This document shows, piece by piece, positions 1 through 64,000 of a DNA stretch of 64,000 bases. The position numbers and the translations under genes are program-made. Under the pieces are notes generated by a model. The model made no database searches. It had not been told where the DNA came from and saw only the letters and a program-made list of their open reading frames with translations. The first letter of the stretch is position 1. Every line of letters starts with the position of its first letter. Origin of the DNA: Dechloromonas sp. H13 (GTDB lineage Bacteria > Pseudomonadota > Gammaproteobacteria > Burkholderiales > Rhodocyclaceae); assembly GCF_009469615.1 (NCBI RefSeq), contig NZ_SSXX01000002.1, positions 609,001-673,000 of the forward strand, read 5' to 3'.

Positions 1-975
1 GGCTTCGTCTATCTGCGTGGAGAGTACCGCTACATGCTCGACCACCTGAACGCGGTGCTGGCGCACCGCCGCCGCGAAAACCTGCTGGGCTCGAACATCC
101 TCGGCATCCCCGGCGCCGATTTCGACATCGAGATCCATGTCGGCGCCGGCGCCTACGTCTGCGGTGAGGAATCGGCGCTGATCGAGTCGCTCGAAGGCAA
201 GCGCGGCACGCCGCGCAACCGCCCGCCCTTCCCGGTGACCAACGGCTATCTGGACCAGCCGACCATCGTCAACAACGTCGAGACCTTCGCCGCGGCGGCG
301 CTGATCGCGCTGAATGGCGGCGACTGGTATGCCGGCATCGGCACCCGGCATTCGGCGGGTACCAAGATTCTTTCGGTGTCCGGCGATTGCGAGCGGCCCG
401 GCCTCTACGAATACCCCTTCGGCGTCAGCATCCGCCAAGTGCTGGAGGATTGCGGCGCGCAGGACACCCAGGCCGTCCAGGTTAGCGGGCCGTCCGGCAT
501 CTGCGTCGCGGCGGACGAATTCGACCGCATCATTGGCTTCGAGGACATTCCGACCGCCGGGGCGTTTACGGTATTCAACGCCACCCGCGACATGTTCCAA
601 GTGGCGCGCAATTACGTGCATTTCTTCCAGCACGAGAGCTGCGGGTTCTGCACCCCGTGCCGGGTTGGCACCTCGCTGCTGAAGAATTTGATGGACAAGT
701 TGGCCAATGGCGCCGGGTCGCCCTACGACTTCGCCGAAATCGAGAAACTGAACCAGCTGCTGCAGTCGATGAGCCACTGTGGCCTTGGCCACACCGCCTG
801 CAACCCGGTGCTCGACACCATCGCCAAGTTCCGGCCGGCTTACGACAAGCGCATGATGCAGCAGGATTTCACGCCGGCCTTCGATCTCGACCGCGCGCTG
901 GCGGCGGCGCGCCAGATGACCGGGCGCGACGATGCGGCGGCCCACCTGACCACGGAAACCGGAGGTGAAGCATGA
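1..975 (+). CDS. hoxF: NAD-reducing hydrogenase diaphorase large subunit HoxF (5' truncated)
   Basis: NuoF/HoxF-type flavoprotein that carries FMN and a [4Fe-4S] cluster and exchanges electrons with NAD(H) in the cytoplasmic diaphorase module. The frame is open from the first base, so the N-terminal part lies upstream; 324 residues are visible. The FMN/NAD-binding core includes the glycine-rich GAGAYVCGEESAL segment. The cluster motif C-x2-C-x2-C is at visible residues 214, 217 and 220, with the fourth cysteine in SHCGLG. The stop overlaps the hoxU start (ATGA), so translation is probably coupled. The HoxY and HoxH genes that follow exclude respiratory NuoF and favour the hydrogenase. Confidence 0.93.
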   Translation, partial: GFVYLRGEYRYMLDHLNAVLAHRRRENLLGSNILGIPGADFDIEIHVGAGAYVCGEESALIESLEGKRGTPRNRPPFPVTNGYLDQPTIVNNVETFAAAALIALNGGDWYAGIGTRHSAGTKILSVSGDCERPGLYEYPFGVSIRQVLEDCGAQDTQAVQVSGPSGICVAADEFDRIIGFEDIPTAGAFTVFNATRDMFQVARNYVHFFQHESCGFCTPCRVGTSLLKNLMDKLANGAGSPYDFAEIEKLNQLLQSMSHCGLGHTACNPVLDTIAKFRPAYDKRMMQQDFTPAFDLDRALAAARQMTGRDDAAAHLTTETGGEA

Positions 976-1676
976 GCCAGACCTTCATGCTCGACGGCAA
1001 GGCCATTCCCTTCGAGGAAGGCCAGACCATCATCCAGGCCGCGTCCAAGGCCGGCGTCTTCATTCCGCACCTGTGCTACCACCCGGACTTCAAGCCGCAC
1101 GGTTCGTGCAAGCTATGCACCGTCAAGGTCAACGGGCGCCAGACGGCATCGTGCACCATGCGGGCGATGGCCGGCATGGTCGTCGAGAGCGATACCGAGG
1201 AAATCAACGCCGAGCGGCGGGCGCTGACCCAGATGCTGTTCGTCGAGGGCAACCATTTCTGCCCGTCGTGCGAGCAGAGCGGCAACTGCCAGCTGCAGGC
1301 CACCGCCTACCACCTGGGCATGATGTCGCCGCACTACGATCACTTCTTTCCGAGCCGTCCGGTCGACGCCTCGCACCCCGAGGTTTTGCTCGATTTCAAC
1401 CGCTGCATCCTGTGCTCGCTGTGCGTGCGCGCCAGCCGCGACGTCGACGGCAAGAACGTCTTCGCGCTCTCCGGGCGCGGCATCGGGACGCATCTGATCG
1501 TCAATGCCAAGTCCGGCCAGCTGGCCGACACTGATTTCACCCTGGCCGACAAGGCGGCGCAAGTCTGCCCGGTCGGCGTCATTCTCAGGAAGCGCAAGGG
1601 CTTCGCGGTGCCGATCGGCGAGCGCAAATACGACAAGGCGCCGATTTCGGCAAGCGTCGAAACGGAGGGCCGCTGA
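972..1676 (+). CDS. hoxU: NAD-reducing hydrogenase diaphorase small subunit HoxU
   Basis: NuoG-N-terminal-like electron-transfer subunit, 234 residues. An N-terminal plant-type [2Fe-2S] domain has the cysteines in LCYHPDFKPHGSCKLC and ASC. Next comes the NuoG-type His/Cys cluster motif HFCPSCEQSGNC, then a [4Fe-4S] set in CILCSLC plus a downstream CPVG. It passes electrons between the HoxF flavin and the HoxY/HoxH hydrogenase module. The length is that of HoxU and far shorter than NuoG, so it is not the complex I subunit. It overlaps hoxF by 4 bp; hoxY begins 2 bp after its stop. Confidence 0.93.
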   Translation: MSQTFMLDGKAIPFEEGQTIIQAASKAGVFIPHLCYHPDFKPHGSCKLCTVKVNGRQTASCTMRAMAGMVVESDTEEINAERRALTQMLFVEGNHFCPSCEQSGNCQLQATAYHLGMMSPHYDHFFPSRPVDASHPEVLLDFNRCILCSLCVRASRDVDGKNVFALSGRGIGTHLIVNAKSGQLADTDFTLADKAAQVCPVGVILRKRKGFAVPIGERKYDKAPISASVETEGR

Positions 1677-1677
1677 C

Positions 1678-2229
1678 ATGAACGCCCCGACCAAAAAGCT
1701 CAAGGTCGCCACGACCTCGCTCGCCGGCTGCTTCGGCTGCCACATGTCCTTCCTCGACATCGACGAGCGGCTGTTCACGCTGCTCGACTACATCGAGTTC
1801 GACCGTTCGCCGCTGACCGACATCAAGGAGTGCAGCCCGGACTGCGACATCGGCATCGTCGAGGGCGGCCTGTGCAACGCCGAGAACGTCCATGTGCTGC
1901 GCGAGTTCCGCAAGAACTGCAAGATCCTGATCGCCATCGGCGCCTGCGCCATCAACGGCGGCCTGCCGGCGCAGCGCAACCACCTGCCGCTGTCGACCAT
2001 CCTCGAAGAGGTTTATCACACCAGCCCGGGGCTGGCCAACGGCATGATTCCCAACGATCCCGAACTGCCGCTGCCGCTCAACAAGGTGCACCCGATCCAC
2101 GAAGTGGTGAAGGTCGATTACTTCATGCCCGGTTGCCCCCCATCGGGCGACGCGATCTGGAAGGTGCTCACTGATCTGCTGGCAGGCCGCGAACCGACGC
2201 TCGAACACGGCCTGATGCATTACGACTGA
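1678..2229 (+). CDS. hoxY: NAD-reducing hydrogenase small subunit HoxY
   Basis: Small subunit of the bidirectional [NiFe] hydrogenase, 183 residues, holding the proximal [4Fe-4S] cluster. It begins MNAPTKK and soon shows the CFGCHMSF cluster motif; further cluster cysteines lie in the GACAINGG and PGCPPSG segments, as in HoxY. There is no Tat signal, as expected for a cytoplasmic enzyme. The open frame extends further upstream inside hoxU, but the ATG right after the hoxU stop is preceded by GGAGGGC and gives the family's usual length. HoxH starts 8 bp downstream. Confidence 0.92.
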   Translation: MNAPTKKLKVATTSLAGCFGCHMSFLDIDERLFTLLDYIEFDRSPLTDIKECSPDCDIGIVEGGLCNAENVHVLREFRKNCKILIAIGACAINGGLPAQRNHLPLSTILEEVYHTSPGLANGMIPNDPELPLPLNKVHPIHEVVKVDYFMPGCPPSGDAIWKVLTDLLAGREPTLEHGLMHYD

Positions 2230-2237
2230 GGTGGAAA

Positions 2238-3701
2238 ATGACCTATCAACTTGAAACCGCCCAACACCCCGAGAAGCTGCGCCGTGTCGCGATCGACCCG
2301 GTGTCGCGCGTCGAGGGCCACGGCAAGGTCACCATCCTGCTCGACGACCAGAACAAGGTGCATCAGGTGCGCCTGCACATCGTCGAATTCCGCGGCTTCG
2401 AGAAATTCATCCAGGGCCGGCCGTACTGGGAGGTCCCGGTCATGGTCCAGCGCCTCTGCGGCATCTGCCCGGTGTCGCACCACCTGGCCGCTTCCAAGGC
2501 GCTCGATGTCATCGTCGGCGCCAGGAAACTGACGCCAGCCGCCGAGAAGCTGCGCCGCCTGATGCATTACGGCCAGATGCTGCAATCGCATGCGCTGCAC
2601 TTCTTCCACCTGTGCTCGCCGGATCTGCTGTTCGGCTTCGACAGCGACGTCACTCGGCGCAACATCGTCGGCGTTGCCGCCGCGCACCCGGAAATCGCCA
2701 AGCGCGGCGTGCTGCTGCGCAAGTTCGGGCAGGAGGTGATCCGCGTCACCGCCGGCAAGCGGGTGCATGGTACCGGGGCGGTGCCGGGCGGCATGAACAA
2801 GTCGCTGACCGTTGCCGAGCGCGACGAACTGCTCAAGGACATCTATCACATCGTTTCGTGGTCGCGCGATGCGGTGCATCTGATCCAGAAGGTGCATACC
2901 CAGGACCCGGGGCTGTACAACAGTTTCGGCATCTTCCGCTCCAACTTCATGTCCATCGTCGGCCATAACGGCGATCTCGATTTCTACCACGGCACCCTGC
3001 GCGCGCGCGACGACAACGGCAAGCTGATCTTCGACGACGTCGATTACCAGCAGTACGACAAGTACATCGAAGAGGAAGTCCGGCCGTGGAGTTACATGAA
3101 ATTCCCGTTCTTCAAGTCACTGGGCCGGGAACATGGCTGGTACAAGGTCGGGCCGCTCGCCCGCGTGCAGAACTGCGACCAGATATCGACCCCGTTCGCC
3201 GAGCACGAGCGCCGGGAATTCGTCGATTACGCCGGCGGTTCGCCGATGCACGCGCCGCTTGCCTACCACTGGACGCGCATGATCGAGATGCTGCACGCGG
3301 CCGAAGTCATCAAGGATTTGCTGCACGATGACGACCTGCTGAGCGACAACCTGATGGTCGAAGGCGAACGCCGGATGGAAGGCGTCGGCGTCATCGAAGC
3401 ACCGCGCGGCACGCTGTTCCACCATTACCGCGTCGATGAGAACGACCTGATCACGATGGCCAACCTGATCGTCTCGACCACCAACAACAACCAGGCGATG
3501 AACGAGGCCGTGCGCCATGTCGCGCGGCGCTACCTGCACGGCCGCGAAGTCACCGAAGGTCTGCTCAACCACATCGAAGTCGCCATCCGCGCCTTCGATC
3601 CCTGCCTGTCCTGCGCCACGCACGCACTGGGCAAGATGCCGCTGGCCGTGGAATTGGTCGATCCGGAAGGAAATGTCGTCCATTCGCTGAGCCGCACATG
3701 A
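2238..3701 (+). CDS. hoxH: NAD-reducing hydrogenase large (catalytic) subunit HoxH
   Basis: [NiFe]-bearing catalytic subunit, 487 residues, that oxidises H2 or reduces protons. Both ligand motifs are present: N-terminal [11 protein letters not shown] and C-terminal [12 protein letters not shown]. About two dozen residues after the second motif form the C-terminal peptide that the endoprotease removes after nickel insertion. A GAGGTGG ribosome-binding site precedes the ATG. The 3' end overlaps the maturation protease gene by 4 bp, which matches the enzyme-substrate relationship. Hyp metallocentre assembly genes are not in the window. Confidence 0.95.
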
Positions 3702-4195
3702 CCGCGCCGGTCGTCGTCTTTGCCGTCGGCAACCCCAGTCGCGGCGACGACGCGATCGGGCCGGTCATCTGCGGTCGACTGGCAAAATGGCTAGCAAATG
3801 AAGGCTTGGCCGACCGCGTCGAGCTGATCGAAGACTTCCAGCTCAACATCGAGCACGCCCTTGACCTGCAAGACCGCGAACTCGCACTGTTCATCGACGC
3901 CGGCGAAAACACTCCGGCGCCTTTCATTTTTGCCCAAATTTACCCGTCGACCGCAACAAGCCACACCACCCACGCCCTGCCGCCCGAGGCCGTGCTGGAA
4001 GTCTATCGGCAGATGGAAGGCAAGGACCCGCCGCCTTCGTTCGTGCTGTGCGTACATGGGGAGAAATTCGGGCTTGGGGAACCGTTGACCACAGCTGCTG
4101 AGAATGATGCAGAGGCGGCATTCGAACTGCTGATGGGGCTTTGCCGGCAACCGATATTGGCAAAATGGGAAAGTGCGGTCACTTCGATTGGATAA
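3698..4195 (+). CDS. hoxW: Hydrogenase maturation endopeptidase HoxW
   Basis: HycI/HybD-family peptidase of 165 residues that trims the HoxH C-terminus. The N-terminal GNPSRGDDAIG motif is typical of the family. An acidic residue in the LIEDFQLNIEHALDL stretch and a histidine in THALPPE are the likely nickel-sensing ligands. It is the last gene of the hox operon and overlaps hoxH through ATGA. The middle of the gene contains one copy of the dispersed 33-bp motif, which encodes the IFAQIYPSTAT segment and so may have shaped a variable loop. No intrinsic terminator was seen after it. Confidence 0.88.
   Translation: MTAPVVVFAVGNPSRGDDAIGPVICGRLAKWLANEGLADRVELIEDFQLNIEHALDLQDRELALFIDAGENTPAPFIFAQIYPSTATSHTTHALPPEAVLEVYRQMEGKDPPPSFVLCVHGEKFGLGEPLTTAAENDAEAAFELLMGLCRQPILAKWESAVTSIG
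3925..3957 (-). repeat. Dispersed bipartite 33-bp motif, copy 1
   Basis: Read on the minus strand it is GTTGCGGTCGAC, an 11-bp spacer with an AAATTT tract, then GGCAAAAATG. It lies inside hoxW. It matches the other copies in spacing and in both arms. Confidence 0.75.
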
Positions 4196-4275
4196 ACTTC
4201 AATCAACAGCCAGCCAATCGCGGTGCAGGCATGAAGAGGTGGAATAATGAACACGGTGAGATACGCCTCGGCCAA

Positions 4276-4731
4276 CTATCGGACCAGGTAGTCACGCTGT
4301 ATCTGATCGAGTTCCTTCCGGCAAGCTTCGCTAAACGCCTGTAATGGGTCGCTGCCATGTGAGGTGGCAATCTTCCGTAGCTCGGTCAGCGACATATTGG
4401 GCTCAAAATACTGTTCCAGAATCTCATCCATGGCACTTTGCGCTGCTGCGACTACTTCATCCGATGCAATCAGCCGAATTTGATTGAGAAGCGCATAGAT
4501 ATGTACCAGGGTAGCCGGGCTTTCGAGTGTTCGAGCGAGGGCGTCGGCGGTTAACCTTGAGCATTCGGTAATGAACTCGGCGTACAAGACTTCGCGCCGA
4601 TGAATTTTGGTCCCAAGCAACTCTCGCTGGTTTTGCCCTTTTTGGGTAAACCACGCCGCCGCAATCGAGGCGGATCCGCCCACGAGAGAGCCGAGAATGG
4701 CGGAGAGCGCACTGACGATTGATGGATCCAA
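4276..4731 (-). CDS. Hypothetical protein with N-terminal membrane anchor
   Basis: Unrecognised protein of 151 residues. The first 28 residues form one hydrophobic, glycine/serine-rich segment (SALSAILGSLVGGSASIAAAW), followed by a soluble, mostly helical part rich in Glu, Arg and Leu. This resembles small single-pass proteins with a helical cytoplasmic domain. The GC content looks lower than in the hox genes. It is convergent with hoxW, with an 80-bp gap, and lies 18 bp after the TetR gene on the same strand, so the two may share a transcript. Its function cannot be assigned. Confidence 0.6.
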   Translation of the reverse strand: MDPSIVSALSAILGSLVGGSASIAAAWFTQKGQNQRELLGTKIHRREVLYAEFITECSRLTADALARTLESPATLVHIYALLNQIRLIASDEVVAAAQSAMDEILEQYFEPNMSLTELRKIATSHGSDPLQAFSEACRKELDQIQRDYLVR

Positions 4732-4749
4732 CGATTGACCTCGTAGCGT

Positions 4750-5388
4750 CTAAACAAACTGGCCCAGATTGAGCCCGCGATGGATTTCAGCCTTGAGCTG
4801 CTCGATGCCCATATCGCCCCCGCCAAGCCGCGCAACGATGGGGCGCGAAGCGAGAATCATGGCAAGGCTGCCGAACAAACCCAGATGAAAAATCACCGGA
4901 TTAACCCGCCGCAGCAGGCCGGCATCCATCGCTTCGTTCCACAAGGGGACACAGGCTTCGGTACTGGGGCGGAGCAATTGTTCGACAAGGTAATCGAGGC
5001 GTTCGCCGGGGTTTGAAATTTCACGGGTCACGAACATGATGATTTCTGGTCGTTCGGCGAGTCGGTCAATCAATAGGTTCAGCGCTTCCATCACCCGGAT
5101 TGTCAGAGGACGATCTGGTGCATTCAACTCCTTGAGTTCAAGCAGCGTGTCTTGATGATCCTGCACAATCGCATCCACCACGGCTTGCCACAGATCGGCC
5201 TTGGAGCCGAAATGATGGGAGACCATCGAGACATTGAAGCCTGCCGCATTGGCAATGGTGCGCAAACTGACGCCGTCAAAGCCATGGCAGGTAAAGGATG
5301 AAAGCGCCGCCGTCAACAGCCCGTCGTAACAACTGGAGTCGACGCCTTTGGGACGTCCGGGAGATCGGGGCAGGGTCAGTGGGGACAT
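4750..5388 (-). CDS. TetR/AcrR-family transcriptional regulator
   Basis: Regulator of 212 residues from the start chosen here (MSPLTLPRSPGRPKG). The N-terminal TetR helix-turn-helix is visible in GVSLRTIANAAGFNVSMVSH followed by HFGSKADLW. The C-terminal half is a CerR/YbiH-like ligand domain. The frame is open up to 5484, but a longer form would run through the dyad at 5473-5504, which looks like the operator, so a downstream start is preferred; an ATG at 5466 is the alternative. It is divergent from the phasin gene, which suggests autoregulation and control of phaP/phaC. The ligand is unknown. Confidence 0.82.
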   Translation of the reverse strand: MSPLTLPRSPGRPKGVDSSCYDGLLTAALSSFTCHGFDGVSLRTIANAAGFNVSMVSHHFGSKADLWQAVVDAIVQDHQDTLLELKELNAPDRPLTIRVMEALNLLIDRLAERPEIIMFVTREISNPGERLDYLVEQLLRPSTEACVPLWNEAMDAGLLRRVNPVIFHLGLFGSLAMILASRPIVARLGGGDMGIEQLKAEIHRGLNLGQFV

Positions 5389-5472
5389 TGGGAGCCAAGT
5401 ATGGGCGCGTCCATGAAGGTAGGCAACGGGCAGACGCAGCGCCGCGATTTTAGCGCAATGCGCCATCCGTTT

Positions 5473-5504
5473 GACAATAATCAAACAACTGTTGAATTAT
5501 TGTC
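5473..5504. promoter_or_regulatory. Inverted-repeat operator between tetR and phaP
   Basis: GACAATAAT at 5473-5481 is mirrored by ATTATTGTC at 5496-5504, with TCAA and TTGA continuing the symmetry inwards. It lies between the divergent regulator and phasin genes. On the plus strand TTGACA at 5471-5476 could be a -35 box, with an AATTAT-like -10 about 17-18 bp later. A bound TetR dimer would therefore cover the phasin promoter. The site is inferred from symmetry and position. Confidence 0.6.
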
Positions 5505-5584
5505 ATATGATCACGTTGTCCTGTTGATTTCCGCGCAGCAGTGGCATCACGGGCATTCCCTTAATCAATGATCAGGAGCCGAAC

Positions 5585-6079
5585 ATGTCCAACAACGAAA
5601 GCAATGAACATTTCCTTGCCGCCAATAAAACCGTTATCGATGCCATGACATCGGCTACACGGGCGATTCTTGCGGCCACCGAGAGTCTGGTGACCCTCAA
5701 TCTGGAAACGGCACGCGAAGCATTCGATGCCAGCGCCGAAAATGCCCAGGCTGTGCTATCCAGCAAAAATCCGCAGGAAGCAGCAGCGGCGATGCAAAGT
5801 GCTTTGGGGAAGGCGGCAGTGGAAAAGGCAGCGGCTTACTCGCGCGGTGTGTACGAAGTTTCCACGAAAGCGGCAAGCGAACTTGGCAGCCTGTTTCAAA
5901 TCCAGTTTGAAGAACTGACGAAAGTCAGCCAGGAAATCGCCCAAAAGGCAGCCAAGGCTGCGCCGTTCGGTGCCGATCTCGCCCAGGCTGCGGCCAAGCA
6001 GGCGGCGCAACTTTCGGAAAGCTACATAACCGCCGTCACCAGTGTTATGCAAACCGCCGGTGCCAAGGGAAAGAAGTAA
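5585..6079 (+). CDS. phaP: Phasin family protein
   Basis: PHA granule-coating protein of 164 residues. It is an almost entirely helical, alanine-rich protein with no signal peptide, matching the phasin_2 family. Examples are the TLNLETAREAFDASAENAQAV stretch, a central heptad-like region and a Lys-rich C-terminus (AGAKGKK). AGGAG at 5572-5576 gives a good ribosome-binding site. A PHA synthase gene follows 112 bp downstream, supporting a role on polyhydroxyalkanoate granules. It is probably controlled by the divergent TetR protein. Confidence 0.85.
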   Translation: MSNNESNEHFLAANKTVIDAMTSATRAILAATESLVTLNLETAREAFDASAENAQAVLSSKNPQEAAAAMQSALGKAAVEKAAAYSRGVYEVSTKAASELGSLFQIQFEELTKVSQEIAQKAAKAAPFGADLAQAAAKQAAQLSESYITAVTSVMQTAGAKGKK

Positions 6080-6082
6080 GCG

Positions 6083-6133
6083 GCGCCCGCTTTCTCGGGC
6101 CCGAGTGGGCCTGGGAAAGCCTTAGGCGGGCGC
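6083..6133 (+). other. Stem-loop in the phaP-phaC gap
   Basis: GCGCCCGC (6083-6090) pairs with GCGGGCGC (6126-6133), and a perfect 12-bp palindrome CTCGGGCCCGAG (6094-6105) sits in the loop. No T-run follows, so it is not a standard terminator. It could attenuate readthrough or stabilise phaP mRNA relative to phaC. Confidence 0.4.
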
Positions 6134-6191
6134 TTCCCGCGCGCCAAGGCAGCTATCCATAACAGATATTCCGTTTCCCCCGGAGAAATAC

Positions 6192-7955
6192 ATGAGAACT
6201 GAAATAGCCCCCGTGCCCGCCCAAATTCCCAGCGTAAGCGAGCGCTTGGATCAAAAAGTTCATGCCGCAGTGGCAAAGGCCAATTCATCCCTATCCCTGC
6301 TTTCTGGATGGCTGGCATTTCTCGACTGGTCGGGACACCTTGCCGTTTCCCCCGGTAAACGCCTGGAACTGACGCAACTCGCCTTTGACCAGATACGCAG
6401 TCTTTCCGGGCATGTTTTCAGTGCGCTACTGGCCGCCAGCAGCGGGCAGGCGCCCGAATGCTGCGAGCCGCGTGCGACCGACCGCCGCTTCCGTGCCGAA
6501 GAATGGCATCGCTGGCCGTTCAGCATCATGCAGCAATCTTTTCTGCTCTCTGAACAATGGTGGAGTGCGGCAACGACCGGCGTATGGGGCGTATCGAAGC
6601 ATCACGAGCAGATTGTCTCGTTTGCCGCCCGTCAGTTGCTCGATATATATTCTCCCGGCAATGTTCCGCTAAGCAATCCCGTGGTGCTGCACCGCAGCAT
6701 TGAAGCGGGTGGCCTCAATTTGGTACAGGGCTACTTCAATGCGCTGGATGACTTTAACCGTCTTGCCAGCGGGCAAGCGCCAGCGGGCACCGAGAATTTT
6801 GTCGTCGGTCGCGATGTTGCCGCCACCCCCGGCAAAGTTGTTATGAGAAACCCCTTGATCGAATTGATCCAGTACACGCCGACCACCGAAAAAACCCACC
6901 CGGAACCCATCCTGATCGTACCGGCCTGGATCATGAAGTACTACATCCTTGATCTTTCCCCGCAGAATTCGCTGATTAAATACTTGGTCGACCAAGGTCA
7001 TACCGTGTTCTGCATCTCGTGGAAAAATCCGGGTGCCGAAGACCGCAATCTGGGCATGGACGACTATCTCCAACTTGGCTTTCATGCCGCGCTTGATGCC
7101 GTCAACGCTATCGTCCCCGAGCGCAAGGTGCACGGCGCGGGTTACTGTCTCGGCGGCACCCTGCTGGCCATCGCCAATGCCGCGATGGCGCGTGATGGTG
7201 ACCATCGTTTGGCGTCAATGACCCTGTTCGCCGCGCAGACCGATTTCACCGAACCGGGCGAATTGGCGCTCTTCATCGATGAGGCGCAGATCAGCGTACT
7301 CGAAGCCCAGATGAACGAGAAAGGTTATCTAACTGCTGGGCAGATGGCAGGCGCCTTCCAGTTGCTGCGCTCCAACGACCTGATCTGGTCGCGCAGCATG
7401 AACGAATACCTGCTTGGCGAACGGGCGCCGATGACCGACCTGATGGCCTGGAACGCCGATGCGACGCGCATGCCGGCGCGCATGCACGGGCAATACCTGC
7501 GCCATCTCTTTCTCGACGACGACCTGAGCGAGGGGCGCTACCTTGTGGCTGGCAAGCCCATCTCGCTGGGCGACATTCGTACGCCAATATTCTGTGTCGG
7601 CACCGAAACCGACCATGTTGCACCGTGGCACTCGGTATACAAGCTGCACTACATGACGCCGGCTGAAATGACCTTCGTTCTCACCAGCGGCGGCCACAAC
7701 GCCGGCATCGTCAGCGAACCCGGCCATCCCCACCGTCACTACCGCATCTGTACAAGTTTGGGCGGAGATACCTACATGGCGCCGGACGATTGGCAAAATG
7801 CTACGCCAATCAAGGCGGGTTCCTGGTGGCCGGAGTGGCGTTCCTGGCTCAAGGCACGTTCGGCGGAACCGGGCGCGCCACCCAAGACAGGGGCAGCGGC
7901 CCGTAAATACCCGGTACTTGGCGATGCGCCGGGTCAGTACGTGTGCCAGAAATAG
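6192..7955 (+). CDS. phaC: Class I poly(3-hydroxyalkanoate) synthase (first copy)
   Basis: PHA synthase of 587 residues that polymerises hydroxyacyl-CoA on granules. The lipase-box-like GYCLGG places the catalytic cysteine at residue 319. Later in the chain lie the Asp in TETDHVAPW and the His in SGGHNAGIV of the catalytic triad. An N-terminal PhaC_N region precedes the alpha/beta-hydrolase fold. GGAG lies 8 bp before the ATG. It follows the phasin gene and probably shares its promoter. A second synthase gene with clear sequence differences is encoded at 17374-19122. Confidence 0.93.
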   Translation: MRTEIAPVPAQIPSVSERLDQKVHAAVAKANSSLSLLSGWLAFLDWSGHLAVSPGKRLELTQLAFDQIRSLSGHVFSALLAASSGQAPECCEPRATDRRFRAEEWHRWPFSIMQQSFLLSEQWWSAATTGVWGVSKHHEQIVSFAARQLLDIYSPGNVPLSNPVVLHRSIEAGGLNLVQGYFNALDDFNRLASGQAPAGTENFVVGRDVAATPGKVVMRNPLIELIQYTPTTEKTHPEPILIVPAWIMKYYILDLSPQNSLIKYLVDQGHTVFCISWKNPGAEDRNLGMDDYLQLGFHAALDAVNAIVPERKVHGAGYCLGGTLLAIANAAMARDGDHRLASMTLFAAQTDFTEPGELALFIDEAQISVLEAQMNEKGYLTAGQMAGAFQLLRSNDLIWSRSMNEYLLGERAPMTDLMAWNADATRMPARMHGQYLRHLFLDDDLSEGRYLVAGKPISLGDIRTPIFCVGTETDHVAPWHSVYKLHYMTPAEMTFVLTSGGHNAGIVSEPGHPHRHYRICTSLGGDTYMAPDDWQNATPIKAGSWWPEWRSWLKARSAEPGAPPKTGAAARKYPVLGDAPGQYVCQK

Positions 7956-8069
7956 GCGATGGCCGTCACGCCGTCGGGGTTTATGCGTTCTGTGGTGAGC
8001 GTGCTTGTCTTCCCAGCCTATAATTCTGCTGAATAATGACCATGCAGTCAGTAACCAATCGGGTGATTT

Positions 8070-9056
8070 ATGGATAGCGGGCGTTTGCGGAAAGTTTTCA
8101 TTTTTGGCCTTTTTTCGGCGTTGACCGCAACAGGCGGGTATTTCCTCTATCAGCAGCGTCCGGCGGGTTTGCCGGCGGGGTTTGCGTCGGGGAACGGGCG
8201 GCTGGAGGCGGTTGAGGTAGATATTGCGACCAAGATTGCCGGTCGCTTGGCGGAATTGGGGCCGCACGAGGGCGACATGGTCGAGGCGGGGGCGGTGGTG
8301 GGGCGGCTGGATGCCGACGATCTGCGTGCCCAGTTGCGCGCCGCCGAGGCACTGGTGGCGCAGGCGCAGAAGGCGGTTGAGGAGGCGCGGGCCGGGGAGC
8401 GCAAGTCGCGTACCGATGTGGCGCTGGCGGGCAAGACCTTGAAGCGTTCGCAAACCCTGGTCGACAAGGGCTTTATCAGCCAGAGCAAACTGGACACCGA
8501 CCAGACCGGTATGGAAGGCGCGATGGCCGGCATGGATCAGGCGCAGAGCCGGGTCGCCGAAGCCGATGCGGCGGTGGCCGCCGCCGTGGCGAAGGTGGAA
8601 AGCCTGCAAGCGACGCTGAACGATACCTCGCTGAAATCGCCGATCAATGGCCGCGTGCTGTACCGGCTGGCCGAGCCGGGCGAGGTGCTGGCGGCGGGGG
8701 GCAAGGCGCTGACGCTGCTCGATCTTTCAGACATGTACATGACGATCTACCTGCCGACCGACAAGGCTGGGCAAGTGGCGCTTGGCAGCGAGGCGCGCAT
8801 CGTGCTCGACGCCTTGCCAGGGCAGCCGATTCCGGCGGTCGTCAGTTTTGTGGCGGCGAAGGCGCAATTCACGCCGCGCGAGGTCGAGACGCGCACCGAG
8901 CGCGAAAAGTTGATGTTCCGCATCAAGGTCAAGCCCGACCTGGCCTGGCTGGCGGCGCATCGCGATCTGGCCAAGGGCGGTTTGCCGGGCGTCGCCTATG
9001 TGCGGCTGGATGCCGACACGCCTTGGCCGGCCAACCTGCGGCTCGACGGGAAGTAG
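8070..9056 (+). CDS. HlyD-family periplasmic adaptor (membrane fusion protein)
   Basis: Adaptor of 328 residues for an ABC-type exporter. One N-terminal membrane anchor (VFIFGLFSALTATGGYFLY) is followed by a biotinyl-lipoyl-like half, a long coiled coil rich in Ala/Glu/Arg and a second lipoyl/beta-barrel half (SPINGRVLYRLAEPGEVL). The next two genes, starting 6 bp after its stop, encode the ATPase/permease and permease, in the same order as E. coli yhiI-rbbA-yhhJ. The anchor is encoded within a copy of the dispersed 33-bp motif. The substrate is unknown. Confidence 0.88.
   Translation: MDSGRLRKVFIFGLFSALTATGGYFLYQQRPAGLPAGFASGNGRLEAVEVDIATKIAGRLAELGPHEGDMVEAGAVVGRLDADDLRAQLRAAEALVAQAQKAVEEARAGERKSRTDVALAGKTLKRSQTLVDKGFISQSKLDTDQTGMEGAMAGMDQAQSRVAEADAAVAAAVAKVESLQATLNDTSLKSPINGRVLYRLAEPGEVLAAGGKALTLLDLSDMYMTIYLPTDKAGQVALGSEARIVLDALPGQPIPAVVSFVAAKAQFTPREVETRTEREKLMFRIKVKPDLAWLAAHRDLAKGGLPGVAYVRLDADTPWPANLRLDGK
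8099..8131 (-). repeat. Dispersed bipartite 33-bp motif, copy 2
   Basis: The minus strand reads GTTGCGGTCAAC, an 11-bp spacer containing AAAAAAG, then GCCAAAAATG. It lies 30 bp into the HlyD-family gene and encodes part of its membrane anchor. Confidence 0.75.
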
Positions 9057-9062
9057 GACGGC

Positions 9063-11801
9063 ATGGACCGCGTGCCGGTCGCCAGTCTCTCCGGCGTCAG
9101 CCATCGTTACGGTGCTGTGACGGCGCTGGAGGCGGTTGATGTTGTCCTGCCGGCCGGCTGCATGGTCGGCCTGATCGGGCCGGATGGCGTCGGCAAATCG
9201 TCGCTGCTGGCGCTGGTTTCCGGGGCGCGGCAGATCCAGGCGGGCAGGGTGGACGTGCTGGGCGGCGACATCGGCGAGCGCCGTTTCCGCGCGTCGGTGC
9301 AGCCGCGCATCGCCTACATGCCGCAAGGGCTGGGGCGGAATTTGTACCCGACGCTGTCGGTGTTCGAGAACGTCGATTTCTTCGGCCGCCTGTTCGGGCA
9401 GGGCAAGCGCGAGCGCGAAGCGCGCATTGCCGAACTGCTGGCCAGCACGGGTTTGTCGCCGTTCCGCGACCGGCCCGCCGCCAAGTTGTCGGGCGGCATG
9501 AAGCAGAAGCTCGGCCTGTGCTGCGCGCTGATCCACGATCCCGACCTGCTGATTCTCGACGAGCCGACCACCGGCGTCGATCCGCTGTCGCGCCGCCAGT
9601 TCTGGGAGCTGATCGACAGCATCCGCGCCCGTCGGCCGGGCATGAGCGTGCTGGTGGCGACGGCCTACATGGAGGAGGCCGAGCGCTTCGACTGGCTGGT
9701 GGCGATGGATGGCGGCAAGGTGATCGGCACCGGCACCCCGGCCGAGCTGCGGGCGCAGACCGGGCAGACGACGCTCGATGGCGCCTTCATCCAGCTATTG
9801 CCGGAGGAACGCCGGCAGGCGCACCAGGCACTGGTGATTCCGCCGCGTGTCGGCGATGGCGACGCTTACGCCATCGAGGCCGACGGCCTGTCGCAGCGTT
9901 TTGGCGACTTTACGGCGGTCGACCGCGTCAGCTTCAAGATCGAGCGCGGCGAGATTTTCGGTTTCCTCGGCTCCAATGGCTGCGGCAAGACGACGACAAT
10001 GAAGATGCTGACCGGCCTGCTGCCGCCGAGCGAGGGCGTGGCCAAGCTGTTCGGCAGGGCGGTCGATGCCGGCGATCTCGAAACGCGCAAGCAGGTCGGC
10101 TACATGTCGCAGTCCTTCTCGCTGTATGGCGAGCTGACGGTGCGCGCCAACCTCGACCTGCACGCGCGGCTTTTCCATCTGCCGGACGAGCGGCGCGGCC
10201 CGCGCATTGCCGAGCTGATGCAGCGTTTCGGGTTAAACGAATACGCCGACAAGGCCGCCGCCGAACTGCCGCTGGGCATTCGCCAGCGCCTGTCGCTGGC
10301 TGTGGCGGTGGTGCATGAGCCGAAGCTGCTGATCCTCGACGAGCCGACTTCGGGCGTCGACCCGGTGGCGCGCGACGAATTCTGGTCGCTGCTGGTCGAG
10401 CTGTCGCGCCAGCAGGGCGTCACCATCTTCATCTCGACGCACTTCATGAACGAGGCCGAACGCTGCGACCGCATTTCGCTGATGCACGCCGGCAAGGTGC
10501 TGGCCAGCGACACGCCGGCCGGCCTTTGCGCGGCGCGCGGGCAGCCGAATCTTGAGGCAGCGTTCATCAGCTATCTGGAAGAGGCGACCGGGGTCGAAAA
10601 AGCGCCTGTTGCGGTCGACGGCAAAAAAGGGGCAAAAACCGAATTTGACCGCAGCAGCGCCAAAGCACAGCCCGGCGCCTTCAGCCCCCGCCGCCTGCTC
10701 GGCTACGCCTACCGCGAGGCGCTCGAACTGCGCCGCGACCCGATCCGCCTGGCCTTCGCCTTGCTCGGTTCGGTACTGTTGATGTTCGTGCTCGGCTTCG
10801 GCATTTCGCTCGATGTCGAGGGGCTACGCTTTGCCGCGCTCGACCGCGACCAGTCGCCGGAAAGCCGCGCCTATATCCAGAACATCGCTGGCTCGCGCTA
10901 TTTCATCGAGCGCCCGGCGATTGTCGACGACGCCGATCTCGACCGCCGCATGCGCAACGGCGAACTGGCGCTGGCCATCGACATTCCCGCCGATTTCGGC
11001 CGCGATCTGCGGCGCGGCCACTGGCCGGAAATCGGCGTCTGGGTCGACGGCGCCATGCCGTATCGCGGCGAAACCGTGCGCGGCTACCTGCAGGGCATGC
11101 ACCTGGAGTACGTGCAGCAGATCATCCGCGAGGCGACCGGCGTCGAGACCGACTACCCGGTCAATATCGTTTCCCGCTATCGCTACAACCAGGATTTCAA
11201 GAGCATCTACGCGATGGTGCCGGCGGTGATTCCGATCCTGCTGATCTTCATCCCGGCCATCCTGATGGCGCTCGGCGTCGTGCGCGAGAAGGAACTCGGC
11301 TCGATCACCAACCTCTACGTGACGCCGGTGACGCGCCTCGAATTCCTGCTCGGCAAGCAGTTACCGTACATCGTCGTGGCGCTCATCAGCTTCGTGCTGC
11401 TCGTCATCCAGTCGCAACTGATGTTCCATGTGCCGATCAAGGGCAGCCTGCTGGCGCTGAGTTTCGGGGCTTTTCTGTACGTGATCGCCACCACCGGCTT
11501 CGGCCTGCTGATCTCGACCTTCACCAGCACGCAGATCGCCGCGCTGTTCGGCACGGCGATCCTGACCATCCTGCCCACCGTCAGCTTTTCCGGACTGACG
11601 ACGCCGGTGGCGGCGCTGGAGGGGGCGAGTTACTGGATCGGCCAGTTCTTCCCGGCCAGCTATTTCCTGATCGTCAGTCGCGGCACTTTCACCAAGGCGC
11701 TCGGTTTCGCCGACCTGTGGCCGCAGTTCATCGCGCTGGCCTGCTTCATCCCGGTGCTGACGGCGTTGTCGGTGGCGCTGCTCCGGAAGCAGGAGAAATA
11801 G
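9063..11801 (+). CDS. RbbA-like ABC transporter: two ATPase domains fused to a permease
   Basis: 912-residue fusion in the order NBD1-NBD2-ABC2 permease. NBD1 has Walker [10 protein letters not shown], signature LSGGMKQ and Walker [16 protein letters not shown]2 has [10 protein letters not shown], a degenerate signature LPLGIRQ and [12 protein letters not shown]. After a charged linker with a copy of the dispersed motif ([11 protein letters not shown]), the C-terminal part has a first membrane segment, a periplasmic loop and five further membrane segments. Same-architecture E. coli RbbA/YhiH is described as a ribosome-associated ATPase, but the HlyD and permease neighbours make export the likelier role here. 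Confidence 0.88.
10608..10640 (+). repeat. Dispersed bipartite 33-bp motif, copy 3
   Basis: GTTGCGGTCGAC, an 11-bp spacer with AAAAAA, then GGCAAAAACC. It falls in the linker between the second ATPase and permease domains. A reverse-oriented left arm with one mismatch (TTTGACCGCAGC) follows at 10644-10655, making a head-to-head pair. Confidence 0.75.
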
Positions 11802-11803
11802 CC

Positions 11804-12937
11804 ATGCGCTTCGTGACGCTCTCCAATATCTACCGCCTGGGCTTGAAGGAACTGCAAAGCCTGCGCGCCGACAAGGTGCTGCTGATCCTGATCTGCTGGG
11901 CGTTTTCGGGGGCGATCTACACGGCGGCGACGGGCGCCTCGCAGGAACTGCGCAACGCGCCGATTGCGGTGGTGGACGAAGACCAGTCGCCGTTATCGCG
12001 GCGTATCGTCGGCGCGTTTTACCCGCCGTATTTCCGTCCACCGCAACAGACGACGCTGGCCGAGCTGGACAAGGGAATGGATTCCGGGCGCTTCAACTTC
12101 ACGTTGGTCATCCCGCCCAATTTCCAGCATGACGTGGAGACCGGGCGCAAACCGGACGTCCAGCTCAACATCGACGCGACGATCATGAGTCAGGCCTTCA
12201 TCGGCGCCACCTACATCAAGACCATCGCGCTCGGCGAGGTGAACGAATACCTGACCGGTACCCGCGACGCGACCGAATCGCCGATCAAGCTGACCACCCG
12301 CGTGCGCTTCAATCCCAACCTGATCGGCGTCTGGTTTGGCGGCGTCATGGAAGTCATCAACAACGTCACCATGCTGACCATCATCCTGGTCGGCGCCGCT
12401 TTCATCCGCGAGCGCGAACACGGCACCATCGAGCATCTGCTGGTGATGCCGCTGACGCCCTTCGAGATCATGATGGCGAAAATCTGGGCCAACGGGCTGG
12501 CGGTGCTGGTCGGCGTCAGCTTTGCGTTGCTGGTGATGGTGCAGCAGGTGCTGAAGGTGCCGATTGCCGGTTCGGTGCCGCTGTTTCTGGCGGCTGCGGC
12601 CTGCTACCTGTTCGCGGCGGCGTCCATCGGCATTTTCCTCGGTACGCTGGCGCGCTCGATGCCGCAGTTCGGCTTGTTGGTGATTCTCTGCATCATCCCG
12701 CTGTTGATGCTTTCCGGCGGCGTCTCGCCGCGCGAGAGCATGCCGCAGTTGGTGCAGAACATCATGCTGGCCGCGCCGACCACTTACTTCGTCCGCCTGG
12801 CGCAGGCCATCCTCTACCGGGGCGCGGGCTTCGACGTGATCTGGCGCGACCTGCTGGCGATGACCGGCGTCGGCGCCTGCTTCTTCACGGTGGCGCTGCT
12901 GCGCTTCCGCCGGGCGGTGACGCAGACGCAGGTGTGA
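11804..12937 (+). CDS. ABC-2 type permease (YhhJ-like)
   Basis: Membrane subunit of 377 residues with one N-terminal membrane helix, a periplasmic domain of about 130 residues, then five C-terminal helices, as in ABC2_membrane_3 proteins. The cytoplasmic EREHGTIEHLLVMPLTPFEI segment is the family's coupling element. It starts 2 bp after the RbbA-like gene and probably forms a heterodimer with that protein's permease domain. Its last codons are duplicated 3 kb downstream (see the 34-bp direct repeat). Confidence 0.87.
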   Translation: MRFVTLSNIYRLGLKELQSLRADKVLLILICWAFSGAIYTAATGASQELRNAPIAVVDEDQSPLSRRIVGAFYPPYFRPPQQTTLAELDKGMDSGRFNFTLVIPPNFQHDVETGRKPDVQLNIDATIMSQAFIGATYIKTIALGEVNEYLTGTRDATESPIKLTTRVRFNPNLIGVWFGGVMEVINNVTMLTIILVGAAFIREREHGTIEHLLVMPLTPFEIMMAKIWANGLAVLVGVSFALLVMVQQVLKVPIAGSVPLFLAAAACYLFAAASIGIFLGTLARSMPQFGLLVILCIIPLLMLSGGVSPRESMPQLVQNIMLAAPTTYFVRLAQAILYRGAGFDVIWRDLLAMTGVGACFFTVALLRFRRAVTQTQV

Positions 12938-12949
12938 GGCGCATCAGGA
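12916..12949 (+). repeat. 34-bp direct repeat, left copy
   Basis: Runs from GGTGACGCAG to GCATCAGGA and spans the last codons and stop of the ABC permease gene. It matches 15879-15912 in 33 of 34 positions. The two copies bracket the AlgX-like/AlgI-like pair. Confidence 0.85.
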
Positions 12950-12977
12950 GCGCTGCGATCCTGGAAGGAAGCAGAAT

Positions 12978-14228
12978 CTACTTGCCCGGGTTGTCGGCCT
13001 GCTTCGACCGTGGTGCGGAAGGCATGCCGGACGCGTCGACCCTGCGCGTTCGTTCTTCGATGAAGCGAAGCACGGTTTCTGCGGTCAGGGCGTGTCCTCG
13101 GGCACCGAAATGCGTGTCATTGGGAAGGTAGACATCGATTTCCCCAGCGGCAATCTCCGACCGGAGGGCCTTTTCCACCGGAGGGCGGTTGAGTCTTGGA
13201 TCAGTCAGCAGGTCGACCACGCCGCGCGGGGGCGCAGGATCGACGAGATCGTCGTGATAGGCGCTCAACTTGTCAGGGATCGGCAGTGCGACGAACAGCG
13301 TCTTGCCATTTGACTGGACTGCCTGCTGGAGCCTGAGTAGTTGACATTCCATCACTTCGACATCCTGTTGGTTCCAGTCTTTCTTGGCCAGATCACTTGA
13401 GACGACAAGAAGTGTTTCGGGGCGGTCACTTGAGAAACGCGGTACATGCAGACGGAATGCACTGGCACCTGATTCCCATCCAAATGCCTTTCTAATGTTC
13501 TTAAGAAGAAAGTCCCTCGCGTATGTCAGTTGCTGTTCGTCATAGCGGCCAACTGGCGGCATATTCACTTCTTCGATGCGAAAATCTGGCGGAGATTTGT
13601 ACACCAATGTCAACGGTTCAGTAAGTGTCGCGGACATCGGTGTTGCTTCAGTATTGCCTTCCGAATTTTTTCGGGTGTCAAGACAGGGTTGCGTATCTCC
13701 TACCAGTCGTCTCTTCGCGAACCGCTCGATCGTCTGAAAAACGAAGACGCTTGGCGGGGTGTCGCGGAACGCGGGACTTTGAATCAGGGCCATGATTTGA
13801 TTTTCAACGTCGACAGCCGTACCCGATTTTTTTGCCGGGTCATCTGCGATGCTGACAACAAGTACGGAAAGGCCTTTGGCAGCCAAGTAATTTGGCCATG
13901 ATTTCTCAAGGTCAAGTGAGAAAGAGTCGCCAATAATCACGACATCGTAGTGGCGGTTCAGAGTTTCAGATTGGGTGACAAGCGAGGGGCGAAACGCCAG
14001 GTTTGGCTTGTGGTTGCCGTAACGATTGTTCGAGTACCAACCGATACGTGTCAGGTCGCCGGAACCGACAATGATCATCCCGTGCATGGGAATAAGGTAG
14101 AGCGCGAATCCTATGATGGACAGCATCGCCACCAAGCCTGTCACGGCAAGCGCTAGCGCATATGATCTGTTCGAGAGCACGTCGGACCTAGAACTGGAAA
14201 TAGAGGAATTCGCTGACTTTCTCGCCAC
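12978..14228 (-). CDS. AlgX/AlgJ-like SGNH-hydrolase-fold acetyltransferase
   Basis: Membrane-anchored protein, 416 residues if the GTG at 14228 is used. A signal anchor (ALALAVTGLVAMLSIIGFALYL) precedes a periplasmic SGNH-like domain. The GDSFS block supplies the nucleophile Ser, and the late NDTHFGARGH block supplies the Asp/His pair, as in AlgJ/AlgX polysaccharide O-acetyltransferases. A second GTG at 14180, just past the algI-like stop and with AGGT upstream, is an equally good start and would remove the 41-bp overlap. With the MBOAT partner it probably O-acetylates an unidentified exopolysaccharide or cell-surface glycan. The GC content is visibly lower than in the flanking genes. Confidence 0.75.
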   Translation of the reverse strand: MARKSANSSISSSRSDVLSNRSYALALAVTGLVAMLSIIGFALYLIPMHGMIIVGSGDLTRIGWYSNNRYGNHKPNLAFRPSLVTQSETLNRHYDVVIIGDSFSLDLEKSWPNYLAAKGLSVLVVSIADDPAKKSGTAVDVENQIMALIQSPAFRDTPPSVFVFQTIERFAKRRLVGDTQPCLDTRKNSEGNTEATPMSATLTEPLTLVYKSPPDFRIEEVNMPPVGRYDEQQLTYARDFLLKNIRKAFGWESGASAFRLHVPRFSSDRPETLLVVSSDLAKKDWNQQDVEVMECQLLRLQQAVQSNGKTLFVALPIPDKLSAYHDDLVDPAPPRGVVDLLTDPRLNRPPVEKALRSEIAAGEIDVYLPNDTHFGARGHALTAETVLRFIEERTRRVDASGMPSAPRSKQADNPGK

Positions 14229-15750
14229 TGGGGATATCTATCAGCGACCAGCCGAAAAGAATCGCGATCGCCAGTAGCCAGGCGACATTCGGCCGCCAGG
14301 TCCAGCGGGAAAGCGCGCCTTCCAGATTTTTGAACTGGTCGATGGTCGGCGAGAAACGCTGCATGATCTGCTGCGTGTTGGGTGCCAGCGTTGCAATCAG
14401 AAGCAGTTGGAGCGTCAGGTAGAGCTGGTCGCGGTAGGCTATGAACTTCGTCGTCAAAACCTGAGCACCGTTGGCGACAAGAAGTTCCTTGAGCGGATTC
14501 ATGAATGACGCATTGAACCAGTGGTGGGGGAGCACGACGCCATTCAGCCCGGCCATGCCTCGAAGAATGTCAATGGCAATATCGAGATCCTTGGCGCGGA
14601 AGAATACCCACCCGACCATGACTGCAAGGAAGGTCAACAGCCATGCCCAGAAGCGCGGACTCCGCTCCTTGGTAGTGTCCGCAGCAGCACGGAAGAATGT
14701 CTGCCAAGCATGGTTGACGACGAGATACACGCCATGCAGCGCTCCCCAGACGACAAACGTCCAGCCTGCTCCATGCCAAAGGCCACCGAGAACCATGGTG
14801 ACAAGCAGATTGACGTGGCGCCGCGTGGGCCCCTGACGATTGCCGCCCAGGGGAATGTAGAGATAATCGCGCAGGAAGCGCGAAAGGGTCATGTGCCATC
14901 GGCGCCAGAATTCGATAATGTTCTGTGCCTTGTAGGGCGAGTCGAAGTTTAGCGGGAACTTGATCCCGAACATGCGTGCCAGGCCGATGGCCATGTCCGA
15001 ATATCCCGAGAAGTCAAAATAGAGCTGAAGCGTATATGCGAGTGCCCCACCCCACGCGAGAAACAGGTGGGGATTCGACGTTCCATCGAACACGGGGGCA
15101 ACATAGCGGCCGATTTCATCGGCGAGCAATACCTTTTTGGCAAGGCCGATGGTGAAGATCGTCAAGCCGACAGCGATGTTTTCCCAATTGACGCGATAGC
15201 AGGCGGGGTTCTCGAACTGGGGCATGATCTCCTTGTGGTGGAGGATCGGCCCTGCGATCAGGTGTGGGAAATTGGTGACGAAAAACAGGTAATGGACCGG
15301 GTCGTATTCTTTGGCTTCGCCACGATAGGTATCGACCAGAAATGCGATTTGCGTAAATGTGAAAAACGAGATGCCGAGAGGAAGTACCAGATTCAGGAGC
15401 GGGTGCTGGGTATGAAGCACATGGTTGACACTCGATATGAAGAAGTCGGTGTACTTGAAATAAAAAAGCAGTGCCAAGTCGCTGACAATGCCGAAAATGA
15501 GTACCAATTTTGCATGATTGGGGGCATCACGCTCGTGTTGCCGGGAAATCGCACGTCCAACGACGAAGTTGAAAACGATGGATAGCAGAAGCAGCGCAAG
15601 GTAGCGTGGATCCCACCATCCGTAAAAGGCTAGAGAAGCGATGCCAAGCCATAGCGCAGCCCAGTTGTGGCTGGCTTTGGCGAGCAGGAAAAAGCCGGCC
15701 AGTGTGATAGGCAGGAACAGGCCGATAAATGCGTACGAGTTGAATAGCAA
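14188..15750 (-). CDS. MBOAT-family O-acyltransferase (AlgI/DltB-like)
   Basis: Polytopic membrane enzyme that moves acetyl groups across the inner membrane to the AlgX-like partner. The MBOAT fold is clear: NFPHLIAGPILHHKEIMPQF, the FDFSGYSDMAIG block and the catalytic-histidine block LWHGAGWTFVVWG. The frame is open back to a TTG at 15831. The TTG at 15750 was chosen because it gives the family's usual LFNSYxFIxLFLPI beginning, although no good ribosome-binding site is seen for either. Upstream lies an AT-rich promoter-like stretch (15760-15830). The lower GC content and flanking direct repeat suggest acquisition with its neighbour. Confidence 0.82.
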   Translation of the reverse strand: MLFNSYAFIGLFLPITLAGFFLLAKASHNWAALWLGIASLAFYGWWDPRYLALLLLSIVFNFVVGRAISRQHERDAPNHAKLVLIFGIVSDLALLFYFKYTDFFISSVNHVLHTQHPLLNLVLPLGISFFTFTQIAFLVDTYRGEAKEYDPVHYLFFVTNFPHLIAGPILHHKEIMPQFENPACYRVNWENIAVGLTIFTIGLAKKVLLADEIGRYVAPVFDGTSNPHLFLAWGGALAYTLQLYFDFSGYSDMAIGLARMFGIKFPLNFDSPYKAQNIIEFWRRWHMTLSRFLRDYLYIPLGGNRQGPTRRHVNLLVTMVLGGLWHGAGWTFVVWGALHGVYLVVNHAWQTFFRAAADTTKERSPRFWAWLLTFLAVMVGWVFFRAKDLDIAIDILRGMAGLNGVVLPHHWFNASFMNPLKELLVANGAQVLTTKFIAYRDQLYLTLQLLLIATLAPNTQQIMQRFSPTIDQFKNLEGALSRWTWRPNVAWLLAIAILFGWSLIDIPSGEKVSEFLYFQF

Positions 15751-15878
15751 GGAAGAGGGGAATTTACTTGCGTAAATTGTTGTAAATTTTTGTAATTTTT
15801 CATTATCTCGCGGTATGCAACATGTGGTCAAACTACGAGCCGAGTTTGACGTTTGTTGTCATCGTTCTTGCTCAGGCT

Positions 15879-15912
15879 GGTGACGCAGACGCAGGTGTGA
15901 GGTGCATCAGGA
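15879..15912 (+). repeat. 34-bp direct repeat, right copy
   Basis: Copy of 12916-12949 with a single C to T difference. Here it is not attached to the ABC permease frame, so it is the duplicated 3' end of that gene. The 2.9-kb AlgX/AlgI segment lies between the copies. Confidence 0.85.
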
Positions 15913-15946
15913 ATTGTTGATATGCATCATGGGCTGAAGGCCCGCG

Positions 15947-16714
15947 ATGCGCGACTATTCCGACCGAGCGACGCCCTCATGGCGGCGTTCCTGTTTCGAC
16001 ATGTTTTTCCTCAGACAAGTATTCACGGCGGCTGCGGCCGCCGCCTTTTTTTCGCCGGTACTGGCCGGCGAGTCCGCCGAGCGCCAGTTCGAGGCGCTGG
16101 CCCGTCTGCCGGCAGCCGAGTTCGCGGCGATGCAGGGGCAGGCGGTCGAGTTTGATATCGATCTGGCTGCCGGTTCCGGTTTGTCGGTCGAGGTGGCGGG
16201 GGAGCGGGCGACGGTGCGCTACCGGATGGCCTTCAACCAGGTCGCCGAAGGGTGGAGCTGGCGGCCGCAGGCCGATCCTGCGGTCGACGACTATTACCGC
16301 TACAAATTCCTGCCGCTGCAGTCGGTGGCGGTCGAGCGCGGCAGCTACGAGCACGAGGACAAGATCGGGGTGCCGCAGCAGATGAAGGTGAACTGGCGCT
16401 ACGACTACTTTCTCGCCTTCGAGAATCTCTACGATTTCTATCCGCGCCGCGTCGACGACGATGCCGGTTTCACCGCCGACCTGCCGGCCGGTGTCGCCGG
16501 GCATCTCGGGATGCGCGCCAGGGCGCGCCTGAGCGAGCCGGTGATCAGCGAAAGCACGACGTTCTGGAAGGCCACCCATGGCCAGCCGACCGATTTCACG
16601 CTGAAGAAGCGCTATCTGGTCGGCGTTCTGGAAGAGGTTTCGTTCGTCGACCGGGAAAGCGGCAGCGTGCTGTGCACCATCCGCCCCGGGCGCGACGGGT
16701 GCGCAGCGCGCTGA
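15947..16714 (+). CDS. Secreted protein of unknown function
   Basis: 255 residues from the ATG that has GAAGG seven bases upstream; an internal ATG at 16001 would give a more ordinary signal peptide (MFFLRQVFTAAAAAAFFSPVLAGES). Either way a hydrophobic signal ends near VLAGES, so the mature protein is periplasmic or exported. The mature part is beta-rich with many Tyr and Trp (WRYDYFLAFENLYDFYPRR) and has no motif I recognise. Before the AlgX/AlgI insertion it would have directly followed the ABC permease, so it may belong with that exporter. Confidence 0.6.
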   Translation: MRDYSDRATPSWRRSCFDMFFLRQVFTAAAAAAFFSPVLAGESAERQFEALARLPAAEFAAMQGQAVEFDIDLAAGSGLSVEVAGERATVRYRMAFNQVAEGWSWRPQADPAVDDYYRYKFLPLQSVAVERGSYEHEDKIGVPQQMKVNWRYDYFLAFENLYDFYPRRVDDDAGFTADLPAGVAGHLGMRARARLSEPVISESTTFWKATHGQPTDFTLKKRYLVGVLEEVSFVDRESGSVLCTIRPGRDGCAAR

Positions 16715-16741
16715 CGGCCCTGCCGCCGCGCCGCGGTGGGG

Positions 16742-17185
16742 TCAGCGATAGACGAGGACCGGCACCTTGGAGTGGGTCAGCACCTTGTTCGTTTCGCTGC
16801 CGAGCAGGAAGCCGCTGATCCCGCGGCGCCCGTGCGAGGCCATGAAGATCAGGTCGCAGCCGGACTTCTCGGCGGCTTCGATGATCGCCTCGTAGGGCAC
16901 GTCGCTGGTCGCCGCGACGGTCGCACATTCGACTCCGGCCTCGGCGCACTGCTTCTGGACCTCGCCGAGATATTCGGCGGCCTGCTGGTCGGCCAGTTCG
17001 GCGAATTTTTCCGGAGTGGTCGGGTCGATCAGCGCCCCCTCGCCAAAGTAGGCGATCGGATATTCCGGCTTGGCGAAGAAGACCGTCACCTTCGCTCCCG
17101 CTTCCTTGGCGAACGAGATGGCGCGCCGGGCGGTAGCCTGCGAGAGTTCGGAACCGTCGGTGGGAACGAGAATGTGCTTGAACAT
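16742..17185 (-). CDS. Universal stress protein (UspA family)
   Basis: Single Usp domain of 147 residues. It starts KHILVPTDGSELSQ and ends with the ATP-binding G-x2-G-x9-G(S/T) signature in GRRGISGFLLGSETNKVL, so it is probably a nucleotide-binding Usp. GGAGGAAA lies just upstream of the ATG. It is divergent from the second PHA synthase gene, with 188 bp between the starts. Usp proteins are often induced on growth arrest or anoxia; the sequence itself does not show which signal acts here. Confidence 0.9.
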   Translation of the reverse strand: MFKHILVPTDGSELSQATARRAISFAKEAGAKVTVFFAKPEYPIAYFGEGALIDPTTPEKFAELADQQAAEYLGEVQKQCAEAGVECATVAATSDVPYEAIIEAAEKSGCDLIFMASHGRRGISGFLLGSETNKVLTHSKVPVLVYR

Positions 17186-17373
17186 GGGTTTCCTCCTGAT
17201 TGAGTCGTGCCGACAACGCGGCCTTCTGGCGATTCATGCTACGCCAAGTCGCGGCGAAGTGAAACAGGGGGCGGCGGATTCGCCGGAAGGCCCGGAAAAA
17301 CTGGGTGTCCACGCCCAAAAAAGCCGGCGCCGACATGGTATAAAAAGAGGCGTACAGGTACGAGGTGAGCAGC

Positions 17374-19122
17374 ATGTCCGAGAATTCGTCAGTCAGAAAT
17401 CATGGCATCGACATCCATGACTTGAGCCCGCTGGAAACCGCCAGCATGGCGATCAGCAAGGCGGCCGATCCGTTCGGCGTCACCACCTCGCTGCTCAACG
17501 CGCAGATGGCCTGGATGATGCATCCGCAGGAACTGCTGCGCGCCGCCAGCGGCCTGTCGGGCGACCTGCTGGCCCTGCAGACGCACGTCATGCGCCGTGC
17601 GCTGGGCATGCCGTCGGCCGACGTCATCACGCCCAACCCGGACGACGTCCGCTTCGCCGACCCGGTGTGGACCGAGGCGGCGACCTGGGACATCATCAAG
17701 GAGTGGTACCTGGCCTTCACCCACCGCCTCGAGGACATGTTCTTCGAAACGCCGGGCCTTTCGGACAAGGAGCGCCGCCGTTCCGCGTTCTGGCTGCGCA
17801 AATGGCTGAACATGGTGGCGCCGACCAACTACTTCTGGCTCAACCCTGTCGCGCTCCAGCGTTTTGTCGAAACCAGCGGCGAAAGCCTGGCCCAGGGCTT
17901 CCGGAACTTCATGCGCGACGCCAGGGCGCAGAACATCCTGATGGTCGAACCCGATGCCTTCGTCGTCGGCAAGGATCTGGCGACGACGCCGGGCAAGGTG
18001 GTGTTCCGCAACCGCCTGGTGGAACTGATCCACTACGCGCCGACCACCGAGAAGGTGCGGGCGACGCCGATCGTCATCGTCACGCCGTGGATCAACAAGT
18101 TCTACATCCTCGACCTGACCAACCGCAAGAGCATGGTGCGCCACCTCACCGACCAGGGGTTCTCGGTGTTCATCACGAGCTGGAAGAATCCGGACGCGGG
18201 CATGGCCGAGGTGTGCTTCGACGACTACCTGCTCGAAGGCGTCAACGAGGTGGTGCGCGTGGCGTGCGACTTCTGCAAGGTGCCCAGGGTCCATCTGGTC
18301 GGCTATTGCATCGGCGGCACGCTGGTCACCACCTACATGGCGTGGGCCAACAAGCGCTTCGGCGCCGAGCAGACGCCGGTGGCGCACTGGACGCTCCTGA
18401 CGACGCTGACCGACTTCTCGCATCCCGGCGACATCGACGTCTTCATCGACGACGCCTGCGTCGCCGCGCTCGACGAATCGATGGCCAAGAAGGGCTACCT
18501 CGACGGCAGCGAGATGGCGACCTCGTTCCGCATGCTGCGCTCGAACAGCCTGATCTGGCATTACTGGGTCAACAGCTACCTGCTCGGCGAGCCGCTGCCG
18601 CCGTTCGACGTGCTGTTCTGGAACATGGACACGACGCGCATGCCGCGCGCCATGCATTCGTACTACCTGCGCGAGATGTACCTGCACAACAACCTGATCA
18701 AGCGTGACAAGCTGACGATCGCCGGCGAGCCGATCGACCTCGATCGCATCGTCCAGCCGCTCTACGCGGTGACCGCCGAAGACGATCACATCGCGCCGTG
18801 GAACCAGTGCTACCGGATCCGCAAGTACATCAACGTCAATGCGTCGGTGCGTTTCGTCCGCTCCAGTTCCGGGCACATCCTCGGCATCGTCAATCCGCCG
18901 GTCGACCCGCCGAGGCGTTCCTACTGGATCGGCGAGCCGGAGCGCAACGAGCATTGGGAACACTGGTTCGACCGCGCCGAAAAGCGGAGCGGAACCTGGT
19001 GGGAAGACTGGGTGCGCTGGCTGGGCGAACGTTGCGGCGACGAGGTGCCGGCCTATCCGGCCGCCAGCCGCAGCTTCCCGGCACTGGCCGATGCCCCGGG
19101 CACCTACGTGCTGGAAAAATAG
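17374..19122 (+). CDS. phaC: Class I poly(3-hydroxyalkanoate) synthase (second copy)
   Basis: 582 residues. The catalytic cysteine is residue 312 in GYCIGG; the later Asp in EDDHIAPW and His in SSGHILGIV complete the triad. The ATG at 17374 is used because GAGGTGAG sits seven bases upstream; a GTG at 17365 is less likely. It is similar to the 6192-7955 synthase over the catalytic half but clearly diverged at the N-terminus, so it is a paralogue and not a recent duplicate. It stands apart from phasin and thiolase/reductase genes, with the stress-protein gene divergent. Confidence 0.93.
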   Translation: MSENSSVRNHGIDIHDLSPLETASMAISKAADPFGVTTSLLNAQMAWMMHPQELLRAASGLSGDLLALQTHVMRRALGMPSADVITPNPDDVRFADPVWTEAATWDIIKEWYLAFTHRLEDMFFETPGLSDKERRRSAFWLRKWLNMVAPTNYFWLNPVALQRFVETSGESLAQGFRNFMRDARAQNILMVEPDAFVVGKDLATTPGKVVFRNRLVELIHYAPTTEKVRATPIVIVTPWINKFYILDLTNRKSMVRHLTDQGFSVFITSWKNPDAGMAEVCFDDYLLEGVNEVVRVACDFCKVPRVHLVGYCIGGTLVTTYMAWANKRFGAEQTPVAHWTLLTTLTDFSHPGDIDVFIDDACVAALDESMAKKGYLDGSEMATSFRMLRSNSLIWHYWVNSYLLGEPLPPFDVLFWNMDTTRMPRAMHSYYLREMYLHNNLIKRDKLTIAGEPIDLDRIVQPLYAVTAEDDHIAPWNQCYRIRKYINVNASVRFVRSSSGHILGIVNPPVDPPRRSYWIGEPERNEHWEHWFDRAEKRSGTWWEDWVRWLGERCGDEVPAYPAASRSFPALADAPGTYVLEK

Positions 19123-19268
19123 ATTCTGCTCGCCGCTTGTGCGGGAGTGCGCGTCGCTGCTGCGCGGCGGTTTCGTCGCGACCCTAATCCGGCACTTTTT
19201 GACGGCGGTTAAGGAGCGGCCTGCCGGCCGTCCCGAGAATGGGGCCATTGCCACGCCGCGAGCCAGCC

Positions 19269-19715
19269 ATGACCACCATCCGCACCTTCATGACCGACGA
19301 CCATCGGCACTGCGACGACCTGTTCGCCGAAGCCGAGCAGGCCATCGCCAAACAGAACCTGCCAGCGGCGCAAGCCGCCTTCGCGCATTTCCGCAACGCC
19401 GTCCTCGCACATTTCGCGTGCGAGGAGAAAACCCTGTTTCCCACCTTCGAGGCCAAGACCGGCATGCGCATGGGGCCGACCCAGGTCATGCGCATGGAGC
19501 ACGAGCAGATGCGAGCGCTCCTCGCTGACGCGGTCGACGCGCTGGCGCGGGGCAATTCCGACGACTATCTCGGCCTCGCCGATACCCTGCTGATCATGAT
19601 GCAGCAGCACAACATGAAGGAAGAGAATATCCTCTACCCGATGTGCGACCAGCACCTGGCCGCCGAAACCCCCGAACTGCTGGCCCACCTTGAATCCGAA
19701 CTGACCGAAGCATGA
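19269..19715 (+). CDS. Hemerythrin HHE-domain protein
   Basis: Four-helix bundle protein of 148 residues with the di-iron ligand pattern: DDHRHCDDLF, HFACEEKTLFP, EHEQMRALL and QQHNMKEENILYP, in order. Such proteins bind O2 or NO-type ligands or help iron-sulphur repair. An upstream ATG at 19239 is possible but adds a Pro/Arg-rich leader. The stop overlaps the DUF2249 gene by 4 bp. The hemerythrin-DUF2249-membrane protein-SirB2 order suggests a nitrosative-stress or haem-related unit; that role is inference. Confidence 0.85.
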   Translation: MTTIRTFMTDDHRHCDDLFAEAEQAIAKQNLPAAQAAFAHFRNAVLAHFACEEKTLFPTFEAKTGMRMGPTQVMRMEHEQMRALLADAVDALARGNSDDYLGLADTLLIMMQQHNMKEENILYPMCDQHLAAETPELLAHLESELTEA

Positions 19716-19939
19716 GCCACCCCAAGACCCCCCACGTCGTCGATGCGCGCTACATGGAGCCGCCGGAACCTTTCGTCAAGACCATGGAAATGCTCGACAC
19801 CCTGCAGGCGGGAGAGAAGATGCTCCTGCTCCTCTACCGCGAGCCGCACCCGCTGTACAAGGTGCTGAAGCAGAACGGCCACAGCTACGAAACCGAGCTG
19901 CTGCCCGACGGCACCTTCGAGATCCTGATTTCGCGCTGA
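19712..19939 (+). CDS. DUF2249 protein
   Basis: Small protein of 75 residues of the TusA-like DUF2249 family. VVDARYMEPPEPFVKTMEMLDTL resembles the TusA opening but lacks its conserved CP cysteine. The PLYKVLKQNGH and FEILISR blocks are typical. It is translationally coupled to the hemerythrin gene. DUF2249 proteins are often found beside denitrification and hemerythrin genes. The biochemical role is not established. Confidence 0.82.
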   Translation: MSHPKTPHVVDARYMEPPEPFVKTMEMLDTLQAGEKMLLLLYREPHPLYKVLKQNGHSYETELLPDGTFEILISR

Positions 19940-19968
19940 GCCGGACGGCCTGATTCCGCCGGGGCACC

Positions 19969-21267
19969 ATGCAAGCGCTGCTGTCGTTCGAAAATGCGCC
20001 GCCGTTTGCCGCGCCGCTGCGCTTCTTCCTGACAGCGCCCCTGTTCGCCGTTCTGGCCGGGCTGCTGGTCGCCGTCGAGGGGCCGGCGGTCTTCGCCTCG
20101 CGCTGGATGCCGGCGGCGCTCGCCGCCACCCACCTGGTCACCATCGGCTTCATGCTGCAGATCATGCTCGGCGCGCTGATCCAGATCCTGCCGGTGGTGG
20201 CCGGCGCCAACCTGGGGCGGCCGCTGCTGGTCGCCAGGATCGTCCACGCCGGCCTCAGCGGCGGCGCCCTGCTGCTGGCCGGCGGCTTCCTGTTCGGCCG
20301 GCCGCTCCTGCTGAGCGCCGCGGCGCTGCTGCTTGCACTGACGGCGCTGATTTTCCTCGGAACGACGCTGCGCGCCCTGATCGGCGTGCCGTCCACCAGC
20401 CCGACGATCCGCGGGCTCAAGCTGGCGCTGCTCGGCCTGGCCGGCGTCGTCGGCCTCGGTGCGCTGATGGCGCTCGGCCTGGCACATGGCTGGGCGCTGC
20501 CGCTGGCGGCGCTGACCGACCTGCATGCCGGCTGGGGGCTGGGCGCCTGGGCCGGGGTGCTGCTGGCGGCGCTGGCCTATGTCGTGGTGCCGATGTTCCA
20601 GCTGACGCCGGGCTACCCGGCGCGGCCGAGCTGGTGGTTTCCGGTGGCGATGCTGGCCCTGCTGCTGCTGTGGAGCGCGGCCGTGCTCGCCGACTGGCCG
20701 GTGCTCGTCCGCCTCGTGCAATGGCTGGCGGCGCTGGCCGGCATCGTCTTCGCCGGGCTGACCCTGCGCCTGCAGGGCCAGCGGCGGCGGGCGCGCCCCG
20801 ATGCGACCTACGCCTACTGGCAGTTCGGGCTGATCGCCAGCATTTTGGCCCTTTTCATGCTGTCGACCGCAACCGTCTGGCCGGCGGCGGCCGACCTCGC
20901 CGGCTGGACGCTGAGTTTCGGCATCCTGATGATCGCCGGCGGCTTCATGTCCTTCATGATCGGCATGCTCTACAAGATCGTCCCTTTCCTGGCCTGGATG
21001 CACCTGCAGAACAGCGGCCAGGCCAGGGTGCCGGCGCCGAACATGAACAGGATCCTGGCCGACCTCGCCATGCAAAGGCAGATGAAGGCCCACGCCGCGG
21101 CCTGCGGCCTGCTGCTGCTCGGCGCCGTGTGGCCCGACTGGTTCGCCCGCCCGGCCGGCCTCGCGTTCGCCTTCGCCAGCGGCTGGCTGGGGTGGAACCT
21201 GCTCGGCGCCGTCCGGCGCTACCGCTGGCATGCCGCCGATATTGCAGCTAAGCTGGCGGCCCGATGA
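19969..21267 (+). CDS. Polytopic membrane protein, haem-copper-oxidase/NnrS-like
   Basis: 432 residues with about twelve hydrophobic helices. Conserved-looking polar positions in the membrane include THLVTIGFMLQIM, TDLHAGWGLGAW and a late AWMHLQNSG block, which resemble histidine-bearing helices of NnrS and haem-copper-oxidase subunit I-like proteins. No copper-site motif is evident, so it is not a functional oxidase by sequence. It sits between the DUF2249 and SirB2 genes and overlaps the latter by 4 bp. A link to NO or haem handling is inference. One helix is encoded by a copy of the dispersed motif. Confidence 0.7.
   Translation: MQALLSFENAPPFAAPLRFFLTAPLFAVLAGLLVAVEGPAVFASRWMPAALAATHLVTIGFMLQIMLGALIQILPVVAGANLGRPLLVARIVHAGLSGGALLLAGGFLFGRPLLLSAAALLLALTALIFLGTTLRALIGVPSTSPTIRGLKLALLGLAGVVGLGALMALGLAHGWALPLAALTDLHAGWGLGAWAGVLLAALAYVVVPMFQLTPGYPARPSWWFPVAMLALLLLWSAAVLADWPVLVRLVQWLAALAGIVFAGLTLRLQGQRRRARPDATYAYWQFGLIASILALFMLSTATVWPAAADLAGWTLSFGILMIAGGFMSFMIGMLYKIVPFLAWMHLQNSGQARVPAPNMNRILADLAMQRQMKAHAAACGLLLLGAVWPDWFARPAGLAFAFASGWLGWNLLGAVRRYRWHAADIAAKLAAR
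20841..20873 (-). repeat. Dispersed bipartite 33-bp motif, copy 4
   Basis: The minus strand reads GTTGCGGTCGAC, an 11-bp spacer with GAAAAG, then GGCCAAAATG. It lies inside the polytopic membrane protein gene, in the same reading phase as copies 1, 2 and 7. Confidence 0.75.
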
Positions 21268-21644
21268 GCTATCTCGCCCTCAAGCACCTGCACGTGACCT
21301 GCGTCGTCCTCAGCGGCCTCGGCTTCGGCCTACGCGGCTGGTGGATGGCGCGGGAATCGCCGCTGCTGCGGCACCGCCTGGCCAGGGTGCTGCCGCACGT
21401 GGTCGATACCCTGCTGCTCGGCAGCGCGCTGCTGATGGCCTGGCTCAGCGGCCAGTACCCGTTCGCCCAAGGCTGGCTGACCGCCAAGCTGTGCGGCCTG
21501 CTCGCCTACATCGGGTTCGGCACGATGGCGCTCAAGCGCGGCCGGACGCGGACCATTCGCCTGCGCTATTTTGCGCTGGCGCTCCTCGCCTACGCCTACA
21601 TCGTCAGCGTGGCGCTGACCAGGAATCCGCTGCCCGGCTTGTAG
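21264..21644 (+). CDS. SirB2 family integral membrane protein
   Basis: 126 residues with four membrane helices. The N-terminal KHLHVTCVVLSGLGFGLRGWWM block, then RVLPHVVDTLLLGSALLMAW and AKLCGLLAYIGFGTMALKRG, follow the SirB2 family pattern, including its histidines. It ends the hemerythrin-DUF2249 unit, with ATGA coupling to the preceding gene. The family's molecular role is unknown. It is convergent with the sigma-54 activator gene, with only 13 bp between stops and no terminator hairpin visible. Confidence 0.82.
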   Translation: MSYLALKHLHVTCVVLSGLGFGLRGWWMARESPLLRHRLARVLPHVVDTLLLGSALLMAWLSGQYPFAQGWLTAKLCGLLAYIGFGTMALKRGRTRTIRLRYFALALLAYAYIVSVALTRNPLPGL

Positions 21645-21657
21645 CCCTGACCCGGCG

Positions 21658-23631
21658 TCAGAACTTGCCCAGCTTGCGGTAGAGCGTGTTGCGGCTGATG
21701 CCGAGCTGGCGGGCGGCGGCCGAGATGTTGCCGCCGACGCTTTCCAGGGTGCGCAGCGCCGCCTGGCGGCCGATTTCCTCGAGGCTGCCGGCCGCGCTGT
21801 CGAAGGGCGCGGCGGCCCACGGGTCGCTGCCGGAAGGCGGCGGGGCGGCTTCGAACAGTTCCTCCGGCAGGTGGCTTTCGCTGATCAGCGTCTCGCCGTC
21901 GTCGAGCAGCGCGATGGCGACCCGGATGACGTTGAACAGCTGACGGATGTTACCCGGCCAGTCGTAGCGTTCCATCGCCTGCAGGGCGCTTTCCGAGAAG
22001 CGCACCGGTGCCCGGTTGCCGCTCTCGGCGGCGGCCAGCTTGGCGACCATCTGGCGGATGTCGGTGCGCTCGCGCAGCGCCGGCAGGGTAACGCACATGC
22101 CGTTGAGGCGGTAGTAGAGATCCTCGCGGAACGTGCCGCGCGCCACTTCCTCGCGCAGCCGGCGGTGGGTGGCGCAGAGCAGCGAGATGTCGACCTGGAT
22201 CGCCCGCGTGCTGCCGAGCGGCGTCACGCAGCGTTCCTGCAGCACGCGTAGCAGGCGGGCCTGCAGGTTGAGCGGCATGTCGCCGATTTCATCGAGGAAG
22301 AGAGTGCCGCCGTGCGCCTGCTGGATCTTGCCCGGCGCGCCCTCCTTCCGCGCGCCGGTGAAGGCGCCGCCCTGGTAGCCGAAGAGTTCGGACTCGATCA
22401 GCGTTTCGGGAATCGACGCACAGTTCAGGGCGACGAAGGGGCCGGCCTGCCGCGGGCCGCTGTTGTGGAAGCTCTTGGCGAACATTTCCTTGCCGGCCCC
22501 GGATTCGCCCTGGATCAGGATCGGGATGTCGCGGCCGAGAATGCGCCGGGCGCGGTCGATGGCCGCCTGCAGCCGGGCGTCGCCGGTATTCAGGGTGTCG
22601 AGCGTGATGGCTGGCGGGGTCGCCGTCTCCGGCCGGCGCGGCGCGCGCAGGGCGACCGGGGCCTCGTCGTAGACCCGGCCGGCGACGCTCGGCGGCGGCA
22701 ACTGGCCGCGCAACTGGACATGGATGCGCTTGCCGCCGACCGAGATCTCGCAGCTCGCCTGCGGGTTGTGGCGCAGGCGGTCGATGAGGGCGGCGAGGCT
22801 GTTCTCGAAGACCATCGAGAAGTCGCGGCGCACCGCGTCGACCTGGCGGATGCCGAGGATGTCCAGCGCGTTGCGGTTGACGGCCAGCACCTGGCCATCC
22901 GGCGACACGGCGGCGATGCCTTCCTTGGGGCTGCCCAGGTAGTCGGCCTGGCGGTGGAAGCAGACCAGGATGTCGCGGGCGTGAATCGATTCGAACAGGC
23001 GCCTTTCGATGATCAGCGAGGAGAAGCGGACCAGGCCGAGGGTATGGCGCTGGTGGCTGCGGTAGTCGCCGGAGATGTCGAGGACGCCGATCAGGCGGCC
23101 ATCCGGCCCGAACAGCGGACTGGCGCAGCAGGTCAGGAAACCGTTGTGCTCGAGGAAGTGCTCGCTGCCGAGCACCTCGATGGGCGCCTCTTCGGAAAGG
23201 GCGGTGCCGATCGCGTTGGTGCCGCGCTGGTTCTCGTCCCACGAGGCGCCCGCGGCGAGCGCGATGCGGTCGGCGCGGTCGACGAAATCGGCATCGCCGA
23301 CGGTTTCCAGCAGCAGGCCGTTGGCGTCGGCCAGGATGACCATGCTGCCGGACTCGCGAATCTGGTCATAGACATGTTCCATGATCGGCCGCCCCTGCAG
23401 CAGCAGGTAGCGGTTGCGGTCCTGCTCGGTCTTGAGGGCGACGCGGTCCAGCGATTCGACACCGGGCAGGTGATGGGTTTCGCTCAGGCCGAAGCGCCGG
23501 CAACGTTCCCAGGACCGGGCGATCAACGGATCGACCAGGCCTTCCGGCAATTCGCCGCGATCGAAAAACAGCTGCCTGGCCTGCTGCAGCTTCTGGCCGT
23601 GCAATTCGGCCGTGCGTAATACCTGTCCCAT
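21658..23631 (-). CDS. Sigma-54-dependent activator, AcoR type
   Basis: 657 residues. Order: N-terminal GAF-like sensor (about 60-210), PAS-like segment, AAA+ domain with Walker A GESGAGKE and the sigma-54-contact GAFTGA loop, then a C-terminal Fis-type helix-turn-helix (AARQLGISRNTLYRKLG). The ATG at 23631 has GGAGGAGAG directly upstream; the open frame further upstream has no such site. It is divergent from a PedF operon that has a canonical -24/-12 promoter, and the same promoter class occurs at the ADH and aldehyde dehydrogenase genes. It is therefore the prime candidate for controlling the alcohol oxidation regulon. Confidence 0.92.
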   Translation of the reverse strand: MGQVLRTAELHGQKLQQARQLFFDRGELPEGLVDPLIARSWERCRRFGLSETHHLPGVESLDRVALKTEQDRNRYLLLQGRPIMEHVYDQIRESGSMVILADANGLLLETVGDADFVDRADRIALAAGASWDENQRGTNAIGTALSEEAPIEVLGSEHFLEHNGFLTCCASPLFGPDGRLIGVLDISGDYRSHQRHTLGLVRFSSLIIERRLFESIHARDILVCFHRQADYLGSPKEGIAAVSPDGQVLAVNRNALDILGIRQVDAVRRDFSMVFENSLAALIDRLRHNPQASCEISVGGKRIHVQLRGQLPPPSVAGRVYDEAPVALRAPRRPETATPPAITLDTLNTGDARLQAAIDRARRILGRDIPILIQGESGAGKEMFAKSFHNSGPRQAGPFVALNCASIPETLIESELFGYQGGAFTGARKEGAPGKIQQAHGGTLFLDEIGDMPLNLQARLLRVLQERCVTPLGSTRAIQVDISLLCATHRRLREEVARGTFREDLYYRLNGMCVTLPALRERTDIRQMVAKLAAAESGNRAPVRFSESALQAMERYDWPGNIRQLFNVIRVAIALLDDGETLISESHLPEELFEAAPPPSGSDPWAAAPFDSAAGSLEEIGRQAALRTLESVGGNISAAARQLGISRNTLYRKLGKF

Positions 23632-23800
23632 CTCTCCTCCAGAACTCCTGCCATCTGGTTTTTGTTTTTGTGTTGTTGCAAAACGTAGCACCTGCACATT
23701 TTATTAGCAATGTGCCAAGTGCTGTCCGATACCGACCAGCAAATCGTGTGCCACCCGCAGGTGCAGCCGGCTGGCCGGTGGACCGATGTTTCCGATCCCC

Positions 23801-23816
23801 TGGCACAAGGTTTGCA
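23801..23816 (+). promoter_or_regulatory. Sigma-54 (-24/-12) promoter of the pedF operon
   Basis: TGGCAC-N4-TTTGCA with GG and GC at the exact 12-bp spacing. It lies 51 bp before the GTG start. Two TGTGCCA repeats (23711 and 23747) and an imperfect CTG...CAG dyad at 23720-23738 lie upstream, where an activator would bind. Confidence 0.85.
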
Positions 23817-23866
23817 GAAGCGTGCTGACAAAAAGCACGCAACCCGAACCTACCAAAGGAGCCATT

Positions 23867-24295
23867 GTGAAACATTCATTGCGAAATCTCGCCGCCGTCG
23901 CGGCAACCCTGTTCATCGGCGCGGCTGCCCAGCACGCCTTCGCCCACGGCGACGTCGTTCCCCAGGCCGTCGATACCACCGGCCTCAAGAATCTCGGCGC
24001 CGACTGGCAGAAGAGCAATCCCTACCGCAAGGATAAGACAGCGATCCGCATCGGGGATTCCGCCTTCAACCAGAACTGCGCCCGCTGCCACGGCCTGGGC
24101 GCCATCTCCGGCGGCATCGCCCCGGACCTGCGCTACCTGCCCGTGGGCGACGAGGGCGACGAGGTCTTCATGCCCCGCATCCGCAAGGGTTCGGTGCGCG
24201 ACGGCCGGGTCTACATGCCGCCGTTCGAAGGCACACTGAGCCAGGAAGCCATGTGGGCGATCCGCACCTGGCTGGAAACCGTCCATGAAGACTGA
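23867..24295 (+). CDS. pedF: Cytochrome c-550 PedF-like, PQQ-dehydrogenase electron acceptor
   Basis: Periplasmic monohaem cytochrome of 142 residues. The signal peptide runs to about AAAQHAFAHG; haem binds at C71-x2-C74-H75 (CARCH), and MPPFEG supplies the likely axial Met. The start is GTG with AAGGAG six bases upstream; longer forms would extend through the promoter. PedF-type cytochromes accept electrons from ExaA/PedE-type quinoprotein alcohol dehydrogenases. The gene overlaps the next one by 11 bp. Confidence 0.87.
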   Translation: MKHSLRNLAAVAATLFIGAAAQHAFAHGDVVPQAVDTTGLKNLGADWQKSNPYRKDKTAIRIGDSAFNQNCARCHGLGAISGGIAPDLRYLPVGDEGDEVFMPRIRKGSVRDGRVYMPPFEGTLSQEAMWAIRTWLETVHED

Positions 24296-25130
24296 TCGCC
24301 GCCGCTGGCTCCAGGCCCTGGCCGCCGCCCCGCTGCTCGCGGTGCTGCCGGTGCGGGCCGACGAAATGGCCGCCATCCGCCAGCGCGGCCGCCTGCGCAT
24401 CGCCGTCTATAACGACTTCCCGCCCTACGCGATGAGCGGCGGCCGCGGCATCGACGCCGAGCTCGGCCGCGCCATCGCCGCCAGGCTCGGCCTGGCGCCG
24501 GAAATCGTCGGCTTCAATGCCGACGAGGACATGAACGACGATCTGCGCAACATGGTCTGGAAGGGGCATTACCTCGGCACGCAACCGGCCGACCTGATGC
24601 TCCACGTGCCGGTCGACGAACACCTGGCGCGGGCCAACGACAAGGTTCGCATCTTCGGCGCCTACCACCGAGAATCGCTGGCGCTGGCGCGCAATCCGGA
24701 GCGGGTGCCGGCGCTGTCCGGCTCGGCGGCGGTGGCGCTGGAGATCTTCACGCGCGAGAAGATCGGCGTCGAAACCGCGACCCTGGCCGACTCCTTCCTG
24801 CTCGGCGTGCTCAACGGCCGGCTGCGCGAGAACGTCGTCCATTTCCGCACCGTGGCCGAGGCCGCCAAGGGGCTGCAGGATGGCCGCATCGCCGCCATTC
24901 TGGCGCCGCGCGCCGAGCTGGAGGCGGCGCTGGCCGGGCAGGGCAGGTTCGCCATCGACACCCCGAAGTTCGCCGAACTGCGGGTCGACAGCTGGCCGCT
25001 CGGCATGGCCGTCAAGGCCGAGGAAATGGCGCTGGCCGAAGCGGTTTCCGCCGCCGTCGCCGACCTCAAGCGCGACGGCACGGTGGCCGCGATCTTCAGG
25101 CAGCACGGCATTTCCCATCTCCCGGCCTGA
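24285..25130 (+). CDS. Quinoprotein-associated periplasmic binding protein (family 3-like)
   Basis: 281 residues. Signal peptide with a twin Arg (TDRRRWLQALAAAPLLAVLPVRADE), then a solute-binding fold of the amino-acid-binding family 3 type (RLRIAVYNDFPPYAMSGGRGIDAELGRAIAARLGL). Such proteins, like MoxJ/XoxJ, accompany methanol/ethanol quinoprotein dehydrogenases and are thought to assist the enzyme and not to feed a transporter. No ABC permease genes are adjacent, which supports that reading. It overlaps pedF and precedes the beta-propeller gene. Confidence 0.8.
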   Translation: MKTDRRRWLQALAAAPLLAVLPVRADEMAAIRQRGRLRIAVYNDFPPYAMSGGRGIDAELGRAIAARLGLAPEIVGFNADEDMNDDLRNMVWKGHYLGTQPADLMLHVPVDEHLARANDKVRIFGAYHRESLALARNPERVPALSGSAAVALEIFTREKIGVETATLADSFLLGVLNGRLRENVVHFRTVAEAAKGLQDGRIAAILAPRAELEAALAGQGRFAIDTPKFAELRVDSWPLGMAVKAEEMALAEAVSAAVADLKRDGTVAAIFRQHGISHLPA

Positions 25131-25137
25131 GGCAGAC

Positions 25138-26076
25138 ATGCGCGCGATGCAACGACTTTCCTTCGCCCTGCTGGCCGCCTTCGCCGGCAGCGCGACGGCT
25201 GGCCCCCTGGCCTATGTGCCGAACGAAAAATCGGCCAGCGTCAGCATCATTGACACCGCCACCGACCAGCGCCGCGCCGACATCGCCGTCGGCCAGAGGC
25301 CGCGCGGCGGCGCCGCCGGCGACGGCCATCTCTATCTGACCGACGCCAAAGGCGGCAGTCTGCTGGTCGTCGATACGCGGGCCGGCAAGCTGCTGCGCAG
25401 CGTGGCGCTCGGCGCGTCGCCGGAAGGCGTCAGCCTGTCGGCCGACGGCAAGCTGCTGGCGGTGGCGGTCGAGGACGACAACAGCGTGGTCCTGCTCGCC
25501 GCGCCGGAAGGCCGGGAACTGGCGCGCATCAAGGTCGCCGGACGCAACCCCGAGCACGCCGTGTTCAGCCCCGATGGCCGCTGGCTCTACGTCAGCGCGG
25601 AAGAGGCGGAACAGGTCGATGTGATCGACGTCGGCGAACGCCGCCAGGTGGCCAGCGTGGCAGTCGGCCAGCGGCCGCGCGGCATCGCCTTCCTGCCGGA
25701 TGGCAGCCGCGCCTACGTGGCCTGCGAAATGACCGGCAAGGTCTACGCCGTCGATGTCGCGCAGCGCAAAGTGGTGGCTGAAATTGCCGCCGGCCAGTAC
25801 CCGAACGGGGTTGCGGTCCACCCCGACGGCCGGCTGGTTTTCGTTTCCAATGGCCGCGACGGCACGGTGATGGCGGTCGACACCGCCAGCCACGCCGTTG
25901 TCGCCATGATCCCGGTCGGCAAGCGGCCGTGGAACATGGCGCTGACGCCGGACGGCGGCAAGCTCTACGTCGCCAACGGCCGCTCGAACAGCGTTTCGGT
26001 CGTCGACACCGCGAGCTTCACGAAACTGGCCGATATCGACGTCGGCGAACTGCCCTGGGGCGTCAGCATCCGATGA
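25138..26076 (+). CDS. PQQ-associated YVTN beta-propeller protein
   Basis: 312 residues: signal peptide, then about seven repeats of the YVTN type (for example LAYVPNEKSASVSIIDTATDQR, RWLYVSAEEAEQVDVIDV, KLYVANGRSNSVSVVDT), each ending in an IxVGxxPxG turn. These secreted propellers are recurrent neighbours of PQQ-dependent alcohol oxidation genes; the biochemical role is unproven. The ATG seven bases after the preceding stop is chosen because it begins the signal peptide. The stop overlaps the cytochrome b561 gene by 4 bp. Confidence 0.85.
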   Translation: MRAMQRLSFALLAAFAGSATAGPLAYVPNEKSASVSIIDTATDQRRADIAVGQRPRGGAAGDGHLYLTDAKGGSLLVVDTRAGKLLRSVALGASPEGVSLSADGKLLAVAVEDDNSVVLLAAPEGRELARIKVAGRNPEHAVFSPDGRWLYVSAEEAEQVDVIDVGERRQVASVAVGQRPRGIAFLPDGSRAYVACEMTGKVYAVDVAQRKVVAEIAAGQYPNGVAVHPDGRLVFVSNGRDGTVMAVDTASHAVVAMIPVGKRPWNMALTPDGGKLYVANGRSNSVSVVDTASFTKLADIDVGELPWGVSIR

Positions 26077-26606
26077 GCGACGACCGTTACACGCTGCCGG
26101 CCATCGTGCTGCACTGGGCGCAGGCGATCCTCGTCGTCTGGCTGCTCTGGCTCGGCTGGACGATGACCGACCTGCCCAAGGGCGCCGGGCGCAGCGCCGC
26201 CTATGGCCTGCACAAGTCGCTCGGGCTGCTGGCCTTTCTGCTGGTGCTCGTGCGCTTCGCCTGGCGCTACCGGCATCGCCCGCCGCCCGCCGTCAGCCGC
26301 GGCTGGGAAGCGCGGCTCGCCGCCGCCGCCCACCATGCGCTTTATCTCTTCCTGTTCGTCGCCCCGCTCGCCGGCTACCTCGCCTCGTCCTTCACGCCTT
26401 ACGCCATCAGGTTCTTCGGCATTGAAATTCCTAGGGCCGGCTGGCCGGACGAAGCGCTCAACGGCGTCTTCAAGCTGTTGCACCTCGCCTTCGTCTGGGG
26501 CGGCGCCGGCCTGATCGCCCTGCATGTGGCCGGGGCACTAAAACACGCGATCAGGGGCGAGCGGGTTTTGCAGCGCATGTTGCCCGGTCGGCTGTTCAAC
26601 AAATGA
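26073..26606 (+). CDS. Cytochrome b561-family membrane protein
   Basis: 177 residues with four membrane helices and histidines placed as in the dihaem b561/YodB family: IVLHWAQA, GLHKSLG, AAHHALYLF, KLLHLAF and ALHVAGALKH. It could pass electrons between the quinone pool and periplasmic carriers, which fits a position at the end of the PedF/beta-propeller operon. Start and preceding stop overlap (ATGA). A dyad-rich region follows. Confidence 0.85.
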   Translation: MSDDRYTLPAIVLHWAQAILVVWLLWLGWTMTDLPKGAGRSAAYGLHKSLGLLAFLLVLVRFAWRYRHRPPPAVSRGWEARLAAAAHHALYLFLFVAPLAGYLASSFTPYAIRFFGIEIPRAGWPDEALNGVFKLLHLAFVWGGAGLIALHVAGALKHAIRGERVLQRMLPGRLFNK

Positions 26607-26610
26607 ACAA

Positions 26611-26629
26611 CTGCTCCACGCCGGAGCAG
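26611..26629 (+). terminator. Possible stem-loop after the b561 gene
   Basis: CTGCTCC and GGAGCAG form a perfect 7-bp stem with a 5-nt loop right after the operon; a second inverted repeat TGTTCA/TGAACA (26593-26609) spans the stop codon. There is no T-run, so termination is uncertain. Confidence 0.35.
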
Positions 26630-26656
26630 AATTGCTCTGACCAAAGTAATAGATCG

Positions 26657-26689
26657 GTTGCGGTCGACCGATGAAAAAGGGCAAAAACC
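26657..26689 (+). repeat. Dispersed bipartite 33-bp motif, copy 5
   Basis: GTTGCGGTCGAC, an 11-bp spacer with GAAAAAG, then GGCAAAAACC. It is intergenic, between convergent genes, and close to the consensus. Confidence 0.8.
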
Positions 26690-26704
26690 GGGCGTCTTGC
26701 CGTG

Positions 26705-27223
26705 CTACAGCACGTCCTCGGCGGCCACCAGGGTGACGCGCGGCGCGACCGCATTCAACGCGATCAGGTGAATCATCTGGCTGACCGTCGTGCAGCAGTC
26801 GCTCAGGATCTTCACCGAGTATTTGTCGGCCGACCGGGAAATCGCGGTGTGGGTCACGCAGTTCTGGGTCATCATGCCGCAGATCAGCATTTCCTCGACG
26901 CCCAGGGCGGACAGCGTCGCTTCCAGCGACGTGTCGATGAAACTGTCGGCGAAGCGCTTGATGACGATGGGCGCGTCCGGCGCCGCGGCAAGGATCGCGG
27001 GATGAATTTCGACACCCGCGGTGCCTTCGTTGAAGAACGGGGCAATCCCCCTGGCGGGGTCCGCGACGTGCTGGACAAGGATGACGGGAATCCCCTTGGC
27101 GCGCGCCCGGGCGATGGCCGCCGCGGTGGCGGCCAGAACGGCATCGGTGTTCCACAGGGGAAACTTGCCGTCGGGAAAATAATCATTCTGAACATCGATG
27201 ACGATCAGTGCTTGTCTGGCCAT
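26705..27223 (-). CDS. Isochorismatase-family cysteine hydrolase
   Basis: 172 residues, nicotinamidase/isochorismatase fold. The catalytic set is visible: Asp in VIDVQNDYF, Lys in VIKRFADSF and Cys in GMMTQNCVTHTA. Substrates in the family include nicotinamide, isochorismate and N-carbamoyl compounds; the sequence does not decide. GGAG lies seven bases before the ATG chosen here; the open frame extends further but with no such site. It is divergent from a GlxA-type AraC regulator, a frequent pairing that suggests the regulator controls this gene. Confidence 0.87.
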   Translation of the reverse strand: MARQALIVIDVQNDYFPDGKFPLWNTDAVLAATAAAIARARAKGIPVILVQHVADPARGIAPFFNEGTAGVEIHPAILAAAPDAPIVIKRFADSFIDTSLEATLSALGVEEMLICGMMTQNCVTHTAISRSADKYSVKILSDCCTTVSQMIHLIALNAVAPRVTLVAAEDVL

Positions 27224-27344
27224 GGTGCGCTCCGCAGGAAGTGGGTACGGGAGCATTATTGAACGCTGGCCGCATCCCTGCGAGCGGCCCGCTGGACAGA
27301 ATCCGGTAATATCGGGCCATCCTGACTCGCCTGGATAAGCGCCC

Positions 27345-28292
27345 ATGACCCGACCATCGATCGTCGTCGTCGCCTTCGACCGTATCAGTCCGTTCCACCT
27401 GTCGGTACCCTGCGTCGTCTTCGGCGACGTTCATCCCGGCGCGCCGAAATTCGATTTCAAGGTCTGCAGCATCGAGTCCGGGCCGATCAGCACGACCGCG
27501 GGATTCTCCGTCATGGCACAGCACGACCTGGCGTCACTGGAGCGGGCGGACACCATCATCGTGCCCAGCTGGCGCGATCCGGAGGAACGGCCGCCGGAAT
27601 CGCTGTTGAGCGCGCTGGTCGCCGCGCAGCGCCGGGGGGCACGCGTGCTCGGGCTGTGCCTGGGCGCCTATGTGCTGGCCGCAGCGGGGCTGCTGGATGG
27701 GCGGAAGGCGACGACGCACTGGGCCTATGCGCGGGATTTCGCGCAACGCTATCCGGCCGTCGACGTCGACGCGAACGTGCTCTACGTCGAAGACGGCAAC
27801 GTGCTTACGTCGGCCGGCACTGCGGCGGGGATCGACTGCTGCCTGCACATGATCCGCCAGCAGTACGGCGCCGAACCGGCCAACAGCGTCGCCCGGCGAC
27901 TGGTGGTGCCGCCCCATCGCCAGGGTGGCCAGGCGCAATTCATCGAACAGCCGATCCCGGCCACGCTGAGCGGGTCACGGCTCGCCGCCCTGATCGACTG
28001 GGTGCGCGCCAACCTGAACCAGCCGCACACGCTCGACAGCCTGGCCGAAAAGGCGGTGATGAGCCGGCGAACCCTGACGCGCCATTTTCGACAGATTACG
28101 GGAACCACCGTCGGGCAATGGTTGCATGACGAGCGGCTGGCGCTGACGCAGCGCCTGCTGGAGTCGGGCGACCAGTCGATCGAAGCCATCGCGGCGCGCG
28201 CCGGCTTCGGGTCGCCGGAATCGTTGCGACTGCATTTCAGGAAGGCGTACGGGGTGTCGCCAACGACATGGCGACGGACGTTCAAGGGCTGA
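27345..28292 (+). CDS. GlxA-family AraC-type transcriptional regulator
   Basis: 315 residues. An N-terminal DJ-1/PfpI-like class I amidotransferase fold (VLGLCLGAYVLAAAGLLDGRK around residue 110) is followed by a C-terminal AraC double helix-turn-helix (LAEKAVMSRRTLTRHFRQ and IEAIAARAGFGSPESLRLHF). It shares a 121-bp divergent promoter region with the isochorismatase gene. Its stop lies 3 bp from the end of the convergent MFS gene. The inducer is unknown. Confidence 0.9.
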   Translation: MTRPSIVVVAFDRISPFHLSVPCVVFGDVHPGAPKFDFKVCSIESGPISTTAGFSVMAQHDLASLERADTIIVPSWRDPEERPPESLLSALVAAQRRGARVLGLCLGAYVLAAAGLLDGRKATTHWAYARDFAQRYPAVDVDANVLYVEDGNVLTSAGTAAGIDCCLHMIRQQYGAEPANSVARRLVVPPHRQGGQAQFIEQPIPATLSGSRLAALIDWVRANLNQPHTLDSLAEKAVMSRRTLTRHFRQITGTTVGQWLHDERLALTQRLLESGDQSIEAIAARAGFGSPESLRLHFRKAYGVSPTTWRRTFKG

Positions 28293-28295
28293 CCT

Positions 28296-29531
28296 TCAGG
28301 TCGATAAGGCCTTCGTCTCGTCGACCGGCTGGTCGTGCATGACGATGCGCGACACGAAAAGGATTGCCAGGAAGTTGGCGAGGACCGCCACATAGCCTAC
28401 CCAGGGGTAGCCGACGATCTGCCCCGTGCTGTCCTGCGTGATGATGAAGCCGGCCAGCGTCGTCGCCAGGCCCATGGTCAGCGATTGCACGGTGCCGTTG
28501 ATCGCCATGAAGGTGCCGCGCAGCCGGGGCCGGGCCGCCGAGGTGATGATGGTCATCGCCGGAATCATGCGCCCCGATATCAGCACGAAGAAGGCCGTGG
28601 TGCAGATCACCCAGGCCCACAACGGAACGGCACCGAGGTGCGTGACGACGAGCAGCGGCAGCATCGCCGCCAGGGCGAGCCGGCGATAGACCTCGACCTT
28701 GCCGCGCCGGTCGGCCCAATGCCCGATCCGCCGCGCCGTGAAGAGCGTTGCCGCACCGCCGAACAGATAGACGACCGGAATGTCCTGCGGCGCAATCCGG
28801 ACATTGCCGACCGCATAGACGGTGATGAACGGGATGACGGTGAATCCGGAAAAAATGATCAGCGAGGAATACAGCAGGGCCTTCAGATGGTTGGCATCGC
28901 GCAGCACCTCGAACATCGCCGCGAAAGGATGGGCGCGTTTCTCGCGGCTCAGGTGCTGGTGCAGTTCCGGCAGGACGAGGAAGCCGACGACGATGAAAAC
29001 CGTCGACAGCAGCGCGATGAAGATGAACGGCGCGCGCCATTGGAAGTGGTTGGCCAGCCAGAGCGACAAGGGCACGCCGGCCACCGTCGACAACGAGAAG
29101 GCGGTCGCCACGAGTCCGCTGGCCCGGGCCCGGCGGGCGAAGGGAATGGCATCGCCGATGATCGTCTGGACCAGGGCGCCCATCACGCCGCCGAATGCCC
29201 CGGCGAGCCCGCGTGCCGCGAGCAGGGTGACATAGTCGGGGGCGAGGCCGCAGGCCAGCGTCGCCAGGCCGAACAGTGCGAACATGACCAGCAGCAGGCG
29301 CTTGCGCTCGAAACGGTCGATGAAGGTGGCGCCGAGCAGACCGGACAGCGCGGCGCTGAAGCTGTACGACGCGACCAGCAAGCCGAATTCATGCGTGCCG
29401 ATGCCGAACGCGGTCATCAGGATCGGGCCCAGCGGCATCATGATCATGAAGTCCAGGATGTGGGCGAACTGAATGCCGGCCAGGGTGAGCAGAAGGTACA
29501 GCTCGCGCTGCCGGGAAAGACTGGAGGACAT
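28296..29531 (-). CDS. MFS transporter (AraJ/YdhP-like)
   Basis: 411 residues with twelve predicted membrane helices. The first loop motif GATFIDRFERKRLLL and RARASGLVATAFSLSTVAGVPL fit drug/sugar efflux MFS proteins of the DHA1 type. The start lies 81 bp from a terminator that ends the neighbouring operon, so it is an independent unit. No good ribosome-binding site is seen before the ATG. The substrate is unknown; proximity to the isochorismatase/AraC pair may be functional or chance. Confidence 0.85.
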   Translation of the reverse strand: MSSSLSRQRELYLLLTLAGIQFAHILDFMIMMPLGPILMTAFGIGTHEFGLLVASYSFSAALSGLLGATFIDRFERKRLLLVMFALFGLATLACGLAPDYVTLLAARGLAGAFGGVMGALVQTIIGDAIPFARRARASGLVATAFSLSTVAGVPLSLWLANHFQWRAPFIFIALLSTVFIVVGFLVLPELHQHLSREKRAHPFAAMFEVLRDANHLKALLYSSLIIFSGFTVIPFITVYAVGNVRIAPQDIPVVYLFGGAATLFTARRIGHWADRRGKVEVYRRLALAAMLPLLVVTHLGAVPLWAWVICTTAFFVLISGRMIPAMTIITSAARPRLRGTFMAINGTVQSLTMGLATTLAGFIITQDSTGQIVGYPWVGYVAVLANFLAILFVSRIVMHDQPVDETKALST

Positions 29532-29612
29532 CGTGGAAGGCGCCGGAAGGAGGAACTATCGGCGCATGGTACTTCGCCGGCGCGGGATCAGGTGCGCCCC
29601 CGTCGGCGAACT

Positions 29613-29652
29613 CGAAAAAGAAAAGGGGAAGCGGCGCTCTGCCGCCTCCCCC
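29613..29652 (-). terminator. Intrinsic terminator of the aldehyde dehydrogenase operon
   Basis: On the minus strand a GGGGAGGCGGC / GCCGCTTCCCC stem (one mismatch, 5-nt loop) is followed by TTTTCTTTTT. It lies 90 bp past the cytochrome c stop and ends that operon before the MFS gene. Confidence 0.85.
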
Positions 29653-29741
29653 GTTCCTGCCTGCGATGGCTGCCGCCATTCTCGCGGGGTTGCTGTTCTC
29701 CCCGGGTCAGGCCGTGCGGCCGGCGGTGTGCCGGCGGATGC

Positions 29742-30080
29742 TCAGTGCAGCGACAGGATCCACTGGATCGCTGCCTTCAGGTCGTCGTCGCTGATCTTGT
29801 CGGCGGGGTGGGGGATCATCGGCACCTGCCCCCAGTTGCCGGAACCGCCGTTGCGCACCTTGTCGAAGAGCAGGGCCGGGGCCTTGGCGTCGCCCTTGTA
29901 TTTGGCGGCGACTTCCTTGTAGGGCGGGCCGACGCGTTTCTGGTCGACGGTGTGGCAGGCGACGCAGCGCGCTTTCTTGACGATGGCTTCGCCGTCGGCG
30001 TCGGCGGCGTGTGCCGATGCGGTGAAGAGGGCGGCGGCGAGCAGGGGCAGCAGCAGGGTGGCGTGCAGTTGCTGGTTCAT
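29742..30080 (-). CDS. Periplasmic monohaem cytochrome c (c-551/c-552 type)
   Basis: 112 residues: signal peptide (cut near ASAHA), haem site CVACH at C39-x2-C42-H43, GPPYKEVAAKYKG and the axial-Met segment QVPMIPHP, as in Pseudomonas c551-type proteins. It is the third gene of the aldehyde dehydrogenase operon and is a likely electron carrier for periplasmic alcohol oxidation. A strong terminator follows. Confidence 0.88.
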   Translation of the reverse strand: MNQQLHATLLLPLLAAALFTASAHAADADGEAIVKKARCVACHTVDQKRVGPPYKEVAAKYKGDAKAPALLFDKVRNGGSGNWGQVPMIPHPADKISDDDLKAAIQWILSLH

Positions 30081-30098
30081 GTGAATGGGTTCCTTGGG

Positions 30099-30470
30099 TT
30101 AAACGAGGCCGGCCGCCTGCAGTTCGGCCCATTCGGCGTCGGTGAACAGGCGCGAACGGGTATGAAAGGCCTTGCCGGTGTTGCCCTCGAGCGAGAAGGT
30201 GCCGCCCGATCCGTCGATGACGTCGATGATCAGTTGCGTGTGCTTCCAGTATTCGTATTGCGAGGCGCTGATGTAGAAGGGCACGTCGCCGATGTTGCCG
30301 AGATGCACGTCGTAGGGGCCGATGGTCAGGTCGGTGGGCAGGTAGCAGTTGGCGGCGCTGTTGTCGCAACAGCCGCCGGACTGGTGGAACATCAGGGCCG
30401 GTCCGTGGCGTTCCTTCAGGGTGGCGATCAGATCCAGCGTGGCCGGGGTGGCGATGACGCGGTCGACCAT
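30099..30470 (-). CDS. DUF779 protein (aldehyde dehydrogenase companion)
   Basis: 123 residues. The HQSGGCCDNSAANCYL cysteine cluster, the YWKHTQLIIDVIDG block and the FSLEGNTGKAFHTRSRLF end identify DUF779. The family is nearly always encoded next to acetaldehyde-type NAD-dependent dehydrogenases; its function is unknown. GGAGAAAT lies next to the ATG. It lies between the dehydrogenase (152 bp upstream) and cytochrome c genes on the same strand. Confidence 0.87.
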   Translation of the reverse strand: MVDRVIATPATLDLIATLKERHGPALMFHQSGGCCDNSAANCYLPTDLTIGPYDVHLGNIGDVPFYISASQYEYWKHTQLIIDVIDGSGGTFSLEGNTGKAFHTRSRLFTDAEWAELQAAGLV

Positions 30471-30622
30471 GGATTTCTCCCAAAAAACGGGGGCGGTCGC
30501 CCGCCCCCCAAGACTTGCCCGCAAAATCGGGCCGGTGGAGGAGATGAGACGCGGCACCCGCCAGCCGCTGCCGCGCCCGCGATCGGGCACGGCAGCCGGC
30601 GGGTGCCGGTGGCTTGCGCGGT

Positions 30623-32143
<1,521 letters not shown>

Positions 32144-32246
32144 GTTTGTCTCCTGGTTTTAGGATTGGATTGCGAACAAATGGATCAAGGCGGGCAGGCC
32201 GTGTTCTTCCGAACGCTCGTCCTGTCGTGTCTCGTGCCTGATAGTT

Positions 32247-32262
32247 CGCAGGCGGCGTGCCA
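32247..32262 (-). promoter_or_regulatory. Probable sigma-54 promoter of the aldehyde dehydrogenase operon
   Basis: The minus strand reads TGGCAC-N5-CTGCG: a perfect -24 box and the GC of the -12 box at the right spacing, about 100 bp before the start. The last bases depart from TTGCA, so it is weaker than the sites at 23801, 42654 and 42882. Confidence 0.6.
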
Positions 32263-32377
32263 AGCCTGGAGTGCAGCCTTGTTTTTCAATTAAATTCATT
32301 TAAAACAGATGCTTGGATGTGAGCTTGCTGGTTTTTCAGAAATTGACATTGTCTTGGAAATGATCAGGTGCGCAGCA

Positions 32378-32398
32378 ACTGTTCAATCCTGGAGCAGT
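32378..32398. promoter_or_regulatory. Candidate activator site upstream of the aldehyde dehydrogenase
   Basis: Inverted repeat ACTGTTC-N7-GAGCAGT, 116 bp upstream of the -24 box, a normal distance for a sigma-54 enhancer site. A weaker version lies between the divergent ADH promoters (42777-42797). The rest of the 32144-32520 gap is AT-richer promoter DNA with no gene seen. Confidence 0.4.
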
Positions 32399-32520
32399 CC
32401 AACCCGCAGTATTGGTGGCAATTACGTGGCAATGGGGCCATATGCTTCCTGGTGGTGCGTCCTGATAATGTTGTTGAACACAGGTTTGTGGCCAGGCATT
32501 CGAAATGATCGGAGGCTGAC

Positions 32521-33075
32521 ATGGATGGCAAATCACTTGTTGCGCGGGCCTGCCTGTTGGGCCTGGCAGCCTCGTTTTCCAGCGCGGCAGCAGCCGATCA
32601 GGCAAAACCCGTCAAGAAGGAAAGTGCAGCGCGACCAAGCCCCGAATCCTTGGTTGTCGACAAATGGCGCGGCACCTGGGACATCAAGGCGACAAGGCGT
32701 TGGCCGGAACCGGTGACCGCCGTCGATTATGTCGAAACCTACGAGTGGGTTCTCGACGGGCAGTATCTGCGTTCGGAGACTTCGCGCAAATCCGATGGCG
32801 GAAAAAGCATGTCAATGGTCTGGTTCGATATCAATACGAAGAATTATCGCTTCGTGATATTCGATTCAAACGGTATCGCAGTGGAGCTGCCACCCCCGAC
32901 CTGGAGCGAAAGCACGCAAACCATGGAATGGCGGGGGGGATTGCTTTCCCCTGTCGCCTACACGGGGTATGCGACGTTCACGGATCCGGGCACGATTCGC
33001 TGGAAATCGCTGTTGAAGGACTGGAAAGGCACCGTTATCGTCGATATCGAAGGCACCAGCGTTCGCCGGAAGTAA
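32521..33075 (+). CDS. Secreted DUF1579-like protein
   Basis: 184 residues: signal peptide (ACLLGLAASFSSAAAAD), then a lipocalin-like beta-barrel sequence with KWRGTWDI, YEWVLDGQYLRSE and MVWFDINTKNYRFVIFDSNG, resembling the DUF1579 family. CGGAGG lies seven bases before the ATG. Function unknown. It is 9 bp upstream of the large membrane protein gene and probably co-transcribed with it. Confidence 0.65.
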   Translation: MDGKSLVARACLLGLAASFSSAAAADQAKPVKKESAARPSPESLVVDKWRGTWDIKATRRWPEPVTAVDYVETYEWVLDGQYLRSETSRKSDGGKSMSMVWFDINTKNYRFVIFDSNGIAVELPPPTWSESTQTMEWRGGLLSPVAYTGYATFTDPGTIRWKSLLKDWKGTVIVDIEGTSVRRK

Positions 33076-33084
33076 TCCGTCGCC

Positions 33085-34881
33085 ATGCCGTCGTCACCCT
33101 ATCTGCTCAACAGCGGTCTCCTTGTCCTCAGCGCAATCGTGCTGCTGACAGTGATGGCATCGACGTTGACGCTGATCGCGTCGACCATATTGTTGTGGCG
33201 CTATCGTCGAACCGTTGACCGTTTGATGTCGGCGTCGGCGGCCGGGTCCGACGAAGGGGCGCCAGGTCGTGCGCCGTTCGGGCAAGATGCGCCGCATGCT
33301 GCATTGCCGTCCGGAGCGGCCAGCTCTCCAGACCGGAATCTGGCCGAGCAGCGCTTTCGCCTGAGCGTCGACGAACCGTGGCGTTGCGCCCGTCGCTATG
33401 CCGTGGGCGGATTGCTGTTTGCCGCCGTTCTCGGCAGGGCGGCATGGCAGGCGTTCTCGCAGACGCAGATCAATTCCCTGAGCGCGGCGGCACACCACTA
33501 CAGTTTCCTCTTCCTGATCTGGACCCTTGCCTGGCCCGTCGTGCTGACCACCAATCTGGTCGCCGCTTCTGGCTGGCGGAAGCGTTGTCTGGTCGTGCTG
33601 ATCTACTTCTTCACGCTTGCGCTGCTCGGTACACTCCTCGTCACCACGCCCACGGAGGCTCCGGTCAGTCTGGGTGGAGTGAGTATTCCCGACTGGTCCG
33701 GCGAGACGCCGGTACGCCTGATCGCCAAATGGTCCCTGTTCAATCTGGCACCCACGCTATTGATCGGCGTGTTCCGGAACCGTCGCATCCGCGCGGTAGC
33801 ACCTCTGGTCCTGGGCTTCATGACCGTTGTTTCCGCCGGCTTGCTTGGCGTGATGGCGGCAGTGTCGGTCTATTGGGAGTCGACCATCGCTGCCGTGACC
33901 GCCGTATCCCACTTCCTCGGCGTCGATGTTCTGTGGCCCTTCATCGGCTGTCTTTTGCTTCTGCTGGCCGTCAGCTGCATTCCCTCCGGCTTGCTTGGTT
34001 GGGGCCTGCTCGTCTGGATGCGCCGTGGCTACCAATGCAAGTCCGTCAGCGATCAATCGCTCGCCATCGATGCCCTGTGGCTGGTGTTCGCAATCTACTA
34101 CGCAGCCATCCTGGCCTTTGCCGGTCCGGGCTGGGCGCTGGCCGCACTTGTAGCACTGCTGGTCTTCGGGATGACGGTGCGGATCGGCAACCGGCATGGT
34201 TTGTCCAACGTGGCGGGTGGCGAAACGGGACCGGCGCTGCTCGTGCTTCGCGTCTTTTCCCTGGGCCAACGGAGCGAGAAACTGTTCGAATTGGTCTCGA
34301 AGCAATGGCGCTATATCGGCAATGTCCAACTGATCGTTGGCCTCGACCTCGCCACGTCGACCATTGCCCCCCATCAATTTCTCGCCTTCGTCAGCGGCAG
34401 GTTGCCCTGGCTGTTCATGAACGGCCGCGCGGCGATCGAGCGCAGTGCCGGCCAGCTGGACAACCGGCGCGATCGGGACGGGCGGTTCCGGATCAACGAT
34501 TTCTACTGCCATGCGGATACCTGGCGCGGTGTGCTGGTGCGGCTGGTTTCCGGAAGCGACGCGGTATTGATGGACCTGAGAAACTTTGCGCCGGGCAATG
34601 ACGGCTGTGTTTTCGAAATCAATGCGCTGCTGAATACCGTGCCGCTTCAACGCCTTGTATTCGTCATCGATGCAACGACCGACAAGGCTTTTTTCAACCG
34701 GATCCTGGCCACGGCCTGTCGTGAGCTGTCTGCGGATTCGCCCAACCCAGGCTTGTTGCCGGATGCGGTGCAGCCGTTCGAACTTGCGTCGCTGCGGCAG
34801 GGCGCCCTTGAAAGCCTGCTCCAGCGTCTAAGCCTTGCGTCCGCGAGCGGAGTGCAGTCGCCGTCGGCGGCACCGGCCTGA
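33085..34881 (+). CDS. Large membrane protein of unknown function with C-terminal soluble domain
   Basis: 598 residues, not recognised. There is one N-terminal helix, a linker rich in Ala/Gly/Pro (about 50-90), then roughly seven hydrophobic helices to about residue 370. The C-terminal 200 residues are soluble: LLVLRVFSLGQRSEKLFELVSK, a conserved-looking HQFLAFVSGRLPWLF block, VRLVSGSDAVLMDLRNF and QRLVFVIDATTDKAFF. The alternating hydrophobic strands suggest a Rossmann- or TIR-like alpha/beta domain; this is a guess from pattern only. It is coupled to the secreted DUF1579-like gene. Confidence 0.65.
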   Translation: MPSSPYLLNSGLLVLSAIVLLTVMASTLTLIASTILLWRYRRTVDRLMSASAAGSDEGAPGRAPFGQDAPHAALPSGAASSPDRNLAEQRFRLSVDEPWRCARRYAVGGLLFAAVLGRAAWQAFSQTQINSLSAAAHHYSFLFLIWTLAWPVVLTTNLVAASGWRKRCLVVLIYFFTLALLGTLLVTTPTEAPVSLGGVSIPDWSGETPVRLIAKWSLFNLAPTLLIGVFRNRRIRAVAPLVLGFMTVVSAGLLGVMAAVSVYWESTIAAVTAVSHFLGVDVLWPFIGCLLLLLAVSCIPSGLLGWGLLVWMRRGYQCKSVSDQSLAIDALWLVFAIYYAAILAFAGPGWALAALVALLVFGMTVRIGNRHGLSNVAGGETGPALLVLRVFSLGQRSEKLFELVSKQWRYIGNVQLIVGLDLATSTIAPHQFLAFVSGRLPWLFMNGRAAIERSAGQLDNRRDRDGRFRINDFYCHADTWRGVLVRLVSGSDAVLMDLRNFAPGNDGCVFEINALLNTVPLQRLVFVIDATTDKAFFNRILATACRELSADSPNPGLLPDAVQPFELASLRQGALESLLQRLSLASASGVQSPSAAPA

Positions 34882-34970
34882 CGGGGCCGGTCTCGTATTG
34901 ATCCGTGGTTCATCGACGCAGGCGGACGATCGAAGCGCCGTCTCGATTCCCGGCCTGGCCCTGAAACAGG

Positions 34971-34991
34971 AACCGGCCACGCGGGCCGGTT
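34971..34991. terminator. Hairpin between convergent genes
   Basis: AACCGGCC and GGCCGGTT form a perfect 8-bp stem with a 5-nt loop in the gap between the membrane protein gene and the cytochrome c gene on the other strand. Neither side has a long T-run, so it is a possible weak bidirectional terminator. Confidence 0.4.
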
Positions 34992-35001
34992 GCTCGGGGC
35001 T

Positions 35002-35034
35002 GCTGCGGTCGACGGCGTTTACAGGGCCAAAATC
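35002..35034 (+). repeat. Dispersed bipartite 33-bp motif, copy 6
   Basis: GCTGCGGTCGAC, an 11-bp spacer, then GGCCAAAATC. It overlaps the last codons of the cytochrome c gene on the minus strand. Confidence 0.7.
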
Positions 35035-35396
35035 CAGTTCACCAGCAGGCGGGCGTTGCCTTCGGTGATGGCGACGGCGTTGGGCGGCATCGACAGCCCG
35101 CTGACCTTGCCTTTCCAGTGGCTGCTGTAGGGATTGGAGCCTTCGAGGACGACGCGGGTCAGGAATTCCGAGGCGCCGGGCTTGCCCTTGTATTGTTTTG
35201 CCACTTCGACCCAGGCGGGGCCGATCGGCTTCATGCCGTCGGGGCCGGGCTTGCCGGCTTCGATGCCGTGGCAGGTCATGCAGCCGCTGGTGCTGGCCAG
35301 CTTGAGCATGTCGGCGTCTTTCTTGGCGTCGGCCATGGCCATGGGGCTGGTCAGGCAGGCAGATATCAGGGCAATGGTCAAATAATGATGTTTCAT
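35019..35396 (-). CDS. Periplasmic monohaem cytochrome c
   Basis: 125 residues with a signal peptide cut near PMAMADA, haem motif CMTCH (C39-x2-C42-H43) and a likely axial Met in GLSMPPNAV. It resembles the c551/c552 class. It lies between the two-component system of the ExaA-like enzyme and the unknown membrane protein gene, so it may be another electron carrier for that dehydrogenase. The 60-bp gap before the response regulator stop suggests possible co-transcription with the kinase and regulator. Confidence 0.85.
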   Translation of the reverse strand: MKHHYLTIALISACLTSPMAMADAKKDADMLKLASTSGCMTCHGIEAGKPGPDGMKPIGPAWVEVAKQYKGKPGASEFLTRVVLEGSNPYSSHWKGKVSGLSMPPNAVAITEGNARLLVNWILAL

Positions 35397-35456
35397 GGCT
35401 TTACTCTCTTGATGATTGTGGTGTGAAAACTGGGTGATGAAACGGGATGGGGTGGC

Positions 35457-36104
35457 TCAGGCGGGCAGCGGGCTGCCCATTTCGACCAGGCCGCGCCGGG
35501 CGGCCAGATGAAGCAGTTTGAAATCGCTGTCGGCATCGAGTTTTTGCCGGATCAACGAGAGGTAGTTGAGGACGGTTTTCTGGCTCAGGTGCATGGAGTT
35601 GGCGATCCCGTTGGCCGATTCGCCGTGGACCAGCATGCGCAGGACTTCGAACTCGCGCGGGGTCAGGTGGTGCATGGCGGCATCGCCATCGACTGCCTCC
35701 TGGGCCAGGACGGCGGCGATTTCCGGCGAGAAGACGCGCTTGCCGAGGGCGATGCGGCGGATACCGTCGATGACTTCGTCGGGCTCGCAATATTTGGTGA
35801 GGTAACCGCGGGCGCCGCTTTTGAGGGCCTGGGTGACATGGCCGGCGCCATCGTGCATGGACAGGACAAGGACACGCAGGCGGGGGCAGCGGGCCAGCAT
35901 GCCGCGGATGGCTTCGAGGCCGCTGCTGCCCTTGAGGCTGAGGTCGACCAGGGCGACGTCGGCGTGGACCCGCAGAACCAGCGCATTCGCCTCGTCGGCG
36001 CTGGCCGCTTCGCCGACCACCTCGAAATCTGGCTCGGCGCCGAGCAACCGGCGGTAACCGGTGCGGACGATAGCGTGGTCGTCAATCAGAATGATTCGGG
36101 TCAT
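35457..36104 (-). CDS. NarL/FixJ-family response regulator
   Basis: 215 residues. The receiver domain has acidic pair DD at 8-9 and phosphorylatable D54 (VALVD); a LuxR-type DNA-binding domain is at the C-terminus (LTPREFEVLRMLVHGESANGIANSMHLSQKTVLNYL). It resembles ExaE/AgmR-type regulators of quinoprotein ethanol oxidation. The cognate kinase gene is 22 bp upstream on the same strand, and the exaA-like gene is divergent beyond it. GGGAx-N3-xTCCC palindromes in that promoter are candidate targets. Confidence 0.9.
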   Translation of the reverse strand: MTRIILIDDHAIVRTGYRRLLGAEPDFEVVGEAASADEANALVLRVHADVALVDLSLKGSSGLEAIRGMLARCPRLRVLVLSMHDGAGHVTQALKSGARGYLTKYCEPDEVIDGIRRIALGKRVFSPEIAAVLAQEAVDGDAAMHHLTPREFEVLRMLVHGESANGIANSMHLSQKTVLNYLSLIRQKLDADSDFKLLHLAARRGLVEMGSPLPA

Positions 36105-36126
36105 GTCTATTCTCCTGATATTGCCG

Positions 36127-37383
36127 CTACAACTGTGACAGCGGGATGGTTGCGCTCAGGCGCAGGCCGCCGCCGATCCGTGTATCGATGTCGAGCCGGC
36201 CACCTACCATTGCCAGTCTTTCTCGCATGCCAAGCAAGCCGCCGCAGCGGGAAGACCGGCTGGATGGCAGACCGATACCGTTGTCCTCGATGTCGAGCCG
36301 GACATCTCCCTCGGCCAGGGTGACGGTGACGGCGCAATGCCGTGACTGGCTATGGCGAACGACATTGGTCAGTGCCTCCTGAGTGATGCGGTAAAGGGTC
36401 AGGGCGGTGCTTTCGTCGATGTCTGGAAAGCGCCCGGGCAGGCTCAATGCAAATTCGATGCCGGTTTCGCGACCGCGCCAGCCGCCGACCAGTTCACGCA
36501 GCGCGTTGGCGATGCCGGCAGCGTCCAGACCATGCGGGCGGAGCGATTTGAGCATCGCGCGCAATTGCTCGCCGCTGGTCCGGATGTCGCGGCGCAGATC
36601 GCCGGCGCATTCAGCCACCGCGGCGGTATCGAGGCGGCCGGCATTGCGCGCCAGATGGGCGGCCGTAGCGTTGAGAGCGGTCAGGGTCTGGCCCATTTCG
36701 TCGTGCAGCTCGCGGGCCAGCGAGCGGCGTTCGTCCTCCTGAACCGAGATCAACTGGCGGGCCAGCGACTGCTGGGCCGCCCGCGCTTCGGCCAGAGCGG
36801 CGGCCAGTTGCTCGATGGCACCGGCGACACGGCGGAACTCGCGTAAGGCGAAGGCGGGCAGGGCGGGATCGTCTTCGCCCCGGGCCAGGCGGTGCAGGCC
36901 TTCTTCCAGCGCGCGCACCGGGCGCAGGGCGCGGTCGGCAGACCACCAGGCGACGAGCAGGGTTGCTCCAGAATAGAGCAGCAGGGTGATTAAAAGTCGA
37001 ACAGTGTCATCCAGGCGCTCATCGATTTCGGAACGGGGATTGGGAGCGATGTAGAGCGTTTGTCCACCGATCCGGATTTCCCGTTCCATCGGCGCGGCAG
37101 GTGCCAGCCCAAGAATGGCGAGGAGAGGGTGTGCTGTGCCGGTGGGAGGCGGCTGGTTCCCGGTGCGGATGCGCAAGTGGCGGAATTGCGCCGAGGAGAG
37201 TTGCTCGGCGAGATTCGCCTCGCCGCTGCCAGTGGCGAGCAGGACGTTGACCAGGCGTTCCGAGGCATCGACTTCAGCCTGGATGTCGGCGCGCAGGGAA
37301 TGGACCTGGATGACCAGGGCCATGGCCATCAGCCCGGCCAGCAACAGGCCGAGCGAACCGAGCAGGCGGCGGCGCAAATCCAT
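36127..37383 (-). CDS. NarX-like sensor histidine kinase
   Basis: 418 residues. Two membrane segments (about 8-28 and 128-147) frame a periplasmic sensor of roughly 100 residues; then come a HAMP-like linker, a HisKA_3 dimerisation domain with H227 in RELHDEMGQT and an HATPase domain (VVRHSQSRHCAV, DNGIGLP, GLLGMRERL). It lies upstream of its response regulator on the same strand and is divergent from the exaA-like gene. The signal may be an alcohol, aldehyde or PQQ status; the sequence does not say. Confidence 0.9.
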   Translation of the reverse strand: MDLRRRLLGSLGLLLAGLMAMALVIQVHSLRADIQAEVDASERLVNVLLATGSGEANLAEQLSSAQFRHLRIRTGNQPPPTGTAHPLLAILGLAPAAPMEREIRIGGQTLYIAPNPRSEIDERLDDTVRLLITLLLYSGATLLVAWWSADRALRPVRALEEGLHRLARGEDDPALPAFALREFRRVAGAIEQLAAALAEARAAQQSLARQLISVQEDERRSLARELHDEMGQTLTALNATAAHLARNAGRLDTAAVAECAGDLRRDIRTSGEQLRAMLKSLRPHGLDAAGIANALRELVGGWRGRETGIEFALSLPGRFPDIDESTALTLYRITQEALTNVVRHSQSRHCAVTVTLAEGDVRLDIEDNGIGLPSSRSSRCGGLLGMRERLAMVGGRLDIDTRIGGGLRLSATIPLSQL

Positions 37384-37449
37384 GATTCTCCCGTTCGGGT
37401 GTTGTATGCCGGCTTGTCAGCAGGTTTCATACCTGTCACCGCGAACGCC

Positions 37450-37484
37450 GGGAATTTTTCCCGGAATGCCGGGGAGCAACTCCC
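37450..37484. promoter_or_regulatory. Two palindromic regulator boxes before the exaA-like gene
   Basis: GGGAATTTTTCCC (37450-37462) and GGGAGCAACTCCC (37472-37484) share the form GGGAx-N3-xTCCC. Their centres are 22 bp apart, two helical turns, as for dimers binding one DNA face. They lie in the 204-bp divergent gap between the kinase gene and the dehydrogenase gene. Confidence 0.55.
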
Positions 37485-37587
37485 GAGACAGGCGCGGTCG
37501 CCGCTTCCTACACTGGCTCGGCCTGTTGCCAAGGATGGGCCGCCCGGCCCGGGCGACAACGACTTTACCCTGGAGACATCTCAGAAA

Positions 37588-39456
37588 ATGAAACCGAACA
37601 GCCTCAAATTCCGCCAGACCGTGCTCGCCACGCTGGTCGCTGCTGCCTGCAGCAGCCCGGCCATGGCCAGCAAGACCGTGAGCTGGGAAGACATCCTCAA
37701 CGACGACAAGACGACGACCGACGTGCTGTCCTACGGCCTCGGCCTCAAGGCGCAGCGTTACAGCCCGCTGACCAGGATCAACACCAAGAACGTCGACAAC
37801 CTGGTGCCGGCCTGGAGCTTCTCCTTCGGCGGCGAAAAGCAGCGCGGCCAAGAGGCGCAGGCCTTGGTGCATGATGGCGTGATTTATGTCACGGCTTCGT
37901 ACTCGCGCATCTTCGCGATTGATGCGCGCAGCGGCAAGCGCCTGTGGGAGTACGAAGCCCGCCTGCCGGAAGATATCCGCCCATGCTGCGACGTAGTCAA
38001 TCGCGGCGCCGCCATCTACGGCGACAAGATTTACTTCGGTACGCTCGACGCCAGCATCGTTGCCCTCAACAAGGATACCGGCAAGGTTGCCTGGAAGAAG
38101 AAGTTCGGCGATCACAAGATCGGCTACACGATGACCGGCGCGCCCTTCGTGGTCAAGGACCAGAAGAGCGGCAAGGTGCTGTTGGTCCACGGTTCGTCGG
38201 GCGACGAATTCGGGGTCGTCGGCTGGTTGTTTGCCCGCGATCCGGATACCGGCGAGGAGGTCTGGGCGCGGCCGATGGTTGAAGGTCACATGGGGCGCCT
38301 GAACGGTCAGGACAGCACGCCGACCGGTGATGCCAAGGCGCCGAGCTGGCCGGAAGGTCCCGACGGCAAGAAGGTCGATGCCTGGAACCACGGTGGCGGC
38401 GCCCCGTGGCAGACGGCCAGCTACGACGTGGAGAAGAACATGGTGGTCATCGGTGCCGGCAACCCGGCGCCGTGGAACACCTGGCACCGGACCAAGGAAG
38501 GCGACGATCCGCGCAACTGGGACAGCCTGTTCACCTCGGGCCAGGCCTATGTCGATGCCAGCACCGGTGAGCTGAAAGGCTTCTTCCAGCATACCCCGAA
38601 CGATGCCTGGGACTTCTCCGGCAACAACTCGGTCGTCCTCTTCGAGTACAAGGATCCGAAAACCGGCAAGCTGGTTAAGGCCTCGGCTCACGCCGACCGC
38701 AACGGCTTCTTCTTCGTCACCGACCGCGAGAAGCTGACCAACGGCGCCGGCTACCCGAACAAGCCGACTTCGCTGATCGGTGCCTGGCCGTTCGTTGAAG
38801 GCATCACCTGGGCCTCCGGTTTCGATCTTAAGACCGGCAAGCCGATCGAGAAGGGCAACCGGCCACAGCTACCCAAGGATGGTGCAGAAAAGGGCGAGTC
38901 AATCTTCGTCTCGCCGCCATTCCTGGGCGGCACCAACTGGATGCCGATGAGCTACAGCCAGAAGACCGAGCTGTTCTACATCCCGGCCAACCACTGGGCG
39001 ATGGATTACTGGACCGAAAAGCTGACCTACAAGGCCGGTAACGCCTACCTCGGCCAGGGCTTCCGCATCAAGCGACTGTTCGACGACCACGTCGGCACGC
39101 TGCGCGCCATGGATCCGAAGACCGGCAAGATCGTCTGGGAGCACAAGGAGAAATTCCCGCTCTGGGCCGGCACCATGACCACCGCCGGCGGCCTGGTGTT
39201 CACCGGCACCTCGGACGGCTACGTGAAAGCCTTTGACGCCAAGAACGGCAAGGAGCTGTGGAAGTTCCAGACCGGCTCAGGCGTGGTCTCCGTGCCGATC
39301 ACTTGGGAAATGGACGGCGAGCAATACATTGGCATCCAGTCCGGCTACGGCGGCGCCGTGCCCTTGTGGGGTGGCGATATGGCCGACCTGACCAAGCAGG
39401 TGACGCAGGGCGGCTCGATGTGGGTGTTCAAGCTGCCGAAGGGGTTCAAGGGCTGA
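37588..39456 (+). CDS. exaA: PQQ-dependent alcohol dehydrogenase, Ca-type (ExaA/PedE-like)
   Basis: 622 residues with a cleaved signal peptide (ACSSPAMA) and an eight-bladed quinoprotein propeller. The vicinal disulphide cysteines are C133-C134 in PCCDVVNRG. The active-site segment is WDFSGNN: catalytic D342 followed two residues later by Ser, the pattern of calcium-dependent ExaA/PedE enzymes, without the extra Asp that lanthanide enzymes need. It oxidises short alcohols to aldehydes in the periplasm. GGAG lies 12 bases upstream of the ATG. It is divergent from its likely two-component regulators. Confidence 0.93.
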   Translation: MKPNSLKFRQTVLATLVAAACSSPAMASKTVSWEDILNDDKTTTDVLSYGLGLKAQRYSPLTRINTKNVDNLVPAWSFSFGGEKQRGQEAQALVHDGVIYVTASYSRIFAIDARSGKRLWEYEARLPEDIRPCCDVVNRGAAIYGDKIYFGTLDASIVALNKDTGKVAWKKKFGDHKIGYTMTGAPFVVKDQKSGKVLLVHGSSGDEFGVVGWLFARDPDTGEEVWARPMVEGHMGRLNGQDSTPTGDAKAPSWPEGPDGKKVDAWNHGGGAPWQTASYDVEKNMVVIGAGNPAPWNTWHRTKEGDDPRNWDSLFTSGQAYVDASTGELKGFFQHTPNDAWDFSGNNSVVLFEYKDPKTGKLVKASAHADRNGFFFVTDREKLTNGAGYPNKPTSLIGAWPFVEGITWASGFDLKTGKPIEKGNRPQLPKDGAEKGESIFVSPPFLGGTNWMPMSYSQKTELFYIPANHWAMDYWTEKLTYKAGNAYLGQGFRIKRLFDDHVGTLRAMDPKTGKIVWEHKEKFPLWAGTMTTAGGLVFTGTSDGYVKAFDAKNGKELWKFQTGSGVVSVPITWEMDGEQYIGIQSGYGGAVPLWGGDMADLTKQVTQGGSMWVFKLPKGFKG

Positions 39457-39481
39457 GCGTCAGCCGGCAGCGGGCGTACCG

Positions 39482-39494
39482 GGGAACCATTCCC
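39482..39494. promoter_or_regulatory. Third GGGAx-N3-xTCCC box
   Basis: GGGAACCATTCCC, 26 bp after the exaA-like stop and 99 bp before the pentapeptide-repeat gene. It has the same form as the two boxes at 37450-37484, so the downstream genes may have their own regulated promoter. Confidence 0.4.
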
Positions 39495-39592
39495 GCCCCG
39501 GTATGCTGCCCGATGGAGACGGAACTGCATGGATTCTGTCTCCGTCGGTTGGCTTTGCCCAAGGCTGCCGGGCAAGCTTGCGAGCGAAGACG

Positions 39593-40162
39593 ATGCGAAC
39601 TGTTCATTTCATTTTTGCCCTTTTTTTCCCGTTGACCGCAGCGGTCGCCGAAGAAGCCGCCGATCCGCCAGTCATCGACGGCTGCGGCATCTGGCCGCAC
39701 GCCCGGTGCAGCGGGGCCGATCTGCGCCACGCCAACTTGGCCGGCAAGAACCTGGCCGGGGCCGATTTTTCCGGCGCCAAACTGGCGCGGGCCAACCTCA
39801 CCGGCGCCAACCTGGCCGGCGCCAATTTCGATGGCGCCGACCTGACGGCCGCCAAACTCAACAAGGCTGCCGCGCCGACGGCCACCTTTCGCGGCGCCAG
39901 GCTGGTCGGGGCAGATCTCGAATTCGCCCGCCTGTTCCGCGCCGATTTCAGCAATGCCGACCTGACCGGCGCCAACCTCGAAGCGGCCAAGGCCAATTTC
40001 GCCTGGTTCCCCGGCGCCAGATTGACCAACGCCAACCTCCAGGAAACGAAGATGTTCACCGTCAATCTGCGCGGCGCCGACCTTAGTGGCACTTACCGCC
40101 GCTTTACCGTTTTCCAGGATATCGACGCCGCGGGCTGCACCGGCTGCCCGACGGAATGGTGA
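39593..40162 (+). CDS. Secreted pentapeptide-repeat protein
   Basis: 189 residues: signal peptide (FALFFPLTAAVAEEA), then about 20 tandem A(D/N)Lxx pentapeptides, for example LAGKNLAGADFSGAKLARAN and GADLTGANLEAAKANF, which would fold as a right-handed quadrilateral helix. The C-terminus carries a CTGC pair. A pentapeptide-repeat gene sits next to the quinoprotein ADH genes in Pseudomonas putida too, so it is a recurrent partner of unknown role. The signal peptide is encoded by a copy of the dispersed motif. A cytochrome gene follows 4 bp downstream. Confidence 0.85.
   Translation: MRTVHFIFALFFPLTAAVAEEAADPPVIDGCGIWPHARCSGADLRHANLAGKNLAGADFSGAKLARANLTGANLAGANFDGADLTAAKLNKAAAPTATFRGARLVGADLEFARLFRADFSNADLTGANLEAAKANFAWFPGARLTNANLQETKMFTVNLRGADLSGTYRRFTVFQDIDAAGCTGCPTEW
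39610..39642 (-). repeat. Dispersed bipartite 33-bp motif, copy 7
   Basis: The minus strand reads GCTGCGGTCAAC, an 11-bp spacer with AAAAAAAG, then GGCAAAAATG. It encodes the hydrophobic core of the pentapeptide-repeat protein's signal peptide. Confidence 0.78.
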
Positions 40163-40166
40163 CGCC

Positions 40167-40631
40167 ATGCGCCGCTTGCTGATTGCCCTGACCTGCCTGG
40201 CCGTCACCCACGGCACGCTGGCCGATGCCACCGAAACGGCCGTCGCGCCGACGGTCGACTACGCCAGCCTGCCGCCGCTCGGCGCCGCCTGGCTGGCTGC
40301 CAACCCATATCGCGGCCGCGAAGAGGCACCGCTCATCGGTCGCGCTGCCTACAACCAGGCCTGCGCCCGCTGCCATGGCGCCGATGCGTCGACCAACGCG
40401 GCGCCGGCGCCCGACCTGCGCAACCTCGACCGCGCCTGCCGGCGCATCGCCGATGCCGCCATCAAGGCCAAATGCATGGCCGACAACGACGCCTGGTTCG
40501 CCAAGTCGGTGCGCGGCGGCAAGATCATCGTCGGCGTCACACACATGCCGCCGTGGGACGGCGTGCTGCCGCAGGAACTGGCCTGGGCCATCCAGACTTT
40601 CATCGAATCGCACGTTGGAGCGCCAAAGTGA
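40167..40631 (+). CDS. Periplasmic cytochrome c (c-550 type, quinoprotein partner)
   Basis: 154 residues: signal peptide (LLIALTCLAVTHGTLA), haem site C66-x2-C69-H70 (CARCH), two further cysteines (DRACRR, AKCMAD) that could form a disulphide, and the axial-Met region HMPPWDG. The sequence around ANPYRG and the C-terminus parallels the PedF protein at 23867, so it is a paralogue serving another dehydrogenase. It is the last gene of the exaA-side cluster and is followed by a bidirectional terminator. Confidence 0.86.
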   Translation: MRRLLIALTCLAVTHGTLADATETAVAPTVDYASLPPLGAAWLAANPYRGREEAPLIGRAAYNQACARCHGADASTNAAPAPDLRNLDRACRRIADAAIKAKCMADNDAWFAKSVRGGKIIVGVTHMPPWDGVLPQELAWAIQTFIESHVGAPK

Positions 40632-40634
40632 TCT

Positions 40635-40667
40635 GCCACGGTCAACAGGGAAAAATGGCCAAAAATG
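40635..40667 (+). repeat. Dispersed bipartite 33-bp motif, copy 8 (degenerate left arm)
   Basis: GCCACGGTCAAC (10 of 12 consensus positions), an 11-bp spacer with GAAAAATG, then GCCAAAAATG. It lies between the cytochrome c stop and the terminator. Confidence 0.6.
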
Positions 40668-40704
40668 AAAAACGGCGCGAGGGCCGAAGCCGTCGCGCCG
40701 TTTT
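40668..40704. terminator. Bidirectional intrinsic terminator
   Basis: AAAACGGCGCGA and TCGCGCCGTTTT form a perfect stem with A- and T-runs on both sides, between the convergent cytochrome c and pedH-like genes. It should end transcripts from both directions. Confidence 0.9.
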
Positions 40705-40706
40705 GA

Positions 40707-40726
40707 GCAGGCGCTGCAGCGCCTGC
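40707..40726. repeat. Perfect 20-bp palindrome
   Basis: GCAGGCGCTGCAGCGCCTGC directly follows the terminator and ends 12 bp before the pedH-like stop. It may be a second hairpin or a protein-binding site. Confidence 0.5.
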
Positions 40727-40738
40727 CGTTGTGTCTGG

Positions 40739-42523
40739 TCAGCCCTTGTGCAGCTTGAACACCCAGACGGAACCGCCCTGTTCGAGGTAGTTCACGCGCT
40801 TGGCGACGTCGCCGCCCCACAGCGGCACGGCACCGCCCCAGCCGGAAACGACGCCGACGTATTGCTCGCCGTCCTGTTCCCAGGTGACCGGGGGGGCGAC
40901 GATGCCGGTGCCGGTCTGGAATTTCCACAGTTCCTTGCCGGTCTTGGCGTCGAGCGCCTTCAGGAAGCCTTCCGGGGTGCCGTAGAAGACCAGGTTGCCG
41001 GCCGTGGTCAGCGCGCCACCCCAGAGCGGGGCGTAGTTCTTGTGTTCCCAGACCATCTTGCCGGTCGTCGGGTCGAAGGCGCGCATGGTGCCGATGTAGT
41101 CGTCGTTGAGCGCCTTGATGGTGAAGCCGGCGCCAAGGTAGGCCGCGCCCTTCTTGTAGGAAACCGGCTCGTTCCAGATGTCCATCGCCCACTCGTTGGC
41201 CGGCACGTAGAAGAGGCCGGTCTGCGGGCTGTAGGCCATCTGCTGCTGGTTCTTCCCGCCGAGGAAGGAAGGCGCCGAGAAGACGACCTTGCCCTTCTTG
41301 CCATCCGCATCGGCGCTCGGGTCGCCGGGGCGGCCTTCCTCGATGTAGTTCGGTCGGCCGGTCTTGAGGTCGATGCCGGTGGCCCAGGTGATCTTGTTGA
41401 CGAACGGGAAGGCGTTCAGCAACTTGCCGTTGGTCCGGTCGTTGACGAAGAAGAAGCCGTTGCGGTCGGCCTTGCCGCCGGCCTTGACGATCTTGCCGTC
41501 CTTGCCCTTGTAGTCGAAGGAGACGAACTCGTTCACGCCGTCGAAGTCCCAGCCGTCATGCGGGGTGTTCTGGTAGTGCCAGGCGATCTTGCCGGTATCC
41601 GGGTCGATGGCGACGGTGGATGACGAGTAGAGGTTGTCGCCCGGGCGCAGGTGGCTGTTCCACGGCGCCGGGTTGCCGGTGCCGGCGAAGATCAGGTTGG
41701 TATCCGGATCGTAGGTGGCGCCGTTCCAGGTGGCAGCGCCGCCGGTTTCCCAGAGGTCGCCGGTCCACGAGGCGTTGGTCGTGCCGGTGATGCCGTTCTC
41801 CACCTTGTTGCCCTCCTTGTCCCAGAGGTAGCCCATGTGGCCCTCGACCGTCGGGCGCGTCCACACCATCTTGCCGGTCAGCGCGTCGCGTGCGTCCATG
41901 CGGCCGACGATGCCGAACTCGCCGCCGGAAACGCCGGTGATGACCTTGCCCTTCACGATGATCGGGGCGGCCGTGTACGAGTAGCCGGCGGCGTAGTCGC
42001 CGAGCTTTTCCTTCCACACGACCTTGCCGGTTTCCTTGTTGAGGGCGACCAGCTGGGCGTCGAGCGTGCCGAAGATGACCAGGTTGCCGTACAGCGCGGC
42101 GCCGCGGTTGATCACGTCGCAGCACGGCATGATGCCGTCCGGCAGGCGGTGCTCGTACTTCCACAGCTTCTTGCCGGAGGCGGCGTCGATGGCGAACAGG
42201 CGGCTGTACGAGGCGGTGACGTACATCTTGCCGTCGTGGATGACCGGCTGCGATTCCTGGCCGCGCTGCTTCTCGCCGCCGAAGGACATCGACCAGACCG
42301 GCACCAGATTCTTGACTGTCTTGGCGTTGACCGCAGTCAGCGGGCTGAAGCGCTGGCCCTGGGTGCCGAGGCCGAAGCTGACGACGTCGCCGGGGGTCTT
42401 GGCGTCATTGACGATGTCGGCGTCGGTGACTTCCTTGGCCATTGCCGGGCTGCCGGCAACGGCCGCGGCGGCAAGGAGCGCGATGGTAAGCGCGTGCCGC
42501 TGGGGGAGGGTATGACTGTGCAT
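40739..42523 (-). CDS. pedH: PQQ-dependent alcohol dehydrogenase, lanthanide-type (PedH-like)
   Basis: 594 residues: signal peptide ([10 protein letters not shown]), quinoprotein propeller, vicinal cysteines C134-C135 in PCCDVINRG. The active-site segment is WDFDGVNEF: catalytic D326 and a second Asp at 328. That D-x-D pattern is the established marker of lanthanide-dependent enzymes (XoxF, ExaF, PedH); the exaA-like neighbour has Ser at this place. AAGGAG lies before the ATG; the longer open frame upstream is not coding. It is transcribed from its own sigma-54 promoter, divergent from the SoxYZ/TonB operon. Confidence 0.93.
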
Positions 42524-42653
42524 GGATGGTCTCCTTGGTTTATCCATTGATCCCGCTGCGGACCGACACAAGCGCGCCGGCCGCCGCAACGGGACGAGAT
42601 GTCGGGAGGCCGCCTTCCATTCCCTGAACCGGCCCCCGGCAGGGCAGCGGTTC

Positions 42654-42669
42654 TGCAAGGGCTGTGCCA
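42654..42669 (-). promoter_or_regulatory. Sigma-54 promoter of the pedH-like gene
   Basis: The minus strand reads TGGCAC-N5-TTGCA, a perfect -24/-12 promoter about 130 bp before the start codon. The leader of roughly 120 nt is unusually long for this window. Confidence 0.82.
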
Positions 42670-42776
42670 AGAACTCCAGGCGGCGTGCCCGCGCGCTGCC
42701 GTCAGGGGGGACGGCAAATTTCGCCGGCCAGGGATGTTCCACCCGGCCGCGGGCAGCGCTGCTTCAAATGTCACCA

Positions 42777-42797
42777 CCTGTTCCAAACTTGCACAGC
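42777..42797. promoter_or_regulatory. Candidate shared activator site between divergent ADH promoters
   Basis: CCTGTTC-N7-GCACAGC is an imperfect dyad of the same form as 32378-32398. It lies about 105-110 bp from both flanking sigma-54 promoters, so one bound activator could serve both. It is inferred by comparison of two sites only. Confidence 0.35.
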
Positions 42798-42803
42798 GCG
42801 GCT

Positions 42804-42836
42804 GCTGCGGTCGACCCGCGGGGCGGGGCAAAAATG
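42804..42836 (+). repeat. Dispersed bipartite 33-bp motif, copy 9
   Basis: GCTGCGGTCGAC, an 11-bp GC-only spacer, then GGCAAAAATG. It sits in the 415-bp gap between the divergent ADH and SoxYZ-like genes; the spacer lacks the A-tract seen in most copies. Confidence 0.7.
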
Positions 42837-42881
42837 CCCGCCGGCCCGCGGCACCGGCCGCCGGCGGCGATCGCCCGTCTT

Positions 42882-42897
42882 TGGCACGCGGTTTGCA
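42882..42897 (+). promoter_or_regulatory. Sigma-54 promoter of the SoxYZ-like/TonB operon
   Basis: TGGCAC-N4-TTTGCA, identical in both boxes to the pedF promoter, 41 bp before the ATG. It should drive the run of overlapping genes from the SoxYZ-like carrier onward. Confidence 0.87.
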
Positions 42898-42938
42898 GCC
42901 GTTCTCGCCAGACGCCCCGAGAGGCGAGAGGAGACGAG

Positions 42939-43709
42939 ATGAAATTCCCCCTGACCATGGCCGCCATTGCGCTGGCCGCGCTGATGCCGCCGGCCGATGC
43001 CGCGGCCCTGCAGGAAAGCGGCGACCCGCTGGCCTCGGCACGCTGGGCCGAGATGGCAAGGACCTTCCTCGCCGGAGCGCCGGTTCTCTTCGACCCGCGC
43101 GTCAAGGTCATCGCTCCCTCGACTGCCGAGAACCCGCTGCAGGTGCCGGTCACGGTCGACGCCACGGCGCTGCCGAAGGTGCAGGAAGTGGTGGTCTTCG
43201 CCGACTTCAATCCGATCGTCCAGGTGCTGCGCTTCTTTCCCGAAGGCAGTGACGCCTACCTCGGCTTTCGCGTCAAGCTGCAGCAATCGACGCCGGTGCG
43301 GGCGGCGGTGCGCACTGCCGATGGCGTCTGGCATGTCGGCGGCACCTGGGTGACGACGGTCGGGGGCGGCTGTACCGCGCCGTCGGCGGCGGCCGCTTCG
43401 CGGGAATGGCAGCAGCGGCTCAACGAGGTGAGCGGTCGCCAGTGGCCGGAAGGGCCGAATGCCGGGCGGGTCCGCCTGCGCATCGTGCATCCGATGGATA
43501 CCGGGCTGGTCGCCGGCACGCCGGCCTTCTTCCTTGAGGAGATCGCCGTCGCCGACGCAGCCGGCCAGCGCCTGATGCGCGTCCAGACCTTCGAGCCGGT
43601 CGCCGAGAACCCGGTGTTCACGCTGCATCGCGGGGCGACCGCCGGGCCGGTCGAAGCCAGCGGCCGCGACAACAACGGCAACACCTTCCGCGCCAGGATC
43701 GCTCCGTGA
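42939..43709 (+). CDS. Quinoprotein-dehydrogenase-associated SoxYZ-like carrier
   Basis: 256 residues: signal peptide (AALMPPADAAA), a SoxY-like part (PLQVPVTVDATALPKVQEVVVFADFNP) and a C-terminal SoxZ-like part (RLRIVHPMDTG...FFLEEI). The C-terminal GGGC-type swinging arm of true SoxY is not seen at that place; a VGGGC-like TVGGGCTAP lies mid-protein, at the end of the SoxY half, and may carry the substrate. This fused form recurs beside PQQ-dependent dehydrogenases. GAGGAG precedes the ATG. It overlaps the metallohydrolase gene by 4 bp. Confidence 0.82.
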   Translation: MKFPLTMAAIALAALMPPADAAALQESGDPLASARWAEMARTFLAGAPVLFDPRVKVIAPSTAENPLQVPVTVDATALPKVQEVVVFADFNPIVQVLRFFPEGSDAYLGFRVKLQQSTPVRAAVRTADGVWHVGGTWVTTVGGGCTAPSAAAASREWQQRLNEVSGRQWPEGPNAGRVRLRIVHPMDTGLVAGTPAFFLEEIAVADAAGQRLMRVQTFEPVAENPVFTLHRGATAGPVEASGRDNNGNTFRARIAP

Positions 43710-44635
43710 AACGCTGGATCGGCCCGGCCCTGAGCCTGTTCGCCGGCCTGGCGAACGCCGCCGGCTTCGATTACGCGCTGCGGGCGCAACCGGTGGCCCC
43801 GGACGTCTACGCCTTCATCGGTCGCAGCGAGGATTTCACGCCGGCCAACGGCGGCAACATCGTCAATACCGGCTTCATCGTCGCGCCGGGCGGCGTCATC
43901 GTCATCGACAGCGGCCCGTCGCGGCGCTACGGCGAGCAGATGCGCGCCGCCATCGCCGCTGTCACGCCGCAGCCGCCGGTGCTGGTCATCAACACCCACC
44001 ATCACCCGGACCACTTTCTCGGCAACCAGGCCTTTGCCGACCTGCCTGCCGGCGCGCTGGCCGCGACCCGTCAGGGCATCGCCGCCGAGGGCAATTCCTA
44101 CGCCGAAAACCTCTTTCGCCTGACCGGCGACTGGATGAAAGGCACCGACGTGCTGGCGCCGACCCGGACACTGGTTGGCGGCACGAGCGAGATCGCCGGC
44201 CGCCGCCTGCGCCTGCTGGCACTCGCCGGCCATAGCGGCGCCGATCTTGCCCTCTACGACGAAGCGAGCGGCGTGCTCTTCGCCGGCGACCTCGTCTTCA
44301 ACGGCCGCGCTCCGACCACACCGCATGCCGACCTCGCGCACTGGCTGGCGGCGCTCGACCGGCTGGAAGCCATTACCCGCGAACCCGGCTTCATGCAGCT
44401 GGTGCCAGGTCACGGTGCGGTCGCCGGCGATGCGTCAGCGCTCCGCCAGACCCGCGCCTGGCTGGTCTGGCTGCAACAGAGCCTGCACGATGCCGCCGCC
44501 GCCGGGCTGGACATGAACGAAGTGCTGGCCCGCCCGCTGCCGCCGGAATTCGCCGATCTGCCGGTGGCGGCCAGCGAATATCGCCGCTCGGTCGGTCACC
44601 TCTTCCCGGCTGCCGAGCAGGCGGTGCTGCAATGA
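43706..44635 (+). CDS. Quinoprotein relay system zinc metallohydrolase
   Basis: 309 residues with a short signal peptide (LSLFAGLANAAG) and a metallo-beta-lactamase fold. The metal motif is NTHHHPDHFLGN, with further ligands in LAGHSGADL, the Asp in LFAGDLVFNG and the late VPGHG. Secreted MBL proteins of this type, paired with a SoxYZ-like carrier, are found beside quinoprotein alcohol dehydrogenases; the substrate is not known. It is coupled by ATGA overlaps to genes on both sides. Confidence 0.85.
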   Translation: MKRWIGPALSLFAGLANAAGFDYALRAQPVAPDVYAFIGRSEDFTPANGGNIVNTGFIVAPGGVIVIDSGPSRRYGEQMRAAIAAVTPQPPVLVINTHHHPDHFLGNQAFADLPAGALAATRQGIAAEGNSYAENLFRLTGDWMKGTDVLAPTRTLVGGTSEIAGRRLRLLALAGHSGADLALYDEASGVLFAGDLVFNGRAPTTPHADLAHWLAALDRLEAITREPGFMQLVPGHGAVAGDASALRQTRAWLVWLQQSLHDAAAAGLDMNEVLARPLPPEFADLPVAASEYRRSVGHLFPAAEQAVLQ

Positions 44636-45324
44636 CGACGGTTGCGGTCGACCGGCGTTTCTGGGCGATTTTCGGCCTGTCGCTCGTCATTCACGCCGTC
44701 GCCCTGGCGCTGCTCAAGACCAGGGAACGGCCGGCTGTCCTGCCGACGATCCTGGCCAGCCTGCGCCTGGTCGCCACCCCCCCCTCCGGATCGACGGCCG
44801 CGCCGCCCCCGGCGCCCGCGCCGGCCGTCGTCCCCCAGCAGGCGAGGCAGCTTCCGCCACGTCGCGAGCACCGGCCGGCTCGCCATGTGGCGGAGGCTGC
44901 TGCGCCGCCAGTCCCGGCCATGCCGGCGGCGGCCACAACGGCAAATTCTGCTGCGACGTCGTCAGTCGCCCACACCGCTCAGCCAGTGGCCGAAGCGCCG
45001 GCGGCACCGCAGGTCGCGCAGGGCAGCCTGCTCGACGCCTACCGCCAGCGCCTGACCGAACTGTTTGCCGGCCACCAGCAATACCCGGCGGTCGCCGCTC
45101 AGCGCGGCTGGGAGGGCGAGGTGCGCCTGCGCCTGTGCGTGGCGCGCAAGGGCAATCTGGTTTCCGTCCACCTCGACCGTTCGAGCGGCTTCGCGGTACT
45201 CGACCAGCACGCGCTGGCCATGCTCGACCGGCTCGCCAGCCTGCCGCCGCTGCCCGAAGGGCTGGAGGCCAGCGAGATCCAGGTCGTCGTTCCGATCAAC
45301 TACCGGCTCAGGAGAGCAACATGA
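44632..45324 (+). CDS. TonB-family energy transducer
   Basis: 230 residues: N-terminal membrane anchor (FWAIFGLSLVIHAVALALL), a Pro/Ala-rich periplasmic spacer (about 50-120) and a C-terminal TonB domain (YPAVAAQRGWEGEVRLRLCVARKGNLVSVHLDRSSG). It has no adjacent exbB/exbD. The dedicated receptor gene overlaps its stop, so it is probably specific for that receptor. The N-terminus VAVDRRF is encoded by a left-arm-only copy of the dispersed motif (44641-44652). Confidence 0.88.
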   Translation: MTTVAVDRRFWAIFGLSLVIHAVALALLKTRERPAVLPTILASLRLVATPPSGSTAAPPPAPAPAVVPQQARQLPPRREHRPARHVAEAAAPPVPAMPAAATTANSAATSSVAHTAQPVAEAPAAPQVAQGSLLDAYRQRLTELFAGHQQYPAVAAQRGWEGEVRLRLCVARKGNLVSVHLDRSSGFAVLDQHALAMLDRLASLPPLPEGLEASEIQVVVPINYRLRRAT

Positions 45325-47639
45325 AGCAACCAGAAAACAGGCAGCGCGCGGTGCTGGCGCTAGCGCTCGCCACCGCCTGGGGCGCGGCGGATGCCGGCGA
45401 AACCGCCATCGAAACGCCGCGCGTCGAGATCGTCGGCACGACGCCGCTGGCCGGCATCGGCGTGCCGCGCCAGCAGATTCCGGCCAATGTCCAGTCGGCC
45501 AGCGGCCAGCAGATCGAGGAACAGGAAAGCCTCAACCTGCCGGACTTCATGGTCCGCCAGCTGCCCGGCGTCAATATGAACGAGGTGCAGGGCAACCCCT
45601 TCCAGCCCGACGTCAATTACCGCGGCTTCAGCGCCTCGCCGCTGCTCGGCACGCCGCAGGGGCTGTCGGTGTACGTCGATGGCGTGCGGGCCAACGCGCC
45701 CTTCGGCGATACGGTCAACTGGGATCTGCTGCCCACTTCCGCCATCGCCGGCATGGACCTCATCCCCGGCTCGAACCCGTTGTTCGGCCTCAATACCCTG
45801 GGCGGCGCGCTGGCCATCCGCACCAAGAGCGGGTTTACCGACCCCGGCGCCAAGATCGAGGTTTCCGGCGGCAGTTTCGCCCGGCGCAACCTGGAACTGG
45901 AGTACGGTGGCAACAGCGGTTCGCTCGGCTGGTACATGGCGGCCGACTGGTTCAAGGAAGACGGCTGGCGCGATTACTCGGGATCGGACGTCAGGCAGTT
46001 CTTCGGCAAACTCTCGCACAAGAGCGCCGCCGGCGAGGCCGACCTGACGCTGACCCGCGCCGTGACCAGCCTGACCGGCAACGGCCTGGTGCCGGATTCG
46101 ATGTACGCTGCGCGCCGCGCCCAGGTCTTCACCCATCCCGACACCACCGAGAACGACCTCACCCAGGTCGCGCTGAACGGCCGCCTGTGGCTGAGCGACA
46201 CGACCAGCCTGAGCGGCACCGCCTATTTCCGCCGGATCACGACCAAGACGCTGAACGGCGACGTCAATGACGAGTTCGAAGACGGCCCCTTCGATGGCGT
46301 GTCGGACCAGGATTCCGGCGCCTACAACCGGACGCAGACGACGCAGCGGGGCAGCGGCGCATCGCTGCAGTGGAACCTGAGCGGCGAACGCCACCAGCTG
46401 GCGCTCGGCGCCTCGCTCGACTACGCCAGCATGGATTTCACGCAAACGCAGGAATTAGGGCTCATCGACGCCAGCCGGGGCATTTCGCTGCTCGGGCCGG
46501 CGGTCGACCAGAACGCGCTGAACGGCACGACGCGCACCACCAGCCTCTACCTGTCCGACACCGTGACGTTGACGCCGAACCTGCACCTGACCGGCTCGGC
46601 GCGCTACAACATGAGCCGCGTCACGACCCACGACGAACTCAACCCCAACCCGCCCAACCTCGACGGCGACCACAGTTATTACAAGCTCAACCCCGCCCTC
46701 GGCCTGACCTGGCAGGCGCTGCCGACCCTCAATGCCTACGCCGGCTTCAGCCAGGGCAACCGCGTGCCGACGCCGATCGAACTGGGCTGCGCCGACCCCG
46801 CCAACCCGTGCACCCTGCCCAACGCGATGGCCGCCGACCCCTACCTGAAGCAGGTCGTCGCCCAGACCCTGGAGGCCGGCGTGCGCGGCCAGCTGGTCGG
46901 CGGCATCGCCTGGAGCGCCGGCGTCTTCCGCACCGTCAGCAAGGACGACATCCTGTTCGTAGGCACCTCGACCAGCGCCGGCTATTTCACCAACTTCGGC
47001 GAGACCCGCCGCCAGGGCCTTGAACTTGGCCTTTCCGGCAGCCAGCGCACCATCGACTGGCGGATCGGCTACAGCTACCTGCAAGCCACCTTCCAGTCGA
47101 GCGCCTGCCTGCTCTCGGAGAACAACAGTTCGCGCGGCACGGCACCGGAATGCACGGCCAACGGCCAGGACGACGAAATCCTCGTCAAGCCGGGCGACCG
47201 CATCCCCGGCCTGCCGACGCACAGCCTCAAGCTCGGCCTCACGTGGCGGGCCGCCGACTGGCTGCGCATCGGCGGCGACGTCCAGGCTTACTCCGGCCAG
47301 TACGCGCGCGGCAACGAAAACAACCAGCATCAGGCCGGCGAGGCGACTGACGCCTTCGGCAATACCCGCAGCTTCGATGGCGCCGGCCGCCTGCCCGGTT
47401 ATGCCATCCTCAACCTCTTCGCCGAAGCCAACCTCGGTGCTGGCTGGCATGTCTTCGGCAAGATCAACAACGTCTTCGACCAGCGTTACGGCACGGCGGC
47501 GGCGCTGGCCGAGAACCCGTTTGCCGGCAACGGCGCCTTCCGGTCCGATTCCGGTACCTGGCGGCATGAAACCTTCCTGGCGCCCAGCGCGCCGCGCGCC
47601 GCCTGGATCGGCCTGCGCTACACCTTCGGCGGCAAGTGA
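45321..47639 (+). CDS. TonB-dependent outer-membrane receptor
   Basis: 772 residues: signal peptide (ALALATAWGAADAGE), a TonB-box-like segment (VEIVGTTPL), plug domain (NLPDFMVRQLPGVNMNE, IPGSNPLFGLNTLGGALAI) and a 22-strand-type barrel ending YTFGGK. GGAG lies eight bases before the ATG. Its place in the operon divergent from a lanthanide-type dehydrogenase, with its own TonB, makes uptake of a lanthanide chelate (or of PQQ) the leading hypothesis; iron-siderophore or copper uptake is the alternative. No siderophore biosynthesis genes are present. Confidence 0.88.
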   Translation: MKQPENRQRAVLALALATAWGAADAGETAIETPRVEIVGTTPLAGIGVPRQQIPANVQSASGQQIEEQESLNLPDFMVRQLPGVNMNEVQGNPFQPDVNYRGFSASPLLGTPQGLSVYVDGVRANAPFGDTVNWDLLPTSAIAGMDLIPGSNPLFGLNTLGGALAIRTKSGFTDPGAKIEVSGGSFARRNLELEYGGNSGSLGWYMAADWFKEDGWRDYSGSDVRQFFGKLSHKSAAGEADLTLTRAVTSLTGNGLVPDSMYAARRAQVFTHPDTTENDLTQVALNGRLWLSDTTSLSGTAYFRRITTKTLNGDVNDEFEDGPFDGVSDQDSGAYNRTQTTQRGSGASLQWNLSGERHQLALGASLDYASMDFTQTQELGLIDASRGISLLGPAVDQNALNGTTRTTSLYLSDTVTLTPNLHLTGSARYNMSRVTTHDELNPNPPNLDGDHSYYKLNPALGLTWQALPTLNAYAGFSQGNRVPTPIELGCADPANPCTLPNAMAADPYLKQVVAQTLEAGVRGQLVGGIAWSAGVFRTVSKDDILFVGTSTSAGYFTNFGETRRQGLELGLSGSQRTIDWRIGYSYLQATFQSSACLLSENNSSRGTAPECTANGQDDEILVKPGDRIPGLPTHSLKLGLTWRAADWLRIGGDVQAYSGQYARGNENNQHQAGEATDAFGNTRSFDGAGRLPGYAILNLFAEANLGAGWHVFGKINNVFDQRYGTAAALAENPFAGNGAFRSDSGTWRHETFLAPSAPRAAWIGLRYTFGGK

Positions 47640-47641
47640 CC

Positions 47642-49006
47642 ATGCCCGGCCGCCACCAGCTCAGCCTGCACACCCGCATCAGCCTGGTGCTGACCGGGCT
47701 GGCCGCCGCTTTCCTGCTGGCGCTGGCCGGGCTCTGGCTGCAGGGTGCGCGCACCGGCATCCATGAAGAAGTCGAGGCGGCGAACCGCGTCTCGCTGCAA
47801 TGGCTGAAGGCGCTCACCGCTGAAATGCAGGGGGAGCCGCCGGCGGCGCAGGCCGAGCGGGTGCTCGGCACCGTCCGTCCGCTCGGCCGCATCCGCGCCA
47901 ATGCGCTGGAAGTCTTCGCCGCCGACGGCCGCCTGCTGTACCGTTCGCCGCCGCCGACCTACAAGGCCGGGCGCTCGGTGCCGGGCTGGTTCGCCGCCGT
48001 GCTCGCCCCCGGTTTTGCCCCGCGCGCGCTGGAAGTCGGCAGCCTGCGCCTGGTGCTGACGCCGGATGCCTCGCGTTCGCTGATCGACGCCTGGGACGAC
48101 CTGCTGGCGATGGCCGGCTGGGCGCTGCTGCTGCTCGCCGCGCTGTTCGCCGCCACGCGCCGGGCGCTCGACCGTGCCTTGCGCCCGCTGGCTCAGGTCA
48201 TGCTGGCCCTCGACCGCACCGGCGCCGGTCGCTTCGATACCCGCCTGCCGGTCTTTGCCACCCCCGAACTGGGCAGGATTTCGCGCGCCTTCAACGGCAT
48301 GGCCGACCGCCTGGTGGCTGCGGTCGACGCCAACGTACAGCTCGAAACCGAGCGCGAGGTCAGCGAGCACCTGCAGGCCCGCCTCGAAGCGCAACGCCGC
48401 GTCATCGCCCGCGAACTGCACGACGAACTGGCCCAGGGCATCACCGCCGTGCGCGCCTTGGCCGGCGCCATCGTCCAGCGCAGCGCCGGGCTGCCGGCGG
48501 TGCACAGCCCGGCCCAGGGCATCGTCGCCGTCACCGGCGAGCTGCAGGACGGCGTGCGCGGCATCCTGCATCGCCTGCGTCCGCCGGCCGGCGGCCTGGC
48601 GACGACCCTGGAACGCACACTGGTGGCCTGGCAGTTGCAGCACGAAGAGATTGCGCTGGACAGCCGGCTGGCGCTCGGCGCGCAGGCGGTCGGCGACGAG
48701 GTGGCGCAGGCCGTCGTCCGCATCGTCCAGGAAGGGCTGACCAACGTCGTCCGCCATGCGCGGGCGAGCAGGGTCGAACTGGACATCCGCTGCGCCGGCG
48801 GCGCGCTGCACGTTGCGCTGCGCGACGACGGTCGCGGGCGCGACGGCCGGCCGTCGCCGCAGGCCGGCAGCGGCCTCGGCCTGACCGGCATGGGCGAGCG
48901 CGTCGCCCTGCTCGGCGGCGACCTGCGTTTCGAGAATCCTGCCGGCGGCGGCTTCGCGCTGCATGCCCGGCTGCCCCTGGCCATTCCTGTGGAGGAAACA
49001 CCATGA
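47642..49006 (+). CDS. NarX-like sensor histidine kinase of the lanthanide-ADH locus
   Basis: 454 residues. Two membrane helices (about 13-34 and 153-172) bracket a periplasmic sensor; a HAMP region follows, then HisKA_3 with H260 in RELHDELAQG and an HATPase domain (NVVRHARASRVEL, GSGLGLTGMGERVALLGG). The ATG right after the receptor stop is used; a GTG at 47636 overlaps that stop. In P. putida the kinase PedS2 near pedH senses lanthanides and switches the two ADHs, so a similar role is plausible here but unproven. Confidence 0.88.
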   Translation: MPGRHQLSLHTRISLVLTGLAAAFLLALAGLWLQGARTGIHEEVEAANRVSLQWLKALTAEMQGEPPAAQAERVLGTVRPLGRIRANALEVFAADGRLLYRSPPPTYKAGRSVPGWFAAVLAPGFAPRALEVGSLRLVLTPDASRSLIDAWDDLLAMAGWALLLLAALFAATRRALDRALRPLAQVMLALDRTGAGRFDTRLPVFATPELGRISRAFNGMADRLVAAVDANVQLETEREVSEHLQARLEAQRRVIARELHDELAQGITAVRALAGAIVQRSAGLPAVHSPAQGIVAVTGELQDGVRGILHRLRPPAGGLATTLERTLVAWQLQHEEIALDSRLALGAQAVGDEVAQAVVRIVQEGLTNVVRHARASRVELDIRCAGGALHVALRDDGRGRDGRPSPQAGSGLGLTGMGERVALLGGDLRFENPAGGGFALHARLPLAIPVEETP

Positions 49007-49650
49007 ACAACGCCCTGCAAGGCATTCGCGTCCTGCTTGCCGACGACCATGCGGTGGTCCGCCTCGGCTTTCGCCTGCTCCTCGAAGGCGCCGGCGCCGT
49101 CGTCGTCGGCGAATCCGCGGACGGCGAAAGCGCCGTCCGCCGCTATGCCGAATCGACGCCCGACGTCGTCGTGATGGATGTCTCGATGCCGGGCATCGGC
49201 GGCCTCGTGGCGCTCGAACGCCTGCTGGTCTGGGATGCGAAGGCGCAGGTGCTGATGCTCTCGGCGCACCACGACGACGTCGTGCCGGTGCGTGCGCTGC
49301 GCCTCGGCGCCCGTGGCTACCTGTGCAAGCGCGCGGCGCCGGAGGAATTCCTGCGCGCCGTTGGCCAGGTGGCCCGCCGGCAACGCTACCTCGACCCCGA
49401 ACTGGCGCCGGCGCTGGCGCTGGCCCAGTTCTCGGGTTCGGACAACCCGGTCGAGACGCTGACCGAGAAGGAACTCGCCGTTTTCCTCAAGCTGGCCGAG
49501 GGGCGCTCGGTCAACGACGTGGCGGCCAATTTCTGCCTCAGCCCGAGCACCGTCGGCACCCATCTCTATCACATCAAGCAGAAGCTCAACGTGCAGAACG
49601 CCGCCGAACTGACGCTGGTGGCGCTGCGCAACGGGCTGATCGAGGCCTGA
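49003..49650 (+). CDS. NarL/FixJ-family response regulator of the lanthanide-ADH locus
   Basis: 215 residues. The receiver has DD at 14-15 and phosphorylatable D59 (VVVMD); the LuxR-type helix-turn-helix is in LTEKELAVFLKLAEGRSVNDVAANFCLSPSTVGTHL. It is coupled to the kinase gene by a 4-bp overlap. It resembles PedR2-type regulators. It is clearly distinct from the regulator at 35457, so each dehydrogenase has its own system. Confidence 0.9.
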   Translation: MNNALQGIRVLLADDHAVVRLGFRLLLEGAGAVVVGESADGESAVRRYAESTPDVVVMDVSMPGIGGLVALERLLVWDAKAQVLMLSAHHDDVVPVRALRLGARGYLCKRAAPEEFLRAVGQVARRQRYLDPELAPALALAQFSGSDNPVETLTEKELAVFLKLAEGRSVNDVAANFCLSPSTVGTHLYHIKQKLNVQNAAELTLVALRNGLIEA

Positions 49651-50592
49651 GTGGACGGCGATCCGTTCTTTCCCGCCAGCCCGGCGCATTACGCCCGGCA
49701 GATGGCGGTCGGCGATGGTCATGTCGTGTATGTGGAGGAGTGTGCTGCGGTCGACGGCCTGCCGGTGCTGTTTTTGCACGGTGGACCGGGCAGCGGCTGC
49801 ACGCCGTTCCAGCGCCGCCTGTTCGACCCCCGGCACTTCCACGCCATCCTGCTCGACCAGCGCGGCTGTGGCCGCAGCCAGCCGCTTGGCGCCCTTGCCG
49901 CCAACACCACCAGGCATCTGGTGAGCGATCTCGAATACGTGCGCGAGGCGCTCGGCATCCCGGCCTGGATCGTCTTTGGCGGCTCATGGGGTAGCCTGCT
50001 GGCGCTCGCCTACGCGCAGACTTTTCCGGAGCGCGTGCTGGGCCTCGTCCTGCGCGGCATCTTTCTCGGCTCGCGCGCCGAGATCGCGGCCTATGTGCAG
50101 GGCAGCCACGGCACCGCGCCCGCCGCCTGGAAAACCTTCGCCGGCGCGGTGCCGGCCGCCGAGCGCGGCGACCTGCTCGCCGCCTACGCCCGGCGCATTC
50201 TCGGCGACGACCCGCGCACCGCTGGCGTGGCGGCGCGCGCCTGGCTCGACTACGAGCGGGCGCTGATGGGCGAGCCGCCGCTGGCCGCCGCGCCGAGCGC
50301 GGTGCAGATAGCCAAGGCGCGCGTGCAGCTGCATTACCTGAGGCGCGACTGCTTTCTCGTCCCCGGCCAGCTGCTCGCCGGCATCGACCGCGTGCGCCAC
50401 ATCCCGGCGGCCATCGTCCAGGGCATGGCCGACCCGGTCTGCCCGCCGGCGATCGCGAAAACGCTCTACCGTGCCTGGCCCGAGGCGACCTGGCGGCCGG
50501 TGGCCGGCGCCGGCCACGGCGGGATGTCGCCGCCGATCGCCGGGGCCTGCATCCAGGCTCTCGGCTGGGTAGCGGCTTCGGTCGCCGGGTAG
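49651..50592 (+). CDS. Proline iminopeptidase-like alpha/beta hydrolase
   Basis: 313 residues from a GTG that directly follows the regulator's stop. The oxyanion motif HGGPGSGC, nucleophile elbow GGSWGS and late GAGHGG give the catalytic Ser and His; the DQRGCGRS block is typical of S33 prolyl aminopeptidases. There is no signal peptide. The role in this locus is unclear. Processing of a PQQ-precursor peptide can be imagined but is only a guess, as pqqA is not seen. A left-arm-only motif copy lies at 49744-49755. Confidence 0.85.
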   Translation: MDGDPFFPASPAHYARQMAVGDGHVVYVEECAAVDGLPVLFLHGGPGSGCTPFQRRLFDPRHFHAILLDQRGCGRSQPLGALAANTTRHLVSDLEYVREALGIPAWIVFGGSWGSLLALAYAQTFPERVLGLVLRGIFLGSRAEIAAYVQGSHGTAPAAWKTFAGAVPAAERGDLLAAYARRILGDDPRTAGVAARAWLDYERALMGEPPLAAAPSAVQIAKARVQLHYLRRDCFLVPGQLLAGIDRVRHIPAAIVQGMADPVCPPAIAKTLYRAWPEATWRPVAGAGHGGMSPPIAGACIQALGWVAASVAG

Positions 50593-50718
50593 GGCGGCGG
50601 GGCAGGGCGGCCGCCGTCTCGCAAAAATCATGAGCCGCGATTCCCGATTTCCCCGGCGCGCCGGGGTGCCCGATGACCAACAATGAACCATCGCCTCGCA
50701 GTCGTCGAAAGGAAGATC

Positions 50719-51864
50719 ATGCCCAAGGAACAAAACGGTCTCAGTCTGGATGGTCAGGGCAAGCCACTCTGGCTGGTCCTCGAACTGACCTATCGCTGCC
50801 CGCTGAAATGTTCGTGGTGCAGCAATCCGCTCGATTTCGAGGATTACGGCAGCCGCGAGCTGAGCACCGAGGAATGGAAAAGGGTGCTGCGCGAAGGGCG
50901 CGAACTGGGCGCGCTGCAACTCGGCTTCACCGGCGGCGAACCCCTGCTACGCGACGATCTGGAAGAGCTGGTCGCCTACGCCAGCGAAATCGGCTTTTAC
51001 ACCAACCTGATCACCTCCGGCATCGGCCTCACCGAAGAACGGCTGCTCGCCCTCAAGGCGGCCGGTCTGAAGCATATCCAGTTGTCCCTGCAGGCGATTC
51101 AGCCCAAGCTGACCGACGCGCTGGTCGGCGCCCGGGCGCATGCCCTGAAGCTGGAAGCGGCGCAGCTGATCAAGAAACACCATTTCCCGATGGTGCTCAA
51201 CGTCCCGCTGTTCCGGCAGAACATCGGCGAAATCGACGGCCTGCTGGCCTGGGCGGTCGATCTCGGCATCGAATACATCGAGTTCGCCAACATCCAGTAT
51301 TACAACTGGGCGCTGATGAACCGCGAGGAACTGATGCCGTCGCTGGCCCAGGTTCGCGAGGCCGAGCGCGTGGTGAACGACTGGCGCGGCCGGCTCGGCA
51401 ATGCGATGACCATCTATTTCGTCATCCCCGATTACTACGAAGGCCGGCCGAAAGCCTGCATGAACGGCTGGGGGGCGATCCACTTGACCATCGCGCCGGA
51501 CGGCGTGGCGATGCCCTGCCAGGAGGCGCGGGTCATTCCCGGGCTGGAATTCGAAACGGTCCGCGACAGGTCGCTGGACTGGATCTGGCACGACTCGCCG
51601 CTGTTCCGCAAATATCGCGGCCTCGACTGGCTGCCCGAGCCATGCAATTCGTGCGACGAAAAGGAGCGCGATTTCGGCGGCTGCCGCTGCCAGGCCCTGC
51701 TGCTCACCGGCGACGCCGCCAATACCGACCCGGCCTGCAGCAAATCGCCGCACCACCGGATGATCCAGGAGGCGGTGGCGCAGGCGGCCAAACCTTTGCG
51801 CTTCCACAAGCCGCTGGTCAAACGCTGGGCCGGCGCGGTATCGACCGACTTCATGGAGGCCTGA
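50719..51864 (+). CDS. pqqE: PQQ biosynthesis radical SAM enzyme PqqE
   Basis: 381 residues. The radical SAM cluster motif is CPLKCSWC; the C-terminal SPASM cysteines lie in KACMNGW, MPCQEAR and CNSCDEKERDFGGCRCQ, matching PqqE, which links Glu and Tyr of the PqqA peptide. AAGGAAG lies six bases before the ATG chosen; an in-frame ATG at 50683 has none. pqqA, B, C and D are not in the window, so pqqE is separated from the rest of the pathway or is a second copy. It supplies the cofactor of the neighbouring dehydrogenases. Confidence 0.93.
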   Translation: MPKEQNGLSLDGQGKPLWLVLELTYRCPLKCSWCSNPLDFEDYGSRELSTEEWKRVLREGRELGALQLGFTGGEPLLRDDLEELVAYASEIGFYTNLITSGIGLTEERLLALKAAGLKHIQLSLQAIQPKLTDALVGARAHALKLEAAQLIKKHHFPMVLNVPLFRQNIGEIDGLLAWAVDLGIEYIEFANIQYYNWALMNREELMPSLAQVREAERVVNDWRGRLGNAMTIYFVIPDYYEGRPKACMNGWGAIHLTIAPDGVAMPCQEARVIPGLEFETVRDRSLDWIWHDSPLFRKYRGLDWLPEPCNSCDEKERDFGGCRCQALLLTGDAANTDPACSKSPHHRMIQEAVAQAAKPLRFHKPLVKRWAGAVSTDFMEA

Positions 51865-51869
51865 AGACG

Positions 51870-51965
51870 ATGCATCACCCCTACGACACCGCGACCGGCA
51901 CCATCGCCCTCGGCATTGCGCTGACCGTCGTGCTGGTCCTGCTGCTGCGCCAGCTGCCGGGCTGA
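51870..51965 (+). CDS. Small single-pass membrane peptide (31 residues)
   Basis: Begins MHHPYDTATG and continues with one hydrophobic helix (TIALGIALTVVLVLLLRQLPG). It fills the gap between pqqE (5 bp) and the next membrane protein gene (4 bp), so it is tightly packed in an operon. GGAGG lies 14 bases before the ATG, and the reading frame fits the gap exactly. It could be a subunit of the adjacent membrane protein. Support is positional only. Confidence 0.5.
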   Translation: MHHPYDTATGTIALGIALTVVLVLLLRQLPG

Positions 51966-51969
51966 GGCC

Positions 51970-52476
51970 ATGGACGGCGCGCTGCTCGACCTGCTCGCCC
52001 GCTGGGCGCACTTCCTCGCCGGCGTCATCTGGATCGGCCACAACTATTCGAGCGTCGTCCAGCGCCCGAGCTGGCGGCCGCTGCAGGCGAGCGACCTGGC
52101 CGATGCCGGCAGCCCGCGCCTGCAAGCAGTGATCAACCGCGAACACGGCACTTTTCGCTGGGCCTCCGTGGTGGCGTGGAGCGCCGGCATCTACATGCTC
52201 TGGCAGCGCGGCTGGCTGCCCGGCGCCATGACCCTGCAGGGCGGTCTGGCGCCGATCGGCCTGGGAACGTGGATCGGCACGCTGATGCTGCTCAACCTGT
52301 GGTTCGTCCTCTGGCCGCACCAGAAGAAGGTGCTCGGTCTGCAGCCGGCCAGCGTCGAGGAAAGGCTGCGCTGCTCGCGCATCACCCATCTTTCGTCGCG
52401 GACCAACACCATGCTGTCGATCCCGCTGCTCTTCTTCATGGCGGCCGGCAGCCACGGCGGCGTCCTGTTCGGCTGA
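51970..52476 (+). CDS. Urate-hydroxylase (PuuD) N-terminal-like membrane protein
   Basis: 168 residues with four membrane helices. The first (LLARWAHFLAGVIWIGHNYSS) carries the His pair typical of the Urate_ox_N/PuuD membrane domain, and later HLSSRTNTMLSIPLLFFM repeats a family-like pattern. It lacks the cytochrome-c domain of full PuuD. Such short versions occur next to PQQ and methanol oxidation genes, so a purine role is unlikely here. It sits between the 31-residue peptide and the SerC-like gene. Confidence 0.7.
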   Translation: MDGALLDLLARWAHFLAGVIWIGHNYSSVVQRPSWRPLQASDLADAGSPRLQAVINREHGTFRWASVVAWSAGIYMLWQRGWLPGAMTLQGGLAPIGLGTWIGTLMLLNLWFVLWPHQKKVLGLQPASVEERLRCSRITHLSSRTNTMLSIPLLFFMAAGSHGGVLFG

Positions 52477-52481
52477 GCGGC

Positions 52482-53534
52482 ATGGCCTGGAACTTCGCCG
52501 CCGGCCCGGCCCGCCTGCCCGATGCGGTGCTGGCGCAGGCGGCTGCAGAAATCTTCCGGCGCGGTGCCGACGGCGCCTGCGCCCTCGAACGCCCGTTCAG
52601 CGGGCCGGATTTTCGCGCGCTTCTGGCCCGCGCCAGGCAACGACTGGCTGAATTGCTCGCATTGCCGGCCAATTACCGGATCCTCTTCCTGGCCGGTGGT
52701 GCCATGCAGCAGTTCTCGATTTTGCCGCTGAATCTCTGTCGACCGCAGCAACGCGCCGCCTACGTCAATCGCGGCTACTGGTCAGCGCGGGCGATGGCCG
52801 AAGCCAGCCGGCAAGCCGATACCATCGAGTTCTTTCCACCCGCCGATGGCGTCTGGGCGCTCCCGGCCGACTGCGCCTATTGCCACATCACGCCGAACGA
52901 GACCGTCGATGGCAGCGCCTGCGCCAGCCTCCCGGAAACCGGCGCCGTGCCGCTCGCCGCCGACTGCACCTCGTCGTTCCTGACCGCGCCGCTGGCCGTC
53001 GACAAGTTCGGCTTCATCTACGCCAGCGCCCAGAAAAACATCGCCCCAGCCGGGTTGACCGTGGCAATCATCCGCGATGACCTGCTCGAACGCAGCCCGG
53101 CCGACTTGCCGGCGCCGTTCTCCTATCGCCGCCAGGCGGAGGCCAACAGCTGCGTCAACACGCCGCCGATGTTCGCCATCCAGATGGCGGCGCTGGTTTT
53201 CGACTGGATCGCCGAGCAGGGCGGCCTGACGGCGATGGCAGCCGCCGGCCGGCGCAAGGCGGCGCGGGTCTATGGCGCGATCGACGGCAGCGGCGAGGTT
53301 TTCGTCGCGCCGGTTGCGGTCGACCAGCGTTCGCCAGTCAATATCCGCTTCCACCTCGCCGATTCCGCCCTGACCGAAACCTTCATTAGCGAAGCCGCCG
53401 CCGCCGGCCTGCACCACCTGCGCGGCCATGCCCATTTCGGCGGGCTGCGCGCCAGCCTCTACAACGCCATGCCGGAAGCCGGCGCACAGGCGCTGGCCGG
53501 GTTCATCACCGACTTCGCGCGGCGCCGCGGATGA
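52482..53534 (+). CDS. SerC-like aminotransferase with altered substrate site
   Basis: 350 residues, fold type I PLP enzyme closest to phosphoserine aminotransferase: NFAAGPARLP start, HITPNETVDG, Schiff-base K185 in SAQKNIAPAG and GGLRASLYNAMP. The usual N-terminal MSHR(S/G) block, whose His and Arg bind the substrate phosphate, is replaced by a LERPFSGPDF stretch here. It may therefore use a different acid, or be a weakened SerC. The gene lies in the pqqE operon and overlaps the PyrD-like gene by 4 bp; the usual serA/pheA/aroF neighbours are absent. Confidence 0.82.
   Translation: MAWNFAAGPARLPDAVLAQAAAEIFRRGADGACALERPFSGPDFRALLARARQRLAELLALPANYRILFLAGGAMQQFSILPLNLCRPQQRAAYVNRGYWSARAMAEASRQADTIEFFPPADGVWALPADCAYCHITPNETVDGSACASLPETGAVPLAADCTSSFLTAPLAVDKFGFIYASAQKNIAPAGLTVAIIRDDLLERSPADLPAPFSYRRQAEANSCVNTPPMFAIQMAALVFDWIAEQGGLTAMAAAGRRKAARVYGAIDGSGEVFVAPVAVDQRSPVNIRFHLADSALTETFISEAAAAGLHHLRGHAHFGGLRASLYNAMPEAGAQALAGFITDFARRRG
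52717..52749 (-). repeat. Dispersed bipartite 33-bp motif, copy 10
   Basis: The minus strand reads GCTGCGGTCGAC, an 11-bp spacer, then GGCAAAATCG. It is within the SerC-like gene, in a different reading phase from copies 1, 2, 4 and 7. Confidence 0.65.
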
Positions 53535-54259
53535 ACGCGCCCGGCGCGCTGCCCTGGCTGGCCCGGCCCGGGTTGGCCGGCGGCATCGACAAGGACGGCA
53601 GCCGGGCGGCGGAACTGCTTGGCCTGGGTTTCGGCAGCGTCGAATTCGGCTCGGTCACGGTGCACCCCGTCGCCGGCTCGAATCCCGGCCTTGCCGCGCT
53701 GGTCGCCCGGCTCAGCGCGCTCGACCGTTCAGCCCCGCAACGTACCGCGATTGGCATCGGCCTCGGGCTGCCGCCCGAAGCCACCGCCGAAACCCTGGCC
53801 GACGAATGGCAGGCCGGCCTCGCCGCCGCCTGGCCGGTGGCCGACTACGTCAGCCTGAATCTGAGCGCCAGGGCCAACCAGCGCTTTCTCGCACCAGTCC
53901 ACCGCCGCACCTTGCTCGCCGCCCTGCGCACCGTCGCCGCCTGCCGCGATCGATTGGCCGAAGCCGGCCGCCGCGTGCTGCTGGCAATCAAAATCCCACT
54001 GGCCGAGGCGGCAGGGCTGCTCGAAACCATGACCGAAACCGGCTTTGCGCAACTGACCGTCGTCCGCCCCGATCACCGTGCAGGCTTTGACGAATTGGCC
54101 GACTTGACCGGCGGCATTGGGCGACCAGCGCTGGTCGCAGTCGGTGGCATCCGCAATGCTGCCGATGTCGCAGCCGCCCGTGCCGCAGGGGCGGCCGGTG
54201 TCCAGCTTCATCGTCTATTCATCGAACACGGTGCCGGGTGTCTGGCGCACCTGACTTGA
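53531..54259 (+). CDS. Short dihydroorotate dehydrogenase-like protein
   Basis: 242 residues with a PyrD-type flavin TIM-barrel pattern: GLAGGIDKDGSRAAELLGLGFG, EFGSVTVHP, SLNLSAR, AIKIPL and a late VAVGGIRNAADV phosphate-binding loop. It is about 100 residues shorter than class 2 PyrD, and the catalytic Ser/Asn loop (usually INISSPNT) reads LNLSARAN, so orotate synthesis is doubtful. It is coupled to the SerC-like gene and ends the pqqE operon. A role in cofactor or amino acid chemistry is possible but not shown. Confidence 0.7.
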   Translation: MNAPGALPWLARPGLAGGIDKDGSRAAELLGLGFGSVEFGSVTVHPVAGSNPGLAALVARLSALDRSAPQRTAIGIGLGLPPEATAETLADEWQAGLAAAWPVADYVSLNLSARANQRFLAPVHRRTLLAALRTVAACRDRLAEAGRRVLLAIKIPLAEAAGLLETMTETGFAQLTVVRPDHRAGFDELADLTGGIGRPALVAVGGIRNAADVAAARAAGAAGVQLHRLFIEHGAGCLAHLT

Positions 54260-54385
54260 TTGTCGACGGTTGAAGCCTATCTGCAGCCTGAAAATGTAAT
54301 GGTCATCTGGCAACATTCGGCCAGTGCCTGCCGTATGCCTCTGCCATGGAGCAGCCATATAAGTTTCTGAGGCCGGCAATGCGTT

Positions 54386-55627
54386 TCAGCGATCGATCAG
54401 TCGGACCCGGGACATCAGGATTCCACCGGCAACGAGAAAGACACCCAGCGAAACCATGGCCATCCGCTGGCTCCCGGCAACGGCGCTGACGGCGCCGAAC
54501 AACAGCGGCCCGAGCGCCGATGACGCCCGGCCGGCCAGTGCGTGAAAGCCGAAATACTCCGCAGTCCGATCAGTCGGGATCATGCGTGAGAACATGCTGC
54601 GGCACAGGCTTTGGGTCGATCCCAGAACCAGCCCGAGAACGATCACGATGGCCAGCGGCGCATATTCGCCGTCGGCCCAGCCCATCAGGGCGAGTACCAC
54701 GGCCCAGATCAGCAGCGTGACATTGAGCGCCCCGCGCTGACTCCAGCGGTCGCCAAGCCAGCCGAAGAACATGGTCGCCGGAATGGCGATCAACTGGAAG
54801 GCCAGCGAATACATCAGCACCTGCTGCACGCTCAGGCCGAATGTCGTCTTGAAAAAGATTGCCGCGAAAAAGATGACCGTGACCATGGCATCGTTGAGCA
54901 GATAGTAGGCGAGCAAAAATTTCGGTATCTCGCGCTCGTTTCGCCAGTTGCAAATGGTTGCCCAAATCTGCCGATACGGGCGAATGCTGCGCGTGTTGCG
55001 GTCGACCCTGATTTCTCGAGGAAATCGGGAAATCGCTGCCAGCCCGACCACCAGCAGAAATACGGCCGTCACCAGAAATGCCTGGGCAAAATGGGATTCA
55101 TTGCCGGGTACGATGCCACCGCGAATGAACGGAAGGCAAAGCAGGAAACAGGCGATCCCGCCCAGATAGCTCAAGCCCCAGCCAATGCCGGAGATGCGCG
55201 CGGAATTTTCAGGTGTCGAAATTTGCGGCAGATAGGCGTTGTACAGGGCTCCCGCCAGCAGTGAAGCCAGTTGGGCAACCGCGAACAAGGCGATGCCCGA
55301 CGCGATATCGCCCTGTTCCAGCGTGACCATCAAGGCCGTTGCCAGACCGCAGGCAATCGTTGCTGCGGCCAGCCAGGTGCGGCGGTGACCATGACTATCG
55401 ACAACGGCGCCGAGCCACGGGCTGATCAATCCGGCGGCGATTAGCGGCAAGGCGACGGCCAGCGACCACAGCCCATCCGCCAGCGGGTGTGCGGCAGCAA
55501 TGAACGAGGTGAAGTAAATCGCATAGCCGACCGCCGGAATCATCAGCCCGTAACCATGCGCGGCGACGTCATAAAGCACCCAGGCGCCAATGGTGCCGCG
55601 CGCGGTGTGGCTTCCGGAAATCCTCAC
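54386..55627 (-). CDS. UMF1/Atg22-type MFS transporter
   Basis: 413 residues with twelve membrane helices. The opening GAWVLYDVAAHGYGLMIPAVGYAIYF and the GSTQSLCRSMFSRMIP block are characteristic of the UMF1 (vacuole effluxer Atg22-like) family. Its start overlaps the LysR gene's stop by 4 bp, so the two form one unit divergent from the sulfatase gene. It might move a product of sulfate-ester breakdown; this is inferred from position. A left-arm-only motif copy is at 54995-55006. Confidence 0.85.
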   Translation of the reverse strand: MRISGSHTARGTIGAWVLYDVAAHGYGLMIPAVGYAIYFTSFIAAAHPLADGLWSLAVALPLIAAGLISPWLGAVVDSHGHRRTWLAAATIACGLATALMVTLEQGDIASGIALFAVAQLASLLAGALYNAYLPQISTPENSARISGIGWGLSYLGGIACFLLCLPFIRGGIVPGNESHFAQAFLVTAVFLLVVGLAAISRFPREIRVDRNTRSIRPYRQIWATICNWRNEREIPKFLLAYYLLNDAMVTVIFFAAIFFKTTFGLSVQQVLMYSLAFQLIAIPATMFFGWLGDRWSQRGALNVTLLIWAVVLALMGWADGEYAPLAIVIVLGLVLGSTQSLCRSMFSRMIPTDRTAEYFGFHALAGRASSALGPLLFGAVSAVAGSQRMAMVSLGVFLVAGGILMSRVRLIDR

Positions 55628-56631
55628 GATTTTGTCTTTGTCTCAGGTGCCGCGGGATTTTGAGGATTTGCTTTGGAGCCGAGATGGGTCGCCAGCAGCG
55701 CGTTCTCGCGTTCAACAGTTTCAGCTTCAACTTCGCGCAATCGCGCCATGAATTCCCGCGCGGCTGCAGACAAACTGCGATCACGCTTGGAGATGAACCC
55801 GTAGTTGGTATGCATCCAGGGCAAGTGACAATCGAGGATCACGAGATCTCCAGCCAGGAGCTCACGCTCGATAGCGCCGATGGTCATAAGAAGTATGGCA
55901 TCGCATCCCATCGTGATTCGCCGCGCAAGGCTCATCGAATCGATCGTCACTGCCGGAAGAAAGTGCCCGGTATCCTGGTCGATCCTGCCGCCTGCCTGCC
56001 CCTGCGCCAGTATTCCTGCCAGGGCGGGCGGGAAGACGGTGCCGACCAGCGGGTAGGCAAGTATTTCTTCCAGGGTCAGTCCGCGCCTGCCGGCAAGTGG
56101 ATGTTGCGGACGGCAGCAAAAGAATCCGGCGTGAACCGGTAGCGCCTCAAGCGTGAGGCGTTGTTCATCATGCCATTCGCGGATGTCTGCGACGCCCAGG
56201 TCAAAGCTGCCGCCCAGGATGCGATTGACGATCGCCAGCGGGCTGGCAGTTTCCACCCTGATCTGCAATTTCGGATAGGCGGCAATCAGCCGCGAAACCG
56301 CCGGTCCGACAGAAATCTCGAAGGGAAACGGTCCGGCGCCGATCGCCAGTTCGCCAATTTCGATCCCCTGCATCAACCGGATCTCGCGTTGCAGTTCATT
56401 CTCCTTGGCGACGATCTCCCTGCCGCGTTCGAGAATGAGGCGGCCATAGGCGGTTGGTTCCACGCCACCACTGGTCCGGTCGAAGAGTTGCACGCCCAGT
56501 GTCTCCTCGAGGTTGGAAATGCTGCGCGATAGCGCGGGCTGGGAGATATGCAACGATTCGGCGGCACGGGCGAAATTGCGGTGCTTGGCCAGTGAAAGCA
56601 TCTGTCGCAACAGTTTGATATCCAGGCTCAT
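55624..56631 (-). CDS. LysR-family regulator divergent from the sulfatase
   Basis: 335 residues. The N-terminal winged helix (FARAAESLHISQPALSRSISNLEETLGVQLFDR) is followed by a LysR substrate-binding domain. The C-terminus is extended and charged. It is divergent from the arylsulfatase gene; a perfect GCAAT-N6-ATTGC dyad (56649-56664) between them has the T-N11-A form of LysR sites and lies 18 bp before its own start. The inducer is probably a sulfate ester or aromatic product; this is inference. Confidence 0.9.
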   Translation of the reverse strand: MSLDIKLLRQMLSLAKHRNFARAAESLHISQPALSRSISNLEETLGVQLFDRTSGGVEPTAYGRLILERGREIVAKENELQREIRLMQGIEIGELAIGAGPFPFEISVGPAVSRLIAAYPKLQIRVETASPLAIVNRILGGSFDLGVADIREWHDEQRLTLEALPVHAGFFCCRPQHPLAGRRGLTLEEILAYPLVGTVFPPALAGILAQGQAGGRIDQDTGHFLPAVTIDSMSLARRITMGCDAILLMTIGAIERELLAGDLVILDCHLPWMHTNYGFISKRDRSLSAAAREFMARLREVEAETVERENALLATHLGSKANPQNPAAPETKTKS

Positions 56632-56648
56632 GCAGAAATGTTATCACC

Positions 56649-56664
56649 GCAATCAAATCATTGC
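56649..56664. promoter_or_regulatory. LysR-type operator
   Basis: GCAAT and ATTGC are separated by 6 bp in the 116-bp divergent gap between the LysR and sulfatase genes, with the T-N11-A spacing of LysR-family sites. Confidence 0.6.
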
Positions 56665-56747
56665 ATGAAACGTAATTCGATTCTTATGTTCTAGTAATAC
56701 ACCGACCGTTGAGCGGTTAATTTCGTTAGTTCATCGAGGAGAGGTCC

Positions 56748-58334
<1,587 letters not shown>

Positions 58335-58346
58335 GTTGATCGACAG

Positions 58347-58380
58347 CGGGGCGTCGTCATGATTGACGGCGCCCCGTTTT
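58347..58380 (+). terminator. Intrinsic terminator after the sulfatase gene
   Basis: CGGGGCGTCGTCA and TGACGGCGCCCCG form a 13-bp stem (one G-T pair, 4-nt loop) followed by TTTT. The HAD gene starts 21 bp later, so some readthrough is likely if the genes are co-expressed. Confidence 0.88.
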
Positions 58381-58401
58381 GCATTGAAATACGGGGTTTC
58401 C

Positions 58402-59409
58402 ATGAAGAAAACATTGGGCAGGATGGCCGCTGTTTTGCTGAGCGCAGCGGCAGCAATTGCCTTTGCGGCCCCGGTCTCGGGTGCGGACCCGCTGCCATCC
58501 TGGAACGACACCACGTCGCGACGTGCCATCGTCGAGTTTGTCGGGAAGGTGACGCAAGAAGGCTCCCCCGACTATGTGCCGGTGCCCGAACGCATCGCCA
58601 CCTTCGACAATGACGGGACGCTGTGGGCCGAGCAACCGATGTATTTTCAGGCCTTTTTCGTCGTCGACCGCGTCAAGGCGCTGGCCCCGCAGCATCCGGA
58701 GTGGACAACGCAAGAGCCGTTCGCGTCGGTGCTCAAGGGCGACATGAAAGCGGCGCTGGCGGGCGGCGAGAAGGCTCTGCTGGAAATGGTCATGGCCACG
58801 CACGCAGGCATGAGCACGGCGGAATTCGAGCAGATCGTCAAGGATTGGATTGCCACGGCAAAGCACCCGAAGACGGGGCGGCCGATTACCGAGCTGGTCT
58901 ATCGGCCCATGCGCGAACTGCTCGCCTACCTGCGCGCCAACGGCTTCAAGACCTACATCGTCTCCGGCGGCGGCATCGAGTTCATGCGTCCATGGACGGA
59001 GAAGGTTTATGGCGTGCCGCCGGAACAGGTCATTGGCAGCAGCATCAAGACAAAATATGAAATCCGCGACGGCAAGCCGGTGCTGGTGCGCTTGCCGGAA
59101 ATCAACTTCATCGACGACAAGGGCGGCAAACCGGTCGCCATCAACCAGCACATCGGGCGTCGACCGATCGCCGCCTTCGGCAATTCCGACGGCGATCTGC
59201 AGATGCTGCAATGGACGACTGCCGGCACCGGGCCGCGCTTCGCGCTCATCGTCCACCATACCGATGCCGAACGCGAATGGGCTTACGACCGCAAGTCGCA
59301 CATCGGCAAGCTCGACAAGGCGCTCGACGAAGCGCAAGCGCGCGGCTGGACGGTTGTCGATATGAAGAGCGACTGGAAGACGGTCTTCGGGGTGTCAACA
59401 AGGCAATGA
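58402..59409 (+). CDS. Secreted HAD-family phosphatase
   Basis: 335 residues: signal peptide (LLSAAAAIAFAAPVSGAD), then a HAD fold. Motif I is FDNDGTLW, motif II is IVSGGG, and the late AFGNSDGDLQML gives motif IV. The cap region resembles phosphoserine-phosphatase-type proteins. The ATG at 58402 is chosen because it starts the signal peptide. It overlaps the following membrane protein gene by 4 bp. The substrate is unknown; an export role with the sulfatase cluster is plausible. Confidence 0.85.
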   Translation: MKKTLGRMAAVLLSAAAAIAFAAPVSGADPLPSWNDTTSRRAIVEFVGKVTQEGSPDYVPVPERIATFDNDGTLWAEQPMYFQAFFVVDRVKALAPQHPEWTTQEPFASVLKGDMKAALAGGEKALLEMVMATHAGMSTAEFEQIVKDWIATAKHPKTGRPITELVYRPMRELLAYLRANGFKTYIVSGGGIEFMRPWTEKVYGVPPEQVIGSSIKTKYEIRDGKPVLVRLPEINFIDDKGGKPVAINQHIGRRPIAAFGNSDGDLQMLQWTTAGTGPRFALIVHHTDAEREWAYDRKSHIGKLDKALDEAQARGWTVVDMKSDWKTVFGVSTRQ

Positions 59410-60593
59410 ACCACCCATCCGGCATGACGACCGACTCCGCCGAGCACTCTTTCTCGCCCATCGACAACGAGCCGCCCCTGCGCTGGCAGCGCAAGCTCGG
59501 ACTGGCGCCTGCCAACGGCCTGGGCGTCATGCGCCGCGCCATGCTTCTGGCTGGGCTGGCCTGGTTGGTGCCGGTGATCTGGGCGGCGCTCAACCATCGG
59601 CTCTGGGAGGGCGCGCCGGGCGAGTCGCTGTTGCAGCACTTCGGGATTCACGCGCGCTTCCTGCTTGCGGTCGTCCTGCTGGTTATTGCCGAAGCGACGG
59701 TACATAAGGGCTTGATGCAGATCGTCAGGCAGTTCACCGAGTCGGGCATCATCGGCACGGCAGCACGCGCACCCTTCGAACGTGTTCTGCAGGACATGCG
59801 GCGCTTACGCGACACTACACTGCCGTGGGCGCTGCTGCTTGGCCTGGTGCTCGCGTGGACGATCACGGATACGCCCGAGGCGCACACCGACGCGCTGTCG
59901 TGGGCGCTTGACGGCAATGGCCAGCTCGGCTTCGGTGGCTGGTGGGTTGCCTATGTCTCGCGACCGATCTTCGTGGCGCTGTTGCTGGCCTGGCTGTGGC
60001 GGCTGCTGCTGGTTGTGATTTTGTTCGCGCGTATCGGGCGGCTCGATCTCGCGCTGGTTCCCACGCACCCCGACCGCGCCGGCGGACTCGACTTCGTGCA
60101 GGCGCTGCCAGCGGCTTTTGCGCCAGTGAGCCTGGCGCTGTCGGCGGTACTCTCCGCGCACTGGGCGCACGACATTGTCTATCACGAGGTCACGCTGCAG
60201 GCGCTGAAGCTGCCAGCCATTGCCTTTGTGGTCATCAGCGCATTCCTGTGCCTGTTACCCCTGCTGATGCTGGCGCCCGCATTGTTGGCCACCAAGCAGC
60301 GGGCACGCCCGGCCTACGCCGCGCTGGTCGGCGAGCACGGGCGCATGGTGCACCGGCGCTGGATACTGGGCGAGCCGGTGGCCGATCCGACACTGCTCGA
60401 AGCCGCCGAAATCGGGCCGGTCGCCGATACCGCAGCCATCTATGGCGCGGTCAAGGCCATGCGCCTGGCACCGATCGGCATGCGTGCAATGCTTGCAATC
60501 GTGTTGCCGATTGCGTTGCCCATGCTGGTTGCCGCTGCGCTGCAAATCCCGCTCAAAGACATTATCCTGAAATTACTCAAGGCGCTGGTATGA
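59406..60593 (+). CDS. Polytopic membrane protein of unknown function
   Basis: 395 residues with six to eight hydrophobic helices. The N-terminal about 40 residues are soluble. Noticeable blocks are HARFLLAVVLLVIAEATVHKG, TPEAHTDALSWALDG and LVPTHPDRAGGLDFVQ; the last recurs in a family of uncharacterised bacterial membrane proteins. An internal ATG at 59424 is another possible start. The gene is translationally coupled to the HAD phosphatase. No transport or catalytic motif was recognised. Confidence 0.75.
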   Translation: MNHPSGMTTDSAEHSFSPIDNEPPLRWQRKLGLAPANGLGVMRRAMLLAGLAWLVPVIWAALNHRLWEGAPGESLLQHFGIHARFLLAVVLLVIAEATVHKGLMQIVRQFTESGIIGTAARAPFERVLQDMRRLRDTTLPWALLLGLVLAWTITDTPEAHTDALSWALDGNGQLGFGGWWVAYVSRPIFVALLLAWLWRLLLVVILFARIGRLDLALVPTHPDRAGGLDFVQALPAAFAPVSLALSAVLSAHWAHDIVYHEVTLQALKLPAIAFVVISAFLCLLPLLMLAPALLATKQRARPAYAALVGEHGRMVHRRWILGEPVADPTLLEAAEIGPVADTAAIYGAVKAMRLAPIGMRAMLAIVLPIALPMLVAAALQIPLKDIILKLLKALV

Positions 60594-60707
60594 ACGAAGA
60601 TGCTTAGCGAAATACACCGGCGTTTTTGATCCACATGCTCTGAATTTCCCCCTCTGGCACTTGCGCAAAGTGCCGCTCAGTATGTTTTCCCAACCCAGGA
60701 GATAACC

Positions 60708-61490
60708 ATGGTACGTAAGAAACTGGTGCTCAGCCTGCTGGCGATGTCGCTTGCAGCGCCCGCTATATATGCACAGACGGCGCCACCGGCTGCCGCACCC
60801 GCTACGGCACAGGCAGTGGAAAATGCAGTCGATCCGGCATCGATCCAGGCCCTCAAGAACATGGGCGCGCATCTGCAGACCCTCAAGCGCTTCCAGGTAT
60901 CCACCGAACTGACCGGCGAGCGGGTTCTCGCCGATGGTCAGAAGCTGCAGCACACGGCAACGGCGGACATGGACGCCGAGCGTCCGAACCGTCTGCACGC
61001 CCGGATTTGGAGCGCCCGCGCCGAACGCGAGCTGATCTACGACGGCAAGACGGCTACCCTCTATACACCGGCGCAGAAGTACTACTCGACCGTCGAGTAT
61101 TCCGGAAATCTTGGCGAACTGGTCAAGAGGCTGGAAGACCGCTATGGCGTGGAAGTGCCGCTGGCCGACATGTTCATCTGGGGCACGCCGGCGGCATCGT
61201 TCGACAAAATCGAATCGGCAATGAATGCCGGTCAGGACTTCGTCGGCAAGGATCTTTGCGACCACTACGCCTTCCGCCAAGGCAATTTCGACTGGCAGAT
61301 CTGGATCACCACCGGCGACAAGCCGTTGCCGCGCAAGCTTGTGATCACCAATCGCAATGACGAGGCCCGCCCGCAGTCGCTCCAACTGATCGACTGGAAC
61401 CTGAAGCCGACGTTCAAGGACGGGGTCTTCAAGTTCACGCCACCCAAGGGCGCGACTGCGGTCGAAATTCGCCCACTGGTTCAGAAGTAA
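60708..61490 (+). CDS. Secreted DUF2092 protein
   Basis: 260 residues: signal peptide (LLAMSLAAPAIYAQ), an Ala/Pro-rich linker, then a DUF2092 domain with a LolA/LppX-like beta pattern (FQVSTELTGERVLADGQKLQ, RELIYDGKTATLYTPAQKYY, DHYAFRQGNFDWQIWI). DUF2092 proteins are thought to be periplasmic and may bind lipids; none has a settled role. AGGAG lies nine bases before the ATG. It is 12 bp upstream of the Gly/Asn-rich gene. Confidence 0.85.
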   Translation: MVRKKLVLSLLAMSLAAPAIYAQTAPPAAAPATAQAVENAVDPASIQALKNMGAHLQTLKRFQVSTELTGERVLADGQKLQHTATADMDAERPNRLHARIWSARAERELIYDGKTATLYTPAQKYYSTVEYSGNLGELVKRLEDRYGVEVPLADMFIWGTPAASFDKIESAMNAGQDFVGKDLCDHYAFRQGNFDWQIWITTGDKPLPRKLVITNRNDEARPQSLQLIDWNLKPTFKDGVFKFTPPKGATAVEIRPLVQK

Positions 61491-61502
61491 AGGAGCGCCA
61501 AC

Positions 61503-62018
61503 ATGAAAAAATCATTCAACAAATTCTTCCTGGCCCCCCTGACGGCTCTCGTTCTGGCCAGCTTTGCGCTGGCGCCAGTCGCTGAAGCCGGTCGCGGCGG
61601 CGGTGGTCACGGTGGTGGGGGCGGTGCGCGTGCCGGTGGGGGCGGTGGCGCTCATGCTGGTGGTGGTGGCAACCGGCAAATCAACAACAGCAATCGTGAC
61701 GTACGTGCCAACAACGTGCGCAACACCAGCGTGAACAACGTAAATAACCGGAATACGAATATCAATGCCAATCGGAACGTCAATGTCAATGTTGATAACA
61801 ACCGCGGCGGCTGGGACAACGACTATCATCCGGTGGCAACAGCGGCGGCGGTGACCGCAACGGTTGCCGTGACTTCCGCAGTCATCGGTTCGATGGTGCG
61901 CACCGTGCCGGCCGGATGCGTCCCGGTCAACTACGGCGGCATGATCTATCAGCAGTGCGGCAATACCTGGTATCAGCCGCAGGGATCGCAGTACATCGTG
62001 ATCAATCCGCCTTACTGA
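61503..62018 (+). CDS. Secreted Gly/Asn-rich protein
   Basis: 171 residues: signal peptide (LTALVLASFALAPVAEAG), a glycine/histidine-rich block (HGGGGGARAGGGGGAHAGGGG), an Asn-rich stretch (about 60-100, N-x-N-x repeats) and one hydrophobic helix (ATAAAVTATVAVTSAVIGSMV), then a Tyr/Gln-rich end with two cysteines (GCVP, QQCGNTWYQP). It matches small proteins commonly downstream of DUF2092 genes. It may be surface-located. Low complexity prevents a firm family call. Confidence 0.75.
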   Translation: MKKSFNKFFLAPLTALVLASFALAPVAEAGRGGGGHGGGGGARAGGGGGAHAGGGGNRQINNSNRDVRANNVRNTSVNNVNNRNTNINANRNVNVNVDNNRGGWDNDYHPVATAAAVTATVAVTSAVIGSMVRTVPAGCVPVNYGGMIYQQCGNTWYQPQGSQYIVINPPY

Positions 62019-62031
62019 CAGTCATTCTCGC

Positions 62032-62052
62032 GAGGCCGGCGCTGCCGGCCTC
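62032..62052 (+). terminator. Probable terminator after the Gly/Asn-rich gene
   Basis: GAGGCCGGC and GCCGGCCTC form a perfect 9-bp stem with a 3-nt loop, 14 bp after the stop. The following tract (CATTTCCCTAATTTT) is only partly T-rich. Confidence 0.7.
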
Positions 62053-62224
62053 CATTTCCCTAATTTTGTCGGCCCGTCTATCTACACAATCACAATCAAC
62101 AAGATAACGTAGTCCGGTATTTGCCAACCTCTGATGATGTTCGAATGAGTGGCATCAGGCGGGCAGAGTGAAAATCATATGAACCCTGGCTTGAGTCCAG
62201 GGCAAGGGGTAAGGTTTGGAACAA

Positions 62225-64000
62225 ATGAGAAATAGAAAACTGACGCATTGCTTGTTGGCTCCGCGTCCGCTGTTTGCGTTGAAGCTATCGATGGCAGCGC
62301 TTGCGCTCTCCGGTTTGCCGGCTACGGCAGGGGCAGCGCAATGTGGCGCGGCAGGTAACTTGCGATACCTGGGGACGACGACCGATTCAACCCGCTCAGT
62401 CTGGATTTCCGGCACCTCGGCGGGAGCCTTCAGGCTGGAGGCGGCGCAGGGAAACCAGGCGGTGGACGCGTGGAGCAAAGGCCGGCGCGGGTTGCGTGTG
62501 TCAATTTCACCGGTGGTTTCCAACGGCAATGGTGGTACGCACAAACTCTACGAGGACACTGGCGGCAATGGCTGTCTGCTGGACACCCAAAACCAGCAGG
62601 GTGGCTTTGTATTTCCCCCGGTAGTTCGTCCGCCGGGCTCGGTCCGGCCACCCATCGGTACGCTGCCACCGTCGGGCATTAAGCCAACCTTGCCGGGTGG
62701 TGTGACGCCGCCGATCGGTACGCTACCGCCATCGGGTGTGATGCCCGCCTTGCCGGGCGGGGTCACCCCGCCGATCGCCACGCTGCCGCCATCGGGCGTT
62801 AAGCCAACTCTGCCGGGTGGGGTCACACCGCCAATCGGCACGCTGCCGCCGTCCGGTGTGATGCCGACCCTGCCGGGTGGAGTCACTCCGCCGATCGGTA
62901 CGCTGCCGCCGTCCGGTGTGATGCCCGCCTTGCCGGGCGGGGTCACCCCGCCGATCGCCACGCTGCCGCCATCGGGCGTTAAGCCAACTCTGCCGGGTGG
63001 TGTGACGCCACCGATCGGCACATTGCCGCCGTCGGGTGTTATGCCCACCTTACCGGGTGGGGTCACGCCGCCGATCGGTACGCTACCGCCATCGGGTGTT
63101 ATGCCCACCATCCCGGGTGTTGTCACGCCACCGATCGGTACGCTGCCGCCGTCGGGTGTTAAGCCGACCCTGCCGGGTGGAGTGACGCCGCCGATCGCCA
63201 CGCTTCCCCCAACGGAAATTACTCCAAGCCTGCCGGGCGGTGTCACCCCGCCGATCGGTACGCTGCCGCCTTCTGGCGAAAAAATGACCGGGAATATTGC
63301 GTTGACCGCAGTGGACGGTTACACCCCGCCGCCGACGGTTCTTCCCTGTTCGGAAATGCGGCCGAGTGAACTTGGCGGAAGTGATTCAGACCCAAGGTCC
63401 GGTTGCCATTCTCACGAACAGCAGGATCCCCAGGCCGCCAGCGAATCTGCTGCTGGAGTACCCATTACCGCAGGCCGTGACCTGGTCGAAGACACGCTAT
63501 GGAACACATGGGTCGATACCCACTACACCAGCACCAGCGACCATCGCAACGGGCTCGATACGACTGGAAACGCTGGCGTGATAGTCATGGGCGCCGATCG
63601 CCGGGTCGCCAGCGATCTGGTGGCCGGCTTGCAGTTGTCGCTGGAAACATCTTCCAGCAAGGGTTTCCAGGGTGTTATGACCAGCGATTCGGATGGCTTC
63701 ATGATCAGCCCCTACATGGCTTATCAGGTGTCTCCGCAATGGTCACTTTACGGCGCATTGGGACTCGGCCAATCCAACATCGACAACCGGATACTTTCGC
63801 TGAATGGCAGTTACGAAGTGCAGCGCTACTCCGCCACGCTCAATGCCCAAGGTCAATACCCCCTCGGTTCAGCCTTCGTGCGGCCAAAATTCACGCTGTC
63901 ATACATGCACAACAACGCCGATGCCTACAATCTGGGCGGCAGTATTCTGGGCACGCCAATTACGTTGAGGATGCCTAAAAACAGTTACGACTTCGGAACA
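62225..64000 (+). CDS. Autotransporter with proline-rich repeats (3' truncated)
   Basis: The frame is open to the last base, giving 592 visible residues. It begins MRNRKLTHC with a signal peptide ending near ATAGAAQ. A short globular part (about 40-135, two or three cysteines) is followed by eleven near-identical 20-residue repeats of the form VTPPIGTLPPSGVxPTLPGG (about 139-355). After a linker comes an autotransporter beta-domain (NTWVDTHYTSTSDH, GADRRVASDLVAGLQL, YMAYQVSPQWSLYGALGLG) that is cut off. Type Va secretion with a surface stalk is the likely design. There is no catalytic motif in the passenger. Confidence 0.82.
   Translation, partial: MRNRKLTHCLLAPRPLFALKLSMAALALSGLPATAGAAQCGAAGNLRYLGTTTDSTRSVWISGTSAGAFRLEAAQGNQAVDAWSKGRRGLRVSISPVVSNGNGGTHKLYEDTGGNGCLLDTQNQQGGFVFPPVVRPPGSVRPPIGTLPPSGIKPTLPGGVTPPIGTLPPSGVMPALPGGVTPPIATLPPSGVKPTLPGGVTPPIGTLPPSGVMPTLPGGVTPPIGTLPPSGVMPALPGGVTPPIATLPPSGVKPTLPGGVTPPIGTLPPSGVMPTLPGGVTPPIGTLPPSGVMPTIPGVVTPPIGTLPPSGVKPTLPGGVTPPIATLPPTEITPSLPGGVTPPIGTLPPSGEKMTGNIALTAVDGYTPPPTVLPCSEMRPSELGGSDSDPRSGCHSHEQQDPQAASESAAGVPITAGRDLVEDTLWNTWVDTHYTSTSDHRNGLDTTGNAGVIVMGADRRVASDLVAGLQLSLETSSSKGFQGVMTSDSDGFMISPYMAYQVSPQWSLYGALGLGQSNIDNRILSLNGSYEVQRYSATLNAQGQYPLGSAFVRPKFTLSYMHNNADAYNLGGSILGTPITLRMPKNSYDFGT
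62641..63292 (+). repeat. Tandem array of an exact 60-bp unit
   Basis: Ten full units and a partial eleventh, each exactly 60 bp with no indel. Units starting at 62761 and 62941 are identical over 60 bp, and the neighbouring pairs suggest a 180-bp higher-order duplication. Every unit encodes 20 residues. There are no spacers, so it is not a CRISPR array. Confidence 0.95.

Follow-up and report, generated by a model that had tools for sequence, protein, structure and literature searches.

Sigma-54-type promoter elements and a candidate lanthanide receptor in the surroundings of a PedE/PedH-like pair of alcohol dehydrogenases in Dechloromonas sp. H13

What does a bacterium gain from two quinoprotein alcohol dehydrogenases that appear to differ in their metal, and what decides which of them is made? 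Dechloromonas sp. H13 raises this question in a compact form. Its genome holds two PF01011 genes in total, 37588-39456(+) and 42523-40739(-), and both lie in the window, by which we mean the whole stretch of 64,000 nucleotides analysed here (Table 1).

The two enzymes and their predicted metals

With start codons placed exactly at 37588 (+) and 42523 (-), the genes specify an ExaA/PedE-type protein of 622 residues and a PedH-type protein of 594 residues. The best solved relative of the former is ExaA (1flg, 988.6 bits, against 662.8 for PedH 6zcv), while those of the latter are PedH structures (6zcv/6zcw, 879.2 bits, against 749.6 for ExaA 1flg). A preliminary description of this DNA had set an exaA-like enzyme with WDFSGNN apart from a pedH-like one with WDFDGVN. 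Both motifs are where they should be, at residues 341 and 325, and the reading of the second Asp as a marker of the lanthanide type agrees with the published rule, Ser in PedE and Asp in PedH (PMC5487730). The metal ligands of PedH are given as Glu199, Asn281, Asp323 and Asp325 (PMC11845868); the window's PedH-type enzyme has the Glu, the Asn, the catalytic Asp and the extra Asp two residues after it (D+2), and all four are kept in 70/70 PedH-type survey sequences. The window's other enzyme, with ExaA as its closest solved relative and Ser at D+2, fits ExaA/PedE, a type in which D+2 is Ser or Thr. Among the aligned survey sequences D+2 is Asp in 70/70 of the PedH type and Ser in 35/35 of the ExaA type, a split by enzyme type in 105/105 that is not due to chance. 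Following the published rule, we predict calcium for the ExaA/PedE-type enzyme and a lanthanide for the PedH-type enzyme.

The pair had also been described as standing side by side, convergent, with a strong terminator in between. The genes are convergent, and a hairpin (-27.6 kcal/mol), whose outer stem of 12 bp ends in AAAA/TTTT, does separate the two units, but the enzyme genes are not back to back, because exaA is followed, ahead of the hairpin, by the genes of a pentapeptide-repeat protein and a cytochrome c. The hairpin was recognised by inspection of the sequence and is absent from the output of a simple terminator scan, whose count (7 predicted against 5.6 in shuffles) is not above that of shuffles. 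It is likely to be a bidirectional terminator, and a terminator in this place carries no information on any switch.

Table 1. Features of the alcohol oxidation island, with positions in the window
Feature	Position	Strand	Basis
Sigma-54-dependent activator with GAF domain (enhancer-binding protein)	21658..23631	-	profile match
Sigma-54-type element before activator gene	23739..23753	-	pattern match
Sigma-54-type element before pedF	23801..23815	+	pattern match
Cytochrome c550 PedF (TIGR04494, above cut-off)	23867..24295	+	profile match
Periplasmic binding protein, PedG-like position	24285..25130	+	profile match, position
PQQ-cluster beta-propeller protein (TIGR03866, below cut-off)	25138..26076	+	profile match
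Acetaldehyde dehydrogenase ExaC (NF050026, above cut-off)	30623..32143	-	profile match
Small c-type cytochrome	35019..35396	-	domain match
LuxR-type response regulator of exaA side (RR35)	35457..36104	-	domain match
Sensor histidine kinase of exaA side (HK36)	36127..37383	-	domain match, genome survey
Candidate operator for RR35, palindrome CGGGAA-N3-TTCCCG before exaA	37449..37463	.	motif search, conservation
Second palindrome CGGGGAG-N2-CTCCCG in tandem	37470..37485	.	sequence reading
PQQ alcohol dehydrogenase of the ExaA/PedE type, predicted to use calcium (Ser at D+2)	37588..39456	+	motif, structure-relative match, survey alignment
Protein with pentapeptide repeats in a PedD-like position (start codon uncertain)	39587..40162	+	PedD as described in PMC12997753
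c-type cytochrome, PedF-like, below family cut-off (109.7 vs 122 bits)	40167..40631	+	profile match
Hairpin between convergent units, likely bidirectional terminator	40669..40704	.	sequence reading
PQQ alcohol dehydrogenase of the PedH type, predicted to use a lanthanide (Asp at D+2)	40739..42523	-	motif, structure-relative match, survey alignment
Sigma-54-type -24/-12 element of PedH-type gene	42655..42669	-	pattern match; conserved in relatives
Candidate enhancer, an inverted repeat with consensus TGTTCCA-N-TTTGGAGCA, flanked by two divergent sigma-54 elements	42779..42795	.	motif search
Sigma-54-type element before soxYZ operon	42882..42896	+	pattern match
Quinoprotein-associated SoxYZ-like carrier (TIGR04557)	42939..43709	+	profile match
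Quinoprotein relay zinc metallohydrolase (TIGR04558)	43706..44635	+	profile match
TonB protein	44632..45324	+	domain match
Outer-membrane receptor, TonB-dependent, a candidate for lanthanide (lanthanophore) uptake	45321..47639	+	domain match, genome survey
HK47, a sensor histidine kinase whose periplasmic domain may be LapD/MoxY-like	47642..49006	+	domain match, structure comparison
LuxR-type response regulator (RR49)	49003..49650	+	domain match
Prolyl aminopeptidase, last gene of abutting run	49651..50592	+	profile match, gene junctions
pqqE (PQQ synthesis)	50683..51864	+	profile match

Promoter elements on the two sides

Perfect sigma-54 sites number 7 in a genome of 3.66 Mb (0 for the reversed pattern, taken as control), and 3 of these 7 are found here, before the PedH-type gene, the SoxYZ/receptor/kinase operon and pedF. 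RpoN is encoded in the genome, as is an enhancer-binding activator with a GAF domain. In named relatives TGGCAY-N5-TTGC precedes pedH in 78/80 cases and exaA in 0/17; a PedH-type gene of Azospirillum lipoferum has no sigma-54 site within 400 bp of its start. Motif searches from random starts brought out the -24/-12 element and the inverted repeat upstream of pedH, and a palindrome upstream of exaA; seeded runs placed the element in 63/65 and the repeat in 60/65 pedH upstreams, and the palindrome in 32/34 exaA upstreams, the shuffle control covering the inverted-repeat seed only. Before pedF the repeat has weak matches and no clear copy. One earlier study, cited in PMC6115532, is said to have found a PQQ alcohol dehydrogenase gene to be dependent on sigma-54, a dependence that the PedH-type gene would share, judging by its promoter element.

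On the exaA side, the palindrome goes with the neighbouring kinase. HK36, at a presence cut-off of E 1e-70 chosen after the tables were seen, occurs in 26/35 exaA genomes against 4/164 others, and the palindrome stands upstream of exaA in 26/26 genomes with HK36 and in 2/9 without it; it tracks the HK36/RR35 two-component system. The whole window holds 4 palindromes with up to 2 mismatches, against 4.67 in shuffles, which is not above chance, so that the case for the exaA palindrome rests on position and conservation. With at most 1 mismatch it occurs at 14 places of the genome, against 10 for the reversed control, and is therefore no marker of a genome-wide regulon. The split between promoter types is not absolute either, since sigma-54-like sites within one mismatch in the spacer between exaA and HK36 point to exaA in 6/35 cases and away from it, towards the divergent gene, in 17/35, and since the motif that a seeded run drew from exaA upstreams was sigma-54-like, though weaker (15.6 bits, both strands). 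The sensor domain of HK36 gave a weak model (pLDDT 73.8) and no Foldseek match at E 0.001. A sigma-70 scan of 37000-43500 returned 0 sites, against 0.6 in shuffles; a -10-like TACACT/TATACT before exaA was spotted by eye only.

The accessory operon and its receptor

The genes of 42939-50592 abut, with junctions of -4, -4, -4, +2, -4 and 0 bases. Together with the dehydrogenases we find the gene set of ped clusters, namely pedF and the genes for the pentapeptide protein, the SoxYZ-like carrier and the metallohydrolase; a profile search of the genome for TIGR03863, an ABC binding protein of PQQ clusters and possible equivalent of PedA in the lanthanide ABC transporter PedA1A2BC, found none. The product of 45321..47639 has the plug and the barrel of a TonB-dependent receptor. 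No NCBIfam model matches it above cut-off, the best being a siderophore-receptor subfamily (114.6 bits, cut-off 223.5), and sequence search at E 0.001 gave no solved relative. The sensor of HK47 has a LapD orthologue as its top Foldseek match, a weak one (E 0.049), and in VIA LapD comes second (Z 8.4, rmsd 4.2, 124 aligned) behind an integrative model of WalK (Z 9.7); Pfam LapD_MoxY_N matches below cut-off in 2/4 relatives scanned, without a match in the window's own HK47.

The surveyed genomes fall into 30 with both enzymes, 36 with the PedH type only, 5 with the ExaA type only and 128 with neither, absences being provisional as the top 5 to 9 candidates per genome were scored. Since PedH-only genomes outnumber ExaA-only ones in this family, these bacteria of water and soil may ordinarily oxidise alcohols with the help of rare earths. 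The paired locus is also present in culturable relatives such as Dechloromonas denitrificans ATCC BAA-841 and D. hortensis. The receptor is present in 30/30 genomes with both enzymes, 25/36 PedH-only, 5/128 with neither and 0/4 ExaA-only genomes, the fifth of these being set apart since its contig breaks off at the place expected for the PedH-type gene. One genome counted as having neither enzyme carries the receptor and HK47 at a contig start, so that a gap in the assembly may account for the missing enzyme gene. No receptor passed the threshold in 11 of the 36 PedH-only genomes, so it is not indispensable. In 3 of the 4 receptor-less ExaA-only genomes exaA itself is preceded by a sigma-54 element. 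Related genomes cannot count as separate cases, and each comparison comes down to 3 or 4 independent contrasts; these agree with expectation or are tied, and no comparison can reach p 0.05. HK47/RR49 had also been considered as a strict lanthanide partner, an idea that we dropped: HK47 (cut-off E 1e-82, chosen after the tables were seen, across a narrow gap) is kept in 4/5 ExaA-only genomes and is thus not strictly tied to the lanthanide.

A probable wiring, its rivals and known systems

We may understand the locus as a ped/exa-type island of periplasmic alcohol oxidation, a reading to which we would give a probability of about 0.6. The lanthanide-type enzyme, the accessory operon (SoxYZ carrier, metallohydrolase, TonB, receptor, HK47/RR49) and PedF, the electron acceptor, would depend on sigma-54 promoters, with the GAF-type activator of 21658-23631 probably triggering them when alcohol is present. 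The receptor would probably import the lanthanide, most likely as a chelate. The calcium-type gene would be under HK36/RR35, acting through the tandem palindromes much as PedS2/PedR2 activate pedE in Pseudomonas putida. The lanthanide-type enzyme, with a receptor of its own, would be the alcohol-induced default and the calcium-type enzyme a backup when lanthanide is short.

It could be argued instead that we face a plain PedE/PedH switch, HK36/RR35 alone activating exaA and directly controlling pedH, with sigma-54 merely adding alcohol induction. The precedent is P. putida, where PedS2/PedR2 activate pedE and partly repress pedH, the activator of which was unknown in 2018 (PMC6115532), where a 2026 review has PedS2-PedR2 inducing pedH in the presence of rare earths (PMC12997753), and where PedR1 is placed above both (PMC13390443). 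The exaA palindrome is exact in 5/67 pedH upstreams of relatives, all from genomes with both enzymes, and it precedes the -24 element by 40 to 48 bp in the four of them that also have an exact -24/-12; within 1 mismatch it is found in 8/34 pedH upstreams of exaA genomes against 1/33 others (p 0.027). However, 50/67 of these upstreams, and that of the window's own pedH, have no palindrome within 2 mismatches, the palindrome, with 2 mismatches allowed, shows no significant association with HK36 (p 0.26), and the PedH type occurs without exaA in 36 genomes, 32 of which lack a strong HK36. We think a single-system switch unlikely. Of the earlier proposal that the organism switches enzyme by metal supply as P. 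putida does, the metal-dependent exchange remains plausible, but the promoters here are of different types, accompanied by two systems of the LuxR type and a gene for a sigma-54 activator.

The receptor, for its part, might carry PQQ or another compound of the alcohol pathway: PqqU is its second-best NCBIfam match (102 bits, cut-off 1200) and pqqE is close by. Yet PQQ synthesis is encoded by the genome (pqqE, 500 bits), and both enzyme types need PQQ while the receptor was not found in the four ExaA-only genomes, two of which keep HK47/RR49 and soxYZ/metallohydrolase at the locus; such a cargo seems to us doubtful. As for the metal itself, D+2 might be a mere lineage marker, the PedH-type enzyme working here with calcium and the two enzymes differing by substrate or oxygen. 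Calcium coordination by PedH in the absence of rare earths is considered possible (PMC11845868), and metal heterogeneity within ADH type 2b has been proposed (PMC11996626); a PedE-type enzyme, conversely, retained 60-80% of its activity in 10 mM lanthanides (PMC10409515). With PedH described as active in vitro with lanthanides only (PMC5487730) and its four ligands conserved throughout, we regard this as very improbable.

Returning to the proposed sigma-54-driven island, a wider picture may be sketched, though we would not quite back it at even odds. Lanthanide use would be the default in these betaproteobacteria, with an alcohol-induced sigma-54 regulon, a dedicated receptor and a MoxY-like sensor, the calcium enzyme being a separately regulated spare; the receptor would be lost with the lanthanide enzyme, and in some lineages the calcium enzyme would take over a sigma-54 promoter. 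The accessible parts of the literature on sigma-54/RpoN with quinoprotein or lanthanide alcohol dehydrogenases, on lanthanide receptors and on lanthanide in Rhodocyclaceae/Dechloromonas contained no report of this wiring.

The ped cluster of P. putida KT2440, as described in PMC12997753, shares with the window a calcium- and a lanthanide-type enzyme in one island, the pentapeptide protein, PedF, a PedG-like protein, SoxYZ/metallohydrolase and a LuxR-type two-component system; HK36/RR35 and PedS2/PedR2 agree in position and type, the two points compared. The window differs in its convergent pair, in the sigma-54 elements of the lanthanide-type gene and accessory operon, and in the TonB, receptor and second kinase/regulator pair added to that operon, whereas KT2440 reportedly has no LutH homologue (PMC12997753). 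A TonB-dependent receptor linked to lanthanide use recalls, by description, the lut/lan clusters of methylotrophs with LutH (PMC11845868), from which the operon 42939-50592 differs in having no ABC transporter gene. The sensor domain of M. buryatense MxaY is of the LapD/MoxY kind (PMC6115532), and the HK47 sensor resembles LapD weakly, below family cut-offs; MxaY-type control concerns methanol dehydrogenases, while the target genes here are ethanol-type enzymes. The enzyme pairing itself is of a known kind, that of PedE/PedH in P. putida, and the wiring is the new part. If our reading is true, these surroundings offer testable candidates for what turns the lanthanide enzyme on and for lanthanide entry through the outer membrane outside methylotrophs, and would supply such candidates for P. 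putida as well.

The two dehydrogenases and their metal site

Both quinoprotein genes lie exactly where the preliminary description had placed them, and its assignment of metals, calcium for the ExaA-type enzyme with Ser two residues after the catalytic Asp (D+2) and lanthanide for the PedH-type enzyme with Asp there, is well founded. Aligned with their relatives, the PedH-type sequences have Asp at D+2 in 70/70 cases and the ExaA-type sequences Ser in 35/35, a split that agrees with the PedE/PedH residue rule as excerpted from its publication (PMC5487730); the Glu, the Asn, the catalytic Asp and the adjacent Cys pair show no variation across 105/105 aligned sequences, and the metal positions agree with the PedH ligand list in the relevant excerpt of PMC11845868. 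Both enzymes pass TIGR03075, the model for PQQ methanol/ethanol dehydrogenases, and a whole-genome search with the PQQ dehydrogenase domain PF01011 gave four matching stretches, all of them within this pair of genes. The nearest solved structures are 1flg, ExaA of Pseudomonas aeruginosa, for the ExaA-type enzyme, and 6zcv and 6zcw, PedH of P. putida, for the PedH-type enzyme. A third match in the same genome, of PQQ_2 type (G000:C6:192176-193093), is best explained as BamB-like.

Features of the dehydrogenase locus
Feature	Position	Strand	Description
ExaA-type gene	37588-39456	+	622 aa; WDFSGNN at residue 341
PedH-type gene	42523-40739	-	594 aa; WDFDGVN at residue 325
Hairpin	40669-40704		36 bases, -27.6 kcal/mol; between the convergent dehydrogenase genes
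Accessory operon	42939-50592		SoxYZ-like carrier, metallohydrolase, TonB, TonB-dependent receptor, HK47, RR49, prolyl aminopeptidase

Between exaA and the PedH-type gene, two plus-strand genes, encoding a pentapeptide-repeat protein and a cytochrome c, are followed by the hairpin. ARAGORN called a tRNA-Thr at 41662-41743, antisense within the PedH-type gene, which is most likely a false call, as an Rfam search of the window yields no tRNA. Among 80 named loci, the closest from Dechloromonas, Azonexus and other Rhodocyclaceae, 79 PedH-type genes have Asp at D+2, the remaining one being unread by the pattern; an ExaA-type gene falls within the compared stretch in 18, always with Ser at D+2; 17 of these pairs are convergent, the Piscinibacter pair alone being divergent. 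Plasmid pTB101 of Aquabacterium olei (L176) has a PedH-type gene preceded by a sigma-54 element; genes for a pentapeptide protein, a cytochrome c, a kinase and a regulator are close by, and an ExaA-type gene could be located in a 2.3-kb gap without annotation.

Elsewhere in the window, genes at its start (34-3701) resemble an NAD-linked nickel hydrogenase, with domains of NuoF-like and nickel hydrogenase type, and two further genes (6192-7955, 17374-19122) are poly(3-hydroxyalkanoate) synthase-like. An RbbA-type ribosome-associated ATPase/ABC protein is encoded at 9063-11801 (NF033858, 1546 bits), and the next gene matches that model's permease half. A 598-aa open frame (33085-34881), hydrophobic by eye, is flanked by exaC and a cytochrome gene, and has no match in Pfam or NCBIfam.

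Promoter elements and the accessory operon

Motif searches from random starts recovered two motifs upstream of PedH-type genes, one being a -24/-12 element of sigma-54 type and the other the inverted repeat TGTTCCA-N-TTTGGAGCA; upstream of ExaA-type genes they recovered a palindrome, CCGGGAA-N3-TTCCCGG. In seeded runs the sigma-54 element was present in 63/65 and the inverted repeat in 60/65 PedH-type upstreams, the palindrome in 32/34 ExaA-type ones, each motif holding about 20 bits, against 8 to 10 bits in the shuffle control, run with the inverted-repeat seed only on the pedH set. As a fixed pattern with at most one mismatch, the sigma-54 element occurs in 65/67 PedH-type upstreams (shuffles: mean 3.5, largest 9). 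TGGCAY-N5-TTGC precedes 78/80 PedH-type genes of the named loci, a set sharing some species with the family survey, and 0/17 of their ExaA-type genes; by record titles, the PedH-type counts are 62/62 outside Burkholderiales and 16/18 within. The 3.66 Mb genome of strain H13 encodes RpoN and contains seven perfect sigma-54 sites, the reversed control pattern giving none; three of the seven lie here, before pedF, the PedH-type gene and the soxYZ gene, and a GAF-type sigma-54 activator (21658-23631) adjoins pedF.

Counted by gene, sigma-54 elements precede pedH in 59/69 cases, soxYZ in 34/52, pedF in 12/24, exaA in 3/35, and HK36, the kinase on the exaA side, in 10/31. The split of promoter types is not absolute: within the spacer that separates exaA from the divergently oriented gene next to it, sites with at most one mismatch face exaA in 6/35 cases and the neighbour in 17/35, and a seeded search on this spacer ended at a weaker sigma-54-like motif (15.6 bits). 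HK36 and its LuxR-type regulator RR35 may therefore be sigma-54-controlled as well in some members of the family. A near-copy of the palindrome lies directly past the exaA stop codon (39481-39495), within a larger inverted repeat resembling a terminator or attenuator.

The genes of the accessory operon are separated by -4, -4, -4, 2, -4 and 0 bases, in order, and therefore probably form a single transcript behind the sigma-54 element at 42882; pqqE starts 90 bases further on. The periplasmic domain of the operon's kinase HK47 is well modelled (pLDDT 91.6). Foldseek placed a LapD orthologue on top (E 0.049, probability 0.94); on structural re-comparison this gave Z 8.4 (rmsd 4.2, 124 aligned), an integrative WalK model scoring higher (Z 9.7). 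Pfam LapD_MoxY_N gave sub-cut-off matches in 2/4 scanned HK47 relatives and no match in the HK47 protein of the window. These matches are no more than suggestive of a LapD/MoxY-like sensor domain.

Co-occurrence across the family

Of 199 family genomes, related to each other so that their counts are not independent, the ExaA type occurs in 35 and the PedH type in 66; 30 have both, five ExaA alone and 36 PedH alone. From these genomes 81 stretches around dehydrogenase genes were retrieved. Where both occur, the genes are convergent on one stretch in 18 genomes, on separate contigs in seven and divergent in five, all of one genus (g6: L145, L146, L147, L149, L151), which has no strong HK36 and lacks the palindrome before exaA in 4/5.

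HK36 (E <=1e-70) is found in 26/35 ExaA genomes versus 4/164 others, and, among PedH genomes, in 24/30 with exaA and 4/36 without; the palindrome, allowing two mismatches, precedes exaA in 26/26 HK36 genomes versus 2/9 of the remainder. HK47 (E <=1e-82) is present in 45/66 PedH genomes, 4/5 ExaA-only genomes and 1/128 with neither enzyme. The TonB-dependent receptor (E <=1e-60) is present in 30/30 genomes with both enzymes, 25/36 PedH-only (some loci of the 11 below threshold holding weak receptor-like matches), 1/5 ExaA-only and 5/128 with neither. In the sole receptor-bearing ExaA-only genome, G095, the contig breaks off at the expected place of the PedH gene; the receptor is absent from the other four (Fisher versus PedH genomes, 0.0015). 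G130 and G169 retain soxYZ, metallohydrolase, HK47 and RR49 at the locus, with no PedH gene, tonB or receptor found there; G109 retains soxYZ and metallohydrolase. In G130, G161 and G169, three of the four ExaA-only genomes lacking the receptor, exaA is preceded by a sigma-54 element but not by the palindrome.

On the exaA tree, the losses of PedH type and receptor go together in 3/3 independent pairs (3/4, the fourth being a tie, when G095 is included), HK36 and palindrome are concordant in two to three of three, and PedH loss accompanies a sigma-54 element at exaA in 2/4; with sets of three or four pairs, significance is out of reach. G130 and G161 count as one because their exaA genes are near-identical, and G169 is not a clean case of co-loss, since G103, G139 and G193 of its genus carry the PedH type but no receptor.

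A putative rare-earth switch

Gene order, promoter elements and residues are observed, and signals, binding and metals are inferred, in what is most likely the following arrangement. Alcohol would trigger the sigma-54 activator, which would switch on the lanthanide enzyme along with PedF and the receptor-containing accessory operon; lanthanide would be imported by that receptor, and HK36/RR35 would control the calcium enzyme, kept as a backup. The pair of calcium and lanthanide enzymes is of an already known kind. In P. putida, the 2018 work, as excerpted, left the activator of pedH open (PMC6115532), and a passage of a 2026 review credits PedS2-PedR2 with pedH induction, stating also that a LutH homologue is missing from KT2440, where the outer-membrane route is unresolved (PMC12997753). 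A figure legend in another review lists a GAF-modulated sigma-54 regulator among methanol dehydrogenase cluster genes (PMC11845868), so that such regulators near these enzymes have a precedent. It is the regulatory wiring, together with the link to the receptor, that is worth following, as it would be a new form of rare-earth switch.
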